A stretch of 64,000 nucleotides of DNA from Cylindrotheca closterium (lineage: Eukaryota > Bacillariophyta > Bacillariophyceae > Bacillariales > Bacillariaceae): NCBI GenBank assembly GCA_933822405.4, contig CAKOGP040001847.1:124001-188000 (forward strand), read 5' to 3'. The notes beneath the pieces were generated by a model. That model was not told where the DNA came from. It saw only the letters and a program-made list of their open reading frames with translations, and did no database searches. This document shows positions 1-64,000 of the stretch, piece by piece (position 1 is the stretch's first letter; every line of letters begins with the position of its first letter). Both the position numbers and the translations under genes were made by a program.

Positions 1-271
1 CAAACAACTGGACGAGTACGAATTCTTGATTGGATCATTACTTACGTTGGAATTGGTTCAACGAGAGGATGTCGAAAAAATCATGGACAAATTCCGCGAC
101 CTCGCGGGCATGGATCAAGTCATTGACACAAGAGATATTGAACAGCACCAGAGACAATTGTCAGCTCTGAGGATCTCAAAAGCCGATATTGAGAAATACA
201 ATGCCAAGAAGAGAGAAGAAATGGATTATTGGCAGGATGTCGATCATGCTGCTGACGAAAATGCGCAATAG
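1..271 (+). CDS. C-terminal fragment of an unidentified protein (possibly an ion channel tail)
   Basis: The frame is open from base 2 to the stop TAG at 269-271, so this is the last 89 or so codons of a gene that begins left of the window. The residues are charged and helical, with the stretch DEYEFLIGSLLTLELV and then KIMDKFRDLAG. Tails of this kind recall the C-termini of diatom potassium-channel-like proteins with a regulatory helical end, but no pore, EF-hand or cyclic-nucleotide domain lies inside the window, so that identity is a guess. The final 25 residues are very polar. That this is real coding sequence is fairly likely; the function is not established. Confidence 0.55.
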   Translation, partial: KQLDEYEFLIGSLLTLELVQREDVEKIMDKFRDLAGMDQVIDTRDIEQHQRQLSALRISKADIEKYNAKKREEMDYWQDVDHAADENAQ

Positions 272-389
272 ACAAAGTGACACTGTCTGAGCAAGAAAAA
301 CCATACTACATTGTATTCCATAGTCCCATATATATAACATGTTCCATATTTGTGAAACCCATAGTTTTAGGTTACATAATAGCAGTAAT

Positions 390-950
390 TCACTCGGATG
401 CCTGTCGCAGACCACATCCCCATTCTTGCAGAGTTTGCAGAACTGGAGTTGCTGATAGCGCAGATGTCAATTTACTTGATCCGGATGGGTGGAGTTCAGC
501 GGCGAGCGCTGCAGCCCGCTTTTCGGCCACAGCTTGTTGAAGACAAGTGATGTACGTGTAAGCTTCAGCAATTTGGTCAGGATCGTAATTCTCTTCACGT
601 AGTTGTGTATCCTGTTCCGCCATGACGGATTGGAAGGCATAATACCGAGCTCCCCTATCATAGTCGAATTCCTCTGGAGTTTTCAAACCTAGGTTGCAAA
701 AGTCCTCGTCGTCTGAACATTCATCTGGATGTTCTATCATTCGTTCGACGGTGTTTCGAAGATCTTGTCTCAGATTGGAAAACTCTTCCTTTGTGTACCA
801 TTTTCCAGCTGTTGAGATGTAGGTAGTCGATACGTTTGGAGAGAAATTAACGCTCTTGACGCTAGAGGTGAGATCAGATGTGGTAGGGTACATAATGGAT
901 TGTACACAGTATGAAGATATGTGTGATTTTGTCTTGGATATAATACACAT
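390..950 (-). CDS. Conserved diatom-type hypothetical protein
   Basis: A protein of 186 residues that I do not recognise as a named family. The core, roughly residues 50-165, is polar and predicted mostly helical: WYTKEEFSNLRQDLRN, then an acidic segment (PDECSDDEDFCNLGL), then DYDRGARYYAFQSVMAEQ and a long helix ending in AVAEKRAAALAAEL. I recall this pattern (WYTKEE-, RG-, V-EQ) from uncharacterised diatom proteins. There is no signal peptide or membrane segment. The start is uncertain: the first ATG is at 950, but the ATG at 893 (MYPTTS) would keep the whole core. Its 3' end faces the preceding gene, with about 120 bases between the two stops. Confidence 0.65.
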   Translation of the reverse strand: MCIISKTKSHISSYCVQSIMYPTTSDLTSSVKSVNFSPNVSTTYISTAGKWYTKEEFSNLRQDLRNTVERMIEHPDECSDDEDFCNLGLKTPEEFDYDRGARYYAFQSVMAEQDTQLREENYDPDQIAEAYTYITCLQQAVAEKRAAALAAELHPSGSSKLTSALSATPVLQTLQEWGCGLRQASE

Positions 951-1209
951 CACTGATCACGTTGGAAAGAGATCAGAATTTTTAAATTCCACCAAAGCGC
1001 GGTTAAGTATTCGATCTTGGGTTGTTCACGCCACATATAATTATCGCGTATGTCCGATATTTAACGGAATCAATCAATCAATCAAATCGAACCTCTGCTC
1101 CCAAAGAATAAAAAATCTTGGGGTGGCCCCGTTTCACGTCTCAGCATGTGCACGTCTCACAAAAAAGGAATGTTCATAAAAAAGAAAATAGGAGAAGACA
1201 TCAGAACAA

Positions 1210-2724
1210 ATGAATATCAATCAAGTCGAAGGAAGTATCGTGATTCCTCTCCAGAACGGCAAACACATTATCCTTCCACCTCAATTGCGGTATAAAGTAA
1301 ACTACGGCGGTTGGCAAGTTGCAGATGGAAGAGAAAGAGCAAGCTTTTTCGATTGGGCTGGTAGTAATAACGAAAGATGTGTATACCGCATATCTGAAGA
1401 GTTTGACGATGACGTTCTTCAGCTATCCGTTAGACAGTGGGATCCTTACACCTGCCAAGGCAGAGTCTGGAATACCTTTCATTTTTCCTACGGCCCTTGT
1501 CAAGATGTCTTCTGGTCTCGATCGCCGGCCAATGTTCCCGATTCCGTTTGGAGAGACTGGGATAAACCCATGTCAACTACGTTCTCCGAGGAGCAAAGTC
1601 CCAACGATGCATTTTGCACTATTCTACAAGCCAACCTGAATTGGGTGGAAATTACGAAAATAGAAAATGAGATTGCATATGATATTCTGTACCAAAAGCT
1701 ACTCCATCACCCCACGATTACCAAGATTGACATTCCAAGTGCAGAGTATCATCAAGAGACTGTTGTTGACTTTTGTTGCAATCTCATTGCCAACTCGGAT
1801 ACACTAGAAGCAATCTTTTTTCAAGACATTGGATCATTGGATGAACATTTGGTGCAGAAAATGTTCCAATCCCTCGAAACAAGTCTAACCTTGAAGAGCC
1901 TTGATCTTCGAACCTCTCGATACCTTGAAACATGGGGCAAATGCGGTCCAGGAACCCAGCGAAGCAAAAGCAAACCCGGGCTTCCCGTTGAGGCCATATT
2001 GGCAGCACTCGAGTGCTTTGACGAGGCTTCACAATGCTCGCTGCGAACCCTTGATTTTGGTGGTAATCCAATGGCACTATCCTCTTCCATATGTCCATTT
2101 GTAATGAAACTTCTATCACCAGGTCTTGGGCTGGAACGACTTTCTTTCCGTGGATGTGCTCTGACGGAAGCAGGCCTTCTTTCGGTTGCCAAGGAGCTCG
2201 ATAACAATACTAGTTTGAAATTCTTGGATCTGTCGCACAATGTGATAAGCAAACCAGTCATGGAACAACTGACAAAGTCTCTGGCAAAGAATACGACTCT
2301 TCGAAGCCTAAAGTTGGAGCACTGCAGCATTGATTTAGATCTTGCCGAATGTCTGGCCAGCTCTCTCCCGGAGATACGAAGACTGCAGCATCTGTACATG
2401 GATGGCAACGAGTTCACATGGGATCCATTGACAGAAGCAAAAGAATCGATCGGAGCCATTGCAATTGTGAAAGCGCTGGAAATGAACAAGTCGCTACACT
2501 CTCTGAAAATGGGGGAACACGGAATGTTTGCACGCTGGGGCATGGCTTGTTGCACATCTCCACCCTACAGTACAACGCTGTGTAAAAGCAATTTGGAAGA
2601 GATGGATGCTTGCCTTGAAAGAAATAAAGAAGCATGGGAGGTAATGAAACAGAGCAGGTATCAGCGAGCGATCGTGAGCATTGCTAAGATACTTCTCAGC
2701 AAAATTGATAGCCGTAGTTTATAG
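1210..2724 (+). CDS. Leucine-rich repeat protein of the ribonuclease-inhibitor type
   Basis: An intracellular-looking protein of 504 residues with no signal peptide or membrane segment. Residues 1-130 form an N-terminal domain I do not recognise (start MNINQVEGSIVIPLQNGK, later rich in Trp, Phe and Tyr). From about residue 160 to 430 there are leucine-rich repeats of the RNI/RanGAP kind, for example SLKFLDLSHNVISKP and TTLRSLKLEHCSIDLD, which usually form a curved protein-binding surface. The C-terminal 80 residues are polar. The start is the first ATG of the frame, and no intron is needed. Two decayed relatives lie in this window at about 39430-40133 and 45600-46341; both retain parts matching the N-terminal domain and the tail but lack the repeats. 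The binding partner is unknown. Confidence 0.8.
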   Translation: MNINQVEGSIVIPLQNGKHIILPPQLRYKVNYGGWQVADGRERASFFDWAGSNNERCVYRISEEFDDDVLQLSVRQWDPYTCQGRVWNTFHFSYGPCQDVFWSRSPANVPDSVWRDWDKPMSTTFSEEQSPNDAFCTILQANLNWVEITKIENEIAYDILYQKLLHHPTITKIDIPSAEYHQETVVDFCCNLIANSDTLEAIFFQDIGSLDEHLVQKMFQSLETSLTLKSLDLRTSRYLETWGKCGPGTQRSKSKPGLPVEAILAALECFDEASQCSLRTLDFGGNPMALSSSICPFVMKLLSPGLGLERLSFRGCALTEAGLLSVAKELDNNTSLKFLDLSHNVISKPVMEQLTKSLAKNTTLRSLKLEHCSIDLDLAECLASSLPEIRRLQHLYMDGNEFTWDPLTEAKESIGAIAIVKALEMNKSLHSLKMGEHGMFARWGMACCTSPPYSTTLCKSNLEEMDACLERNKEAWEVMKQSRYQRAIVSIAKILLSKIDSRSL

Positions 2725-3030
2725 AATGCATATATTTAAAAAAAAAGAAATCGTTGTACTTTTACTATTGGTCCAGAATTTCTACTTTCATTGTACTCGT
2801 ATTGCATCCTTTCACCTGGTATCCCAGCAAAGAGGGAAACACAGGGCTTTGATATGGATGAAAATGGACCTTCTCTTTCAATACAAGAAGAGCCAAAATT
2901 CTCCCAAGACGATGAATCAGATACAACAAGATGGCAGTAGCGATGATGCCATTAGCTGTAGTGACGGCAGCAGGGGAAGCAGTGATAGTAGTAGTGACAT
3001 GACTGACTGGTGATGACACAGAGAGGATTA
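2725..3030. other. Intergenic, convergent 3' ends
   Basis: About 300 bases between two genes whose 3' ends face each other. It contains an A-rich run near 2740 and a short purine/pyrimidine-biased stretch near 2940-3000. I see no gene or named element. Short open frames here have no domain and biased composition. Confidence 0.5.
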
Positions 3031-3846
3031 CTACGCCACGACACGCTGTTCCGTAGCCACAAAACTTCGCACAGTATCTTCCAGCGCTGGTCCGTCTATC
3101 CCATTAGTGAAGTCTTGCTCGAGGGCGCTGGCAAATATTGCCATAAGATTTCCATCGTTGGAGTTCAGCGTGGCTTTCGCTAGGGTAATACGAAATAGCT
3201 GTGAAACTCCCGTTTGTTCAAGCAAAAGCTCAGGCTTTTGCACGTCAATTTCTGTCTTTAATCGAAAGGTAAGTTCCTTTCCATCGTCCGAAATCTTCGC
3301 ATCATATAGAGTCTTGGAAAGCTGGTTTTGGTTGTCTTTTTCTCGCTGAAAAACCAACAAGTTTGCCACAGCTTCGGGTTTGCCAATGGCATTCCAGGTG
3401 GACAAGTCTCCGGTGGCATCAATTCCATTCTCTTCGAGCAGGACCCGCACTGGGTATCGTTCTACAGCAATGACTTCGGCTTTGGCCATGTTCCCTGCTG
3501 TGAAGATACTGGATCCACGGCGTCCTTTGCCAGTCTTGGCATCCGGCAAATCGCCCTTTTGTGTTCGTCGCAAGGTGTAGAAACCCTTTGGCACTCGGAG
3601 AAAGAAAAGCCCTTGAGGATCAACAAAATCTTTCATTTCCAATTCTTCTGCGAAAACGGGCTCCAGCACTGTCGCAAAACCAGTTGCCAAGGAAGCTGTG
3701 GACGCAATCCATTGGCGCCGAGAAAAGGATTCGAGGCTTGTTGTGACTTGTTCCTTGCGCTGATTGTGGGCGCTCACAGGAAGCTGAAAGCATGAGACTG
3801 ATTTCAATGCTAGGAAAGCTGAGAGGAATAATCGAAAGGACATCAT
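3031..3846 (-). CDS. PsbP-like thylakoid lumen protein, plastid targeted
   Basis: A protein of 271 residues with a three-part targeting leader. Residues 1-19 form a signal peptide ending SVSC, followed by Phe20, which is the ASAF-type junction used for entry into the complex plastid. Then comes a Ser/Thr-containing transit stretch, and from residue 43 a twin-arginine lumen signal (RRQWIAS, a hydrophobic run, and VFA before EE at about 66). The mature part reads FVDPQGLFFLRVPKGFYTL and continues as a PsbP/Mog1-like fold with the late segment LTFRLKTEIDV. PsbP-family proteins act on the lumenal side of photosystem II or as assembly factors; which subtype this is cannot be told. The start ATG is the first of the tandem pair at 3846. 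Light regulation would be expected but is not visible. Confidence 0.75.
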   Translation of the reverse strand: MMSFRLFLSAFLALKSVSCFQLPVSAHNQRKEQVTTSLESFSRRQWIASTASLATGFATVLEPVFAEELEMKDFVDPQGLFFLRVPKGFYTLRRTQKGDLPDAKTGKGRRGSSIFTAGNMAKAEVIAVERYPVRVLLEENGIDATGDLSTWNAIGKPEAVANLLVFQREKDNQNQLSKTLYDAKISDDGKELTFRLKTEIDVQKPELLLEQTGVSQLFRITLAKATLNSNDGNLMAIFASALEQDFTNGIDGPALEDTVRSFVATEQRVVA

Positions 3847-4116
3847 TGTCGATCTGTATTTGCAATGAGTGTCACTGGTGTTTCAAAATACCTGGATGGA
3901 TCTGATGAGCCGCAATATGCATACCGGTATGATGCGTTGATGACGTATGAGCCGACCAACTCGAACAAATGTGAAATTAAAACTAAACAATACCGATAAT
4001 CTCATCAAAACAACTCTTGATCAAAATAATAAAACAGAAAGAAATACGGTACGAGGTATGATAGTACTGGTATAAACAATGAATCTATAATCACAAAATT
4101 AGCGAGCAAAGCCTAT

Positions 4117-5411
4117 CTATGATCGGTCCTTAATCTGCTGTGCAAGATAAGCTCCAACGAAGAAAGTTGGCCACCAAAAGGCAAGGATTGGTACTGTGCC
4201 ACTGGCAGCCAAGAACATGGCAGGGCCTGGACACAACCCAGCAACTCCCCAGCCAATTCCAAAGCACGCAGAACCAACTATCAGTTGAGAGTCGATATTC
4301 TTGTTGGTGGGAATCGAAAAGCCACTGGATCTGCGAGGGCATTCCATGGCGTAGCTGTTTTGGATTACTCCGTGCCCAGAAACAAATTGGTACGAGATCC
4401 AGCTGACAATGGACCCACCAGCCATGACCATAATGAGGGTTGGATCCCAAGTTCCCTTTTCAATTAGAAACAGGTTTAGGAAACCGATAATCTTGGAGGG
4501 CTTGACCATTCCACTCAAGGCAAGACCGGTTGAAAAGGTAACACCTGCCACGGCTGCAGGCTTCAGCTTGCTTACTCCGTCCATGATGTTCATGCGTTCG
4601 TTTCGGTTTGGCATCTTACTCTTGGGCTCGACTTCCAACGAGTCTCCCGATGTTTGGTAGCTGCTGCCTGCTGCAGGCAATACAGTCTCTTCGTCAATTG
4701 TTGTGCTTTTCTCTTCACTAGCTTTGATGACTAGATACGACTTTCGCAGGTTGTACAAGGCGTATCCTGAAGCCAAAACAATGGGAGCAACCACTCCTAC
4801 CCCGATCCATCGGTTGAAAAGTTCGAAGGGTTTATCGGTACGCAAAAAGGAAGTGTACTTGGCAAAAACAGAGTTGTCGGGAGCTACCAAGTTTGCAGTG
4901 GCAACAGCAGATGCCATGAAGGTAGCCACTGCCGAAAAGGATCGCTTGCTCAGACGGGCCATACCACAGATACCGTGTCCAGTGGTACATCCGTTTCCCA
5001 ATCGAGTACCGAAACCAACAAAGAAACCACCAACTAGATAGCCTGCCATGCTGATTATGGGTATGCTTGGATCATTGAAGTAACGTTCATCTGTTGTGAA
5101 GTGATCTGCCAAAATAGTATTGGAAACGACCATAAAAATGGAGATTAGAAACAGCTTCCAGGCGACACCAGGGTCAGTGAGCGCCTTTCGTGGATAGAGA
5201 CCGGTGGAAGAGACGAGACCACTGGCTCCCAAAATTTCTCCACAAAAGAGAAGCAAGATGGCGGCAGAGCCTCCTGAAGTGATCGCATTTGAAGAAGAAT
5301 TGTGTGAGGTCAAGAGTTAAGGAATAATCTTGCGAAATCAGCGTTCGGCGGCTTACCTATCAGGGCACCACCTAGGGCTCCGAACCCAGGAGTAAAGAAA
5401 GCAATAGCCAT
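4117..5411 (-). CDS. YeeE/YedE family sulfur-compound permease (two exons)
   Basis: Integral membrane protein of 403 residues in the Sulf_transp family, whose bacterial members take up thiosulfate. I read two exons: 5411 down to 5357 (starting MAIAFFTPGFGALGGALIG) and 5273 down to 4117. The 83-bp intron at 5274-5356 begins GTAAG and ends TTCAG on the coding strand. Splicing joins GGALIG to GSAAILLLFCGEILG, giving the usual first helix; unspliced, the frame would start in a polar stretch with no membrane character. The family signature GNGCTTGHGICG is at about 111-122 with the key Cys at 114, and a second half-site GIGWGVAGLCPGPAMF lies near the C-terminus. Two repeats of helices flank a charged loop of about 60 residues. 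Eukaryotic members are uncommon, so transfer from bacteria is possible. Location (plasma or organelle membrane) is unknown. Confidence 0.85.
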
Positions 5412-5869
5412 TGTTGTAGTGTTGTTTGGAATCCAAAGTTCCAGGATTCAAAGTTATGAACTCTTTCCAGTGTTTTGTGAGTCTGACTTTTCGGATGTTT
5501 TATGTATCAAAAGCCTGAAAACCCGGATGTCTACCATCTAGTTTGGCCTTTTTCCGAGCCAAATGACATAGATAGGCAAATTGTCCGATTGTTGAGTGCG
5601 TGATTGAGATTATTGTTCTGATCAGAATTTGCTCCCAGCCATCGCTTCGTCACAGAAAGGTCGTAGCGACGTCGCAATGCCAAGTTGCATCATTCTCAAT
5701 TTCGATTTTCGATGACGGGCTTTGGATTTCGCATGTCTTCTCATAATCCAAACGACGTTTAGAAGTGCGTATTGGCACTCTCCATGTGTCTTACCAGTAA
5801 GGGAAACATAAACAAAACGTCTATGGTTTCCTGTTCTAGTGCATGTAAGGTGTTGAAAACTGCGAAAAA
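5412..5869. promoter_or_regulatory. Divergent intergenic region
   Basis: About 460 bases between the starts of the YeeE-type permease (leftward) and the TPM-RING gene (rightward), so it must hold both promoters. I see no clear TATA box, repeat or other named element. Confidence 0.45.
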
Positions 5870-8226
5870 ATGCCAAACATAGAGGACTCTTCATCGTCGA
5901 TGGAGGACGAACACTTGATTGTGGAAGCATCCCCCCATCATGAGCAAGGTGGCAATAATAGTGCTCCCCTTGTTCTCCTGAGACGACAACAACAAGAGCA
6001 GCGGTGGAGATATCATCTTTCTAGATCTGGATCAGCGACGAGATTCCACAGAATTTTTATCCGTCCTCTCCTGGTGTTCTTGATTGGATTCTGGTATCTG
6101 CAACGAAGAAGCATTGTTGGTCGAAAGGATCAGCGTCATCAGCAACGACCAGAACTAGAAAAAGAATCAAGCTATTGGCGGAAACCTTCACTCTCGCCGT
6201 CATCATCATCATCATCATCGGCGTCCAATTTGGACTTTCACATTGGGAACGAACACTCCTTTGACTCAACATCATCATCTGAATCAATAAGTTCAAGCCA
6301 CACAGTCTCCAACAGCAGTCCAGACTTATTGGTTTCTTCAAGCTCTCACATGAACAAACAAGCTTTTCATGAGCCATACTTTCCACTGTATGCCTCAGTA
6401 TTGCAGGCTTCTTCCGAAGACTCTCCCGATGCGGATGATCCAGAAAGCTTTGGATGGGAACCCTCTCTGTATCCAAACCCAAGAGAAAACCCGCAACAGT
6501 GTGGAATTTCCTACTTGTTGCAGGATGAACATTTCATACATCCCAATGATACTGATAACACTTTACAACTGTGTGATCCTGATTGGGTATTGGGAGGAAT
6601 CTATCTAGAGGAAATTGGCGCGGCCATGAACAACTTTGTAGAAACTTATTCGTCGTTGCCACTACCTGACACAGATAACATGGGGGATACGCCACCGCCA
6701 ATCGACCGAGCCAAGAATGAATCACCAGTAAACGAGAGTCTTGCAAGTCCAAATCTTGAAGATACCTCCATAGGTGAAGCATCTGTTCCATTTGTGGAAC
6801 TCGGTATTGCGACTGTTCGCAAGGTAGGTTTCTATTTGAAAGATTTCAGACATCCGCTGAGTCTTGTTGTTGTGTGCTAATTACATATTCCTAATGCATG
6901 ACTAATCCTTTTTTATCTGAATATCATAACTAGATGGAAATATCTGCAGTACTCGAGCAAGATGTTTACTATTCGAGTGAGGACGAAGATGACATGGTAT
7001 CCGATGCTGCCCAAGTATTTGCTCGGTATCTCCACGATCGCTGGTGGCAGGGAAATCCTAATGGGGAGTATGGAATTCTGATTTTCTTGTCTATTGAAGA
7101 TCAAGTATGCTTCATCTCTACGGGGAATGCCATTGCAAAAGTCCTGCCGTGGTGGAGACTTGAACATACTGTTTCGATTATGAAGCCCGACTTGCGTCAT
7201 CGAGATTTTGGACATGCGCTGCTGACAGCCATCCATGATTTGTCCGACATGCTAGCGGAGGGTCCACCCACCTTGGCGGATCGGTTTCATGATTTCATGA
7301 CACGCTTCGGGATAGTCATTGCCTTTGCAGTCTTTACATTTTTCTTTGGAGCCTTGGGTGAGCTCCGGGATCGACGCAAACGGTGGGCACATACAGAATC
7401 CCGAAGCAAAATGTCGCAAGTCGAGCGGGAAAAGGCACGATTACTTCAACGAGAGTTCAAGACAAGATCATGTCCAATCTGTTTGGAGAACTTTGATGGT
7501 GGCACTGATAGCGAGGGGAATCTCTACCAGCTGTCGATCGATGATGAAAAGCACCGAGAAGAGGATGTTGACTCCGAAGATCGAGGCAGTTGCTGCCGCA
7601 GTTGCTGCACTCCAAAGTCAATAAAGGAAGCTAGAAGTCCAGACAAGGAGCAGGCACCCATCAACTCTGGGTTACGGCGAGTAGACAGCTACGGGATACC
7701 ACTTTTGGGACCCGATCATCGCAATGTGAAAATGCTGCGATGTGGCCACATCTTTTGCGAGTCTTGTTGGAAGCAATGGGTGCATTCGGGACAGGGTAAT
7801 CCATCCGTCTGTCCCGTCTGTCGTCAAGACGTTGGAAAATCCTCGAAACATCGGCGGCGTAGGCGACAACAACAGTTGCAGCACCAACAACAAGAAGAGG
7901 AAGAGGCACGAAGTCAGGAACAACAGTTAGAAGAGGCAGCGAATGCGGCCTCTCCGACACTACCGAATACGGATACGACGCCACTCATGAATAATGCTTC
8001 AACTCGTACGAGTGGTGGAACTTATGATTCCTTATCATCCTATCGGACATTATCGAGACTTGATGGAGCTGACGAAGAAACTGGCCATGGTGATTCTATC
8101 ACGGTCAATACAAGAACAACCAATGATGGACAGGAGGACGAGAATGGAGAAGGGGATCAAGACGAGACACAATCCCTTTTGCGAAACGGTTCAAGACGGG
8201 CCCGACGAAACTGGTTCATGAGCTAA
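5870..8226 (+). CDS. Membrane-anchored TPM domain / RING finger protein (two exons)
   Basis: A protein of 748 residues from exons 5870-6823 and 6934-8226. The 110-bp intron starts GTAGGT, ends ACTAG and splits the frame between codons. An N-terminal hydrophobic segment ([13 protein letters not shown], about residues 65-80) is followed by a Ser-rich low-complexity stretch. A TPM domain (the fold of the plant lumenal protein TLP18.3) spans roughly 225-425, crossing the exon junction, with the strand [14 protein letters not shown] second membrane helix ([16 protein letters not shown]) lies near 445. A C3HC4 RING follows: C498, C501, then an 87-residue insert, C588, H590, C593, C596, C611, C614. 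The tail is Gln/Glu-rich. RING domains of this kind usually act as E3 ubiquitin ligases, so a membrane-bound ligase is inferred; substrate and membrane are unknown. Confidence 0.82.
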
Positions 8227-8558
8227 CAAGTAAGAAGCCGCAGCCGTCCCGTCCACGAGCACAACAGTACATGTATAGTATGATAAGATTAGAGATTTGT
8301 TTGTAATTTAGATCATTCTATCAGAACGATGCTGACATTGGTACCAACACTTTCTTTTTCAAAATTTCCTAGGATTTACTAAATAAAACTGTTCACAGCT
8401 TTCTACAAGGAGGACTGACTGACTCTTGATCTTCAGCCCCTCGTCCCTTGCAACCTTCACAAAACATAGACTACATCCATATGTGCACCTCTATGTGTCA
8501 GGGTCAGTCATGAGGTGACTCACAGGCTGCTCATTCATTCATTCACTCACTCATTCAT
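8227..8558. other. Intergenic, convergent 3' ends
   Basis: About 330 bases between facing 3' ends. A degenerate ATTC/ACTC microsatellite at about 8530-8566 runs up to the stop codon of the leftward gene. Nothing else is recognised. Confidence 0.5.
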
Positions 8559-9083
8559 TTATTCATCAATCGGCTCCAACCAAGTAAATCCTTGGTGATC
8601 CGAAACACTCCAACCACCACCATCGTGTGGAATCCAAATCCCTCTGGTCGGTCCAGTGGATCTAACAATTTGACCATCCGTCAGCTGGTTGACAACGTTA
8701 TCCGTGGCAGATGCGCTCGACGGCTCCAGGTGCACGTTCAAATTTCCTGTTTCTCGTGTGCGAACAATGTATCGTCTGCCCACACCGTCGTGAATTTTCA
8801 TTCGACGATCCTTCAACTGTCCGTGCAAGTCAGTATCTTCCCAAAAGCCAGACATTGGCAAATCAAATGTGTATTTGGTAATGTCGTCTGTGTCGTCGCC
8901 GTTGTTGTTGTAGTTGTAATACTTGGGTTCTGAAAACAATCTGGTTGTAGAACTTCTTCGTTGAAGAACAAGAACAGTGCGTTGTTCTTGCTGTCGATTC
9001 AGCGATTGTGTATGAAAGGCAGACGAGACTCCAATGGAGATCAGGAAGCAGTGGACGTATAGGACGAAGCCAAAACGTGTCAT
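8559..9083 (-). CDS. Plastid-targeted protein of unknown function
   Basis: A protein of 174 residues when started at the ATG at 9083 (MTRFGFVLYVHC). An upstream ATG at 9119 would put 12 polar residues before the signal peptide, which argues against it. The signal peptide ends GVSSA and is followed by Phe, an ASAF-type junction, then by a basic Ser/Thr-rich transit stretch ending RLFSEPK. The mature part holds a compact domain with the phrases YTFDLPMSGFWEDTDL, RRMKIHDGVGRRYIV and GIWIPHDGGGWSVSDHQGF. I do not recognise the family. A small soluble plastid protein is the most that can be said. Confidence 0.7.
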   Translation of the reverse strand: MTRFGFVLYVHCFLISIGVSSAFHTQSLNRQQEQRTVLVLQRRSSTTRLFSEPKYYNYNNNGDDTDDITKYTFDLPMSGFWEDTDLHGQLKDRRMKIHDGVGRRYIVRTRETGNLNVHLEPSSASATDNVVNQLTDGQIVRSTGPTRGIWIPHDGGGWSVSDHQGFTWLEPIDE

Positions 9084-9688
9084 TGTTGCATTCGTTTGGA
9101 AGGGGAAATAATCATACAAATGGGTTCACCGGAGATGTTTCGGATGTTGAAAGTAAACGAAAGAAAAGAAAAGAAACCGAAACTGTCTGTCTTCAATCAG
9201 CAATCAGCTTGCTTTAGAGATCAATCACAGTAAGAGTAACAACGCTATCGGTAATAGAAATAGATCTGCTGTACAGTATGTTTTAATGGCTGACTCCTCT
9301 GCCTGAGGCAAACGCTTCACGCCAGTTGTAGGTATATTTGTTGATTGCAGAATTCCGCAGATGGCATTTTTGTTTGGCGAGATGAGAATCAGAATTTCTC
9401 CCGCGCGTGACGCGTCATCCAGTGTGTTCGCGTTTCAAACTCAACGGATTAAAAAAAGCGAACATCACCACCCCACGAGAAAACATGAGAAAAATTCTGC
9501 AATCAAATGTCGATGTCAGAACTGTCAACATAAACAGGAGTCTATCATACATATAGCATAGACTCTGTAATCGAATATCGATGTCAGAAGTGTCAACAAA
9601 AACAGGAGTCTATCCTATATATTCGATACATCCATCCACTCGAAATGATTTGAACAGTTTGGCTTATTTACTTTTTTTTTAAAATGTG
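9084..9688. other. Intergenic with a 68-bp direct repeat
   Basis: About 600 bases upstream of the plastid hypothetical gene and downstream of the TPR-like gene. Apart from the direct repeat described separately and a T-run near 9672, nothing is recognised. Confidence 0.5.
9497..9630. repeat. 68-bp imperfect tandem duplication
   Basis: Two head-to-tail copies with a 68-base period, starting at about 9497 and 9565. The shared core is CGATGTCAGAA, TGTCAACA and ACAGGAGTCTATC, with scattered substitutions between copies. The repeat lies in a gene-free stretch. Confidence 0.8.
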
Positions 9689-11845
9689 CTATCGACGCTT
9701 ACTCAATCCTGTTGGTGAGGGACTCGAACTGGAATTGCTTGGATCTTCAAAGACAAGAAAGGGATTCTCACTTCCCCCCACTTTGGCGAGACGGTCTACA
9801 TCCCTTTGTTGGTGCTGGTTGTAATTGGAAGTAGGAATGACTTTCTTGAATACTCGCTGCCTTGGTTGTCTTTGTTGTTGTTGTTGTTGCTGGTGGGGAC
9901 GGTGTTCGGTAGCAGCCTTTGCACGATCCAAGGCTTGCTGCCGTCGAGAGGAGGATGATCTTGGTTTGTGGCTGCTCTCACCCATCATCATATCTTCCGA
10001 GAAGGATTCCGAAGAGAATCGTCGAGGAGCTTGTTGCCGGCGGGAGGACGATCTTGGTTTGTGGTTACTCTCACCCATCATCATATCTTCCGAGAAGGAT
10101 TCCGAAGAAAATCGTCGAGCACTTTGACCAGGCACGGTTCTTCGTGAACGTGAATGGGAACGTGAGCGTGATCTGCTTCTCATTGACGCAGATGGAATTT
10201 CGTTTTCGGTTGGTGAGGATGAACTCTCGGGGCTACTCATCTCAGTAATCACTGGCATTCCATTTTGGTGCAAAGCTTTGGTGGGAGGGCGCAAATTGGA
10301 ATTGGAGTCCACGGAGCTAGCCTCTTTCATGTTTTCGGCATTTCCTCCTCTTGCTAGATCTGTTGGAGGTGTCGAACTCCATGTCGCGTAGTTGCTTCCT
10401 TCTGGCGCATTCAAGACCCGTTCTGATATTGGAGTCCCCTTCTTTTTCTTTCGAAGTTTATTCATGGCTCGATTGGCAAACTTTGTGGCGGGCTTGATCG
10501 TCATGTATCGAAGAGCTGACTCTGACTTGGGTTTCTTTGATCCAGTGTCCCCAAGCGCTCTGGACGAGTTCTTCGAAACCATCTCGTAGAGGGATGTTGC
10601 CAAGAAGGGCCGTTGCTTGGTTTCCAAAGAAGATTTTTGCTTCGCGGCATCCTGCTGCTCCAAATTCTCAGAATACCAAGAACCGTCATCCGATGTTGCT
10701 ACCGACGACGCAACTGCAACTGTATCAAAGTCTTCGCTCTTTTCCTCCAAGTCTCTGGTTTGCTGCTGTGAAATGTTATTGTTGAGTCTCCTGGAATGTA
10801 GTGATGAATCCTGTGATGCTGTGCCAACACTTTGTGTTGCCGACAAAGGAACTGCGTCGGCTGACACCTTGATTGCAACATTTTCAGAGCCAACAGTCTT
10901 GTTGAAAGCGTTCTGCGGTTTCGTATTGACTGGAGGGCCCGACTGTACTCGACGCGGTCGTGATTGTACCGATGAGTTGCTACTAGTAGTAGGAGCAATC
11001 ATGTTTTGAAGCTCTTGTTGCACCGATGCGCCTTCAGTGGAAGTTCGACGGTTGGCGTTGTTTCGTCGAGGTTTTGGTTTTAGAATTGGTCTTGGTTTAT
11101 CGCCCAACGCAGCCTTGACATATTCTCTGGTTGCTTTTCCGTAGAGAAGCGACTGGTAATACTTGTCCCCCTTGGTGATTCCAGCAGAAACTGAACTGGA
11201 AATATGGTCTTGCGCTTCATTTATCCACTTGGATCCAAGTCGATCGCACTCGTCAAAGTCCACAATATGCATATTTGCTTTTCGAATGGATGCAAGACAT
11301 GCCATCTTGCGCCATAGAAACGCAAGATCTGGATTGTCCTTGCCAAATGCCAGCTCTTCAATTCGTGCTGCCTTCTGATATTCCATTGCGGCGGCTCTTC
11401 GATCCCCAAACCGTCGCAAAATGTCCCCCTCGACCTCATATCTGGCTGAAATTACTATATCTTTCCGAATTGCGTCAGTGTCATTGTCTGAGAGGCCCCT
11501 TTCCAAGAGAAAGCCCTTGAAATCTCCGGCAATTCGACCGCTGCATTTACCGTACAGAAAGTATTCGATCCGAAAACTGGCACGAAACATCACTGCCGCC
11601 CTTGGATGATGCATATGAAAGTATAGCTTTCCCATAGAAGCATAGGTTTGTGCCGTTTCATAGGTATACTTTCCCAGTGCCGATTCTCGTTTGACAAGAG
11701 CTAGAATCAGACTATCCAAGAATGGTTGGCACTTTCTTGGATCCTTTGCGTCGCTCATTGCTATCGATTCTCCATATTCCTGGTGCTCCTTTGCTTTTTC
11801 AATCAATACAAAGGAATCATCGTTATTGTCCTCTGCGTCCTGCAT
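9689..11845 (-). CDS. TPR-like protein with a long disordered, SR-rich C-terminal half
   Basis: A protein of 718 residues from the ATG at 11845 (MQDAEDNNDD). The frame stays open for 21 codons upstream without another ATG, so a missed 5' exon is possible. Residues 1-270 are helical and look like tetratricopeptide repeats of the kinesin-light-chain kind: TYETAQTYASMGKLYFHMHH, then GDILRRFGDRRAAAMEYQKA and ARIEELAFGKDNPDLAFLWRK. Residues 270-718 are low-complexity and rich in Ser, Arg, Pro and Gln, with an RS-type patch (RSRSRSRSHSRSRR). Two tandem copies of a segment beginning RRFSSESFSEDMMMGES lie at about 9950-10115. Such tails are often phosphorylated, but no specific role can be assigned. 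A scaffold or adaptor is the best guess. Confidence 0.72.
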   Translation of the reverse strand: MQDAEDNNDDSFVLIEKAKEHQEYGESIAMSDAKDPRKCQPFLDSLILALVKRESALGKYTYETAQTYASMGKLYFHMHHPRAAVMFRASFRIEYFLYGKCSGRIAGDFKGFLLERGLSDNDTDAIRKDIVISARYEVEGDILRRFGDRRAAAMEYQKAARIEELAFGKDNPDLAFLWRKMACLASIRKANMHIVDFDECDRLGSKWINEAQDHISSSVSAGITKGDKYYQSLLYGKATREYVKAALGDKPRPILKPKPRRNNANRRTSTEGASVQQELQNMIAPTTSSNSSVQSRPRRVQSGPPVNTKPQNAFNKTVGSENVAIKVSADAVPLSATQSVGTASQDSSLHSRRLNNNISQQQTRDLEEKSEDFDTVAVASSVATSDDGSWYSENLEQQDAAKQKSSLETKQRPFLATSLYEMVSKNSSRALGDTGSKKPKSESALRYMTIKPATKFANRAMNKLRKKKKGTPISERVLNAPEGSNYATWSSTPPTDLARGGNAENMKEASSVDSNSNLRPPTKALHQNGMPVITEMSSPESSSSPTENEIPSASMRSRSRSRSHSRSRRTVPGQSARRFSSESFSEDMMMGESNHKPRSSSRRQQAPRRFSSESFSEDMMMGESSHKPRSSSSRRQQALDRAKAATEHRPHQQQQQQQRQPRQRVFKKVIPTSNYNQHQQRDVDRLAKVGGSENPFLVFEDPSNSSSSPSPTGLSKRR

Positions 11846-12211
11846 GGTGCAGTACCTGGAAGAGGCACCGTTATTTGTGGAAGTATCACATATATCAAAT
11901 TCGATCAATCAAAAGCTAATCGGAAAACTCTCTGGTTTGTGAGGCATTTGTTTCAACCCCAGCAAAAAAGTAGCAAACGACATGGCTGATTAAATGGAAA
12001 AAGGGCCCAACCAAAGATTAGCTCAACATTTAGGAGGCACAGTCATTCACGCGAGTCTTGCGACGATTTCTGCCCGACCACTTCGAATAACGACTATACG
12101 TCATCAGTCCTTTTGAATTTATTGGTCGAGAGGATCATGATGATGGGATGCGTTCATCGTCATTATTTTCACAAACTAAAAATGACTTTTTGTGGATGAT
12201 AAAATAGTACA
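11846..12211. promoter_or_regulatory. Divergent intergenic region
   Basis: About 365 bases between the starts of the TPR-like gene (leftward) and the methyltransferase-like gene (rightward). Both promoters should lie here. No named element is seen. Part of it may be coding if the TPR-like gene has an upstream exon. Confidence 0.4.
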
Positions 12212-13636
12212 ATGGGATTATTGCAACGTGACGATTCGTCCAGCGAGGAAATAGGCGATCAGTCTCTACCAACTTTTGTATTGAAACTCACAATGGACCG
12301 GTGTAAATTCTTTCCTGCAAAGCCATTAGGTATTTTAGGAGGCAGTATCGATGAGACCGAGTCGGAGCTTCTGTCACCAGGAGAAAGGTGCTTGATTGAT
12401 ATCAAGAAGGGGGTTCCATCGATGATAGAGCGTTGGGCTAACGATGCGGGTAATAGTAAAGCCACTGGTTGGGTGAAGCTTGTGGTACCAGTCTCCATTA
12501 CATGCAGGATTGTGGAAACTGACACCATCGAGAAGAGTCGAAATGTGGGAGCCAGTCTATTAAAAGGGACCGAATTGCTGGAGGTTTGCGAGCCTCCAAC
12601 CTATGAATTGAAACTGCTTTTGGATCAGGTTAAGTTTTATCCGCCCAAGCTGGCAGTCATGGACGGAACCGTCATGGAGGCTGAGGAATCATTCAACCAA
12701 AAGAACAACCTTCTGAATACGGGGGAGAAATGCTGGGTCCATTTGCGTTCGCGGGTATTAGCTCTCATGGAAACCTTACAAGGCGCGATTGAAACCAATG
12801 GAGAGAAAAAGAATAGCGCTACCGGGTGGCTTCGGTTTGCCAAGAGTCTTCCTGTCACCTGTAGCATCATGGTCATTCCAGGTGTGACGGAACGCAATCG
12901 AAAAGGCGCTCTGATGCTAGAATGTCAGGAAATCATTGACATTCAGATGCCCAACAGTGGTAAACCTACTATCTTACGCATTTCAGAGCGCAGCTTTCAG
13001 AGCAACCAGGATCTTCCCACTCTTGCACCTCGTCCCGAACGGCAACGGGTTTTCGCAAAATGGCTAGTTGCCACATATGGTGTCGAGATGCTCTCGAAAG
13101 GATCGGGTGTCTTGGACGTTGCAGGTGGAAAAGGAGAACTCAGTCAAGCGCTGTTTGACTTGGGTGTCAAGAAATCCGTCATTCTAGATCCCAATCCTCG
13201 GTGTGAAGGCGAAGTCACTTATGAAATTATCAAGGAACCACTCGACGGAGACGGATCTAGACTCACTGATCGCACCGATAGGGTAGGTGATTTGGTTCGC
13301 TCCTGTTCCATGATCGCTGGGATGCACCCGGATCAAGCGACAGAGGCCATTGTTGACACAAGTATGAGACTCGGCGTACCGTTTGCGATCCTTCCATGTT
13401 GTGTCATGCCAAAGTTGTTCCCAAATAGGAGGCAAAAGCGCCATGGCGACCCAGTTCGATCTTACGGGACCTTTTGCCAGTATTTGCTTGACAAGGCGCC
13501 AATGGGGGTCGATTTCCGAGTGGACCATCTCTACTTTCAAGGACGCAACAAAGTCATCTATGTAACGGAAATGAACCCGCGCTGTCAGTTTATTGAAAAG
13601 AAACGAAAGCTGGAGGAGAACTTGGGTGCTACTTGA
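12212..13636 (+). CDS. SAM methyltransferase-like protein with a duplicated N-terminal module
   Basis: A protein of 474 residues with no targeting signal. Residues 20-245 hold two copies of a module of about 110 residues: one runs from FVLKLTMDRCKFFPAK to ATGWVKLVVPVSITC, the other from YELKLLLDQVKFYPPK to ATGWLRFAKSLPVTC. Both contain GE(R/K)C followed by a basic stretch. Residues 280-460 look like a Rossmann methyltransferase: RQRVFAKWLVATYG, then VLDVAGGKGELSQALFDLG as the SAM-binding glycine loop, VILDPNPR, GMHPDQATEAIVD, and VPFAILPCCVMPKLFPNR. I recall this last part from uncharacterised plant and algal methyltransferase-fold proteins. The substrate is unknown. The N-terminal modules may bind substrate or a partner. 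Confidence 0.75.
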   Translation: MGLLQRDDSSSEEIGDQSLPTFVLKLTMDRCKFFPAKPLGILGGSIDETESELLSPGERCLIDIKKGVPSMIERWANDAGNSKATGWVKLVVPVSITCRIVETDTIEKSRNVGASLLKGTELLEVCEPPTYELKLLLDQVKFYPPKLAVMDGTVMEAEESFNQKNNLLNTGEKCWVHLRSRVLALMETLQGAIETNGEKKNSATGWLRFAKSLPVTCSIMVIPGVTERNRKGALMLECQEIIDIQMPNSGKPTILRISERSFQSNQDLPTLAPRPERQRVFAKWLVATYGVEMLSKGSGVLDVAGGKGELSQALFDLGVKKSVILDPNPRCEGEVTYEIIKEPLDGDGSRLTDRTDRVGDLVRSCSMIAGMHPDQATEAIVDTSMRLGVPFAILPCCVMPKLFPNRRQKRHGDPVRSYGTFCQYLLDKAPMGVDFRVDHLYFQGRNKVIYVTEMNPRCQFIEKKRKLEENLGAT

Positions 13637-14263
13637 GAGTAAATGCAACTCATATTGGTCGGATGTATCACTCGGCTCATACCTGCAGAATGCATGAATG
13701 TATACATATCATGCTTCGAAGACAAGAATGTCAATGAAAAAGGTGTGTCACACGCCAGAACAAGTTCCTCGGAAGGTACAGATGGAGCGACAAGCCTAAT
13801 GTATTCGGGAAGAAGCCTAGCACTTTTACCTACTGACGGTGCTAGCGGCAAGTCTAGTGCTGAGCATGTTTTTGCGAGGTAGAAACATATTCTTTTCTTA
13901 TCCCAACTGCTATTGAATAGACACTCAAGAAAGAAAATACGCCTACCCACGTGAATGAGGAGAAACTAACAATTTTTTCCAACTAATCATGGAATTCATT
14001 TCACGGCATATTTTCTGCTATCGAGTATGAGACATATGACTCTCCCGATTTCAAGATTGAGTATAGTCTTACCAATAGCGATCTATAGAAATCGCATAGG
14101 ATCGATGTATTGTATGGCATACTCACTGCTTGCTGTTCGAGGGCTAGAATACCATCATTCCAATATTGACGACGTATCCCCCGCTTCTCCGTTACTCCAA
14201 AGGATCATATCTTCGCAATATTTGATTTTGCAGCATCATCTCCGCACTCATTTTTATTTCACG
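13637..14263. other. Intergenic, no gene seen
   Basis: About 630 bases between two rightward genes. Short frames on both strands lack domains and show no coding-like composition. The part just before 14264 must hold the promoter of the next gene; I see no distinct element. Confidence 0.45.
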
Positions 14264-15207
14264 ATGCCAGTTTCAACAAGAGCATCGTTGACCTGGCTGA
14301 GCCGGAAGGCCATTGGCCATAATAAGCTTGTGTTTTGTCTTCGGCACAGCCAGTCCGGTTTCCGCTTTTCCTCCTCCGATAACCCCTTGACGCAAATTGA
14401 ATCTGCGATTGATTCATTGAATGACTTTTCGGCGCGATTGTTGTCATTAAGTGAACTTGTGGACAAGAAGCATGTCTGGATCAACGAAACGACTGGTCTG
14501 GTCGAAAATACAGCCTTAACCTTACCACAAGTTGTCCTACACAGCAGAGATTCCAATCTAAAGGAGTTTCAAAAGGGATCCGAAGCAAGGGCACTCGTCA
14601 TGGAAACTGCACTTGCAACGAACAGGGAACTGAGGAGTTTGGCTGTCGCATATGAGAGTCTGTCAAAGGACATGGAAGCTGGTAAGCGGTAGGATCGCTC
14701 GATTTTTTTTTGAAATGCGAAACTTGGAATCTCACTTGTTTTGATAATTCATTTGGCATGATGTCGTGATACCCTATCATAGCCACACAGATATGTCGAG
14801 AGACACCATGTGGCGGAGCCTCGTGGAAACTTGACTTGGAAGAACTGCAGAAAAATCCCACTAGAACAGTTTCGGAAACAACTGGTAATGAACATGTTTC
14901 TCTGGATGGGATGGACTCTCCCTGTGGTCAGTTGCAAAAGGCATCCATGGAATTTCTCAAAACGTCGCATACGACGAAACCTCAGGTGACCATGGCTTCT
15001 CGAGCGTTGTTGATCCTGCAGCTAGCAATGGATATGAACAAGCCACTTCGGCATGTCCGAGAACACGGAACCAAAGAAGACAATCAAAGGATACGGTATA
15101 CCTTCGAGAGTCAAGTTGTCCCAACACTGTGGCTTAGAAGTGAGGAAGAATATCAGCAGCTACTGGAAATCGAAAAGGAACTCGGGAGCACGTCTAAAAG
15201 CAAATGA
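14264..15207 (+). CDS. Unrecognised protein, possible mitochondrial presequence (two exons)
   Basis: A protein of 280 residues from exons 14264-14681 and 14783-15207. The intron (101 bp) starts GTAAGC and ends ATCATAG; this acceptor is the one that keeps the long downstream frame open (KDMEAATQICRETPCGG across the junction). The nearer CACAG acceptor would lead to a stop. The N-terminus MPVSTRASLTWLSRKAIG is basic, hydroxylated and lacks acids, as in mitochondrial presequences. The rest is mostly helical (IESAIDSLNDFSARLLSLSE; ASRALLILQLAMDM). I do not recognise a family. The open frame upstream of 14264 has no coding-like character, so the later ATG is preferred. Confidence 0.62.
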
Positions 15208-15464
15208 GATAAATGACGCCTCAATTCGAGTTTCTTGGGTTAACACTAATGCAAGCGTTGCAGATCGAAGGAGCTGCGCCCGACAGACTCCTATGGTGCC
15301 GACAGGGAGACAATCCTCCGTAATAAGGCTGCCTGCCCGCGCCGATGCTTAGATATTGTTGCTATCATCACAAGGAGAATCCTTCCGTATTCTTCAAGAC
15401 CAACTGCACCCTGCTGAACAAATAATACTAAGAAAAGACCCCCCTTAAAATTATAGTCGCATTG

Positions 15465-16847
15465 TTACTTCTTTGCTTCATTTACTTTACTTCGAAACTC
15501 ATTCGCTGTGGCCCCATGTATTGTCGTTTTATCTGAAGTGGCAACCATGTCCTTCCAATGGTCTTCATGAAACTTTCTAGTATTCTTCCCCACATAGCAG
15601 ATACGATGCGAATCCGCTCGTCGCACGTCGGTCAACGGCTTGGGCGGGTTATCCAGCCACTCTTGAACGGCAACCTTCACTTTGGCAGGGTCTAATAGTG
15701 CCTCAATCTCCGCCAATTCTATTTTGCATTTGTCCCATTCTTCCAGCTTCTGTTGTTCTTGTGGTTGGAGTGGTGTGTCACTAGCCTGTGTTCGGTCCCA
15801 AATCGCCTGACATCTCTTGATCTGCGTCTGCAACTTGGACCGTATTTTCTTTTGCTTATTGGTCAATAATCGTTGCTGACAAAGTTTGGTATACCACTCT
15901 TCCCGAATTTCTGCCTTTTCTTCCTCTGTAATGCCACCTACTAGTGTTGGGTCCATGATGAACAGTTGGTGCAGAATCAAAGCCGTCGCTACGCTCAGAT
16001 TCAACGAGTCTGCAAATCCTCGAAGCGGCAAATATACTCTCAAATCGGCTTGATCCAACATGTATTGAGAGCAACCCACCGCTTCCGTCCCCATGACCAA
16101 CGCAATTTTTTCTGGCATGGCAGGACTTGTCATGGTGAGACACTCGGCCTCTTGGGACAAGTCGGTCACCCACAATTTGTATCCCTGTCTTCGCAACTCC
16201 GTGACACAGTCCTCGGCAGACGTAAAATCTCGAACATCCAACCACTCCGTCGCATTCCTGGCAAACAAATGGTGCTTTCTTCTGGCTTCAATTTCTTCTG
16301 GAGTTCTTAAATGTTGTTTCTGCGACTGCACTCTGTTTGTTGGCAGGCCTTCCCCATCGCCGACTTCTGGTGGATCGATCATGTAGACAATTTGGATGCC
16401 CAAAGCTTCCGCAGTTCGAAGAATGGCACTGTAGTTGTGATCATTTGTACACCTCTCGACCACTAGAACCAAACGAGTTGTACGCCACTGAATTACTGCT
16501 TCAGCTTTTCGTAGCATTCGGTGATCCAAGTCAGGTTTGTCCATGATTTCCTCCTGCTCATCGTTTGCTTCGTGGTTAGTCGAAGCTCCGACTTTTGGTG
16601 GTTTTGGATCAGCTTTCTTTTCTGCGACCTTTGGAGTGTGTTTTAATAACTCCGCCTGCTCATCCTTTGCGTCGTCAATCAATGCTTCGACTTTTGGAGT
16701 TTTTGGATCAGATTTCTTCTTTGTGACCTTTGAAGGTTGCTTTGCAGTATTTTCGAAAGTCTCATTTCCCAGCCATACCAACGCCAAAGCGCTGGCAGCC
16801 CCCAATGAAAAGGGAAGTAACCAAGAAGTGCTGGACGATGAGATCAT
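15465..16847 (-). CDS. SpoU/TrmH-type (SPOUT) RNA 2'-O-ribose methyltransferase
   Basis: A protein of 460 residues using the ATG at 16847 (MISSSSTSWLLPF). The longer frame upstream is cysteine-rich and not coding-like. SPOUT enzymes transfer a methyl from SAM to a ribose 2'-OH in tRNA or rRNA. The three family motifs are present in order: NYSAILRTAEALGIQ (motif 1 with the catalytic Arg), EKIALVMGTEAVGCS (motif 2) and YLPLRGFADSLNLSVATALI (motif 3), together forming the knotted SAM site. The N-terminus has a hydrophobic stretch (LLPFSLGAASALALVWLG), suggesting organelle import or membrane attachment. It is followed by two imperfect copies of a Lys/Pro/Glu-rich linker around KVTKKKSDPKTPKVEA. 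The C-terminal 130 residues are helical and charged. Target RNA is unknown. Confidence 0.85.
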   Translation of the reverse strand: MISSSSTSWLLPFSLGAASALALVWLGNETFENTAKQPSKVTKKKSDPKTPKVEALIDDAKDEQAELLKHTPKVAEKKADPKPPKVGASTNHEANDEQEEIMDKPDLDHRMLRKAEAVIQWRTTRLVLVVERCTNDHNYSAILRTAEALGIQIVYMIDPPEVGDGEGLPTNRVQSQKQHLRTPEEIEARRKHHLFARNATEWLDVRDFTSAEDCVTELRRQGYKLWVTDLSQEAECLTMTSPAMPEKIALVMGTEAVGCSQYMLDQADLRVYLPLRGFADSLNLSVATALILHQLFIMDPTLVGGITEEEKAEIREEWYTKLCQQRLLTNKQKKIRSKLQTQIKRCQAIWDRTQASDTPLQPQEQQKLEEWDKCKIELAEIEALLDPAKVKVAVQEWLDNPPKPLTDVRRADSHRICYVGKNTRKFHEDHWKDMVATSDKTTIHGATANEFRSKVNEAKK

Positions 16848-17069
16848 TTCTCTATTTTTGTGATTATATTTTTTATACAGGTGAAATGTGATGTTAAACA
16901 GGTTCTGAGCTTGGGGAACTGAAATAGTCTCCAAGGTCCTGGAAAAGTTGAGTTTAGAGCAACTCCACAATACAATACTGTAGCAGAAACATAGTCTACA
17001 TCCGAAATCGTAGGTCATAATATAGGTATTAACCAAAGGTTCTGGATTGATTGGTTAACACTTACTTAG

Positions 17070-17591
17070 CTACTTGCTTGATTCTAGTTCTTGTCTGATA
17101 TTGCCGAGCTCTTCTTCGCTCACAAGCTCTTCGGGAGGAGCGATGCCCATTTCCTTCATGGCTTCTTCAATACCCTTCATTCGAATTTGCTCTTGGAGCT
17201 TTGAAGGTGGGCGTGCAGCTCTGATCTCACCGGGTCGGTCAACATACTCAATGACTGCCATGGGAGCATTGTCTCCAGCTCGTTTCTTGCTGAGTTTCAT
17301 GATTCGCGTGTATCCTCCCTCCCGAAGCTGGTATCGTGGACCCAAGACATCGAATAGTTTGCTAACTGTCCAATCCCCTCGGACAATCTTTGCTGCTTGT
17401 CGTCGGCTGTGCAAATCTTGAGCCTTGGCCAAGGTCACCATTTTGTCCGCCAGGTGACGGACTTCCTTCGCCTTGGCAACAGTGGTAACAATTCGCTCAT
17501 GTTCAATCAAGGAACTGACCATGTTTCGAAGCATACTCCATTTGTGAGCTGGCGTTCTATTGAGCTTTCGAAAGGCAATTCGTTTCTTCAT
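17070..17591 (-). CDS. MRPL17: Ribosomal protein bL17, probably mitochondrial
   Basis: A protein of 173 residues that matches bacterial-type L17 across its full length: RKLNRTPAHKWSMLRNMVSS at the N-terminus, then EHERIVTTVAKAKEVRHLADKMVTLAK, and GGYTRIMKLSKKRAGDNAPM and VIEYVD near the middle. L17 binds 23S-type rRNA near the exit tunnel of the large subunit. There is no long presequence; the protein starts close to the conserved fold, as many mitochondrial L17 proteins do. The absence of an ASAF-type signal argues against the plastid. The C-terminal 50 residues extend past the bacterial core. Confidence 0.88.
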   Translation of the reverse strand: MKKRIAFRKLNRTPAHKWSMLRNMVSSLIEHERIVTTVAKAKEVRHLADKMVTLAKAQDLHSRRQAAKIVRGDWTVSKLFDVLGPRYQLREGGYTRIMKLSKKRAGDNAPMAVIEYVDRPGEIRAARPPSKLQEQIRMKGIEEAMKEMGIAPPEELVSEEELGNIRQELESSK

Positions 17592-18105
17592 GGTATTTTT
17601 TGTATTTTTGTAGGATTACCACTCTGATGGAATGCTAGATTGATTGATAGGATGGCTTTTTTCGTTTCCTTATTTGAAAAGGTACAATCGAAAGGGATCA
17701 ATAGAATGCAACTAGTCTTTCTATCACTCTTTCTCCGATTCTTGTTGCAGCAGGATGATGATTATGTGATACGATCTGCGTGTGTTGTTGTTGCTGAGGT
17801 TGTTGATGTGCTACGACCGTCCATCGTCCGTTAAAACGTTTGGAAGGACCAAGAGTAAAGAAGGACAGACACTTTGTCTGTCTTAGGTCGTCTTGCTCGC
17901 CGTCAGTTGGTTGAGGAATCTAAAGCTAGCTATACAGTAGCACGATATTTGACGGCGTGTTGATAATGGAGCTCCACGTCTTCCCACAGCTGACAGGTGA
18001 AAATGCACATGAATGTGAATAGGTTTCGCTTTCTCAACATTACGCCTTCGAATATTTTATTGTAAATAATTCAAAAGTTAGCTTGACCATTCATTCAGCA
18101 AGGTA
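17592..18105. other. Intergenic, no gene seen
   Basis: About 510 bases between two leftward genes. It must contain the bL17 promoter on its left side. A stretch near 17760-17810 is rich in GTTGTTG-type sequence. I see no gene or named element. Confidence 0.45.
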
Positions 18106-19154
18106 CTACGTCCAAATGGGAGACCTGATTTCCCGCAACGCTTGGCTCGTTTTCTTTCTTGCTTCACGAAGAGTAAGAACGTAAAACTTGCCATTCCCTT
18201 GATCAAATTTGACGAATCTTCCCCCAGATTCCTGGATCTTTTGCACAATTTCCATGCTTAGATCCTTCTTGGAATCGTTGCAACTCATGACTCGGTACTT
18301 GTCCTTCATCTGTGCAATGAGTCGACGATAGTATTGATTCCCCGGATGACGATTCGATCTCCCTCCGCGACCACAAAGTACATCTAGCATATGGATCTTG
18401 TCAATGTATTCACGACGATGAGAGCTGCTCGCCTTTGCTTCTGGTTCTTCTTCTTCTTCCTGGTCTGCTTCCTGTGGACTAGTACTAGTACTAGTAGCAG
18501 TAGTACCACTAGACTTTGTTGTTGTTTCACCATCGTCGTCCCCCCCATTCGACTTGTTGTTCCTGTTGTAGCCGTAGCAGCAGGCTTTACTACTACTTCT
18601 GCTACCAGCAATACGTGCAGAAATGTCTGGTATCTTGCCATCCAAGATGGAAGGAGGCTTCTGATGTGGTATTCTTGATGATGGCAGAAGACCAGCACTG
18701 TGGAGGAGATGATGATGATTCTGATGATTCTGATCCTGATTCATCGCCGCCGTCGAACGAGTAATGATGGAAGCAGCAGCAGCAGGAGGAGGCTTATTTC
18801 TAGCAGTGTAGTAGGAGCGAGCAGGTGGGATAGGTAGGATAGAGTTCGAGAATGTGGCGGGAGGCCGTATCCTTTGAGGAGGTGCCACTGCTGGGTGAAT
18901 GGACGAGGAAGCATGATGATTCATTGCTATTGTCGGCATCATTATGGTAGTTTGTGCTGCTTGAGTGCTGGCCACTGATGATGATGTGTGGGGAGCTTGT
19001 TGATTTTGAATTATTGCCGTTGCTGTTGTAGGCCACCATTGTTGTTGAAGGCCATTGTATGTTCTTATTCTTACTCCTAGCTCGGAATCAGCAGCACCTT
19101 GTATTGGTGCCATTATTTGAAGAGGAGTGAGGACTTCTTGGTTAGTAGGACAAT

Positions 19155-19187
<33 letters not shown>

Positions 19188-19353
19188 TATGAGCAGAACT
19201 TAAGTTGCGAAGCTGTTGAATGCCTAGCATATTGGATGCCCGAACGTATGCCTCGAGGTACTGTTGCGAAGAAGAAGATGATGATGACGATGTTGGCTGC
19301 TGCGGGTGATGATGCCTTGTATTTTTCTGATGATTCTTCATAATTGCATTCAT
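18106..19353 (-). CDS. DUF6824 domain protein with low-complexity N-terminus
   Basis: A protein of 415 residues starting at the ATG at 19353. The last 110 residues form a DUF6824 domain: DVLCGRGGRSNRHPGNQYYR, then RLIAQMKDKY, SMEIVQKIQESGGRFVKFD and EARKKTSQALREI. This domain is expanded in diatoms and its biochemical role is unknown. The remaining 300 residues are low-complexity, with runs of Ser, His (HHHHHH near residue 65), Gln, Thr and Ala, and a Glu run just before the domain. That composition is common in nuclear regulatory proteins, so a transcriptional role is a reasonable but unproven guess. It is divergent from the MUS81 gene, 700 bases away. Confidence 0.8.
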
Positions 19354-20054
19354 CTCCTGCACATCACCTTTTGCTATATTATTCGTCCTCGCACCAGTCC
19401 TCGATGAAGACGATGATGATTCTCTCTTCCGTTCAACTCAAAATTGAGAAGGAGGCGTGTGATGTGTGAGATGTGTGTGTGAAGGATTCAGAGGTTGCGG
19501 ACAGGTACCTAGCATTAATAGGCACCACTTGAGAGATTACCGGTGTTCATTTGCGATGATTGGGAATGGAGCCGGATTTATGGAAAACAAGGTACGAAAA
19601 TTACGGCTCATTCTCTTCCATTGTGGAGATCATGGTGCCACGATCACCTGAATTAGGAACGCGGTACTCAGAAATCTGCTGTGTTCGTGGTGATCTCATA
19701 CCCTATATATATCGTATGAAAAGATCTCATATCATTAAATGTTTTTTGATCAAACGGACAAAATGACACAGTACTATGGGATCGCTTCGGGACCGCTATA
19801 CGTACCGGAGTACAGTTCCATTGGTACTAAATGATGAAATGGAACGTACCATTGATTGAAGGTATTTCGGCCTCTCGTATTATTTTGGGACCGCACCATC
19901 TTTTGCAAATCACCACGCCGTCATGATGCGCCAAAATTGTTGGAGGTGTACGACATATTTTAACGTGGCTTTTTCGTACCAGGAAAGACTGGATTGGTCG
20001 ATGTAGTCGAACAGGCGCATGCTTCAAAATTGAAAATTGAATTGCATTGAATGA
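19354..20054. promoter_or_regulatory. Divergent intergenic region
   Basis: About 700 bases between the starts of the DUF6824 gene (leftward) and MUS81 (rightward). It contains a small inverted repeat near 19815-19850 (GTTCCATT and AATGGAAC around a short spacer). I see no gene or well-defined promoter element. Confidence 0.45.
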
Positions 20055-23000
20055 ATGAGGATGGCGGAGGTTATCGAGCTGTCAGACGACTCCAGTGATG
20101 ATGAATGTCGACAGGAACAGGTATCCACTGTTGGCGCAACAAATAAGGCTTCAAAACCAAGCCACCAGTCGCAAGTGATTTCACTGCTAGAAAGTAGTGA
20201 CAATGAATCATCCGCAACATTGCCACCACAAAGAAACAACAAGAGTACTCGTGTTCAGTCCAAACGACCAGGTTCCTCCTTTTCAAAGACATACGCTTAT
20301 CTGGATTATTCGGATGATTCAGATGATGATTCGTTGAGCCAATATCAAGCAAGCGGGCTTTCCTCCAAGGTTGATTGTGGTGGAGGAAGAAAGCGAAAAC
20401 GAAATGATGATTCAACAGGTCAACAGGCTTTCGTCTCGCCACACGCAACAGCCACCATCAACAGGGTGACTCCCGTTCAGCCTTTGAACGACATCAATAA
20501 CTCAAGAGTGATTACGCAGGACATGATGGATGAACCACCAATGTCGTCACCATCACCTGAGACTTTGAATGCCCACAATAATACAGTAGGTGATGGCGGC
20601 AGTGCATCCAATACTACTATGAATAATGCGAGCCATCCACAAACACCAATAGAGCCGAGGAGGATTATTGCCAATCCTTACACACAGAAGAAGAAAGCAC
20701 CACCCCCTCTAGCAGCAGCAACACAAGGGTCAACAAGAACGGAACAAGTGGCAGTGGTACCAGCAAGAATAACTGTCAATCCATACTCGCGTAAATCACC
20801 TCCAACCACAACATCAGGGACAGCAGCATTGCTCGCACCAACAGCATCTCCTTCGTCACTTTCTTCTTCCAACGACCACATGTTTCCTTCCCAATTGACA
20901 CGCCGGGGCAAGACCTATCCCGACCTTCGTGCCAAAATGGCCCTGTGTCTCTGGAGGTACGCGAGATCCTTGGCCCATTGCAGTTACAACCGCACCCGGT
21001 TTGCCCAGGCCATTCAAAAAGTGGTGGCCCTCAGTTGCTTGGCCGAATATCCCATTCGATCGCTTCAAGAATACATTCTCCGCTTTCAAGGCCAGTCGAT
21101 TGAAGCCGTGTCGGTCATGAAACAAAAAGTAAAGGACTTGTTGGAGCAGTTGACCAAGGGAGGTTGGGAGACCGTGTCCACATCCACCAATGCCAGTGTC
21201 ACTGGTCAGTACTACTCGATTGCAGAAGCCTGTCTAGTGGCATGCAAGAAACGACTGCAACCACGACTAATGGAACTGGAACAAGAACAAGCATCAGCAG
21301 ATGGCGGCACCCACTCGTCGTCATTGGAGGAGCGCCTCAAACAAAAGGAACATTTTCTACCACTTTCCTTGCTCCTTGCCGACATTGACAAGCGCTTACG
21401 ACCCGAGTGTCCCTCCAATATTGCTCGACCGCAAGATCAAGACAATGGTGTCAAGTTTTATGAGCAATCCTCAACGATATCGGCCGAATTTCATCAAATC
21501 AAACGGCTCTGCTCTCTCTCGCACATTAAATTTCACAAGAAAAAGGGAGACATTGTGGTGGAATTGCTCCCACTGGGGTATCACATTGCGACACGACTCA
21601 TTTCGAGAGTGGTGGTGTATCCAGCACCCAATGGATGGTATCGCCGGAGTCATCATCATGACCACTATAATGCAAAGGCACCAGGAGCCCATCCAGCATC
21701 GTATTCAAATCCTCCTCCGTGCAGCTGGTCCAACCTGGTCTTGTGCATGGACTTTCGGGAAGGGGGTGGTGCCACTCGAGTATTGCATCAAATGTGCAAC
21801 GATTTGGATTCGATTCAGCTACCCTACTTTGTGGCAAGCCTTTCCATTGGGGATTATGTCTTTTTTCACAAGGACAAGTTGTTGCCGGTATTGATTGAGC
21901 GGAAATCGATTGAAGATCTGGCGCAGAGTATCTATGATGGCCGTTGGCAGAGTCAAAAGAAACGAATGTAAGTGCAACTCCTCATCATCACAATGGCCCT
22001 TAATTTACATAATGGCTAGCTAGTTTAAAATTTGTGTGGATGCGTTCATTCATTCATTCTTTCATTTTCACTCATTTACTCTTGTCAATTTTCTTTCTTG
22101 TAGGTATCAAGGTCAGCACGTGTTTGGGTATGGAAACGCCATTTTGATTTATATTGTAGAAGGCAAACAGGAGCATCACCTAGTGACTGGAGGGTTCATT
22201 GGGAGCACTCGATTTAAGATATCACTCGAACGATTGAACGACGAGATTGAAAAGCTCAGTCACGATGGATTTGAGGTTCTACGAACGGCATCTCCCAGTA
22301 GCACCCTGCACGAACTATCCAAATGGGCCAAGACGATTGATCAGCAAGTTGAAACCGGAATTTTGAAACCCAAGTACACTTACGAAGAGTTCCGGGAAGA
22401 AGTGTCCAAGATTCCACCCAACACTGATTTTTCTCGGATTGCCAAGGATCACTATCGGCAACGCAAGGAGCGGGATATTGCACAAGAGACGATTGTGGTA
22501 GTTGACAGCAGTGACGACGACAATGATGACGATGCTGATGATGGGAATAAAAATGGGAGTGATTTGCCAACTCCACAGAATCATCATTCGTTGGCACAAA
22601 GCGTTGCTAGCAAGCCATTGCCTAGTATTGCGTCAGTTGTGAAAAGAAGCAGCAGCACCACCGCTATTGACATTGCCAAAGAAATCAAACAGCGAGCTAC
22701 TACTGCCTTTCCAAAAGCGGAACATCCCGACTATTCCAAGTGGACGAGGGCGGCATTGGTAAAGGAATGCCTGCAAATTGGCTTGACCAAATCCGGATCT
22801 CGCCACGATCTGATTCAACGATTGCAAGGTCCAAGACCACCGACATTGTGGATCCAACGCAAGACTCAAGGGCATTGGGTACCTGCTCGACCAGACTCTT
22901 CTGGAACCGCCCTCATGGTGGCGCTTTGGTTGTTGCAACAAGAGCATCCGACCGAAACGGAAGGGTTCCGCAAAGCGGATATCTGCAAAAAGGCTGACAA

Positions 23001-23232
23001 GTTAAACATTAGTCGAGAGCCCTTTGTGGGTGGAAAAAAGTCCTTTGGTCAATTCTATGATGGATGGAGTTCGTGTACCTATTGCAGGAAGGATCCTTAT
23101 CCTCTGGTTGAGAATAGAAAGTACCATAAGTTTCGTTTGACAAGAGAAGGGGCATTTGCTGGATTACCACTGGCCGAACAGCTCCACGAATGGTGCCATA
23201 TTCACAATACCTGTAGCTGCAAGGATATGTAA
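20055..23232 (+). CDS. MUS81: MUS81-type structure-specific endonuclease with rearranged domains (two exons)
   Basis: A protein of 1013 residues from exons 20055-21967 and 22104-23232. The 136-bp intron starts GTAAGT, ends TTGTAG and falls inside the Met codon after KKR. MUS81 with an EME partner cuts branched DNA during recombination and fork repair. The ERCC4 nuclease core is clear: LCMDFREGG, SIGDYVFF, then ERKSIEDLAQSIYDGRW at 615-631 with the catalytic ERK. A Mus81-like N-terminal helical region (about 300-360) precedes it. Oddly, after the nuclease come a SAP-like motif (847-880) and a winged-helix-like segment (about 895-1000: FGQFYDGWSS, then KFRLTREG), a module that in other MUS81 proteins lies before the nuclease. 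A C-terminal HhH2 is not evident. Three SUMO-interaction-like motifs are seen (VIELSDDSSDDE, VISLLESSDNE, TIVVVDSSDDD). Confidence 0.85.
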
Positions 23233-23313
23233 TGAGAGGATCTGAAAACAAGTTCCCGTTTTTGTAATGTTTTTTTAAAAATAAAGTATATACTAATATT
23301 TCCTAGGTCCTAT

Positions 23314-23895
23314 TTATGACGATCGTTCCTTTGCCTTGATGGTTTCATCTGCCATGACAACCTTCTCGGAAGCCACCGCCATGATGGTATGATAAGATTC
23401 CAACATGGCATCTGTCCTGACTATGACTTGTTGCAATCTCCTGGACAAGTCGTCCATGGTCAATCGAACCTGATCCAAACGTTGTTCGTCACTGGGAGTA
23501 ATTTGGTAGGAAGTCAAAATGGGTGCTTGGGTGACTTGATCTTCCCGGAGCCCCTTTCCTTTTTCAGTGTGTGGTTGCAACAAGTGCATAATCTTGCTCA
23601 ATTCTTGCATATCCTTGTCAAGAGTAGCAGCGGAAGCCAACACTTCCTGTCTTCGATAAAGTAATGGCTGTTGTTGGTGCGTCAAGGCCATACCAGGATC
23701 GAGTTCCTTAAAGAGCGCTTGAGATTCGTTCCAAGTTTCACGAAAGGCAGCAGTGGTTTGTTGGTTGACAGCAGTTTGGACCTTATCCAATCGTTGAGCA
23801 ATGTCGCTCTTGGTGACGGTGGGTAAACCAAATCCCAGTTTGGATTCCAAGTCCAACAGACGGGATTCCAACGTTTGTTCGGTAGGGGATGGCAT
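23314..23895 (-). CDS. Dynactin subunit 3 (p24)-like coiled-coil protein
   Basis: A protein of 193 residues from the ATG at 23895; the frame extends 18 codons further upstream without an ATG. It is almost entirely helical. The N-terminus TLESRLLDLESKLGFG resembles the opening of p24/DCTN3 (a short helix with paired Leu and a following Gly-rich turn). It then reads DIAQRLDKVQTAVNQQ, LFKELDPGM (compare the LDP motif of DCTN3), and a long helix ending VRTDAMLESYHTIMAVASEKV. Length is also close to the 186 residues usual for DCTN3. Dynactin p24 sits in the shoulder of the dynein activator complex. The match is by pattern only, so other coiled-coil proteins are possible. Its 3' end is 80 bases from the MUS81 stop. 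Confidence 0.6.
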   Translation of the reverse strand: MPSPTEQTLESRLLDLESKLGFGLPTVTKSDIAQRLDKVQTAVNQQTTAAFRETWNESQALFKELDPGMALTHQQQPLLYRRQEVLASAATLDKDMQELSKIMHLLQPHTEKGKGLREDQVTQAPILTSYQITPSDEQRLDQVRLTMDDLSRRLQQVIVRTDAMLESYHTIMAVASEKVVMADETIKAKERSS

Positions 23896-24323
23896 TGTTG
23901 TGTCTTTTCGTATTGCGCTTGGTTGCTTACTGGAAGAATGGAATGACAATGGTAGTGAAAGCCAAGTATGACGATAGTATAGTCAAAATGAAATAACAAT
24001 GATGTTGTGATTATTATTGCTCCAACAATAATATAACGGATGCTCTATTGCATATAATATGCTGCAGCGTAATATGCGCGTTCCGTTTGAAAACCAGTCG
24101 GACCAGTCAACAGTAATGACAAACGCGACTGCGATCATATAGAAAAGACGAGATGCGTTTGAAATCTTTTTTCGGTCCTGATGCGTCTCTCCATTCATGT
24201 TATACTCGTAGTCTATGTGCCAGACGCTCCGGAATCTGAACGATCCAACAATATTAATAGTATAATTGCAATACGTTGCAAACGTTGCCCCATTGTCCCA
24301 CTGAGCACCCCAGGCAAACAAAA
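23896..24323. promoter_or_regulatory. Divergent intergenic region
   Basis: About 430 AT-rich bases between the starts of the p24-like gene (leftward) and the BspA-like LRR gene (rightward). No named element is recognised. Confidence 0.45.
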
Positions 24324-25727
24324 ATGCAAGCAGATGAACTCATTACCTTCTACTATCGTGGTGAACAAGGCCAAGAACGTGCACCACAATATACGAAACG
24401 GCTCATTGTTGATGCTAGCGTGAAACGTTTACCCGACTTTTTCTGCAGGAGAACGAACACTTTTTTCCTGGAAGACATACAGCTGAACGAAGGACTGAGA
24501 CAAATTGGACATGATGCTTTTGAAACTTGTTTATTCTCTAAGGTCACGATCCCCAGCACGACCACCATTATTGGGGCGAGAGCATTCAATGGCGTTCGGG
24601 TAAAACACATCTCTTTCACCGAACCATCATCATTGCAGAGAATCAGGAGCGCAGCATTTATTTACTGCCGTAATTTGGGAAGAATCACCACTCCATCGAG
24701 CTTGACGGTATTGGAAGAAAGCGTCTTTAGTTTTTGTGCATCATTGGTGGAGGTGGATCTTTCCTTGTCACACATGATCAACATTCCAAATTCTGCGTTT
24801 ACAGGGAGCCGAAAGCTACGAGCAGTCCGCCTGCCTAATTCTGTGCAGTTGATTGCTACCTTTGCATTCAGCAACTGTCCTAATTTGGTCACGGTTGAAG
24901 TCGCGCCTACTAGTAGTCGCATCATGCTTGGAGAAAATTCCTTTCAAGGATGCGTAGCACTTGCGAATATCGGACTGCCAAAACGTGGTTGTTCTCATTC
25001 CGGAGAGCCTTTTGAAGGGTGCACCTCCCTGAAAAAGCACTACGGTGCCACGAGCCGTGAAATTATTAAGGGTATATTGCGCCGTTTCGATCGGCGTCCC
25101 GTCCACAAATTGTGCTATTACTCATCCACCACCACAGTCCAAGACCTACTACTCGACAGCACAGAATCGCACCACGACTCCAAAATGATAGACAAGTTCA
25201 AAATGACTCCATTTCACATCCTATGTCTTTCTGTCAAGCCCAGGCGAGATCTATTCCTTGCTCTTCTCGACAATACTAAGAATAAGTACCCACATTATGT
25301 GCTTGGTCGGAAAGATGCCAAACGGAGACGAGCCATGGACTACTTACTCTCCAATTGGACTCCTGAAGCCGCAGACTTGTTTCAAATAGCCATGCAACGC
25401 TGGGCGATCGATCCATTGCAACGTTGGGGTGCCCCTGACGAGTTGGTGCAAGACATGGAGGCCTGTGTGGAAGCAATAGTTAGTGGTAGTAATGGTACTA
25501 CTACCAGCAAACGCCGATTCAAATTGTACAAAGCTGCAACCTCTGCATTCAAATTCTATGCATCTCATGAAAACATGACAGTGTTGGAGTTGAGCTTGTG
25601 GAAACAAAAGCTGCAGGAAATGATTGGTGCTGCTCCTCAAGAACGACGAGAGGACTGCCGTGTGCTGTGTCAAGCCGATTTGGTGCTTGCAAATGTAAGT
25701 ACCTTCCTTGGACTAGTCCAGTCTTGA
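24324..25727 (+). CDS. BspA-like (LRR_5) leucine-rich repeat protein
   Basis: A protein of 467 residues from the ATG at 24324 (MQADELITFYYRG). The frame upstream lacks another ATG. Residues 45-250 hold six or seven BspA/Treponema-type repeats of about 23 residues, for example GLRQIGHDAFETC, LTVLEESVFSFCASL, VQLIATFAFSNCPNL and GENSFQGCVAL. The C-terminal 210 residues form a helical region (VHKLCYYSS, MTPFHILCLSV, CRVLCQADLVLANVSTFL) that I recall as the usual partner of these repeats in diatoms. There is no signal peptide. The family is large in diatoms with no known biochemical function; protein binding is inferred. A GTAAGT inside the last codons is probably not used, because the frame continues to the family's usual end. 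Confidence 0.8.
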   Translation: MQADELITFYYRGEQGQERAPQYTKRLIVDASVKRLPDFFCRRTNTFFLEDIQLNEGLRQIGHDAFETCLFSKVTIPSTTTIIGARAFNGVRVKHISFTEPSSLQRIRSAAFIYCRNLGRITTPSSLTVLEESVFSFCASLVEVDLSLSHMINIPNSAFTGSRKLRAVRLPNSVQLIATFAFSNCPNLVTVEVAPTSSRIMLGENSFQGCVALANIGLPKRGCSHSGEPFEGCTSLKKHYGATSREIIKGILRRFDRRPVHKLCYYSSTTTVQDLLLDSTESHHDSKMIDKFKMTPFHILCLSVKPRRDLFLALLDNTKNKYPHYVLGRKDAKRRRAMDYLLSNWTPEAADLFQIAMQRWAIDPLQRWGAPDELVQDMEACVEAIVSGSNGTTTSKRRFKLYKAATSAFKFYASHENMTVLELSLWKQKLQEMIGAAPQERREDCRVLCQADLVLANVSTFLGLVQS

Positions 25728-26204
25728 ATTGGTTCGTAGAAACAGAACAAGCAGCCTGCACATACTATAGCCATAGAAGATTGATGAATAGTGTAGTACC
25801 GGTAGCCGGTAGGACTACTAGACAATCGATTTGATTTTAAATATGTACTGTGTTAGTTTTGAATGCAGTCGGGCCAGTCGACAATGCCACGACAAGAAGT
25901 GCGCGATGAAAATAAAAATGATGGTTTCCATTCAAGTCACTCATATTTACTTTCATCTACTTTCCTACATGTACTGTATTGCCAGTCAGTGATCACCACA
26001 TACCATTTATATCTATATATATAGATAATACAACAAAGATACCACATACATGCACTTGGTGTAAGAACTTTAAGGCTGTCAGACTATAAGAATCAATCCT
26101 GCAACAACCATCATCCGACATTTGTTTGGTCGTGAATCAGTGATTGAGTCAGTTAGTCAGTTAGTCAGTTAGTCAGTTCGTCAAGTCTCTCTCTCTACAC
26201 ACAC
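25728..26204. promoter_or_regulatory. Intergenic upstream of the amino-acid transporter
   Basis: About 480 bases. It holds one TACCGGTA (25797-25804), a perfect 18-bp AT palindrome at 26010-26027, a four-unit 8-bp repeat at 26148-26179, and a CT-rich run ending just before the ATG at 26205. The AT palindrome lies about 180 bases before the start codon. Confidence 0.5.
26148..26179 (+). repeat. Four tandem copies of GTCAGTTA
   Basis: Four exact or nearly exact 8-base units (the last ends TTC) in the presumed 5' untranslated region of the transporter gene. Confidence 0.85.
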
Positions 26205-26506
26205 ATGACAGTGTTACCGGGAAGGTCCAATAATGGAGGCACAAGTGCTTGGCAAGCCTTTATTTCCTTACTCAAAGGCTACGTGGGTCCAGGGTGTCTC
26301 TCACTGCCATGGGCCATTTCGCAACTGGGGATTCCGTTTGGTGCCATTAGTGTGTTTGTGGTCAGCTATTGGACGTCCATGAACATTTGGCACGTGGTGG
26401 AACTCAAGCGAATGTATCAAGAAGAATTGGAAGCATCAGCGGCAACTACTGCAAATAATGAACCTCATGGTCCTTCCGATGCCGCAGTGGACAGTAATGG
26501 TGATAG

Positions 26507-26540
<34 letters not shown>

Positions 26541-28049
26541 TCGACTACACTACAACTACAGCAACAAGAGCAACAAGACCACAACGATCCCGAAACTACC
26601 CATGATGCCTTTGGCACACAACCGTCTTCGATCATTATTACCTACCCAGATGTTGGTCATTGGCTGTACGGCAAACGATTTGCCCAATTCTTGACGTCCA
26701 TGATTTGCGTCCAGCAATTGGCGGTTTGTACCGTCTTTTTGAGTTTTATTGGTGAAAATTTGGGTGCTGCCTTGGAACAATTGTTAGGGGAAAAGCTGGA
26801 TCATACTCTCGTCATTACCTTTGTTCTGCCCTGTGCTCTGCTCTTGACTACCTCTCTGTCGAATCTCAAGGTGTTGGCACCCGTCATGACGTTGGCGACG
26901 TTGGCATTGTTTGCAGGCTTTGCAGTATTGTTTGTCTTGGTATTCCAAGCGTGGCCTCAACGACCCCAGCCATATTTGACGGAAATTCAAGATTGGGGCA
27001 ACCTTCCACTGGCAATCTGTGCCATTTTGTTTAGTTTTGAAGGGATTTGTCTCATCTTGCCAATTGAAACAAGCATGACTTATGGAAAAGAACAATTTGG
27101 ATTGGTCTTTTGCAGTGCCATGGCCGCTTCCGCCCTTATTTTTGCTTCGGTGGCATCCTTTTGCGTCATGGCCTTTGGACGAGTGTCGTCAGGTAGTATT
27201 ACAGCCTTTTTGGTGCAACAACAACAACAACAACAGCACGGAGAAGAAAAGGAGGAAAACCTGCAGATTCTAAACATGGCCAATCTATTGGTGAGCCTGG
27301 CGGTCTTGCTCACGTACCCACTCCAGCTCTTTCCATCCTACGAGTTGGTCGGTCCATCCGTGGCCAAATATTTCACCAAGGGGAGCAGGACAAGAACGTC
27401 CACAATAATAGACGATGAAACGGAAGAAAATGGATATGTCGCAGCCAATTCTGACGACGAAGGCGGGATCGATGCCTTGACAGACCGATTGTCCTCCAGC
27501 GTTGAACTATCACCTGCAGAAAGGCCGTTTTCGGACGAGGATGATGATATGGAACAAGCTGCAGTAGCAAGACGGAGCTCCGAAGAGATTCCAATTGCAG
27601 CCACGTTGAATTTACAGGATGCAACGACACATCCGGAGACGAGCTATTGGAACTACTATGGGACGTCCTATGGAGATACTCCGGCAGTTCGAATTGGACT
27701 GGTGTTCATCACGTACAGCTTTGCCATTGTGGTGCCAAACGTTCAGTTACTAGTAAGTTTGGCTGGAGCCGTGAGTGGGAGTGCAACTGGTCTATTGGTA
27801 CCACCCCTGTTACAACTGGCTCATTGGAAAAAGAAAGAACAACAAGAACGACAACGACAGCTGGAAGAAGAGGAGGAGTCATCATCGACACCGCCACCGC
27901 CACCACAGCATGTTGCCTATGGATCTTGGTACTACCAACGACGACGGATGCAATGTTACATCTTGTTCATGATGGGATGCCTTGTCTTGGTGATAGGGAC
28001 GGTATCAGCGCTGTGGGACATCATCAAGGTCTATCGAGGCGTTGGTTGA
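26205..28049 (+). CDS. Amino-acid/auxin permease (AAAP) family transporter
   Basis: A protein of 614 residues in the Aa_trans family, proton-coupled carriers of amino acids at the plasma or vacuolar membrane. The first helix reads AWQAFISLLKGYVGPGCLSL and then PWAISQLGIPFGAISVF, matching the family opening (GxGxLxLPxA). Later helices include FVLPCALLLTTSLSN, TLALFAGFAVLFVLVF, LAICAILFSFEGICLILPI (with the conserved FxFEG) and the last pair near the C-terminus, about eleven in all. Low-complexity loops are inserted: a Thr run after helix 2, a Gln run after helix 7, and an acidic stretch of about 90 residues between helices 8 and 9. Substrate cannot be predicted. The N-terminus before the first helix is very short (about 15 residues). 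Confidence 0.85.
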
Positions 28050-28357
28050 TCCGAATGATTGCCAACAACGCGACAATAATCCCTCATTCAATGCTAATTG
28101 TTGTACGCAACATGTGGACAGGAAGAGGCATACATAATAGAGCCTACAGACGATAGAATCCAAACTAGTTTAATATCAACAAATTTTTGTCATTTGAGTT
28201 GCATCCTTTCGTCCTTCCAAATCGGAGGTCGAGCGATTCACCGTTCTGAAAAAGCATTCAAAACGACATAGAACTAAATGGTTCTTCGGGGAAGCGGCAG
28301 AAGCAAATGTTTTCAAACCGCATCAACCCCCCTGTTTTTGCCGCTTGCCTCCAGCTT
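28050..28357. other. Intergenic, convergent 3' ends
   Basis: About 310 bases between the facing 3' ends of the transporter and the PPIase gene. Nothing is recognised. Confidence 0.5.
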
Positions 28358-28897
28358 CTAGTACCAGTCACCACCTCCCGTTCGTTTGTCGACAATGATT
28401 ATATGAAATCCAAAATCGGTCAGGATGGGTCCTTGCAATTCTCCAATCTTTGTCTCTGGATCAAAAATGACCTTGTCAAATTCAGGCACCATTTTTCCAG
28501 GAGAAAAGCTTCCTAGGGATCCACCTTGGGAGGCCGAAGCGCATGTGGAAAAGTCTTTGGCACAATCGGCAAAGGTGGCTTCCCCAGTCGAGATCATCTT
28601 GATGACAACATTGGCTTCCGCTTTGGTGGGAACCAGAATGTGACGAGCAGAAGCCTTGATGGCTTCAGGGGGAGGGCCATATTCGTTGTTTTCGAAAGCC
28701 TTTGAAAAGGCGTCAAACAGTCCCATAGAAAGAGACGTCGTTGAACTGGAAATTATGACACTGTTATTGGTATCTTGTTCTTGCCTCCTGGTGGTGGTGG
28801 AAAGCAAATGAGCGGCGCGGGCATTTTGAAAGGCCTCCACAAAAGTCAATTGCAGCAGCAAAAGAAGCAGGAATGCGAGACTGATTCTCTTGAACAT
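28358..28897 (-). CDS. Plastid-targeted parvulin-type peptidyl-prolyl cis-trans isomerase
   Basis: A protein of 179 residues from the ATG at 28897 (MFKRISLAFLLLL). An upstream ATG is possible but would bury the signal peptide. The leader is a strong signal peptide ending FVEA, followed by Phe (ASAF-type junction) and a Ser/Thr-rich transit stretch, so plastid import is expected. The C-terminal 95 residues are a rotamase domain: ASARHILVPTKAEAN, FADCAKDFSTCASASQGGSLG, FSPGKMVPEFDKVIF and GPILTDFGFHIIIVDKR, which contains the family's two His (ARHILV and GFHIIIV). Parvulins speed proline isomerisation during protein folding. It is transcribed away from the signal peptidase gene, 230 bases from it. 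Confidence 0.87.
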   Translation of the reverse strand: MFKRISLAFLLLLLLQLTFVEAFQNARAAHLLSTTTRRQEQDTNNSVIISSSTTSLSMGLFDAFSKAFENNEYGPPPEAIKASARHILVPTKAEANVVIKMISTGEATFADCAKDFSTCASASQGGSLGSFSPGKMVPEFDKVIFDPETKIGELQGPILTDFGFHIIIVDKRTGGGDWY

Positions 28898-29127
28898 GTT
28901 TGTGATTGTGATAGAGATGACGATGACGATGCACAATAAACAACATGGCGGTGATGAATTGAAATGAATGACGCATTTCTCACATCTCGTGACTGACTCG
29001 TCATGGTGAGTCAGTACTGATCTAGTCGAGTGAATCAATCATCGTCATCATATATTATCAAAGAATAATAGATGAATAACCCATCTCGAAATCGTCGCAT
29101 AAAATATAATACAGTAGAATCCAATCG
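28898..29127. promoter_or_regulatory. Shared promoter region of two plastid-protein genes
   Basis: Only 230 bases separate the start codons of the PPIase (leftward) and the signal peptidase (rightward), so the two probably share a bidirectional promoter. An AT-rich stretch with TATATTATCA near 29049-29058 and AAAATATAATA at 29101-29111 could serve as core elements; this is inference. Confidence 0.5.
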
Positions 29128-30555
29128 ATGACGATGACGCCAATCAGCTTTGTGGTCTTTCTATGCTTCGTTTACTTCTTGATGCCAGTGGAGTCATTCT
29201 CGTCATCAAGCATTTTGCATCATCGCTCATCCTTATCCCCCTCCTTTCGACAACATGATGGTCGGCTTCCGTTGGCCAAGACCCTACAGGACAATGATGA
29301 TTCTTCATCATCGTCAACGACATCCTTTGCGTCTCCCATGGAGGCCGTTAAAAATTCATTTGGGTTTCAAACAAAGCAAGAAGAATTCCAAAAGGCACAA
29401 GCCGATGGCTTTGGCACACGCGCACGAAATGCGGCCATCAATGCGACAGTTGGTGATATCTTGGTACCGCTCTGCTCCAATTTGGAACAACGACAAAAAC
29501 TAGCCAATCAAGGTGTCTATCCAGGAGTCGAATATGAAATATGCAGCCTTACTTTATTGGCATCATCTGACGATGATATGTCCTCCAGCAGTGGTGACAG
29601 CGGTGACAGCGTTGGAATGAATGGCAATGATGATTCTGCGACTGCCACCATGATGACAGCAAAATCCAAGGTCGTACAGACTCTACAGGGTCTCGACCGT
29701 GGCGCCAAACAAGGTGTCATTGCCACTGTCAAACCTGCCTATCCTTTGCGAGCGCATTTGGAACGAGACGATTGGCCAGTCTCCGTAGCATTGTTGAAGG
29801 ATGTCCCACTGTGGTTGGCCAAGGCCACATATGAGGCAGGCACGGCTGTTGGAACTTTGGCGGTTTCTCTTTCAGGGTTGGTCATGGCATCGTTGGTGGC
29901 CTTTTGGATTCAATTGGTTGGAGTGCCAACACCATCCATGCTCCCAGCGTTGCAACCTGGGACAGTTGTGCTTGTAACACGGAGCCTGCCAATGTTAGGG
30001 AAGGCCTTTCAACCAAAAGTTGGAGATGTCGTCTTTTTCGATGCCCCATCCGAATTGGAGACTGCCATTTCTCAGCGCATGATAATGCCCGAAGAGTCAT
30101 CCGCTGCTACAGCGAGCCAAGACGATGTCAATGACGACATGGCCAATCTCGTGCCTTCTGCCAGCAGCAGCAGCAACAACAACAAGGCCGACACTAGCAC
30201 CAAAGGCAAGCAATTGCTCAAGCGCGTCGTGGCCGTTCCCAATGAAAAGGTAGGGGTCAGGCAGTCTTCGCCGTATGTTCAAGTCTCCGAGTCAACCTAC
30301 CGTTTCGATGTGATTGGACGATATGCCCGCCCCGAAATCTTTCCTGCCGACTCTTGGAATCGTCCCCTCGAGACTTTAGGAAGGAAGGAATACTTTGTGG
30401 CTGGAGACAATGGATACCGATCTGTTGATTCTAGGGTCTGGGGCCCACTCCAACAAAAGTACATTATTGGAACGGCCCAATGGGTGGTATGGCCTTTGGA
30501 CCATTTTGGACCCATCCCGCCTGGTCCCATTTCAGAAGTGACAAAGCCAAAATGA
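29128..30555 (+). CDS. Plastid type I signal peptidase (thylakoidal processing peptidase type)
   Basis: A protein of 475 residues. The leader is a signal peptide ending MPVES followed by Phe (ASAF-type), then a Ser-rich transit stretch. Residues 90-230 form a diatom-type N-terminal extension. A membrane helix near 245-265 leads into the S26 catalytic domain: VPTPSMLPALQPG with the nucleophile Ser270, KVGDVVFF, then LLKRVVAVP with the general base Lys365, and GDNGYRSVDSRVWGPL near 415-430. The enzyme removes lumen-targeting signals from thylakoid proteins, such as the PsbP-like protein in this window. A loop of about 50 residues, rich in Ser, Asn and acids, is inserted before the catalytic Lys. 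The gene is divergent from the plastid PPIase gene. Confidence 0.88.
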   Translation: MTMTPISFVVFLCFVYFLMPVESFSSSSILHHRSSLSPSFRQHDGRLPLAKTLQDNDDSSSSSTTSFASPMEAVKNSFGFQTKQEEFQKAQADGFGTRARNAAINATVGDILVPLCSNLEQRQKLANQGVYPGVEYEICSLTLLASSDDDMSSSSGDSGDSVGMNGNDDSATATMMTAKSKVVQTLQGLDRGAKQGVIATVKPAYPLRAHLERDDWPVSVALLKDVPLWLAKATYEAGTAVGTLAVSLSGLVMASLVAFWIQLVGVPTPSMLPALQPGTVVLVTRSLPMLGKAFQPKVGDVVFFDAPSELETAISQRMIMPEESSAATASQDDVNDDMANLVPSASSSSNNNKADTSTKGKQLLKRVVAVPNEKVGVRQSSPYVQVSESTYRFDVIGRYARPEIFPADSWNRPLETLGRKEYFVAGDNGYRSVDSRVWGPLQQKYIIGTAQWVVWPLDHFGPIPPGPISEVTKPK

Positions 30556-30924
30556 ATTGAAAGAAGACAGATGCCTAGTACCAGGTACGCAAGAATGCCT
30601 TTATTGCCGATACGCAGACAAAATGCCGAGAACAAGTTTCACCCTGTTCAGATTGGGACTCCGAGTACATTGCCACAACCAAACCGCTAGCTGCTGGTGC
30701 ATTCAATTGGGGCCAAAACAAGAATGATCGAGGCAATCTTTTCTGGGGAGCTTCTTTGAATGCATAGACTGACTCCACTTAACGATGAGAGTGAGAATGG
30801 AATCTTTGGTGCAGTCGTTGCCAGAATGTGAAGAGCAGGGGAAAGTATTATAAATTTTCTCTTCTATATAAAAACAAAACTTGGGTTTTGGATCGTTTCT
30901 AAAATCCATTACTGCGGAAATGAG
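30556..30924. other. Intergenic, convergent 3' ends
   Basis: About 370 bases between the signal peptidase stop and the stop of the first Link-like gene. It holds one CCAGGTAC-type motif near 30590 and an AT-rich stretch near 30850. No gene is seen. Confidence 0.5.
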
Positions 30925-33882
30925 TTAGACGCTCCCATATGTGGCACAGCAATAGGCACCAGCTGTTCCCTCAGTGCCACCCATGACCAATCCACGAGAT
31001 CCACAACCACTTGGGTTGCTACCGCTACTCCACAGTCCCCTTTCGCCGCTTTCCAGCCAGCCATATGTACACCAATCTGCTCCAACAATTTGCTCCTTCG
31101 TACAGAGGCCCAATCCTTCTGTGGCACACGCAACTCTAGCTTCCTCCACTGAAGTGAAGTCTCGAGGCAAAAGTAGTGGTCGCCCACAGCACCACGCTCC
31201 GGCATTGGCATACGGATATATTAACCAATCCACATAACCTGGATCGACAGCACATCCTCCTCTAGGGTTGGTGATCCAATAACCTTTACCATCTGTCAAC
31301 CAGCCTGCCGCACAGATGTCGCTATTTTCAATGGCAATCTTGGGACAAAGATCGAGTCCAAGCCTAGCACAGCCATCCACGGCAGCTTCCCGAGTGCTAA
31401 ATTCATACCGTACGGCGTTTGCAGCGCCAAGGGACAGGTCGTAGCTGAACATGACATAGGTCGAAGAAGTGAATTGGTTTTCATAATATGTAGCACAGCA
31501 ATAGGCACCAGCTGTTCCCTCAGTGCCACCGATAAGCAAACCACGAGATCCACAACCACTTGGGTTGCTACCGCTACTCCAAAGTCCCCATTCGCCGCTT
31601 TCCAGCCAGCCATATGCACACCAATCTGCTCCAACAATTTGCTCCTTCGTACAGAGGCCCAATCCTTCTGTGGCACACGCAGCTCTAGCCTCCTCCACTG
31701 AGGTGTAGATATACGCGAAGTCTCGAGGCAAAAGTAATGGTCGTCCACAGCACCACGCTCCGGCAATTATCCTAATAGAAGATTGTGACCAATCCACATA
31801 GCCTGGACTAGGAGCGCAATCTATTCTAGGGTTGGTGATCCAATAACCTTTACCATCTGTCAACCAACCTCCCGCGCAGACGTCGCTATTTTCAATGGCA
31901 ATCTTGGGACAAAGATCGAGTCCAAGCCTAGCACAGCCATCCACGGCAGCTTGCCGAGTGCCAAATTCATACCGCTCGGCGTTTGAAGCGCCACGGGACA
32001 GGTCGTAGCTGAACATGGCATAGGTCGAAGAAGTGAATTGATTTCCATGAGCTCCGAAAGATGGATTGGAACTTGGTGCCAATGTCGGACTTCTCGTAGG
32101 CATTCCGGTCGGCTGAGGTGTCGATGGACTTGGGGTTGGCGGAGATGTGGATGGACTTTGGGACGGCATTCCTGTTGGCATATCGGAAGGGGTTGCGGTG
32201 GGTGTTTCGGACGGCCTTTGACTTTGCGCCTCTGTCGGAACTGGAGTGGGTGGTGGTGTTGGAATTGGCGTTGGATCGGTGACAGGAGCAAATGTAGGCC
32301 CAGAAGACGGCAGGAGGGAAGGTTCTGGGGTTGCTAGTACAATCGGTGCAACTGTCGGCAATCCAGTTGGTTCCTCAGTGGTGGGAAAGGTCACTGGGGC
32401 AGTGGTTGGGTCTGTTGATGGAGATTCCGTCAGAAACAAGGTCGGGTTCTCGCTGGATACTGCTGTAGGAGTCGAGCTTGGAGCCAATGAAATGATTCCA
32501 GAGGCGACTGTCACGATAAATATCTCCACAAAAGGTTGTTGCAATGACAGGTTGCTCACCAGCAACGCTTCCGGTCCCAGCACCTGGACGATCAAACTGA
32601 TCAAATCAAAGGGTCGCTCGGAACCCCGCACATAAAGATCCAAACTGGCCGAAACGTGGAGACACTTCGGCTCGATGCTTCTGGTGCATGGTGTGTCTGG
32701 TCTGGCCTGGACCATGACTTTCCCATTTGCCACCGTGTAGGGCGAAGACACTAATTGGCGTCCTCTTACACGTCGAGTATCGAGAAAGCAGCCAATGAGC
32801 TCGGGCATGAACAGTGCTTGGATTCTTTCTTGTAGTTCAACACGTACAATCTCATCGTCAAGAGAAGTGGACAAGACGACATCCATTGGAACTGTGAAAG
32901 TCTGCAAATTGAGGTCCTCTTGACCAACCAAATCATCTCCTCTCGACACTGCAGCGCAGTCTGCTGGAGACGGAGGGTCATATACCACGGTTTCTGTAGG
33001 TGAAGTGGACGGAAATACCGATGGAAGAAAAGAGGGAGATGTCGTTGGTGTCTTTGTCGCTTCCGTAATTGATTTTTCTGTGCCGATGGTATTGTTGGTC
33101 TCGTTGGCAGGAACTGGAGTCTCAGAATCCGATTGCGTCGCAAAGAAGATGCCCACTCCGGCAGCCGCAAGAATGAGCAAAACCACAATCCAGAATCCAC
33201 CTTTGCAATAGAATGGTGTTTTTGGTGGTGGACTACTGGTGGGTGGTTCCTGTTGCTGTTGATGTTCTTGTCCTGGTGTTGGTGTTGGAACCCAAGGTTT
33301 CACGGCTCTCTGTTCATCGACTGCAGTAGCAACGATGGTATCGTCACCTTCCACAAGGCTACCTGCAATTGTAGTCGTTTCTGGTTCCGGTCTGAGCGAA
33401 GTCTGTGCTTCTTCTGGTTTCAAATCCTCCATGTTGTCCAATTTCGCTCGGATTTTGCTGGACGGTGATGTTGGAGAATTTGGAACAGCGCCAGATTTCT
33501 TGCGGTTTGATCCACTCGCTTTGGATCGTCTTGGACGGTCACTCTCATCGCCGTTGTATTCTTGGACGGCACCTGGGGCAGCAGCCTGTTTGTTAGGCTT
33601 TCCACGATGTTTTGACTTGCGGTCTCGGTCTCTTGCTGACCGTGACAGTGAATCTTTGGATTCATCTACGGACTTGCCCGAACGAGCTTTTCTCTTGGCA
33701 TCTCGATCTGTCTGCTCGCGAGATTTGGAGGCGTTGGACGAGGAGTTGTCCGGCCGACGAGCTCTACGTTTAGCCTCACGATCAGCTCCATCTCTGGACT
33801 TTGTTCGTTTGTCTGCTTCGCCTTTTCGACGCGACGCTTCTCGCCTTTTCCTCTCTTCTCTTTTTTCATCAACGTCTTGCAT
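30925..33882 (-). CDS. Link-like module membrane protein A (four modules)
   Basis: A protein of 985 residues, the largest of the array. Residues 1-135 are Arg/Lys/Asp/Ser-rich and cytoplasmic by the positive-inside rule. A single membrane helix lies at about 228-248 (FWIVVLLILAAAGVGIFF). Outside it comes a conserved region at 309-460 (DDLVGQEDLNLQTF, RGRQLVSSPYTVANGK, RGSERPFDLISLIVQVLG) of unknown family, vaguely SEA-like, then a Pro/Ser/Thr linker at 465-612. The C-terminus has four modules (638-713, 722-799, 825-900, 908-983), each with six Cys spaced as C-x7-C-x10-C-x(19-21)-C-x(17-21)-CC. Phrases such as CAAGWLTDGKGYWITNPRGGC resemble the Link domain core (GWLADGxVxYPIxxPRxxC). The pairs are a 549-base internal duplication. 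The function may be binding of surface polysaccharide; this is inference. Confidence 0.83.
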   Translation of the reverse strand: MQDVDEKREERKRREASRRKGEADKRTKSRDGADREAKRRARRPDNSSSNASKSREQTDRDAKRKARSGKSVDESKDSLSRSARDRDRKSKHRGKPNKQAAAPGAVQEYNGDESDRPRRSKASGSNRKKSGAVPNSPTSPSSKIRAKLDNMEDLKPEEAQTSLRPEPETTTIAGSLVEGDDTIVATAVDEQRAVKPWVPTPTPGQEHQQQQEPPTSSPPPKTPFYCKGGFWIVVLLILAAAGVGIFFATQSDSETPVPANETNNTIGTEKSITEATKTPTTSPSFLPSVFPSTSPTETVVYDPPSPADCAAVSRGDDLVGQEDLNLQTFTVPMDVVLSTSLDDEIVRVELQERIQALFMPELIGCFLDTRRVRGRQLVSSPYTVANGKVMVQARPDTPCTRSIEPKCLHVSASLDLYVRGSERPFDLISLIVQVLGPEALLVSNLSLQQPFVEIFIVTVASGIISLAPSSTPTAVSSENPTLFLTESPSTDPTTAPVTFPTTEEPTGLPTVAPIVLATPEPSLLPSSGPTFAPVTDPTPIPTPPPTPVPTEAQSQRPSETPTATPSDMPTGMPSQSPSTSPPTPSPSTPQPTGMPTRSPTLAPSSNPSFGAHGNQFTSSTYAMFSYDLSRGASNAERYEFGTRQAAVDGCARLGLDLCPKIAIENSDVCAGGWLTDGKGYWITNPRIDCAPSPGYVDWSQSSIRIIAGAWCCGRPLLLPRDFAYIYTSVEEARAACATEGLGLCTKEQIVGADWCAYGWLESGEWGLWSSGSNPSGCGSRGLLIGGTEGTAGAYCCATYYENQFTSSTYVMFSYDLSLGAANAVRYEFSTREAAVDGCARLGLDLCPKIAIENSDICAAGWLTDGKGYWITNPRGGCAVDPGYVDWLIYPYANAGAWCCGRPLLLPRDFTSVEEARVACATEGLGLCTKEQIVGADWCTYGWLESGERGLWSSGSNPSGCGSRGLVMGGTEGTAGAYCCATYGSV

Positions 33883-34258
33883 GTTTTTCAGCTTGTCTTT
33901 GATTTACTGTAAGCGTTGTGTATAATATGATCTCTTTTATATTAATTCTGCTGAGGAAGTTTGAAAGTGCTTGGTGTTGTTGCCGCGTTTAAATTACTTG
34001 GCTAAATTACTTGGCTACTGGTACTACCGGTACGTTTTCTCACCCGACCTGGCACCTGGTACAAACGTTTTTTCTTTTTTGACTGGCTTCATCAAGAATG
34101 ACTTGTTTTCCAATTCAAAAAAATGACGATAAGAACCACCACTACGTACAATTTTACGTGGTGAATTTCTTTTTTTCCTGAAAAAAAATGACCGTAATTT
34201 TTTTTATAGAAAAGTGGATGATGGATGACGATTGACTCTAACGCGCAGCATTCGAGCA
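33883..34258. promoter_or_regulatory. Upstream region of gene A
   Basis: About 375 bases preceding gene A on the leftward strand. It contains TATAATATGATC-like sequence near 33920, one TACCGGTA (34025-34032) and several T-runs. Nothing else is recognised. Confidence 0.45.
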
Positions 34259-35790
34259 TCATGGCCACCGCCTGTCAACTGGAACCTGGATGGAACACGA
34301 GCGATTGGCCAAAGCGACATTTTGCAGATCTGGGACTCCCAGACACAGGAGCATTGGAGCAGTCTTTGGTGGAATGTGAAGAAGAAGTGAATTGATTTCC
34401 ATAGTCTCCGAAAGATGGACTGGAGCTTGCTGCCGATGTCGGACTTTTTGTTGGCATTCTTGTTGGCTGAGGTGTCGATGGACTTTGGGACGGCATTCAG
34501 AAAGGGATGTTGTGGGAGCCTTTGATGGGCTTGGCGTTGGTGCTGCTATCGGACCAAGTGGGTGGTGGTGGTGGTGGAAGTGCCTGGGGTTGGATCGGTG
34601 ACAGGAGCAAATGTAGGCACAGAAGTCGGCGGGAGACAAGGTTCTGGAGTTGCTTCAACGATTGGTGCAACTGTCGGTGATCTACTTGGAGCCTGAGTGT
34701 CTGGAACAGCCACTGGGGCAATAGTCGGGTCTGTGGAAGGAGATTCCGTGGGAAACAAGGTCGGATTCTCGCTGAACATCGCCGTAGGAGTCGAGCTTGT
34801 CGCCAACGTAATGGTTCCAGAGGCGGCCGCCACGATAAATATCTGCACAAAAGGCGGTTGCAATGTCAACTTATTGTTCACCAGCAGAGCTTCCGGTCCC
34901 AGCACCTGGACGATCAGACTGATTAAATCAAGGGGCTCTCAGAACCCCGCACATAAAGATCAAAGTTGACCGAAACGTGGAGACAGTTGTGCTCGGGACT
35001 TTTGATGCATGGTGTGTCTGGTCTGGCCTTGACCGCTACTTTCCCGTTTGCTGTTGTGTAGGGCGAAAACATGAGCTCGGGCATGAACAATGCTTGGATT
35101 CTTTCTTATAGTCCAACACGCACAATCTCATCGTCAAGAGAAGTGGACAAGGCGACATCCATTGTTGGCACTGTGAAAACCTGTCGATCGAGGTCTTCTT
35201 GACCAACCAAATCATCTCCTCTCGACACTGCAGCGCAGTCTGCTGGAGACGAAGGGTCAAATGCCAAGGAGGTCTCCGTTGGTAAAGTGGACGGGAACAC
35301 CGATGGAAGAAAAGAAGGAGGTGTCGTTGGTGTCTTTGTCGCTTCCGTAATTGGCTCTATACTGTGCCGATGGTATTGTTCGTCTCGTTGGCAGGAAATG
35401 TAGTCTTAAAATCCAATTGCGTCAAAAAGAAGACGCCCGCGCCGGCAGCTGCAAGAATGAGCAGAACCATCACAATTCAGAATCACCTTTGGAATAGAAT
35501 GGTGTTTTTGGTGGACTACTGGTGGGCTTCTTTTCCTGTTCTTTTCGTGGTGTTGGTGTTGGAACCCAAGGTTTCACCGCGCTCTATTCATCGACTGCAG
35601 TAGCAACCATGTCATCGTCACCTTCCACAAGGCTACCTGCAAGAGCATTTGTTTCCGGTTCCAGTTTGGCTCTTCGAAGACCGGCTCTGCGTTTGGCATT
35701 ACGATCCATTTTCTCACGAGACGTGGCAATTTGAAGTTAATAAGAAGCAGCTGAAGCATTGGAAGAGGAGTTGTCTGGCCGGAAATAGAT
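34259..35790 (-). pseudogene. Decayed Link-like family member (copy B)
   Basis: Parts of the family protein are readable on the leftward strand in different frames. About 35110-35300 holds PADCAAVSRGDDLVGQED; about 34546-34905 holds the end of the ectodomain and the linker (VLGPEALLVNN, then ENPTLFPTESPSTDPT); about 34275-34496 holds the last linker and GNQFTSSS. In-frame stops and frameshifts interrupt it, for example near 35107 and 34935. The charged cytoplasmic part is reduced to a remnant near 35640-35720, and the cysteine modules are replaced by unrelated sequence after GNQFTSS. The copy is closest in layout to genes C and D. No intact product is expected. Confidence 0.75.
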
Positions 35791-35979
35791 AGACAGAATG
35801 CTCATATTAAAATATATAGGGCGGTACGATTACAGTAGGTACTGTATTTTTTATCAACGTGATGTAACGATTTGCCCTACAGTACATGACAATGCTTCTA
35901 AGACTCCTGACGGAATTGAAGTGCTCCTCTGTCCATTCTTTCTGTGTTCGGTGGTAATACACTCTGCCTGGGAAAGACT

Positions 35980-38751
35980 CTACTGATTGGAAGCGCAGCA
36001 ATAGGCACCTGCTGGATCATAGGTGTCACCCACGTTCAAACCGAGAGATCCACAACCACTCGGGTAGGTACCATCATTGTACAGTCCCCAAAGTGTGTCT
36101 AGCCAGCCAAATGCACAGGTACTTCCTCCGACAATTTGCTGAACTGTACAGAGGACCAATCCTTTTTCTGCACAAGCAGCTCTAGCCTCTTCCCGTGTAT
36201 CGTAAATGTACGTGTAGTTTCGAGGCAAGTACAAAGGTCGCCCGCAGCAGTACGCTCCGGCAAACTCGCGGTTCCACTCCACATAGCCGGGACTGTTGCG
36301 ACATCCTGGTCTAGGGTTGGAGATCCAATATCCTACGGAATCCGTCATCCACCCAGCCGCGCACAAATCGCCATTTTCGATGGCGATCTTTGGGCAAAGA
36401 TCGAGTCCAATCGCGGCACAGCCTGCTGCGGCAGCTTCGCGGGTGCCAAAGACATAGGAGGGACCAGCGGGTAAGTTTGGGTGGTACATAACATAAGTCG
36501 AAGAAGTGAATTGGTTTCCAAACGGTTCGTTGACGGAAGGATTGGAACTGGGTGCCAAAGTAGGACTATTTGATGCCACCTCTGTGGGTTCATGGGTCGG
36601 CCCAAAGGTTGGCGGAGTTGTAGATGGAGCTGCAGATTCAGCAACAGATGGACTTGAGGATGGCATTCCTGATTGCGCAATGGAAGGTGATACAGAGGAC
36701 GTCTTGGATGGGCTTAGTGTTGGCCCTTTTGTCGGGGCAAAAGTGGGTGTTGGTGTTGGAAGTGGCGTTGCGTCTACAACCGGAGCAAATGTTGGACTGG
36801 AAGTCGTGGGCACAGGAGTCGGTAGAATAGTTGGTTCTGGAGTTGATAGTACAGTTGGTGCAACTGTCGGCGATCCAGTTGGTTCCTCAGTGGTTGGAAA
36901 GGTCACTGGGGCAGTAGTTGGGTCTGTGGACGGAGATTCCGTGGGAAACAAGGTCGGATTCTCGCTGGACACTACCGTAGGCGTCGAGCTTGGCGACAAT
37001 GTAATGGTTCCAGAGGCGACCATCACGATAAATATCTGCAAAAAAGGCGGTTGCAATGACAACTTGTTCACCAGCAAAGCTTCCGGTCCCAGCACCTGGA
37101 CGATCAAACTGATCAAATCAAAGGGTCTCTCTGACCCCCGTACGTACATGTCGAGTTTTACCGATACATTGAGACAGTTCGGCTCGGTGCTCCTGGTGCA
37201 GGGTGTGTCTGGTCTGGCCTGTACCAAAACTTTGCCATTTGCAACTGTGTAAGGGGAAGACACTAGTTGGCGTCCTCGTACACGACGAGTGTCAAAAAAG
37301 CAGCCAATCAGGTTGGGCATGAGCATTTCTTGGATTCTTTCTTGGAGTTCAACACGCACAATCTCGGAGTCCACTGGACCGGACAGCACGACATCCATTG
37401 GAATATTGAAAGTCTGCAAGTTGAAGTCCTCTTGACCAACCAAGTCATCTCCATTCGACACCGCAACACAGTCTTCTTCAGACGGAGGTTCGTATATCAA
37501 GGTTTCCGTTGGAGTACTAGACGGAAACGCGGATGGAAAAAAAGAAGGAGATGTTGTTGGTCTCTCCGTTTCTTCCGGGACTGGCCGTGCTGCTTCACCG
37601 TTGGCAGGTAACGCAGTCTCATTATTCGACTGTGTCGCAAAGAAGATTCCCACTCCGGCACCTGCAAGTATGAACAGAACTGCGATCCAGAATGCACCCT
37701 TGCCATAGAACGATTTGCGTGGTGGACTGGTGATGACGGGTGCTGGTGGTGTTGTCAGTGTTGTCGGTATTATTGTCGGTGTTTCCTTAGCTTGAACTAC
37801 CCCATCTTCATCGACTGCTGTAGCAATGACAGCATCGTCGCCTTCTACGAGGCTACCTGCAACAGCAGTCGTTTCAGGTTCCGGCTTGAGCGAAATCTCT
37901 GGTTCTTTTGGTGGTTTCGAGTCAGCTTCCATTTTCTCTCCCATTCTTCTTGACGCCGACGAAGATGATGAAACCGCTCCAGCTTTTGTGTGCCTCGACG
38001 GCAAGCATAATGGACCCGCTCCAGCAGATGATTGAGCCGCTCCAGCTTTTGTGTGCCTCGACGGCAAGCATAATGGACCCGCTCCAGCAGATGATTGAAC
38101 CACTCCAGCTTTTGTGTGCCTCGACGGCGAGCATAATGGACTCGCTCCAGCAGATGATGGAACCGCTCCAGTGTTTGTGTGCGTCGACGTCGAACTTTCC
38201 TTGTTTCGTCTGCAGCGGTCGTCTTCGTCGTCGTTATATTCTTGGACGACACCGGGGGCAGATGCTTTTGTGTTTGGCCGTACACGATGTTTGGCCTTGC
38301 TGTCTCGGTCTCTTGCTGATTTTGACAGCGAATCATTAGAATCTGCTGCCGATCGGCTCCTCGAAGATTTGGCTCTATGTTTGGCATCTCGGTCCATCTG
38401 CTCGCGAGATTTGGAAGGAGATTTAGAAGCAGTGGCCGAGGGCTTGTGAGCTCTACTTTTGGCCTCACGACCAGCCTCATCTAGAGAGGAGGATTTCGTT
38501 TCTTTTTTTGCTTCGACAATGCCACGAGACGCCTCTTGCCCTTTTCTCCCTTGATCAGCCTCGTTTCGATTAGAGGAACGGCGACGACTCGGCTTTGCCT
38601 CATTTCGATTAGAGGAACGGCGACGACTCGGCTTTGTCTCATTTCGATTAGAGGAACGGCGACGACTCGGCTTTCTTTGTTTGCCTCCTGCACTGTGATG
38701 AGAACTGTCTTCTCCATTTCTCTCTTGTTTGGTTTCATCAGCGTCTTGCAT
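35980..38751 (-). CDS. Link-like module membrane protein C (two modules)
   Basis: A protein of 923 residues, starting at the ATG at 38751 (MQDADETKQE), which matches the start of gene A and D; the 27 codons upstream in frame differ between copies and are probably not used. Layout: cytoplasmic charged part (1-345) with three 13-residue repeats (RRRSSNRNE-KPS) and three to four 21-residue repeats around PSRHTKAGAV; membrane helix about 353-372; conserved ectodomain about 428-580 (DDLVGQEDFNLQTFNIPMDVV); Pro/Ser/Thr linker 590-742; two six-cysteine Link-like modules at about 768-836 and 852-920 (CAAGWMTDSVGYWISNPRPGC). The linker is identical in sequence to that of gene D, while the modules differ in places. 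The function is unknown; a surface glycan or matrix-binding role is inferred from the module similarity. Confidence 0.82.
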   Translation of the reverse strand: MQDADETKQERNGEDSSHHSAGGKQRKPSRRRSSNRNETKPSRRRSSNRNEAKPSRRRSSNRNEADQGRKGQEASRGIVEAKKETKSSSLDEAGREAKSRAHKPSATASKSPSKSREQMDRDAKHRAKSSRSRSAADSNDSLSKSARDRDSKAKHRVRPNTKASAPGVVQEYNDDEDDRCRRNKESSTSTHTNTGAVPSSAGASPLCSPSRHTKAGVVQSSAGAGPLCLPSRHTKAGAAQSSAGAGPLCLPSRHTKAGAVSSSSSASRRMGEKMEADSKPPKEPEISLKPEPETTAVAGSLVEGDDAVIATAVDEDGVVQAKETPTIIPTTLTTPPAPVITSPPRKSFYGKGAFWIAVLFILAGAGVGIFFATQSNNETALPANGEAARPVPEETERPTTSPSFFPSAFPSSTPTETLIYEPPSEEDCVAVSNGDDLVGQEDFNLQTFNIPMDVVLSGPVDSEIVRVELQERIQEMLMPNLIGCFFDTRRVRGRQLVSSPYTVANGKVLVQARPDTPCTRSTEPNCLNVSVKLDMYVRGSERPFDLISLIVQVLGPEALLVNKLSLQPPFLQIFIVMVASGTITLSPSSTPTVVSSENPTLFPTESPSTDPTTAPVTFPTTEEPTGSPTVAPTVLSTPEPTILPTPVPTTSSPTFAPVVDATPLPTPTPTFAPTKGPTLSPSKTSSVSPSIAQSGMPSSSPSVAESAAPSTTPPTFGPTHEPTEVASNSPTLAPSSNPSVNEPFGNQFTSSTYVMYHPNLPAGPSYVFGTREAAAAGCAAIGLDLCPKIAIENGDLCAAGWMTDSVGYWISNPRPGCRNSPGYVEWNREFAGAYCCGRPLYLPRNYTYIYDTREEARAACAEKGLVLCTVQQIVGGSTCAFGWLDTLWGLYNDGTYPSGCGSLGLNVGDTYDPAGAYCCASNQ
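37972..38185. repeat. 63-bp in-frame minisatellite inside gene C
   Basis: Three full copies and one partial copy with a 63-base (21-codon) period, seen as AGCTTTTGTGTGCCTCGACG at 37981, 38044 and 38107. It encodes the PSRHTKAGAxxSSAGAGPLCL repeat. Gene D has about two diverged units at the equivalent place. Confidence 0.85.
38567..38683. repeat. 39-bp in-frame repeat inside gene C
   Basis: Three nearly identical 39-base units (GATTAGAGGAACGGCGACGA and so on) encode 13-residue repeats of RRRSSNRNE type. Gene D has three more diverged units. Confidence 0.85.
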
Positions 38752-39429
38752 ATTTTTCAGGTCACTGTTAGCTCTGTGTACGGTACTATTAATTACAGCT
38801 TTACTGGTACCGGTATGCATGATCAAATCCAAAATGTATCGAGTGACGAGTGCCTCTGGCCGAAAAATTGTCCATGCGTGCTTGGTTGTGACGATAGGTT
38901 CGACTCTCTTTTCTCTAAGCAGTCTTTCAATTTTGAAGAATGAATGTTTGTTATCGTATTATACATGTTGACGACAATTCGTTTTCAGAATTTTGTATTC
39001 ATCATAAATAAAGCCATTTGGCTTTAGAAGTGTTTAATTAACGAATGAATTTTCTTTAAGTGCTATAGTTTCTAAAATCCACTGCAGCAACCGTAACCAC
39101 CCTTCACAGACGAGTGAGTCAATCAGTCAGAGAAAATTATGGATCATAGATGTCTCTGTGGAAAGACACTTTCAACTTGAGAGCGCTTACATGCGTGGAC
39201 CGTGGACCTAATGACTAAGGTCTAGTTCTGTACCAGGTACCCAAACGAAGGAGCTTCTAGAGTCTCAATACCCTGGGTCTGTTCAATGGGCCATTTCACC
39301 CGCGTTTGGTTTTTTTGCACCCGCTTGACATCTGATGGTTGAAGTATACGAGTATACACCAGTATCATCTCCCATCCACTACGACTGTGCTGTTACAGGA
39401 CAGTATGTGGGTGTCTGACGATATTCACG
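38752..39429. promoter_or_regulatory. Upstream region of gene C
   Basis: About 680 bases up to the decayed LRR fragment. Homologous in patches to 45061-45600 (upstream of gene D), for example CAATTCGTTTTCAGAAT and TTTCTAAAATCC. Contains TACCGGTA at 38808-38815. No other gene seen. Confidence 0.45.
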
Positions 39430-40133
39430 TGTTAGCATGCTGCGCATGTCTCGTGCTGGTGAGTTCCAGATGCAAATCAAGAAGTCGAAGGAAGTATCAT
39501 TAGGATTCATTCGCTACAGAATGGCTGATGGCAAAAACGTCATCCTTCCTGGCTGCCCAACCTGCCCAATCGCGATGTTTTTAAACCAGGCTACTGCGAC
39601 TGGCGACTTGCCGATGGAACTGGGGAAGCGGAAGCAAGGTTTCTATGATCCTGTGCTGGTGGTGCTGATAACGAAAGATTTATGCATCTCGCAAGAGTTT
39701 TATGATTAGCTTCTTAGTAAAAGCTTCTAGTATAATGAATCTGAAAGTTGTCAATAACAAAACTTGCTCTAGTTTGGATTAGAGTTTTCGAATGACCAAG
39801 TCAAAGCTCAAGCTTTTCTTCGGTCAGCCCATGACTGGTTCTGCTTACTTTCACGGTTGATGTATGACGGTTTAGGCTCGTCACTATCTGAATCCGCGGA
39901 GTCAGTTGTCCGTCCCTGTACGACTTCCAACGCTTGGAAAAGATGTGTAACTGCCTGGAAAGAAATGAAAAAGCATAAAAGCATGGGAGGTAGTGAAAGA
40001 GATTATGGATCCTCTCAGCAAGCGGTCGTGAATACTACCAAGATATCATACTTCTCAGCAAACTTGTGAATGATGTAGTGTGAATATAACATAGATAGCT
40101 CTTGTTGTAATCTGGCGATTGGTCGATAGCTAT
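39430..40133 (+). pseudogene. Decayed LRR-protein fragment, copy 1
   Basis: Rightward-strand sequence related to the gene at 1210-2724. It begins near 39470 with TCAAGAAGTCGAAGGAAGTA (compare TCAATCAAGTCGAAGGAAGT at 1217) and keeps traces of the N-terminal domain up to GATAACGAAAGAT near 39668. After a poorly matching stretch, the C-terminal tail reappears near 39935-40070 (AGCATGGGAGGTAGTGAAA, CATACTTCTCAGCAAA). The leucine-rich repeats are absent, frames are shifted and stops occur. It shares an insertion (CCCAACCTGCCCA) and a 3' flank with the second copy that the intact gene lacks. Confidence 0.75.
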
Positions 40134-42208
40134 GGGACCACTAAAAATTGGCCCAAAATCCACCTTTTTGTGCATATTATATTCTAAAATAAAAGCACAC
40201 TAGAAATTCAAAATCGCATGTAGCTTTTTGACCCCAATAGCATCGTTTTTCCGTGGAAAAAATTCATTATATGACTTAAAAAATTGGCAAAACAAGAATG
40301 CGACTTAGTGTTAGATCTTGGTGCTCACACCTGCACGCAGAATTTGTAGTGTGTAAGTAGTATACACGTACGTGTACGTCGAACCCGCGAACATCAATTT
40401 TTTCTTCAACCGACAATGGTATATACCTTGAGTCCGAGAAAATCACCACCCTCTGCTCTGGAGGAAAACTCGTGGGTCGCGGACGTTCTCTGTATCGTGA
40501 CTATATCTATCTTGTGTGTATTAAGCGATATGGATGCATTTGCCCCTTTCACCTCTGAAATCGCTGCTAAAGATCCCCAACAAGGTCTGAAAACTACTTT
40601 TGAAGAGGTTTCGGCACGTCCACGAAGTCCCAAGGCAACATAGAGCTGGAATTTTCTGTGGAAGTTGCTTCTCTTATATTATACTAAAAGCAATGACACC
40701 ATTTTATATTCATTATCTGGGTTCCTACAGGACGATTTTCGACCGAGACCAGCATTGAGTTGCAAATTCATCGGTCAAAATGAAATTGCACGGCCTGGAA
40801 CCCATGAGAGGAGAAAGTGGAATCAGAGGTTGTGGCAAGCATAGTTAATACCTATATTACGTCGGGAGCGACGGTAATGATGTTGAATATTTTTTGCTGG
40901 GCCGCGATCACACAATAATCCACCGTGATTGTTTCTGTTGGTTGAGAAGACGTATTTGCCGAATGCGACTCATATCTAACATCACCATCAAGACAAGATC
41001 TACATGGAAACTCGTCCAACGACCAAAATTGACGATTTGGAGCACATCAAGGAACAATGATGGCATTGTTCCCCCCGTTTGGACAAACCGGTGGTGTGGG
41101 CGCCCAGAGAAGTAAAAACTGCCGAGCATGTTGTGGCAAGCGTATTTGGTAGATATTCTATGGCTGGAGCGGAGATTCATAATTACACTACAATCTACCC
41201 TGTTTTGTTCGACTGGTTCTGTTGGGTTACAGAACCTGGTCGTCAGAAAGTAAAGGGGGCAAAGGCCTCACATTCAACATGCGCTGCAAAGCTCCGCAGT
41301 GATCACACTTACTCAGAGATCCATTCGGTTGTGTCTTGTTTGGAATACTTGCTGAGATATTGAAATTCCAGTGTTTGGTGCTATATTTGTCGTCCATGGG
41401 TATGTATGAGAAGATTAGAGGCTTTGGAGTTGGCGTTTTCTAGAGGTAAAGGTTATTGAATAGCACTCACACTGCTTGGGGATCAATCCACGTTCATTAA
41501 AGATTGTGGCTGGAATAGTAGCCGAGTCGATACCCTGACACGATGGCACCAAGTTCAAAGTTGGTCAATAAATAGTAATCGAATTTGGGCGGTGGTTTGG
41601 AGTGCTGTGGCGGAAAAGAGATTCTAGGCTAGCATAAATTTTTAAATCCTTTCCTCTAGTATTTTTCATTTGACTTTGTGGATGGCCTTGAATATTATCG
41701 ATTCTATACGAGTATCTCTATTCAGAGTGGACGAAGCCCTAGCAAATACATATAATTAAGCTATTGCAGTGAAATTTATCTAAGAATGTAACCGCAACAA
41801 GGTCTGATGGTACGAGATCGGCCTCTTGCCTCTCTCTAGATTTTTTTCTTGTTAATCACATGAGCCGATTCAGTCAAAGTATCTAACAGCTGATTTTTAT
41901 TTTTGCCGTTACGAGATGTTGGTTGGTGTAGTTGAGGCCCTCTATCACCTCCTTCAGACCTATAATTGCTCAAAAGGCATATGCAAAGTACATTCTAGGC
42001 TACGGTAAAGGTTCTAGCCTAATGTTTTTTTTTCTTCGCCATAATCCTCCAAATCCCAGCACTTTCTTGGCGATACATTCTCCAATGCTGCACATCACAC
42101 ACCATCCGTGTCTATATACCGGTAGTGAATCTTTCATCTTGACACTTGACGCTGGTTGTCTTCTTTCGTTTGATCAACAACGTGAAGGACAATAATGATG
42201 GTCTTCTG
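40134..42208. other. Spacer between the duplicated blocks, possible insertion
   Basis: About 2.07 kb with no convincing gene. The sequence CATTCTCCAATGCTGCACATCA at about 42078 recurs (one base different) at about 46499, only about 160 bases after the end of the second decayed LRR fragment. So about 1.9 kb of this spacer (roughly 40134-42070) may be inserted DNA. A weak open frame at 41079-41363 preceded by an in-frame stop could be decayed coding sequence, but I recognise no transposase or terminal repeats. TACCGGTA occurs at 42117-42124. Confidence 0.45.
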
Positions 42209-42417
42209 TAAGCAGATAGACAGAATGTTCAATAAATATGTAGGACGATACGATTACAGTAGGACTACTGAAGGTACTGTACTTTTTATCAATGTTCTGC
42301 AAATATTTGCCCTACATGGAAATGCTTCATTTGGAAGACTCCTGACGGAATTTAAATGATGCGCCTTTGTCTATTCTTTCTCTTTTCGGAGGTAATATAC
42401 TCTGTTTGGGAATGACG

Positions 42418-45060
42418 CTACTGATTGGAAGCGCAACAATAGGCACCTGCTGTTCCATCATTGTCCCCAACATTCAAACCACGAGGTCCACAACCAACCG
42501 GGTTGCTACCGCTACTCCAAAGTCCCCAAAGGGTATCTAGCCAGCCATATGCACAGTAGTCTGCTCCCTCGATTTGCTGAGGCGTACAGAGGACCAATCC
42601 TTCGTCTGCACAAGCAGCTCTAGCCTCTTCCCGTGTATCGTAAATGTACGAGAAATCTCGAGGCAAGTACAACGGTCGCCCGCAGCAGTACGCTCCGGCA
42701 AACTCGCGGTCCACCCACTCTACAAAGCCGGGAGTAGTACGGCACCCTGGTCTAGGGTTGGAGATCCAATATCCTACTGCATCCGTCATCCACCCAGCCG
42801 CGCAAATGTCGCCATTTTCAATGGCGATCATTGGGCAAAGATCGAGTCCAATCGCGGCACAGCCTGCTGCGGCAGCTTCGCGGGTGCCAAATTCATATGG
42901 GTCGGAGAAATCGTTCGTGTGGTACAAAACATAAGTCGAAGAAGTGAATTGATTTCCAAACGGTTCGTTGACGGAAGGATTGGAACTGGGTGCCAAAGTA
43001 GGACTATTTGATGCCACCTCCGTGGGTTCATGGGTCGGCCCAAAGGTTGGCGGAGTTGTAGATGGAGCTGCAGATTCAGCAACAGATGGACTTGAGGATG
43101 GCATTCCTGATTGCGCAATGGAAGGTGATACAGAGGACGTCTTGGATGGGCTTAGTGTTGGCCCTTTTGTCGGGGCAAAAGTGGGTGTTGGTGTTGGAAG
43201 TGGCGTTGCGTCTACAACCGGAGCAAATGTTGGACTGGAAGTCGTGGGCACAGGAGTCGGTAGAATAGTTGGTTCTGGAGTTGATAGTACAGTTGGTGCA
43301 ACTGTCGGCGATCCAGTTGGTTCCTCAGTGGTTGGAAAGGTCACTGGGGCAGTAGTTGGGTCTGTGGACGGAGATTCCGTGGGAAACAAGGTCGGATTCT
43401 CGCTGGACACTACCGTAGGCGTCGAGCTTGGAGCCAATGTAATGGTTCCAGAGGCGACCGTCACGATAAATATCTGCAAAAACGGTGATTGCAATGACAA
43501 CTTGCTTGTCAAGAGACCTTCTGGTCCCAAGACTTGAAGGATTAGGCTGACCAAATCAAAAGGTCGCTCTGACCCCCGTACGTACATGTCGAGTTTTACC
43601 GATACGTGGAGACAGTTCGGCTCGGTGCTTCTGGTGCAAGGTGTGTCTTGTCCGACCTGTACCAAAACTTTGCCATTTGCAATTGTGTAAGGGGAAGACA
43701 CTAGTTGGCGTCCTCGTACCCGACGACTGGCAGAAGCGCAGCCAATGAGTTCGGGCATGAGCATTTCTTGGAGTCTCTCTTGGAGTGCACCACGCACAAT
43801 CTCGGAGTCCACTGGAGTGGACAACACGACATCCATTGGAATATTGAAAGTCTGCAAGTTGAGGTTCTCTTGACCAACCAAGTCATCTCCATTCGACACC
43901 GCAACACAGTCTTCTTCAGACGGAGGTTCGTATATCAAGGTTTCCGTTGGAGTACTAGACGGAAACGCGGATGGAAGAAAAGTAGGAGATGTTGTTGGTC
44001 TCTCCGTTTCTTCCGGGACTGGCCGTGCTGCTTCACCGTTGGCAGGTAAAGCAGTCTCATTATTCGACTGTGTCGCAAAGAAGATTCCCACTCCGGCACC
44101 TGCGATTATGAAAAGAGCTGCAATCCAGAATGCACCCTTGCAATAGAACGGTTTGGGTGGTGGACTGGTCATGATGGGTTCCTCTTCTGGTCTTGTTGTT
44201 GGTGGTATTATTAGCGGTGCTTCCTTAGATTGAACTACTTCTTCTTCGTCGACTGCTGTAGCAACGATGGCATCGTCGCCTTCTACAAGGCTACCTGCCA
44301 GAGTAGTCGTTTCAGGTTCCGGCTTGAGCGAAATCTCTGGTTCTTTTGGTTTCGAGTCAGCATCCATTTTCTCTCGCATTCTCCTTGACGCCGACGAAGA
44401 TGATGGAACCGCTCCAGCTTTTGTGTGCTTCGACGGCGAGCATAATGGACTCGCTCCAGCAGATGATGAAACCGCCCCAGCTTTTGTGTGCCTCGACGAC
44501 GAGCCACTCTCCTTGTTTCGTCTGCGCCGGTCGCCTTCGTCGTCGTTGTATTCTTGGACGACACCGGGGGCAGATGCTCTTGTGTTGGGCCGTACACGAT
44601 GTTTTGCCTTGCTGTCTCGGTCTCTTGCTGATTTTGACAGCGAATCGTTAGAATCTGCCGACCGGCTTCTCGAAGACTTGGCTCTCTGTTTGGCATCTCG
44701 GTCCATCTGCTGGCGAGATTTGGAAGGAGATTTGGAAGCAGTGGACGAGGGCTTGCGAGCTCTACTTTTGGCCTCACGATCAGCCTCTTCTCGAGCGGAG
44801 GGTTTACTTTCTTTGTTTGTTTCGACAATGTCACGAGACGCCTCTCGCCCTTTTCTCTCTTGATCAGGCTCATCTCGATCAGCGGAAGGGCGACGGCTCG
44901 GCTTTGTCTCATCTCGATCGGCAGAACGGCGACGACTCGGCTTTGCCTCATTTCGATCAGAGGAACGGCGACGACTGGGCTTTCTTTGTTTGCCTCTTTC
45001 ACGGTGACGAGAACTTTCTGGTCTTTTGCTCTCTTGTTTGGTTTCATCCGCGTCTTGCAT
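42418..45060 (-). CDS. Link-like module membrane protein D (two modules)
   Basis: A protein of 880 residues, starting at the ATG at 45060 (MQDADETKQESKR) by comparison with A and C; the 81 upstream codons in frame are not conserved. Layout: cytoplasmic charged part with three 13-residue repeats and about two 21-residue repeats; membrane helix about 310-330 (FWIAALFIIAGAGVGIFF); conserved ectodomain about 387-537; Pro/Ser/Thr linker about 547-699; two six-cysteine Link-like modules up to the C-terminus (CAAGWMTDAVGYWISNPRPGC, then CAYGWLDTLWGLWSSGSNPVGC). It differs from C in the ectodomain (for example GCASASRRVRGRQ instead of GCFFDTRRVRGRQ) and in the modules but not in the linker. The second module is closer to those of gene A (WSSGSNPxGCGxRGL), which suggests exchange within the array. 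Confidence 0.82.
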   Translation of the reverse strand: MQDADETKQESKRPESSRHRERGKQRKPSRRRSSDRNEAKPSRRRSADRDETKPSRRPSADRDEPDQERKGREASRDIVETNKESKPSAREEADREAKSRARKPSSTASKSPSKSRQQMDRDAKQRAKSSRSRSADSNDSLSKSARDRDSKAKHRVRPNTRASAPGVVQEYNDDEGDRRRRNKESGSSSRHTKAGAVSSSAGASPLCSPSKHTKAGAVPSSSSASRRMREKMDADSKPKEPEISLKPEPETTTLAGSLVEGDDAIVATAVDEEEVVQSKEAPLIIPPTTRPEEEPIMTSPPPKPFYCKGAFWIAALFIIAGAGVGIFFATQSNNETALPANGEAARPVPEETERPTTSPTFLPSAFPSSTPTETLIYEPPSEEDCVAVSNGDDLVGQENLNLQTFNIPMDVVLSTPVDSEIVRGALQERLQEMLMPELIGCASASRRVRGRQLVSSPYTIANGKVLVQVGQDTPCTRSTEPNCLHVSVKLDMYVRGSERPFDLVSLILQVLGPEGLLTSKLSLQSPFLQIFIVTVASGTITLAPSSTPTVVSSENPTLFPTESPSTDPTTAPVTFPTTEEPTGSPTVAPTVLSTPEPTILPTPVPTTSSPTFAPVVDATPLPTPTPTFAPTKGPTLSPSKTSSVSPSIAQSGMPSSSPSVAESAAPSTTPPTFGPTHEPTEVASNSPTLAPSSNPSVNEPFGNQFTSSTYVLYHTNDFSDPYEFGTREAAAAGCAAIGLDLCPMIAIENGDICAAGWMTDAVGYWISNPRPGCRTTPGFVEWVDREFAGAYCCGRPLYLPRDFSYIYDTREEARAACADEGLVLCTPQQIEGADYCAYGWLDTLWGLWSSGSNPVGCGPRGLNVGDNDGTAGAYCCASNQ

Positions 45061-45599
45061 CTTTTTCAGTGTTCTGTTGACTCTGTGTGTGTGTGTTTGG
45101 TCTTTTTTATTACCTGTACCTACGGTGAGTGCCTCTGTGACCATTGGATGATTGATTCTACCAGGGGCCGGTACACTGTTTCGTATGCTTGCGTGTACAG
45201 GATGATGGACACTACTGTTAGTTCTAAAGCAGTCTTCCATTTTTAAGAATGACTGTTTTTGGTGGCAATTCGTTTTCAGAATCTTGATCATAAACGGAGC
45301 CACTGATTTTCTAATTATAGGAGGGACTTTCTATAAGTGCTATTGCGTCTAAAATGCTACCTCTGGCAGTTGCAGTTTCTGAGCTCGCTCGTGCATGAAG
45401 GTTTGCACCATCTTCAATATCTGATGGTTGAAGTAAATACGGCACACCAGTATCATCTCTCATCAAAAGCTATTGTATTGCCTCGTGCAGGTATCTGATA
45501 ATGTTTACTTCTCAGCATGTGAGGGTCTCATTATGACCGGCAAATGCTTATCATAAAATGGACGTAGCACAGTGTACCTGCGTATCTTCAACGACTACC
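45061..45599. promoter_or_regulatory. Upstream region of gene D
   Basis: About 540 bases; shares patches with the region upstream of gene C and includes a short GT-type microsatellite near 45082-45095. No gene seen. Confidence 0.45.
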
Positions 45600-46341
45600 G
45601 GAGAGCACGAAGTGTGAAACAAGTGAATATCAAGATCAAGTCGAAGGAAGTATTGTGCTTCCTCTCCAGAATGGCAAAAACATAATCTTTCTTGCCCAAC
45701 CTGCCCACCAAGTGCGATACAAACCAGGCAACGGCGACTGGCGACTTGCAGATGGTAGTAACGAAGCGGAAGCGGAGCCACCCTTCTATTTTGGGTTGGT
45801 GGTGAAAACGAAAGATACAGTATACAGTATGTGTACCGAAGCAGAGATTCATCCAAAGGTCTTTCAAGCATGTTCTTGGGCTGTCGGTTATCCAATGGGA
45901 TCCTTTGACCTGCCAAGACAGAGGCTAGAGTACCTTTCCCATTTCCTTTTCCTATGGCCCATGTCAAGATATCTTTTGGTCTCGATCGCCGGCTTGTGTT
46001 CCCGATTCATTCCTCTGCTTGGGTAGACTGGCAATGAACAAGTCGCCACACTCTTTGAAAATGGGGAACATGGGATGTTGGCAGATTATGGTATGAGTTG
46101 TTGTACGGGTACATCTCCACCCTCCAGTGCAACGCTGTGCTAAAGCAATTCAGAAAAGATGTGCAATTGCCTTTAAAGAAATGAAAAAGCATGGGAGGTA
46201 GTGGAAAAGATTATAGATCCTCTCAGCAAGCGGCCGCGCCAATATCACCGAGATACCATACTTCTCAGCAAACTTGTGAATGATGTAGCATGAATATAAC
46301 ATAAATAGTTCTTGTTGTAGTCTGGCGATTGGTCGATAGCG
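45600..46341 (+). pseudogene. Decayed LRR-protein fragment, copy 2
   Basis: The clearer of the two fragments. From about 45622 it reads like the gene at 1210-2724 (QVEGSIVLPLQNGKNIIF against QVEGSIVIPLQNGKHIIL) through ADGS, and keeps DNA matches such as TTGGTCTCGATCGCCGGC (near 45978, compare 1515) up to GTAGACTGG. Directly after that, at about 46035, the sequence jumps to the C-terminal part (GAACAAGTCGCCACACTCT, compare 2488) and follows it to the end. So the whole leucine-rich repeat region, about 900 bases, is deleted. Frameshifts and a stop at 46024-46026 also break it. Confidence 0.8.
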
Positions 46342-46889
46342 ATAATATAGCTGGGAACACGTGAAGCAAGCACATTCGGTACCAGGGTACTTGGCAGTGC
46401 AGCATACTGTATACCGGTAGTATCAAGTATTTTCAGCATTTTGGTACCGGTAGTGTTAGCATGGCGGTGCGTACCTCGTACGTGTCGTAAGTGATCACAT
46501 TCTCCAATGCTACACATCACCTAAATGCGAACCATCCGCCACTCGGCGAAATTTCGCCGTGACACCTCTGACAAGACCTGTGTCTTCTTTTTTCTTTGTT
46601 AGTTTGTCTGATCGAATGCTGCCACATGCCATGTCATAGTGCCCTTCCCAATAACGCAACTCCGGGGTAACAGAATTCTTTTTGTATCGTCACGATGGGG
46701 GCCACCAACAAGAGCAGAAGCACAAGGTTGCTTGGTTGGTTCGTCAATTGGTCCTTGGCTAGGATTCGTTTGCTTCTTTTGAGAACAATTAAGCCAAGCG
46801 ACAGACAACACCAAGTGATAGAACACCAAACAAGACATTGTTCAAATTCAAATAACTCCCACTGGTTCGCAACCTACTGTTACCGGATA
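46342..46889. other. Intergenic with TACCGGTA motifs
   Basis: About 550 bases. Contains TACCGGTA at 46412-46419 and 46445-46452, plus GGTACC-like half sites. The right end must hold the promoter of the small gene starting at 46890. No gene is seen. Confidence 0.45.
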
Positions 46890-47288
46890 ATGCCCAGTTT
46901 TCTCAGTCGAAAACTTTTACCGCAACAGCAGCCATCCCGAAAGACTGTTTCCTCTACGGCGAGACCTACCGATGAAATTGTCATTCACTTCGAAACTACC
47001 AAGTCCTGCTGTTCCTCCAGCGTGTCCTATCCTTCCAGTTCTGCAAAAGTGCTAATGACTACCAACAAAAGCAGCACTCAATCCCAGAACACAAGATCTA
47101 CTTCTTCCTGGAGTACTACAGCCACTTCTTCTACAACCGCCTCCTTTCTTTGTGGGACTCCGACTACGAATACGAATAGTAGTAGTAGCAGTCCTGTCTC
47201 ACATGTCGGAATCCTGCATACAGGCAGTGTTGACGAGAGCATCACCGAAGAAGATGAATGGGGATTCTTTGTGGATTATGGCGATTGA
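46890..47288 (+). CDS. Small Ser/Thr-rich protein of unknown function
   Basis: A protein of 132 residues from the ATG at 46890 (MPSFLSRKLLPQQQPSRK). A longer frame from 46695 exists, but its extra N-terminus has no coding character. The middle is very rich in Ser and Thr (for example SSTTASFLCGTPTTNT), and the C-terminus is acidic and ends EEDEWGFFVDYGD. I recall acidic DEWGxF(V) endings from other small diatom proteins, which makes a real gene more likely. There is no membrane segment. The function is unknown. Confidence 0.5.
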   Translation: MPSFLSRKLLPQQQPSRKTVSSTARPTDEIVIHFETTKSCCSSSVSYPSSSAKVLMTTNKSSTQSQNTRSTSSWSTTATSSTTASFLCGTPTTNTNSSSSSPVSHVGILHTGSVDESITEEDEWGFFVDYGD

Positions 47289-47961
47289 TGGCTGACCACC
47301 AATCTGCTGTCCACCCACTGTACCATTCTTTTCTGTCTACTATTATATTATACATTTTACATTGGGAGAGAGATTTTGAGAAACTCTTTTGCCACACTTT
47401 TGGCAATCTCTTTCCCCATGATCTCCATTTTTTGCATATTGTACTCACATGCACACATATACACATACACACAACCAATCCTCACGACATACATAGATAT
47501 AGGATACATTAGTATTTTTTTTAAAATTATTGATGCAATCTCTGATTTTAAAAATAGCATTCGTTCAAGGGACAATTGGATGTTCCCAAGATCAAAGGAT
47601 GTAGTTGGGTAAAGATAATATAAGGAATCTTTATTATTAATATTCCTACGAATATATATAGGACTATATATACTTCACAAAAAGAAGTAATGTGCTACAC
47701 TAGTACGCAAGTGTGTGTGTTCGTGTGTGTGCGTGTTGATATCGAATAAGATTTGCTTCCGATGAAAGCAGTCCCTTGAAGCAATGCAGGAATGACTAAA
47801 CTGAACGATGCAATCGAGAGAGGCATAGTGTTCAGACTCAACCTACAATTGAAGGGGGAACTTTCTCAGTGGACAGCAGTTGTGGGTAGCTGTGGAAAAA
47901 AGGTAGCTATAGAAGGATGGTAGCTGTGGTGGATAGGTATCCAGAATGAAGTAGCAGGACA
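47289..47961. other. Intergenic, convergent 3' ends
   Basis: About 670 AT-rich bases with a GT-type microsatellite at about 47709-47738. Short frames have biased composition and no domain. Nothing else recognised. Confidence 0.5.
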
Positions 47962-50430
47962 TCATGAAACCGAGTCCATTTCGTCGGCTTCACTCGCCAC
48001 GCGCATGGGTAATTTCAGTGCCACGTCCAGCGACGCGGAGGTCCGATTGGAGCAATAGGATTGCGCAGATATACTTTGCTCGGATACCGCCAATCGATCA
48101 ACTAGTGGCGGTCGCATATTGTCAAGGGGTCGCCTATTGACAAAGGGGGGCTTGAGTTCAGAGGACCACATGTCTGACGATTCCGATACCTCTGGGTCTT
48201 TGGCAACGGAAAGACTACCTGTCATGCTAATGGAATTGTGCTTGCTTCTCCGTGGATCAGCTTCTTGTGAGCTGGCCATTTCTTCAGATTGATCAATCAT
48301 CTCGGTAGACTCGTCAACAATTTCCTCGGATTCTTCCACTAGCACAAGCTCATCGTCAGAAATGAGACGAGTTGGTTTATCCAAACCAGCAGTGATTTCC
48401 AATGGAGGCTCGAGGAGCTGCCATCGGTCCATGTTGGCATTCAGCTTTTTGATGGATGGTTTGGCCGAGGAGTCATGGCGGATTTCGAATGAGTCGTTAT
48501 TGTCTGAAGTACTACGAGACCCAGAGGATTTCCGATTCTCGCCCACCTCGTCGATCGCTGGAAGGTCTTCCATGTTGAATGCCATGTCGGATGAGCACCG
48601 CCTAGGTGAACTTGGCAGACCTTCGTCATCACTAATCCTGTTTATTGGGCCCCATCGATTAGCGTCATTGTCTCCGGCAGATAGATCCTCTTCCATTACT
48701 ACTCCATCTCGCTGATGCTTCGATTCCTGTCGGTGCGGAAACTTGATGGGCGAATCATGACCACCACTACGACAACGTTGGGCCACTGATTTCATTCGGT
48801 CTACCGGCAATGGACTTTTCGAAAAGGAGGCGAGGGAGGTCTGAGTTGCGGAAAAGGAGTTGGAGGAAGATCGTCGATTCTTGGAGGTCAAATCGCCAGA
48901 ACTGTCTTGGATATCCAGACAAGAAGAGCTTCCAGTTCCCTTGTTGGACGAATATCGTTGTGGCGCACCCATGGCCTCTTGTAAGACTTCTGGAGCGCCC
49001 CATCGTTCTTTGTCATCGACATTCTCCACAAAATCGCCCTGACTGGCTGTAATGGAAGACATGAAGCTTCGTTTCAAGCGTGCAAAGAGTGGGTCCTTAT
49101 TCTGTTCCGAAGTTTTGGTCCTTGGAGTGTTGGCGGTTGGTCGCTTTGATGCAACACGAGCACCTGTATCGATAGCTCCCTCCGCGACCATTGGTTTTGT
49201 CTCTCCCAACACCGAAATCATCATGGATTCAAACATTCGTTCGTTCGGATTAAGCTGTCTTCGTTTCAAGAATTTGGGCCTTATATAGACAAACATGTTC
49301 AAGAGTCCTTGAAGTGGCAAGAACCAAGCCTGCAAGACCAGCAAAACGTAATTGTTGGCGGCCAGTTTGTCTTCGTACGAACCCGCATAGGCTTCCACCA
49401 ACCGCAAGGTCACGGTCCAAAGCATACACAGCAGGTAGCTTCCCACGAATAGCAATGCTTGCGATCGAACCAATTTCAATCGAGCCAATTGGGTATCACC
49501 TTCTTGTGGGACTCGATCCATCTCTAGTGGTGCGACACTTGCTCCAGACCCTCCTCCTGTATTGGGCTTTTCGTGATTATCCAGATGCAGGGAGGAAGAC
49601 TCCAAACTGTAGCTTTCGTCGTCGTCATCATTTACAACACCAAGTTCGGCTTCAGCGGCTGCTTTGAGTTCCGTTGGGCTTTTCCTTGCAGGCCTGGACC
49701 TTGTCTGGCGCCAAACATGAATGCAAATTACCACATTGTTGCCAGCCAAGGAAAATAGGGCAACAATATACCACATTCCCGCAAAGGCCCACGCTATTTT
49801 GGGTGATATACAGGCTTCTCCCGATGCACCAGGCCCATCCAAGAGGACTGTCCCACACTTTTCTGGGTAATTGTTCACCCAACAAGCATTGGATAGTTCT
49901 GGTTCCGAATAAACTCCCATAAAGGCTCCAAACAATCCCGTGATCAAAGGATACCCAATACTGAGTATATGCATAAACGGTTCGATGCATTTGGAAATCT
50001 TTTCGTTGCTAATTCCAAACCTGGCAATACACAAAAAGTAAAAACTGAGCATCGTGTTGTAGATGATGGTAGCATTCGAGAACTGCATGAGGAAACCAGC
50101 GAGAGTGCAGGTTTCATCGTTTCCAGACGCTAATATTCGATGGGAAGTGTCCTGGGGCATTAGAAAGATGCTGCCGGCAAGCGTTATAGAATAGATGATA
50201 TCGCATACGCTCATGGCAATCAAGAGTCGATTGTAAGGCGTTCGCTTCTTGGACTTGTTATTTTGCGTTTGAAAGTTCATCCGGATGATGCAAACGCTTC
50301 CAAAGATGCTTAAAAGCGAGGCCGGTATTGGCAGTAGAGAAAGCACATAATCTTGAGCATCTGATAGAGAAGGAAAATCTTGTGATGTGTTTTCTATTGA
50401 TGCTTGTAAGGACGATGATGATGATTCCAT
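47962..50430 (-). CDS. Seven-helix receptor-like protein (GPCR fold) with a long cytoplasmic tail
   Basis: A protein of 822 residues from the ATG at 50430 (MESSSSSLQAS). Residues 30-390 hold seven membrane helices, including SLLPIPASLLSIFGSVCII, NRLLIAMSVCDIIYSITLAG, ATIIYNTMLSFYFLCIARFG, YPLITGLFGAFMG, IAWAFAGMWYIVALFSLAGNN, LLFVGSYLLCMLWTVTL and LPLQGLLNMFVYIRP. A Cys before helix 3 (DETCTL) and one or more in extracellular loop 2 (SNACWVN) could form the usual disulfide. The layout recalls the rhodopsin-like/cAMP-receptor-like receptors of protists; no exact DRY or NPxxY is seen, though NMFVYIRPKF is a plausible counterpart. The third cytoplasmic loop is about 85 residues. The tail (about 430 residues) is Ser-rich and acidic, fit for phosphorylation. 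Ligand and G-protein coupling are unknown. Confidence 0.78.
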   Translation of the reverse strand: MESSSSSLQASIENTSQDFPSLSDAQDYVLSLLPIPASLLSIFGSVCIIRMNFQTQNNKSKKRTPYNRLLIAMSVCDIIYSITLAGSIFLMPQDTSHRILASGNDETCTLAGFLMQFSNATIIYNTMLSFYFLCIARFGISNEKISKCIEPFMHILSIGYPLITGLFGAFMGVYSEPELSNACWVNNYPEKCGTVLLDGPGASGEACISPKIAWAFAGMWYIVALFSLAGNNVVICIHVWRQTRSRPARKSPTELKAAAEAELGVVNDDDDESYSLESSSLHLDNHEKPNTGGGSGASVAPLEMDRVPQEGDTQLARLKLVRSQALLFVGSYLLCMLWTVTLRLVEAYAGSYEDKLAANNYVLLVLQAWFLPLQGLLNMFVYIRPKFLKRRQLNPNERMFESMMISVLGETKPMVAEGAIDTGARVASKRPTANTPRTKTSEQNKDPLFARLKRSFMSSITASQGDFVENVDDKERWGAPEVLQEAMGAPQRYSSNKGTGSSSCLDIQDSSGDLTSKNRRSSSNSFSATQTSLASFSKSPLPVDRMKSVAQRCRSGGHDSPIKFPHRQESKHQRDGVVMEEDLSAGDNDANRWGPINRISDDEGLPSSPRRCSSDMAFNMEDLPAIDEVGENRKSSGSRSTSDNNDSFEIRHDSSAKPSIKKLNANMDRWQLLEPPLEITAGLDKPTRLISDDELVLVEESEEIVDESTEMIDQSEEMASSQEADPRRSKHNSISMTGSLSVAKDPEVSESSDMWSSELKPPFVNRRPLDNMRPPLVDRLAVSEQSISAQSYCSNRTSASLDVALKLPMRVASEADEMDSVS

Positions 50431-51235
50431 TCTCGACTTGTTCTGGACATTACACTTGCAACAATTTAACACAGGCTGGTGCACTTTCTTTCAGTGATGA
50501 GTTTATTGCGTTTCTAAAATTCATATGCGCGTGCTAACCTGTCAGTTTCGCAATTCGTCATAATTGACCAGTCGATGAATTCACTGACAATAAATAGTCC
50601 GACCTTTTCACGGTCGCAGTTCTTTACTTGCGAAATGCTACATTTATAGCAAAGAAGAAGGCATTATATTTTTTTACGAATACATCGTTTCTTGACGTTT
50701 CTACAAATCCAAAATGACTGTTGTCCCGCGTCCAGCTACGAACAGTATTATTCCCACTCACGCAGGGAGAACTTACCGAACCACGAGGTACACGTGTACC
50801 TGGTACCGGTACCAATACTGTACGAATACCAGTTACCAGGTACCGCTGGTACCGGACCTACCACCTCCGTCGCTGAATGAATGGATCGTCATTGAAAGTG
50901 ATACTGTGAAAGCATAATATATATATTCCCATCATCCAAGAGGCTTCAACCAACTTCCGAATGGGCTGCGGTATGTTGGTGACTGTACCTGGTACCGGTA
51001 CCTTTCTGGTGGGGTTACTGTAGGCAGGGTTGGGCGGGCGGGCATAGGACTCATTCGACTGCATTTTGAAGGCGTCCGTCAGTCAACACGAAAGGATAGA
51101 GCACTGTATGTGGAAGTAGAAAAGTAGAAACATCATCAATGCCCTCAGTTTGATTGTCGGACTTGACCTTAGAACCAAACAAGGAGCGTACGGAATCATA
51201 AAGAGACACAGTCCTACCCGTATTTTGACTCCAAA
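50431..51235. promoter_or_regulatory. Divergent intergenic region with a cluster of GGTACC/ACCGGT palindromes
   Basis: About 800 bases between the starts of the receptor gene (leftward) and the THOC7-like gene (rightward). GGTACCGGTACC occurs at 50802-50813 and 50991-51002, with further half sites (GTACACGTGTAC near 50788, CCAGGTACC near 50837, TGGTACCGG near 50848). An ATATATATAT-type stretch is near 50919-50928. No gene is seen. Confidence 0.55.
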
Positions 51236-52036
51236 ATGACAGACACGAGTAACAGAAAGCGCAAGCTAGAGTCACAAGAGGACGACAATGGAGCATCCTT
51301 TCCTCCTCCCTTCACCACAAAGACATTGGAGCAACGATTGCGGAAGGGAATCATGGTGCAATCAGGTGGCCAAAAAGGTTCCTTAACTCGCTGTGTCCAA
51401 AAGTATGCCTTGTTGACAGCAGATGCGTCAAAGGAAAGTGGCAACAAGGATGAACTTCTCCGGGAATTTCTCCAAGAACTCCAACTGTATCGAATGGATC
51501 TTACCCGAAGTGTCTTGTTGAATCGCAATTTGACAAAGGAGATCAAGGAAAACCAAGCAGTCGAAGAGACCTTGAAAGAAGAGATTGAAGAGACTAAGAC
51601 CAAGGTCCATGAATGTCAACAGCAAGCAAAACGAGCCAAGCAAGTCCAATCTTGTTTTATGGAGTACGAGACACTTTCCAAATTGGCCAATACCTGTCTG
51701 GCGGATTCGCCGGAAATCCAAAGCACGAGACAGCTCAAGAACGAGATTGCACGAGTGAAACAAGAAATTTCCAGCAATCAAAAGGAAGAAGCCAAATTGG
51801 ATTCTGTCTTAGCAGTAAGAAAAAGTCAATTTCATTTGCTCATTCAATGCATGCTCGACCTGAAGCGATCCTTGGACAATGATGAAGTGGAGGATGCAGA
51901 AGACGATAGTGGAGAGGACGATAACAAAGGGACGGAAGGGGGTGATGGGGACGAAGCTCGGCCGATGGAAGTTGACGGTAATGACGATGAGGACGGTGCC
52001 CTTGACGATGACAATCTATACGGTGATCTCGGCTAA
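51236..52036 (+). CDS. THOC7: THO complex subunit 7-like protein
   Basis: A protein of 266 residues, mostly one long coiled coil. THOC7 is part of the THO/TREX complex, which couples transcription to mRNA export in the nucleus. The family pattern is visible: TLEQRLRKG near the N-terminus, a helix FLQELQLYRMDLTRS, then KEEIEETKTKVHECQQQAKR, FMEYETLSKLANTCLAD (matching the family's EYDxLAKxI... segment), and RQLKNEIARVKQEISSNQ. The last 55 residues are Asp/Glu/Gly-rich and disordered, ending DDDNLYGDLG. Length is near that of other THOC7 proteins (about 200) plus this tail. The start is the first ATG of the frame. Confidence 0.75.
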   Translation: MTDTSNRKRKLESQEDDNGASFPPPFTTKTLEQRLRKGIMVQSGGQKGSLTRCVQKYALLTADASKESGNKDELLREFLQELQLYRMDLTRSVLLNRNLTKEIKENQAVEETLKEEIEETKTKVHECQQQAKRAKQVQSCFMEYETLSKLANTCLADSPEIQSTRQLKNEIARVKQEISSNQKEEAKLDSVLAVRKSQFHLLIQCMLDLKRSLDNDEVEDAEDDSGEDDNKGTEGGDGDEARPMEVDGNDDEDGALDDDNLYGDLG

Positions 52037-52731
52037 TAGTGTTAGCCTAGGAGCGTGAGGAAGGCAGTGTAAGCCGCTGGAATCCATGGAACCCCTCGCA
52101 ACAGCAGCACCTTGTATCGCTTCATCCTTTACCCAAACGCCCTATTCTAATGAAAGAATTGGCCAAGCCTATCTTGTCGCCCAAGTGGCAAGAGGCGAAG
52201 ACTAGCAAGCGACGTATGACTTGCCTTGTGGCAGCGGAATGAATCCCCAGAGTGAGCCTTTCGTTTTGTCCCTAGTGACAGAATGTAGTCATGACAAAGA
52301 TCCTTTTAAATTTTAATGAGATTTGACTACCCTAGCACTCCGTCACCTACCACTACACTAGTGTCTGATGTAAGGCAGGAAATGAGGAGGTAGATGGTTC
52401 GAAGTGTAACACGCCTTCTGTAGGTCCTTGTACTACTTGTCATTCAAATCTTGACAGCCCTTCCGATACTTCTGGATATCCCACCATTGCAATATTTATC
52501 GAGGTACTTCATGGCGGAGCTGGTTAGAGGGATATATGTTGTAGGTATGTATTCTTTTTGACAACTCCGTCGTTCGAATATTCCCCGCGATTGTCTGTGT
52601 CACATGCGTGTCGCTTTCGGCCACCGAGCCCACATTATCTTCACAAAAAAGAATGAACCAACGGAAACATTATTCGAGGTCATACCAATTCCGAGGAAAG
52701 GAGTCTGATCAAATCATTTCTACTTGACACC
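52037..52731. other. Intergenic, no gene seen
   Basis: About 700 bases between two rightward genes. No open frame with coding character, repeat or motif stands out. The right end must contain the promoter of the LRR receptor-like gene. Confidence 0.45.
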
Positions 52732-54795
52732 ATGGCAAACCCATACGGACATATTCGCTATTTTCAGCAATCCACCACAGAGGATGACGAAAGCGATGGG
52801 ATATCTTCGTTAGACAACGCGCACCTGCCTGTCATAAACTCAGCGCCGTCGAATGATGAGGAAAGTGTGGACAGTGGTATCCTTCGAATCAAGAGTCGCG
52901 TTCGGGAGTTGGAGACCGTCTTTTCTTCCAACTTTAATGGAAAATCAGATGCTCCAGCTACCCAAGATGAAGAACAACGTAGCGAAACATCACACGAAAG
53001 CGCGGATGTCGGTACCCTTCGAAAGGAACTGGAAGATGCCGATCGAGTTCACTCACTTTCTTTGGCTGATTATCTCAAAGTGCTCGAGGTGAAACCAGCA
53101 GGTTTTGGTTCTTCTTATAGTGCAGGTCGTCCCCAGACACCAGACCCTGAAAACTTGACATGGAACGACTTGATGAAAGCGACAGCATCACGGTCAGGGT
53201 CTCTTGCTGACAATCATTCAGGTCCGACGAAAACAAGGGAACCGCAAGACGATCACCAACCTCTGCCAAAGCGACGAAAGCGAGCTTTCTGGATTGCTCT
53301 TCTACTTCTGTTGGTGATTGGAATTGTTGTGGCAGTCGTTGTCAGCACTGATGACTCTGTCCCTGCTGGTGCTGTGCAAACGGAAATGTCAGTCACGGGA
53401 GTATCAGACAAGGAAGAGGGAACAGGCAACGATTCTTCTGATTTTGCGCCTGATCCATCACTTCCGGTGCCACCGAGTTCCGCGGCAACACCAAAACCGT
53501 CCGAGTCCAAAGGGTCAGTTGCTATCCAGCCTAGTAGTCCCTCGAAGACACCGACGATCCCGACGACTAAGGAGCCATCGAATCTCACAAAAGCACCAAT
53601 AATACCTACCCAACAACCACTGAGCCCAACTTTGCGCCCTGTAGTACTGATTCCCCCTGCTCCCGCTCCATCAGCGTCCCCAGTCTCCCCTGAGCTGCGA
53701 GACCAAGTGATTGGTTTTCTAGAACAAGAATACGGAGTTGCTTTTCAGGAGGCCTATAATATCGTCGCTGTGGACTGGGTGCTTGCTGGAGGCGTTGGTG
53801 TCCTCAATCACAAACTAGCGCAACGATTTACAATGAAGGTGCTTGATTTGAGTCTACGTGGAGACAACACTGTCCAGCCGGCTGGAACCTTGAATGCGGC
53901 AAAGTGGTCGGCATCAAATTTTGATGAGTGTCAGTGGAACGGTGTCAAATGCAATGCTGAAGGCCTGGTGACAGAGTTACGATTGGGTGGTCGGTCATAT
54001 GGGGGGACAATTCCGAGAGAGATCAGAATACTACAAAGAAGTTTGGAATTCTTGGATATTTCAAAGAATGAGCTCGTTGGTACTTTGAATGAGGATTTCT
54101 TCCAATTGACACAACTGAAACGGGTCTATCTGTATCAGAACAAAATCTCTGGCGGAATTTCACCCTCCTTTGCCCTACTGCAAAATCTCACACACCTTCA
54201 CATGAGCCAATGTCAACTGAGTGGTCCACTTCCTAATGATCTACGAAGGATGACAAATTTGCGCTACTTGAACTTGCACCGAAATCGAATATCAGGCCGT
54301 TTGCCTCACTACATGAAGTACATGTCTAGTCTTTGGTACCTTGATCTTGGCAGGAATGATATTAGTGAGGATCTACCAAATGGTTGGGGAGACGGAATGG
54401 TCTCGCTGCGACATTTGTACCTGGACCACAACCGAATTGACAAGTATATTCCATCATCCTACAACAAACTGGGGGATTACCAATTGCAAGTGTTGGTATT
54501 GAACAACAATGATCTGACAGGGTCGGTTCCATTGAAGAATCCAGGATTAGGTACGAATTGAACAATGCAATGATGCGTCATCGGTGTTGTTTCATGTTTG
54601 GTTCTCACACACTTTTTTCTCGATTCCCGCCACAATGTAGTCACATTGAATGTCCACAACAATAGGTTGAGTGCCAATCTCGGAGGTGACGTATGTGCAA
54701 TGAGCATCTTTGGTTCTGGCAAACTGGTCGATTTCAATGCAGATTGCAATATCTGTCATTGCGAGGGCTGGATGTGTGACAATTGCACCCAGTAG
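52732..54795 (+). CDS. LRR receptor-like single-pass membrane protein (two exons)
   Basis: A protein of 657 residues from exons 52732-54550 and 54641-54795. The 90-bp intron starts GTACG and ends AATGTAG; without splicing the frame ends 4 codons later and loses the last repeat and the Cys-rich end (CNICHCEGWMCDNC). Residues 1-180 are polar and cytoplasmic, the membrane helix is at about 185-205 (FWIALLLLLVIGIVVAVVV), and residues 220-320 form a Pro/Ser/Thr linker. The ectodomain opens with a plant-LRR-type cap (FDECQWNGVKCNAEGLVTEL) and has eight or so repeats of plant type (for example LEFLDISKNELVGTL, LRYLNLHRNRISGRLP, LWYLDLGRNDISEDLP). No kinase domain is present. Such proteins are common in diatoms, with presumed roles in surface recognition; the ligand is unknown. 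Confidence 0.82.
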
Positions 54796-55165
54796 CAAGC
54801 CATGCGGCTCATCATATCAGTGGCTATCAAATGATTCCACAGTGACGATTATTCCACAGGGATTTGATGTTTTAAAAATGATAGTTAGTACTGTATGTCT
54901 AAAAATGCCATGGGGATTATTCGCTATATCTAAGCTATAGTTGACGATTCACACTCTGTACCGGGTCTCGTGTCTGCTTGTATGAAAATTGAAGACATTT
55001 GACTGACCAAGATCCATGTGATGCAGTATGCAAAGGTAGATGTCACTTTGGGTGGTATGCTTACGTTTCCATTCTCCTTCTATCCAGAATGCAGGTCATG
55101 TCCCGCATGTCCGCATGTAGTGCGCAAATCGTTTGTTCCAGCTGGCTACAGTAGTGCTGTACTAC
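54796..55165. other. Intergenic, convergent 3' ends
   Basis: About 370 bases between the facing 3' ends of the LRR receptor-like gene and the first METTL24-like gene. Nothing is recognised. Confidence 0.5.
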
Positions 55166-56155
55166 TTAGGCGGTGGAAGTTTCGCCACACAATAATGCTC
55201 CATTCACCTTTCTAAGAAATGACTCACTTACAAAGGAGTATTCTAGGCATCGATGACCACCGCAACCCCAACCGTTGCGTTCTTTGTGAAAGATTCTCAT
55301 TCCTGCCCTGTCAGCCGCCATGAATAGCTTTGAAACCAAGTCATATGATTGAAGATGCAATTCAATTTGTATTTGATTGACATGAATCTGCTTGGAAGCA
55401 ATCATATCAAAGAATGCAGGCATGGCTTCGTACTCGCAGCCTTCACAGTCGATTTTGAATATATCAATGATTCTATTGGTATGACCAAGTTCAGATACAA
55501 TGGTTTGGAGACTTTTGGTCACAAACTTGTGTCTTCGATGTTGATACAACTCCCCCTCCGCGCCGATTCCCCAAGGATGAAATGTGGAATACTCGCCTCC
55601 CTTGAATGCTTGCCGCAAGGTTGGATCAAATGTATGAGTTTCGCACCCAAGGAAATCATGTACTGCTTTCTCGAACTCAATATGGTTGTTACTGCCAATG
55701 GAGTACACCAAGCAGGCGTCTTTTGGATTTTTGGCATTCTTATTGCCAATGAAATCGACGCCACAGACAAACTTGGGCCCATCTCCAATGGCAAGGTGTC
55801 GAATATCAGATCCAAAGCGTTCGTCTGAAATACAGTTTGCCTCTGGCTCAAAGACATCAAATCGTTCCGTATGTTTCGTCGTGTTCAATGTAAACATGGC
55901 ATCTATACGATTCTGACGTCGTCGATTGAATTGCTCTTCCATCTTGAGCAGCCGTTGCATGCAGGCAGTGTCTTCCGGCAAAGTAAAATGTTCGGATGCG
56001 GGAACTATCAAAGAGAAGACGCAAAACGAGCCAATGAAGAACAATAGGACAAGCAGCTGTTTTCCTTGGGATCCGGCGGAAACATTGTGGCCGAAGCTCG
56101 TCGTCGTCGTCGTACTTGTCAAACTCCGTTCTCTTCTACCAACCCTGAGTTTCAT
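55166..56155 (-). CDS. METTL24-like (Methyltransf_22) type II membrane protein, copy 1
   Basis: A protein of 329 residues from the ATG at 56155 (MKLRVGRRERS); the frame extends 42 codons further with another ATG but no conserved residues. A short basic N-terminus, then one hydrophobic helix (LLVLLFFIGSFCVFSLIV) suggests a type II membrane protein, probably of the Golgi or secretory pathway. The lumenal part reads RFGSDIRHLAIGDGPKFVCGVDFI, CLVYSIGSNNHIEFEKAVHD, HTFDPTL, FHPWGI, then IDIFKIDCEGCEYEAM and IQIELHLQSYD, and a Cys-rich end (NGWGCGGHRCLEYSFV). This is the pattern of the METTL24/Methyltransf_22 group, related to FkbM O-methyltransferases. The substrate is not known. A close paralog follows at 56753-57748 on the same strand. 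Confidence 0.8.
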   Translation of the reverse strand: MKLRVGRRERSLTSTTTTTSFGHNVSAGSQGKQLLVLLFFIGSFCVFSLIVPASEHFTLPEDTACMQRLLKMEEQFNRRRQNRIDAMFTLNTTKHTERFDVFEPEANCISDERFGSDIRHLAIGDGPKFVCGVDFIGNKNAKNPKDACLVYSIGSNNHIEFEKAVHDFLGCETHTFDPTLRQAFKGGEYSTFHPWGIGAEGELYQHRRHKFVTKSLQTIVSELGHTNRIIDIFKIDCEGCEYEAMPAFFDMIASKQIHVNQIQIELHLQSYDLVSKLFMAADRAGMRIFHKERNGWGCGGHRCLEYSFVSESFLRKVNGALLCGETSTA

Positions 56156-56752
56156 TGCCACCAGCAGTTGTGATTCTGGATAATTGTGGTTGCTGTTGCC
56201 GTTTTTATAGTTGTGGACCTGACAATGATGATGGCATTCGATGAATGATGATGATTCCTTCGAAGTAAAAGTCTCATCCACAACACGTTACGTGATGTAT
56301 ATAATGTCATTGCAACAGTCAAATTCAAAAAACGAGCGCATCGTCCCCCCTCCCACTTCCAAAGATATTATACCCACCGTCCCCCAAAACCAGCAACGAG
56401 TCATTTCGTCTCTGCATGATAAAGTCTTTTAGATAGAATGGAATAGAATATCGTATATTATATATTATACGGGGATAGTAATATTATTTTCAAGAGTGTT
56501 GAAAGGAAGACTATTTGCGACATTCAAGGTTATTGTTGGCCATTCGTGCGCTGCATATACCGGTACCGCGGTATGATTGTTTGCTTTGGTGGGTTGTTCC
56601 TAGGTATAGAAACTTCATGTGTTACAGTAGAGCATGCCAGTTATCACGTTGGTGGTATACGGGTATTTCCATTCTTCTCCTGTCCATGGTATCTATAGGA
56701 TATTGCATGCATATAGCGCATCGTGCCATATGTTTGTGCTGGCAAGTGCTAC
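56156..56752. promoter_or_regulatory. Intergenic between METTL24-like paralogs
   Basis: About 600 bases; upstream of copy 1 and downstream of copy 2. Contains TACCGGTA at 56558-56565 within a longer near-palindrome (ATACCGGTACCGCGGTAT) and AT-rich stretches near 56450. No gene is seen. Confidence 0.5.
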
Positions 56753-57748
56753 TTAGGCTTTGGAACTTTCACCACACAACACTGCTCCATTCACTTGTCG
56801 AAGGTATTCCTCGCTTACAAGGGCGTATTCTATGCAGCGAAAACCACCGCAACCCCAACCGTTGCGCTCTTTGTGAAATATCCGCATCCCTGCTCTATCC
56901 GCCGCCATGAAAAGTTTTGCAACTGCGTCGTAGGATTGAAGATGCAATTCGATTTGTATTTGATTGACACGAATCTTCTTGGCTGCAATCAGGTCAAAGA
57001 ATGCAGGCATGGCTTCGTATTCACAGCGTTCACAGTCAATCTTGAAAATATCAATGGTTCTATCGTTATGACCAAGTTCGGCTACGATGGCACCGAGACT
57101 CTTGGTCACAAAATTGGTTTTTCGCTTGTTGTACACCGCCCGCACCGTCTCCCCGTCCACGCCAATTCCCCACGGATGGAATGTGGAATACGCATCACCC
57201 TTGAATGCTGTCTTCAAGGTCGGGTCAAACGTATGAGTTTCGCACCCAAGGAAATCATGTACAGCTTTCTCGAATTCAATGTCGTTATCACTGCCAATGG
57301 AATACACCAGACACTCGTCTTTTGGGTTTTTGGCGTTCTTATTGCCAATCAAATCGACGCCACAGACAAACTTGGGCCCATCTCCAATCGCAAGATATCG
57401 GGTATCGGATCCAAAGCGTTCCTCCGCTATGCAGTTTGCCTCTGGCTCAAAGACATCAAATCGCTCCGTTCGTTTGGTGGTGTTCCGTTGGAACATGGCA
57501 TCTATGCGAACTTGACGCCGATGATTGAATTGCTCTTCCAACTTGAGCAACCGTTGTTTGCAGAAAGCATCTCCTACTCCCGCCAAAGTGTTCTGCTGTT
57601 CGGATGATGCGGGTGCACTCGTAGTAGATCTGATGTAAAATGAGCCACCAATAACGAACAAGACCAGGACGGGCACCAGTATTACTATTTTGGATCGTAG
57701 ACTCTTTTGTGCCAATTTCCACTCTTTGTTGCCAACTTTAACTTGCAT
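56753..57748 (-). CDS. METTL24-like (Methyltransf_22) type II membrane protein, copy 2
   Basis: A protein of 331 residues, the tandem paralog of the gene at 55166-56155. The N-terminus is basic, followed by a hydrophobic helix (IVILVPVLVLFVIGGSFYI). The catalytic part is very similar (RFGSDTRYLAIGDGPKFVCGV, ECLVYSIGSDNDIEFEKAV, HTFDPTLKTAFKG, IQIELHLQSYD, NGWGCGGFRCIEYALV). One difference falls in a conserved motif: the segment that reads IDCEGCEYEA in copy 1 is IDCERCEYEA here, replacing the Gly by Arg. This may alter or abolish activity, or may be tolerated; it cannot be decided from the sequence. The N-terminal stems of the two copies have diverged most. Confidence 0.82.
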   Translation of the reverse strand: MQVKVGNKEWKLAQKSLRSKIVILVPVLVLFVIGGSFYIRSTTSAPASSEQQNTLAGVGDAFCKQRLLKLEEQFNHRRQVRIDAMFQRNTTKRTERFDVFEPEANCIAEERFGSDTRYLAIGDGPKFVCGVDLIGNKNAKNPKDECLVYSIGSDNDIEFEKAVHDFLGCETHTFDPTLKTAFKGDAYSTFHPWGIGVDGETVRAVYNKRKTNFVTKSLGAIVAELGHNDRTIDIFKIDCERCEYEAMPAFFDLIAAKKIRVNQIQIELHLQSYDAVAKLFMAADRAGMRIFHKERNGWGCGGFRCIEYALVSEEYLRQVNGAVLCGESSKA

Positions 57749-57887
57749 TGCGACTGTGGGGCATTGTGACAGTTCTTATTAGGGACCTGACAATAAGACT
57801 GGACTGTTATAAGATCCGAAGACGATTTCACCCAATAATAGCAAGATTCATTCTGAATGACCCCAATCGTGCATGACTGGTGTGAAG

Positions 57888-57933
57888 CTGGTCTTTTGGA
57901 TTGCGCGCGAAGCCTGCGGTTCCAAAAGACCAG
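57888..57933. repeat. 13-bp inverted repeat with a 20-base loop
   Basis: CTGGTCTTTTGGA at 57888-57900 is exactly complementary to TCCAAAAGACCAG at 57921-57933. The loop contains GCGCGC. It lies about 140 bases upstream of the METTL24-like copy 2 start. Confidence 0.85.
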
Positions 57934-57986
57934 TCTTTGATGTCCCGCGAAGCGGAATATCAGATACAGTACTTGCTTGCCTACCT

Positions 57987-58051
57987 GGCCATGCATTGAT
58001 GCATCAAATTAATAAAATAATATTATTAATTTGATGCATCAATGCATGGCC
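57987..58051. repeat. Perfect 29-bp inverted repeat with a 7-base loop
   Basis: The arm at 57987-58015 (starting GGCCATGCATTGATGCATCA) is the exact reverse complement of the arm at 58023-58051. Each arm also contains the smaller palindrome TTGATGCATCAA. The structure would form a long cruciform or hairpin. It lies about 240 bases upstream of METTL24-like copy 2. Confidence 0.95.
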
Positions 58052-58896
58052 TAACAGGGATATGGAGGGAGGGAATTAAATAAATAAACGTATTTCTTGA
58101 TGTATACTCGCAGACAAGTTCGATAAATTGATCGGACTTGGTGTTGCGGAGCAATGCAGTTGTGACGGTCGCTCGGCCGTCGTCAGTATGATGAAAGGAA
58201 TCCAATGATTCGTTCTCGAGCTTTCGTCTACATCGAACTTCCTACTTTTGAGTACCAGCACTCGTAGTAGTATGGTGATAGGACTAGATGCAAGCCACCA
58301 ATGATAGCGTCGTTATTGATAATCTCTGATTCTGGATTAAGTTCTTCTTCTCACAGGTCTGATGGCTCTGCGACAGCAGTGAGAAGATGATTTTGGAGCA
58401 AAGAAGGTATTTTCCGTAGACTTTTTATTTATTTATTTAAATTAAGTACTAAAGTCTAGGTATATTTATCTTTGTCTGGTACTTTTGCGATGCCATAGTG
58501 TTGGTAATCTTGTTTGCGATGATGCCTTTTCTAGAAATCGATTTCGGTGTGCCTATCGGTCTTTCTTGAATGTGAATCAAATCAGGCAGGACTGATGTTG
58601 AAATTCGAAAATACTACTCCTGTGGTTTGCCGAAGTTCATTATTACAGTTGCTGCTATCAGCCAAAGCAATCGAGTGTAATAAAATGTAGTTGCATTCTT
58701 GAATGAGCCTATGTAGTACTACTCTATCATTTATTCGAACCTGGAGAGACTGTGACCACGTCTCCGCATTGACTATATCATGATTCGGATCATCATCACA
58801 CCACCACATGAGCACAATACGGTTATACCGAATGAGTCAGTATGTTGATGGTGGTTGGACCATCAAATGTGATATATTCGTCTTCGTCGATTTGCC

Positions 58897-60132
58897 TCAT
58901 GCTGGCAAATTGATTGGTATGACAATTGGTGATGGTTCGTCACCTTCTTTGTCACATTCCCATGTATCATATGGTGCTTCCGTTGTTCGTAGGCGTGCAA
59001 TTTCAGCCAGTGGTACTTCCATTTCGTTTTTAAGATCAGGTAGTGGAGCTTGATAAAAATGATGGATCGGTTTCAACCCACCAGACATCAAGCCTCTCCG
59101 TTCAACAAATTTGATCACATCTAGACGCCATTTGCTTTTATTGCCTTTGCCTGACATCCTTAATGCGAATACGCATTCCTCCCCTTTGTATTCAGCTTCC
59201 CTGGTGAATTGCCTGCATCGCTTATCCCATACATAAACTCCATCCACAATATTCATCCCAGCACCATATACATAGTATCGGGGGACAAGCTTTGCTATTT
59301 TGATTGGAGTCTCGCCACCTCGATGGACAAATGCTTGGTGTATCTTTTCCATTGGAAACAATGAAAAATTCCCCTCCTCGGCCGCTTTGGATGTCTTTGA
59401 TAGCTGTTGGAACGAAAGATGTCGCAAGTCGATGTTAGTTGCGATGTTACAAAGAACCTGCTTTTCGTGATCATCAAAAGCATCGGTTTTGTTTTTGTCA
59501 GCGAACCATGTTTGGAGGCATGCGACTGCCGTGCATTTGCCTGTACTCGCGAGAACTCTTGCAAGAACACTTGGATGCACATGCACATGCACATGCGGGT
59601 GATCTTCGCCCGTTTCAGGACCAAGACCAAAGCAGTCGATTGGATTGGCAACGGCGAGCTGAAATAGTAGATCCCAAAATGGCCCGTCGTCTTCGTCACG
59701 AATCATGAATTCAGCCAATAATAAACCAGCATATCGCATCTTTTCCTCCTTGACAACCAATTCAACTATCTTCTTCTCGACTTGCAAGATCACTTCTCCA
59801 AGCTCAAAATAGTTTCCAGCCTTGCGAAGACCGATAAGAAATGCCGCTTCCTCGTCCATTGACATTTCAGTTTGCAAGATTGGATCAAAATCCAGCTCAT
59901 TGCAAACACAATGTTTGACAATGATTTGAATGACAATCGAATGGAAGTCCAGATTACAACGGTCTTCCAATTGTTCTCGAAAGCCCTTGTAAAACATTCC
60001 TTTGAACACTGGGCTCCGGGCTGCCAAGAAAGGCTTGATGCACCCAATTTCTTTCCCATCCGTCCCCACCAAATGAAGATCTACCATATCTTCATCGCTC
60101 ATAGATGCAAGCTGGTCTCTTTCGATACTCAT
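58897..60132 (-). CDS. BTB/POZ domain protein
   Basis: A protein of 411 residues from the ATG at 60132 (MSIERDQLASMSDEDMVDL). The upstream open frame has no conserved features. Residues 12-120 look like a BTB/POZ domain: MVDLHLVGTDGKEIGCIKPFLAARSPVFKGMF and then a helical stretch (IVIQIIVKHCVCNELDFD). Residues 120-260 are helical and could be a BACK-like region. A His/Val run (HPHVHVHVHPSV) sits near 190. The C-terminal 170 residues hold strands such as PRYYVYGAGMNIVDGVYVWD and ECVFALRMSGKGNKSKWRLDVI, which I do not recognise. BTB proteins often bridge CUL3 ubiquitin ligases to substrates; whether this one does is not known. Confidence 0.72.
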   Translation of the reverse strand: MSIERDQLASMSDEDMVDLHLVGTDGKEIGCIKPFLAARSPVFKGMFYKGFREQLEDRCNLDFHSIVIQIIVKHCVCNELDFDPILQTEMSMDEEAAFLIGLRKAGNYFELGEVILQVEKKIVELVVKEEKMRYAGLLLAEFMIRDEDDGPFWDLLFQLAVANPIDCFGLGPETGEDHPHVHVHVHPSVLARVLASTGKCTAVACLQTWFADKNKTDAFDDHEKQVLCNIATNIDLRHLSFQQLSKTSKAAEEGNFSLFPMEKIHQAFVHRGGETPIKIAKLVPRYYVYGAGMNIVDGVYVWDKRCRQFTREAEYKGEECVFALRMSGKGNKSKWRLDVIKFVERRGLMSGGLKPIHHFYQAPLPDLKNEMEVPLAEIARLRTTEAPYDTWECDKEGDEPSPIVIPINLPA

Positions 60133-62195
60133 TGTGCACTGGATTTGATTGATTGAATGAATGAATATGATCTCACTTGCAATGCTCACAAATTCCTTTT
60201 TATGCTTTTGCAAAATTTGACACCTCATATCGCACATCATAAATAATGTGATGTGTGAAAACGATCGACTTCTTTGACTACTAGCACCAATCAGATCGGT
60301 TCAGTGTTGAAATTTTACGCATCGTTTCATCATCACCTATTCGAAATGGATGCGCAAACGATGCATTCATCGTGTCAATCTGCCTTGACAAAATCTGCAA
60401 CGGCAAGGCAAAGCGCTACAGCCAGCAATTCGATCTCCTCTCTTTCTGGACTGAAACAGTGCCAAGGTGAAACAGCATGATGATGCCTCAGTGTGTGTGT
60501 CGAATTTTTTTGTTCCACCCGCCCAGGAGTCATTTCCATCCGTTAGTATTAGTCGCAGTAGTCGGCCCAAAGCATACTTTCAAGAAAAAATTAAACCACG
60601 CATGGCTATTTGAACATTTTATTTTAATAGTTGACGATGATGATGAACCTCTTGCGTCCCTTCCATTATGGAGGGCTTCGTCCCTTCAAACCTTAGGACT
60701 CTAAATGATCCAAGAACAGCACCAACTTAGGTTGATTTTGATATGAAATTCCAGATAAGTCCTTTCGGAAGAAAACGAGGAGCTATGCAAACGGTCACGC
60801 GGAGAACAATTGAAAACCTGCCGAAAACGTGCTCAAAGTATCGCTGATCTAGTCTTGGCCGTTTCTAAACTGGTTCCTTCAATTTTACTTTTCTCACATC
60901 CCAAATGCTCACAAAATCAAAGCAGAGGCTTTATTTTGTCACGAGAGCTACTCCTTTAAGGAGAGCTACTCGAATGTTCATTCGACCTCTACCGTGCTTC
61001 GATTGCAATAAAGGGCCTCATTTTGGGGCTGACATGCAAGAGTACTGCTGCGACACCAACTCTTGGAGTATTTGGCTGAGAGTTTTGGCGTGCAGCAGGT
61101 GAGTGCGTAAGTCGTCTGAACACCAATACACAACACACATACTTCTTTGGCTGGGGGAGAACCCCGTAAGTGATATCCCAAAGAGAGAGAGAGAGAATTT
61201 TCTGGCTCTCCGGTTCCTGCTTCAGCTCCACGTGGGAGCTGTCGTTTGATTTTGACTGTGCATGATGTGAAGGGAATAAGGCATATAAAGTATGATGTGC
61301 AAACTTTCCTTGAACGATTGTGATCGTTCTAAAGAGAGCAACCCCATAGTAATGGTGGTGCTTCTCAAATCCAGAACACATACTATTCTTTGGCTGGGGG
61401 AACCCCGTAAGCGATATCCCAAAGAGAGAGCATAACTGGCATTGAGCTATCTCTCCGGTCCGCTTCAGCTCCACGTGTGGAGCTGTCTTTTGTTTTTGAC
61501 TGTGTATGTGAAGAAGAAAAAAAAGGCAAACATGCTGGCCTTAACAAGTGTGTGCAAACGTTCCCTGAAAGATGCTGATCCTTAAAACGAGTGCCACCGG
61601 TGATGGGGCCTTTGCTACAACGCGTATATGAAAGTATAGTTGGAGTGCGACTGGAGCATCTGGGAGCTTTGCGTATAGCCTGTACGCATAACGTTCTGTG
61701 AACGATGCGGAAAAGAGAGCAACCGCTATGACGGTGCCTCTGCTGCAACACGAATATGAAATTTTAGTTGCAGTGGGCGAGTTCATAAATACAACAATCA
61801 ATCACACACTGGAATCAGGAAGGATGCAAACTCTGGATGAGAAAAAACAAGTTTCTAAGATGAAACATTTAGTATTGATTGATGATATGAGGGACAAGTA
61901 CGAATAAGATTGCGTTTCAATCAGATGCACATGACTGACTCATTCCAATGTTCACCATGGATAAGACTTTACTAGACAATCAGCTAAAGCCATCAAAATA
62001 GAATAGATTGTATAGTCGACTCTTCAAAATCTATTGCCCCGCATTCACATACTGTATTCATGTTTTTGGATTTGATTGATTCAGGATTCACTTATTCCGT
62101 TCACGTACTGCCCAGCTAAAAGTAAAATTATTGCTATGGTGGCTACTCTAGGATTGAAGGCTATGATAGTGGTATTGAGGAACACTGCATTTTAT
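60133..62195. other. Long gene-poor region
   Basis: About 2.06 kb between the BTB gene start and the stop of the GST-like gene. The left side must hold the BTB promoter. The stretch at 61140-61760 carries tandem repeats (separate entry). Open frames here follow the repeats rather than any protein domain. I see no convincing gene. Confidence 0.45.
61140..61760. repeat. Tandem repeat of about 243 bp, two clear units and a partial third
   Basis: Unit landmarks recur with a spacing of 243 to 255 bases: CTTTGGCTGGGGG at 61145 and 61388, CAGCTCCACGTG at 61223 and 61466, GTGCAAAC at 61297 and 61552. A part of the unit (AAGAGAGCAACC, then TGCTACAACGCG/TGCTGCAACACG) returns near 61610 and 61725-61750. 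Inside the unit, the segment from CTTTGG to CCAAAG can fold on itself, and the E-box-like AGCTCCACGTGGGAGCT is palindromic. Confidence 0.75.
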
Positions 62196-63872
62196 TTAGC
62201 TCAGGCTACTAATCGCCCAGTTCAAGTATGCTCGTAGGTATCGGCCAGAGGCCAAGGGCAAATCTCTTGGAACTCCGACTCGGTCTCGGACGTAGCATAT
62301 ACTTGAAAGGACACCTGCCAAATGCTCTCGGGGTACTGATTCTTTCAACATTTGAGCCAGTGCGGCATCGGGAAGTCCATCTTGATCGGTTTCTTTCAGA
62401 GCCATGCAGACAATTCGCAGGGCCACATCCACCGAAGGAACAATGGCGTCATCAAACTCGGCGTATGGGTCTGCCAATTCCGCACCAAATGTCTTGCGTG
62501 GATTGCGGGCTCCTTCTGGTCCACCACGGGCGGCGAAATTGGCGACCTTGACTCCGTTCCCGGCCAGTTTCCAAGCCGCCATGAGACGACAAGCTTTCTG
62601 CATAACAGCGGGGTCCACTGACTCGTAGGCTCCATTCGCATCGGGCTGAAGATCCATGGATTCGAGGACTGGCACTGGAAGAGGGGGTCCCTTGTACAGT
62701 GGCTGGAGCTCGTCATCATGAGACAGTGGCAGGCTCCAGGACCCATCTTCGCCCAAAATGTTCCGCGACATCTTCTCTTGGTCGTCGACGAATCCACCGT
62801 CATAGCCAGGACCGTATTGTGGAGGAATGTTCTTGATTGTATTGTAATGGTCTGCCGCAAATGCCAAGAAATATTCCCGTTTGGCAAAGGCTTCTAACCA
62901 ATTGTTTAGTCCATCCAACTTCCACTTGGGGTCTCGCAAGTTGAGACCCTTCCAATACGCGCAGCTGGCCAACATTCGTTCCACGTGGGACACAAAGACA
63001 AAGTCAATCATGGTTGGGTAATCATTGTCAAAGAACCATGGCCCGTTGGTCTTTTTCAGTTCAGCATCGACTGTTTTCAGACAGTCCATGAAACTTTGCA
63101 TGGAACCCGACATGCCGCCGCCACCACCACCTTTTCCGCCCATTAGCCGTGCCAAGGCACCTCCTCCCATTTCGGGTCGGAACATGAATGTGCACCACCA
63201 GCTAAACAATTCTCTTTCTAATCTTGCTAGCTGTTCATAACGCTTCATATCTGCGTCATTTTGTGGTAACATTGGCTTGTAGCCATCTTTAGGTGGGTGC
63301 CACTTATCCAGCAATTCCATAATGACGGAACTTTCCGTAATGATTTGACCATTGACTTCGATTGCTGGCAACAGGCCACTTGGGACCTTTTGCAAGAATT
63401 CTCGTGGCTTGTCACCATAGGATCGCATAGGTACGAGACCAATTTTGATGGGAATTTGCTTCTCTTCGATGAGCAACATGGTCTTTTGACAGTAAGGGCA
63501 CCAACCAGCATGATCACGGTACAGTGTGATTTGAGGATCAGCATCCGATTGAAATTTGCGCAATTTGTTCTGAACGTGCGGTGATCCCTTTCCATCAGCC
63601 CGAAGCTTGATTTGCTCATTCAATGCTCGACCCACAGGAGTCTCTCCCACATCGGATTGCAGTGTTTCCCATGACGGAACCGTAGTGGCAGTGCTTGTGG
63701 ATGACATGCTGCTACTGCTGCTGCTGCTGCTGCTTCTGCTGTGGAGTACTCCTTGCTGGAAAGATGAGGATGGAAAAAGTGTCTTTCTTGAAGACGTTGT
63801 AGTCGATGATGAAGAAGTAAAGCCGTAAGCCGCAGTGACGAGAGTTGTTAAGCCGACTATCGATAGTTTCAT
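62196..63872 (-). CDS. Plastid-targeted glutathione S-transferase-like protein
   Basis: A protein of 558 residues from the ATG at 63872 (MKLSIVGLTTLVTA). The leader is a signal peptide ending AAYG followed by Phe (ASAF-type), then a Ser-rich transit stretch with a long Ser run. Residues 115-195 are a thioredoxin-fold GST N-terminal domain: ITLYRDHAGWCPYCQKTML (with a CPYC redox motif), VPSGLLPAIEV and the glutathione-site segment ITESSVIMELLD. Residues 215-350 are a helical GST C-terminal domain (NGPWFFDNDYPTMIDFVFVSHVERML). The last 190 residues, from about 365 on, are an extra helical domain I do not recognise (CRLMAAWKLAGNGVKVANFAARGG, then PSVDVALRIVCMAL). Roles in redox or glutathione-conjugate chemistry in the plastid are inferred. 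Confidence 0.83.
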   Translation of the reverse strand: MKLSIVGLTTLVTAAYGFTSSSSTTTSSRKTLFPSSSFQQGVLHSRSSSSSSSSSMSSTSTATTVPSWETLQSDVGETPVGRALNEQIKLRADGKGSPHVQNKLRKFQSDADPQITLYRDHAGWCPYCQKTMLLIEEKQIPIKIGLVPMRSYGDKPREFLQKVPSGLLPAIEVNGQIITESSVIMELLDKWHPPKDGYKPMLPQNDADMKRYEQLARLERELFSWWCTFMFRPEMGGGALARLMGGKGGGGGGMSGSMQSFMDCLKTVDAELKKTNGPWFFDNDYPTMIDFVFVSHVERMLASCAYWKGLNLRDPKWKLDGLNNWLEAFAKREYFLAFAADHYNTIKNIPPQYGPGYDGGFVDDQEKMSRNILGEDGSWSLPLSHDDELQPLYKGPPLPVPVLESMDLQPDANGAYESVDPAVMQKACRLMAAWKLAGNGVKVANFAARGGPEGARNPRKTFGAELADPYAEFDDAIVPSVDVALRIVCMALKETDQDGLPDAALAQMLKESVPREHLAGVLSSICYVRDRVGVPRDLPLASGRYLRAYLNWAISSLS

Positions 63873-64000
63873 GATTGGCACCTGGTGCGTCTTGATGATT
63901 CGAGAGACGATGTGGTGCTTTGCCACCATGGTGAAGCGCGCAATGAATTTTGCAGATCGCAGAGATCCTTCGATGACGTCACCGCTAGCTAGCGACTGTA

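Follow-up and report, generated by a model that had tools for sequence, protein, structure and literature searches.

The analysed window, a stretch of 64,000 nucleotides from a contig of the diatom Cylindrotheca closterium, carries an array of related genes on its minus strand. Open frames and tblastn matches located three intact genes and one wrecked copy, the number given by the first-pass annotation. The span named there, 30925..45060, is exact: it runs from the stop codon of gene A (30925-30927) to the conserved start methionine of gene C (45060). Gene A (30925..33882, minus strand) is an open frame of 985 aa with four Link-type modules. Gene B (35980..38751, minus strand; 923 aa) and gene C (42418..45060, minus strand; 880 aa) encode two modules each, in line with the earlier count of two or four. 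The start common to the array genes is MQD(A/V)DE; a further in-frame ATG of gene B lies at 38820, and those upstream of gene C lie at 45144, 45240, and 45291. The broken copy, situated between genes A and B (34371..35661, minus strand), consists of tblastn pieces in several frames, with in-frame stops, that match gene A from tail to stalk. Its tail remnant was followed by eye up to about 35780, and its modules are lost apart from the first residues. Bacterial promoter and terminator patterns, which carry no meaning in diatoms, occurred at shuffle level only.

The previously described layout of a charged tail, one membrane helix, an ectodomain, a Pro/Ser/Thr stalk, and C-terminal modules was matched in genes A-C. 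By hydropathy, the sole hydrophobic segment begins at residue 230 (A), 353 (B), and 310 (C). The respective membrane helices, whose coordinates were derived from residue numbers, lie on the minus strand at 33139..33195 (hydropathy 2.71, N-terminal side basic), 37639..37695 (2.41), and 44077..44133 (2.32). Hydropathy revealed no N-terminal signal peptide in these genes, and the distribution of charge points to type II orientation of their products. NxS/T sequons are present in several tails as well; their distribution gives no preference for the presumed outside part. The ectodomains, 162-163 aa in length, are encoded at 32485..32973 (A), 36997..37485 (B), and 43435..43920 (C), all on the minus strand. 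They are followed by stalks with a combined P, S, and T content of 60-62%: 147 aa in gene A (32044..32484, minus strand; P 27%, S 15%, T 20%) and 160 aa in genes B (36517..36996, minus strand) and C (42955..43434, minus strand), the latter two differing in one residue.

Types and cysteines of the modules

Module borders were set at repeated landmarks in the sequences. Within each pair the modules alternate between two types, a feature absent from the first-pass annotation. The first type comprises modules A1 (31738..32043), A3 (31177..31479), B1 (36235..36516), and C1 (42673..42954), while A2 (31480..31737), A4 (30928..31176), B2 (35983..36234), and C2 (42421..42672) belong to the second, all on the minus strand. 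The phrase CxxGW(L/M)TDxxGYWIxNPRxxC, which had been given for the modules in general, describes the first module of each pair (4/8) but not the second modules, which read C(A/T)(Y/F)GWL. Also new is an internal duplication in gene A, whose two module pairs are 89% identical in DNA.

All eight window modules contain six cysteines. Five of these are among the 18 invariant columns of the 8-module alignment, and the sixth is shifted by one residue between first-type and second-type modules. The two extra cysteine positions noted earlier were also seen when 12 modules were aligned jointly with TSG-6, LYVE-1, and aggrecan: one coincides with the first Ala of the LAT stretch, and the other comes behind the last Link cysteine. 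The two extra cysteines of each module probably form a third disulfide.

Membership in the Link family

The Link resemblance proposed from the core phrase is supported by Pfam Xlink (PF00193) in all three proteins and by profile matches to Link chains only among PDB sequences. The whole proteins A, B, and C score 42.6, 27.5, and 30.4 bits, respectively, against a cut-off of 27. The lone modules all remain below this cut-off (16.1, 22.8, 17.2, and 22.6 bits for A1 to A4; 20.4 and 17.5 for B1 and B2; 20.3 and 19.5 for C1 and C2); the whole proteins exceed it because module scores add up. A genome-wide search with the Xlink model returned nothing at genome-wide E-values, probably because the score of a single module is too low; a protein query did find the modules.

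A profile of 13 modules (eight from the window, four from the relatives P0004 and P0005 introduced below, and one partial module from contig C478) was compared with 177635 distinct PDB sequences. Only four matches were obtained at E<=10, and all are Link chains: aggrecan (1e-7), LYVE-1 (1.4e-6 and 1.2e-4), and TSG-6 (7.1e-5). The module profile also matched five Link segments with a probability of 97.4% in hhalign, which adds little as the segments were chosen with the same profile; the ectodomain profile, taken as a control, reached 0.06% with these segments. The 12 jointly aligned modules have their four Link cysteines in register with those of TSG-6 and LYVE-1; by this alignment they would pair as the canonical disulfides C1-C4 and C2-C3. 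Aggrecan has three Link cysteine columns in common with the diatom modules, its segments stopping before the fourth. The CxxGW core is aligned between diatom modules and Link chains, and the second helix is five residues shorter in the former.

Structure prediction, the other check proposed with the annotation, gave Link chains in the top Foldseek rows but a weak model of the tandem pair (pLDDT 57.4, pTM 0.44). All of the first 17 Foldseek rows for this model were Link chains, with identities of 19-31%, and VIA-align placed Link chains in 16 of its first 17 rows for the same low-confidence model. C-type-lectin-like chains occurred in the structural rows below the Link chains; NKG2D and CD94 belong to the wider fold class. 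We are highly confident that the diatom modules are members of the Link family. They would then be true Link domains that have diverged: the canonical four cysteines are kept, two more are added, and the second helix is shortened.

Occurrence of the modules

The modules were compared with a set of 5.8 billion proteins in a search that relies on shared five-residue words and similar length. Beyond the window's own proteins, two relatives were revealed: P0004 from Cylindrotheca closterium (610 aa) and P0005 from a Bacillariaceae MAG (995 aa). Both are already labelled by Pfam and exceed the Xlink cut-off of 27 (34.5 and 48.3 bits, respectively). P0004 has no recognisable ectodomain, possibly due to a gene-model error. 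In the genome of C. closterium itself, modules are encoded on three contigs: C308, which contains the window; C204, with two genes (h1 and h2); and C478, with one divergent gene that is kin to P0004 and P0005 and whose modules are interrupted by introns. The earlier suggestion that diatoms have a surface family on stalks fits the anatomy but reaches further than these data, as the named relatives revealed by this search all come from Bacillariaceae. At the sensitivity of the search, no module relatives were detected in prokaryote contigs (0/185 pattern stretches) or viral contigs (0/49 and 0/42). We found no report of diatom Link/Xlink modules in the open-licence literature, judged on titles and the beginnings of abstracts.

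Evolution of the array

In seven comparisons between paralogs, the modules have dN/dS values of 0.28-0.44, except for the pair C-h2, where the value is 0.07. Given these values (0.07-0.44) and their recurrence on two other contigs and in two other proteins, the modules are beyond chance. The helix and ectodomain display similar values (0.27-0.39), with the exception of h1-h2 (0.66, based on very few changes). In the tail, dN/dS is 0.36-0.42 for A-B and A-C and near neutral (0.82-0.88) for B-C, B-h1, C-h1, and C-h2.

Divergence is unevenly distributed along the genes. Between B and C, dS is 0.294 in the modules and 0.015 in the stalk, and the gene B comparison windows from 1726 to 2176 are 98-100% identical to gene C. 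The longest identical run of this pair, located in the stalk part, is 410 bp (maximum of 67 in 1000 shuffles). The longest run shared by h1 and h2 is 1284 bp and lies in the 5' part (shuffle maximum 70), while that of C and h2 extends over 945 bp from the first module into the 3' flank (shuffle maximum 102). The shuffle control is lax: owing to the greater divergence of the flanks, it is exceeded by the other pairs as well, namely C-h1 (89 vs 76), B-h1 (81 vs 46), and A-B (49 vs 31). The argument for mosaicism is instead that the three runs are so long and that the partners change from one to the next. One of the identity tracts spans most of the stalk; the others stop in the ectodomain and in the first module. 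The array genes are mosaics, for which gene conversion or unequal exchange is the best explanation.

Contig C204 is 95-97% identical to the window over 40218-44442 and 92% over 45540-48000, and carries two genes, against one in the window (40218-48000). Judging from this alignment, C204 probably represents the other haplotype with one extra gene; a duplication elsewhere is a possible alternative.

The ectodomain family and its heads

Not mentioned in the first-pass annotation is the very large size of the ectodomain family. An ectodomain query yielded at least 153 matches in the same genome, 150 of 235 candidates being scored. Among the matches listed, 138 with E<=0.001 fall into 133 distinct frames, of which 127 are >=300 aa long; this number includes the window's three genes and the wreck. 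Among the 133 frames, some probably represent the same gene in two haplotypes, as exemplified by C204/C308 and the equal-score pairs C321/C570 and C27/C338.

Pfam analysis of the heads in 16 ectodomain frames outside the window identified five DUF285 domains, one WSC, one ricin-B, and one LRRNT_2, all with scores above the cut-off. None of these was found in the remaining eight frames, one of which is the intron-bearing Link gene of C478. Of the heads with a name, DUF285 was the most frequent in these frames. Frame matching over all 133 frames, for which selected DUF285 matches among those listed were used, gave at least 20 frames with DUF285, at least two with WSC (an equal-score pair), and at least one with ricin-B. 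A head without a Pfam name was found in ectodomain frames of C435, C24, and C534, with a single further occurrence on C536. The heads on the common base thus include Link, DUF285, LRR, WSC, ricin-B, and at least one domain without a name. Ricin-B and WSC are carbohydrate-binding families. Taken together, this points to many exchangeable ligand-binding tips, the Link head being one of them.

The gene C ectodomain was modelled as beta-alpha-beta-beta-alpha-beta (pLDDT 57), and Foldseek returned nothing for this model at E<=0.001. No Pfam SEA match was obtained at E<=1 among 28 ectodomains; twelve other Pfam families match one of the 28 each, the best being DUF6874 (6.5e-4). The sole PDB match of the ectodomain profile, thyroid hormone receptor, was rejected (E 0.86-1). 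In the large protein set, the ectodomain search (1134 candidates) recovered the window's own three proteins only and missed P0005, which bears an ectodomain. The cleavage site of SEA domains, known from membrane mucins and Gpr126, is of the GSVVV type. The diatom ectodomain differs from SEA in the lack of a Pfam match in the 28 members, in its conserved cysteines, and in having an RXL loop instead of such a cleavage site. No relevant open-licence literature on SEA domains in diatoms was found, judged on titles and the beginnings of abstracts.

The RXL loop

The tripeptide RXL, in the form RQL, is encoded in the variable ectodomain loop of gene A (32752..32760) and the corresponding loops of genes B (37264..37272) and C (43702..43710), all on the minus strand. 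We examined 29 such loops: 25 from 34 locus matches, nine of which were dropped as partial or near-duplicate, three from the window copies, and one from P0005. RXL was present in 26 of them, genes A-C included, compared with 7.6 in shuffles. The exceptions are the C478 relative, which has RQT, and L025 and L026, which lack R-x-L. The dipeptide RR is also common in the loop (21/29 vs 11.1 in shuffles).

Published work reports RXL sites hitherto only from biosilica-associated proteins, with a hypothetical role in processing (PMC5647440), and describes Sin1 as a silica-vesicle membrane protein with RXL (PMC5525289). In Sin1 and SAPs, RXL comes after the signal peptide (PMC5525289, PMC5647440). 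In genes A-C, judged by hydropathy only, RXL does not follow an N-terminal signal peptide and is located inside a domain loop. Cleavage of the products of genes A-C at this motif is a possibility to which we give tentative weight.

Candidate ligand site

We take the hyaluronan contacts of TSG-6 to include Lys11, Tyr12, Tyr59, Phe70, Tyr78, and Arg81. The Tyr12 position is occupied by Tyr in 11 of the 12 aligned modules, with a gap in the twelfth. Tyr59 is conserved in four modules, namely the first-type modules of the window, and the same four have Trp at the Tyr78 position, where the alignment is uncertain (78-81). The Lys11 position is basic in two of the 12 modules (Arg), Phe70 is kept in none, and Arg81, again within the uncertain part of the alignment, is also kept in none. 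The combination of Tyr and basic contacts that marks a hyaladherin by comparison with TSG-6 is therefore not found in the diatom modules. Since its basic contacts are mostly missing, hyaluronan is a very unlikely ligand. A platform of aromatic residues that lacks the basic contacts points to some polysaccharide different from hyaluronan, and we regard polysaccharide binding by the Link modules as probable.

Discussion

The reading that we cautiously favour is that the array encodes type II, mucin-stalked membrane proteins whose exchangeable Link-pair heads bind a diatom polysaccharide at the cell surface or in the wall. The long basic tail would reside in the cytoplasm, and the small ectodomain, the mucin-like Pro/Ser/Thr stalk, and one or two Link pairs at the tip would face the outside. 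Such a tandem pair would most likely hold a polysaccharide of the cell's own mucilage or wall, much as the Link modules of aggrecan hold hyaluronan, and would thereby tether the matrix to the cell. A cut at RXL in the secretory path, as the conserved motif suggests, could set the head free or result in a protein of two pieces. The same base is common to about a hundred or more frames with other heads, some of them from carbohydrate-binding families. Several observations speak against the favoured reading: lone modules score below the Xlink cut-off, the model of the tandem pair is of low confidence, most basic hyaluronan contacts are missing, the most frequent named head, DUF285, has no known ligand (PMC11992049), and sequons also occur in several tails.

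The diatom modules resemble those of TSG-6, aggrecan, LYVE-1, and CD44 in the four canonical cysteines and the CxxGW core, and their tandem arrangement recalls aggrecan. CD44 and LYVE-1 carry a stalk, as do the products of genes A-C. Unlike animal Link modules, each diatom module has two extra cysteines and a second helix that is shorter by about five residues. The diatom proteins also differ from animal Link proteins in lacking a Pfam Ig domain and in presenting Link at the C-terminal tip of a presumed type II protein, and from hyaluronan-binding ones in that most basic contacts are missing.

Alternatively, the Link heads may recognise proteins of partner cells or bacteria instead of polysaccharides, the locus reshuffling heads and copy number. 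The mosaic paralogs with their long identical runs (410, 1284, and 945 bp) and the two genes of C204 in place of one agree with this, and NKG2D and CD94, members of the matched lectin-like fold class, bind proteins. However, the average dN/dS of the modules is well below 1, although single fast sites are still possible, and the sister heads include ricin-B and WSC. We consider recognition of proteins unlikely.

We assign a similarly low probability to silica-wall proteins, that is, to a silaffin-like RXL cut with stalk and head located in or on the frustule, which is compatible with polysaccharide binding. The array products share the RXL tripeptide with silaffins, cingulins, Sin1, and SAPs, in clear excess over expectation, and Sin1 and SAPs are likewise described as single-pass membrane proteins (PMC5525289, PMC5647440). 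RXL has otherwise been reported from biosilica-associated proteins (PMC5647440) and from Sin1 (PMC5525289). In contrast to these RXL proteins, the long basic part of the array products is N-terminal to the helix, and RXL is situated in a domain loop of proteins without a signal peptide. RR, too, is frequent in the loop, so that another basic-site protease may act there, and R-x-L is replaced by RQT in the C478 relative and missing from L025 and L026.

Convergence of a cysteine-rich, Trp-containing fold from another family would agree with the sub-threshold Pfam scores of lone modules and the weak tandem-pair model, but is highly improbable in view of the exclusively Link matches among PDB sequences and the cysteines and CxxGW core in register. 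Recent acquisition of hyaluronan-binding modules from an animal or a virus, which could be invoked as Link is otherwise reported from animals and Tupanvirus XLINK matches group near fish matches (PMC12383584), is still less credible given 19-31% identity to Link chains in the first 17 structural rows, the two extra cysteines, the presence of modules in two divergent gene lineages of the genome and two other Bacillariaceae proteins, and the lack of relatives in the searched viral pattern stretches (0/49 and 0/42). The same source traces Link modules back to an ancestral gene of animals and connects them with hyaluronan and similar polymers (PMC12383584). Link modules that are native to diatoms and duplicated there would imply either an earlier origin or a transfer in the distant past.

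With polysaccharide-binding Link heads as the favoured reading, the array becomes a candidate for the molecules by which diatoms grip their own polysaccharide coat. A broader proposal, which we put forward tentatively, is a combinatorial surface system: a SEA-like RXL base in more than 100 genes, on which heads are swapped by recombination in the stalk region, giving a repertoire of cleavable adhesins or receptors. Such a base would make head, loop, and stalk separately testable and would bring together in one family numerous membrane proteins of the genome that lack annotation. These include DUF285 proteins, which share the tail, helix, ectodomain, and stalk with the array products. DUF285, which has no known function or ligand according to PMC11992049, is described there as prominent, and so far unexplained, in ocean diatom transcripts.

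Ectodomain family and its C-terminal heads

Among the matches listed for the genome of C. closterium, loci L021-L045 included, 133 open frames carry the ectodomain at E<=0.001, some of these frames probably being alleles. In gene C of the array, the ectodomain lies at window positions 43435-43920 (minus strand). No Pfam name was found for it. The heads C-terminal to the stalk differ between these frames. One cysteine-containing head of about 170 residues, which has no name, follows the same base as the Link heads; it was detected in L038 (contig C435), L039 (C534), and L043 (C24), with a further copy at C536:192-692. The C536 copy and one C534 copy contain a stop.

A variable loop of the ectodomain includes R-x-L in 26 of 29 copies; in the window, the motif lies on the minus strand at 32752-32760 (gene A), 37264-37272 (gene B), and 43702-43710 (gene C). 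R-x-L is an already described motif of diatom silica proteins (PMC5647440, PMC5525289).

On the N-terminal side of the membrane helix, a short motif resembling GEVLLEAxAVDE recurs in the tails of two Link-module proteins, P0004 (C. closterium) and P0005 (a Bacillariaceae MAG), and of loci L024 and L029, with a looser form in L033. Genes A-C have VEGDD..ATAVDE at the corresponding position.

Other Link genes and neighbouring genes

The divergent Link gene of contig C478 (L024:5360-6700) appears to contain introns within its modules, whereas the array genes are open throughout. On C204, the two Link genes flank a 296-aa frame (L022:2609-3496) that looks like a transposase by eye; a Pfam search with this frame returned no matches at 0.001. 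The same search result was obtained for an 822-aa frame with several hydrophobic segments (window 47962-50430, minus strand), receptor-like by eye. The amino acid transporter, PPIC-type isomerase, and signal peptidase S26 genes at window 26205-30555 are ordinary neighbours.
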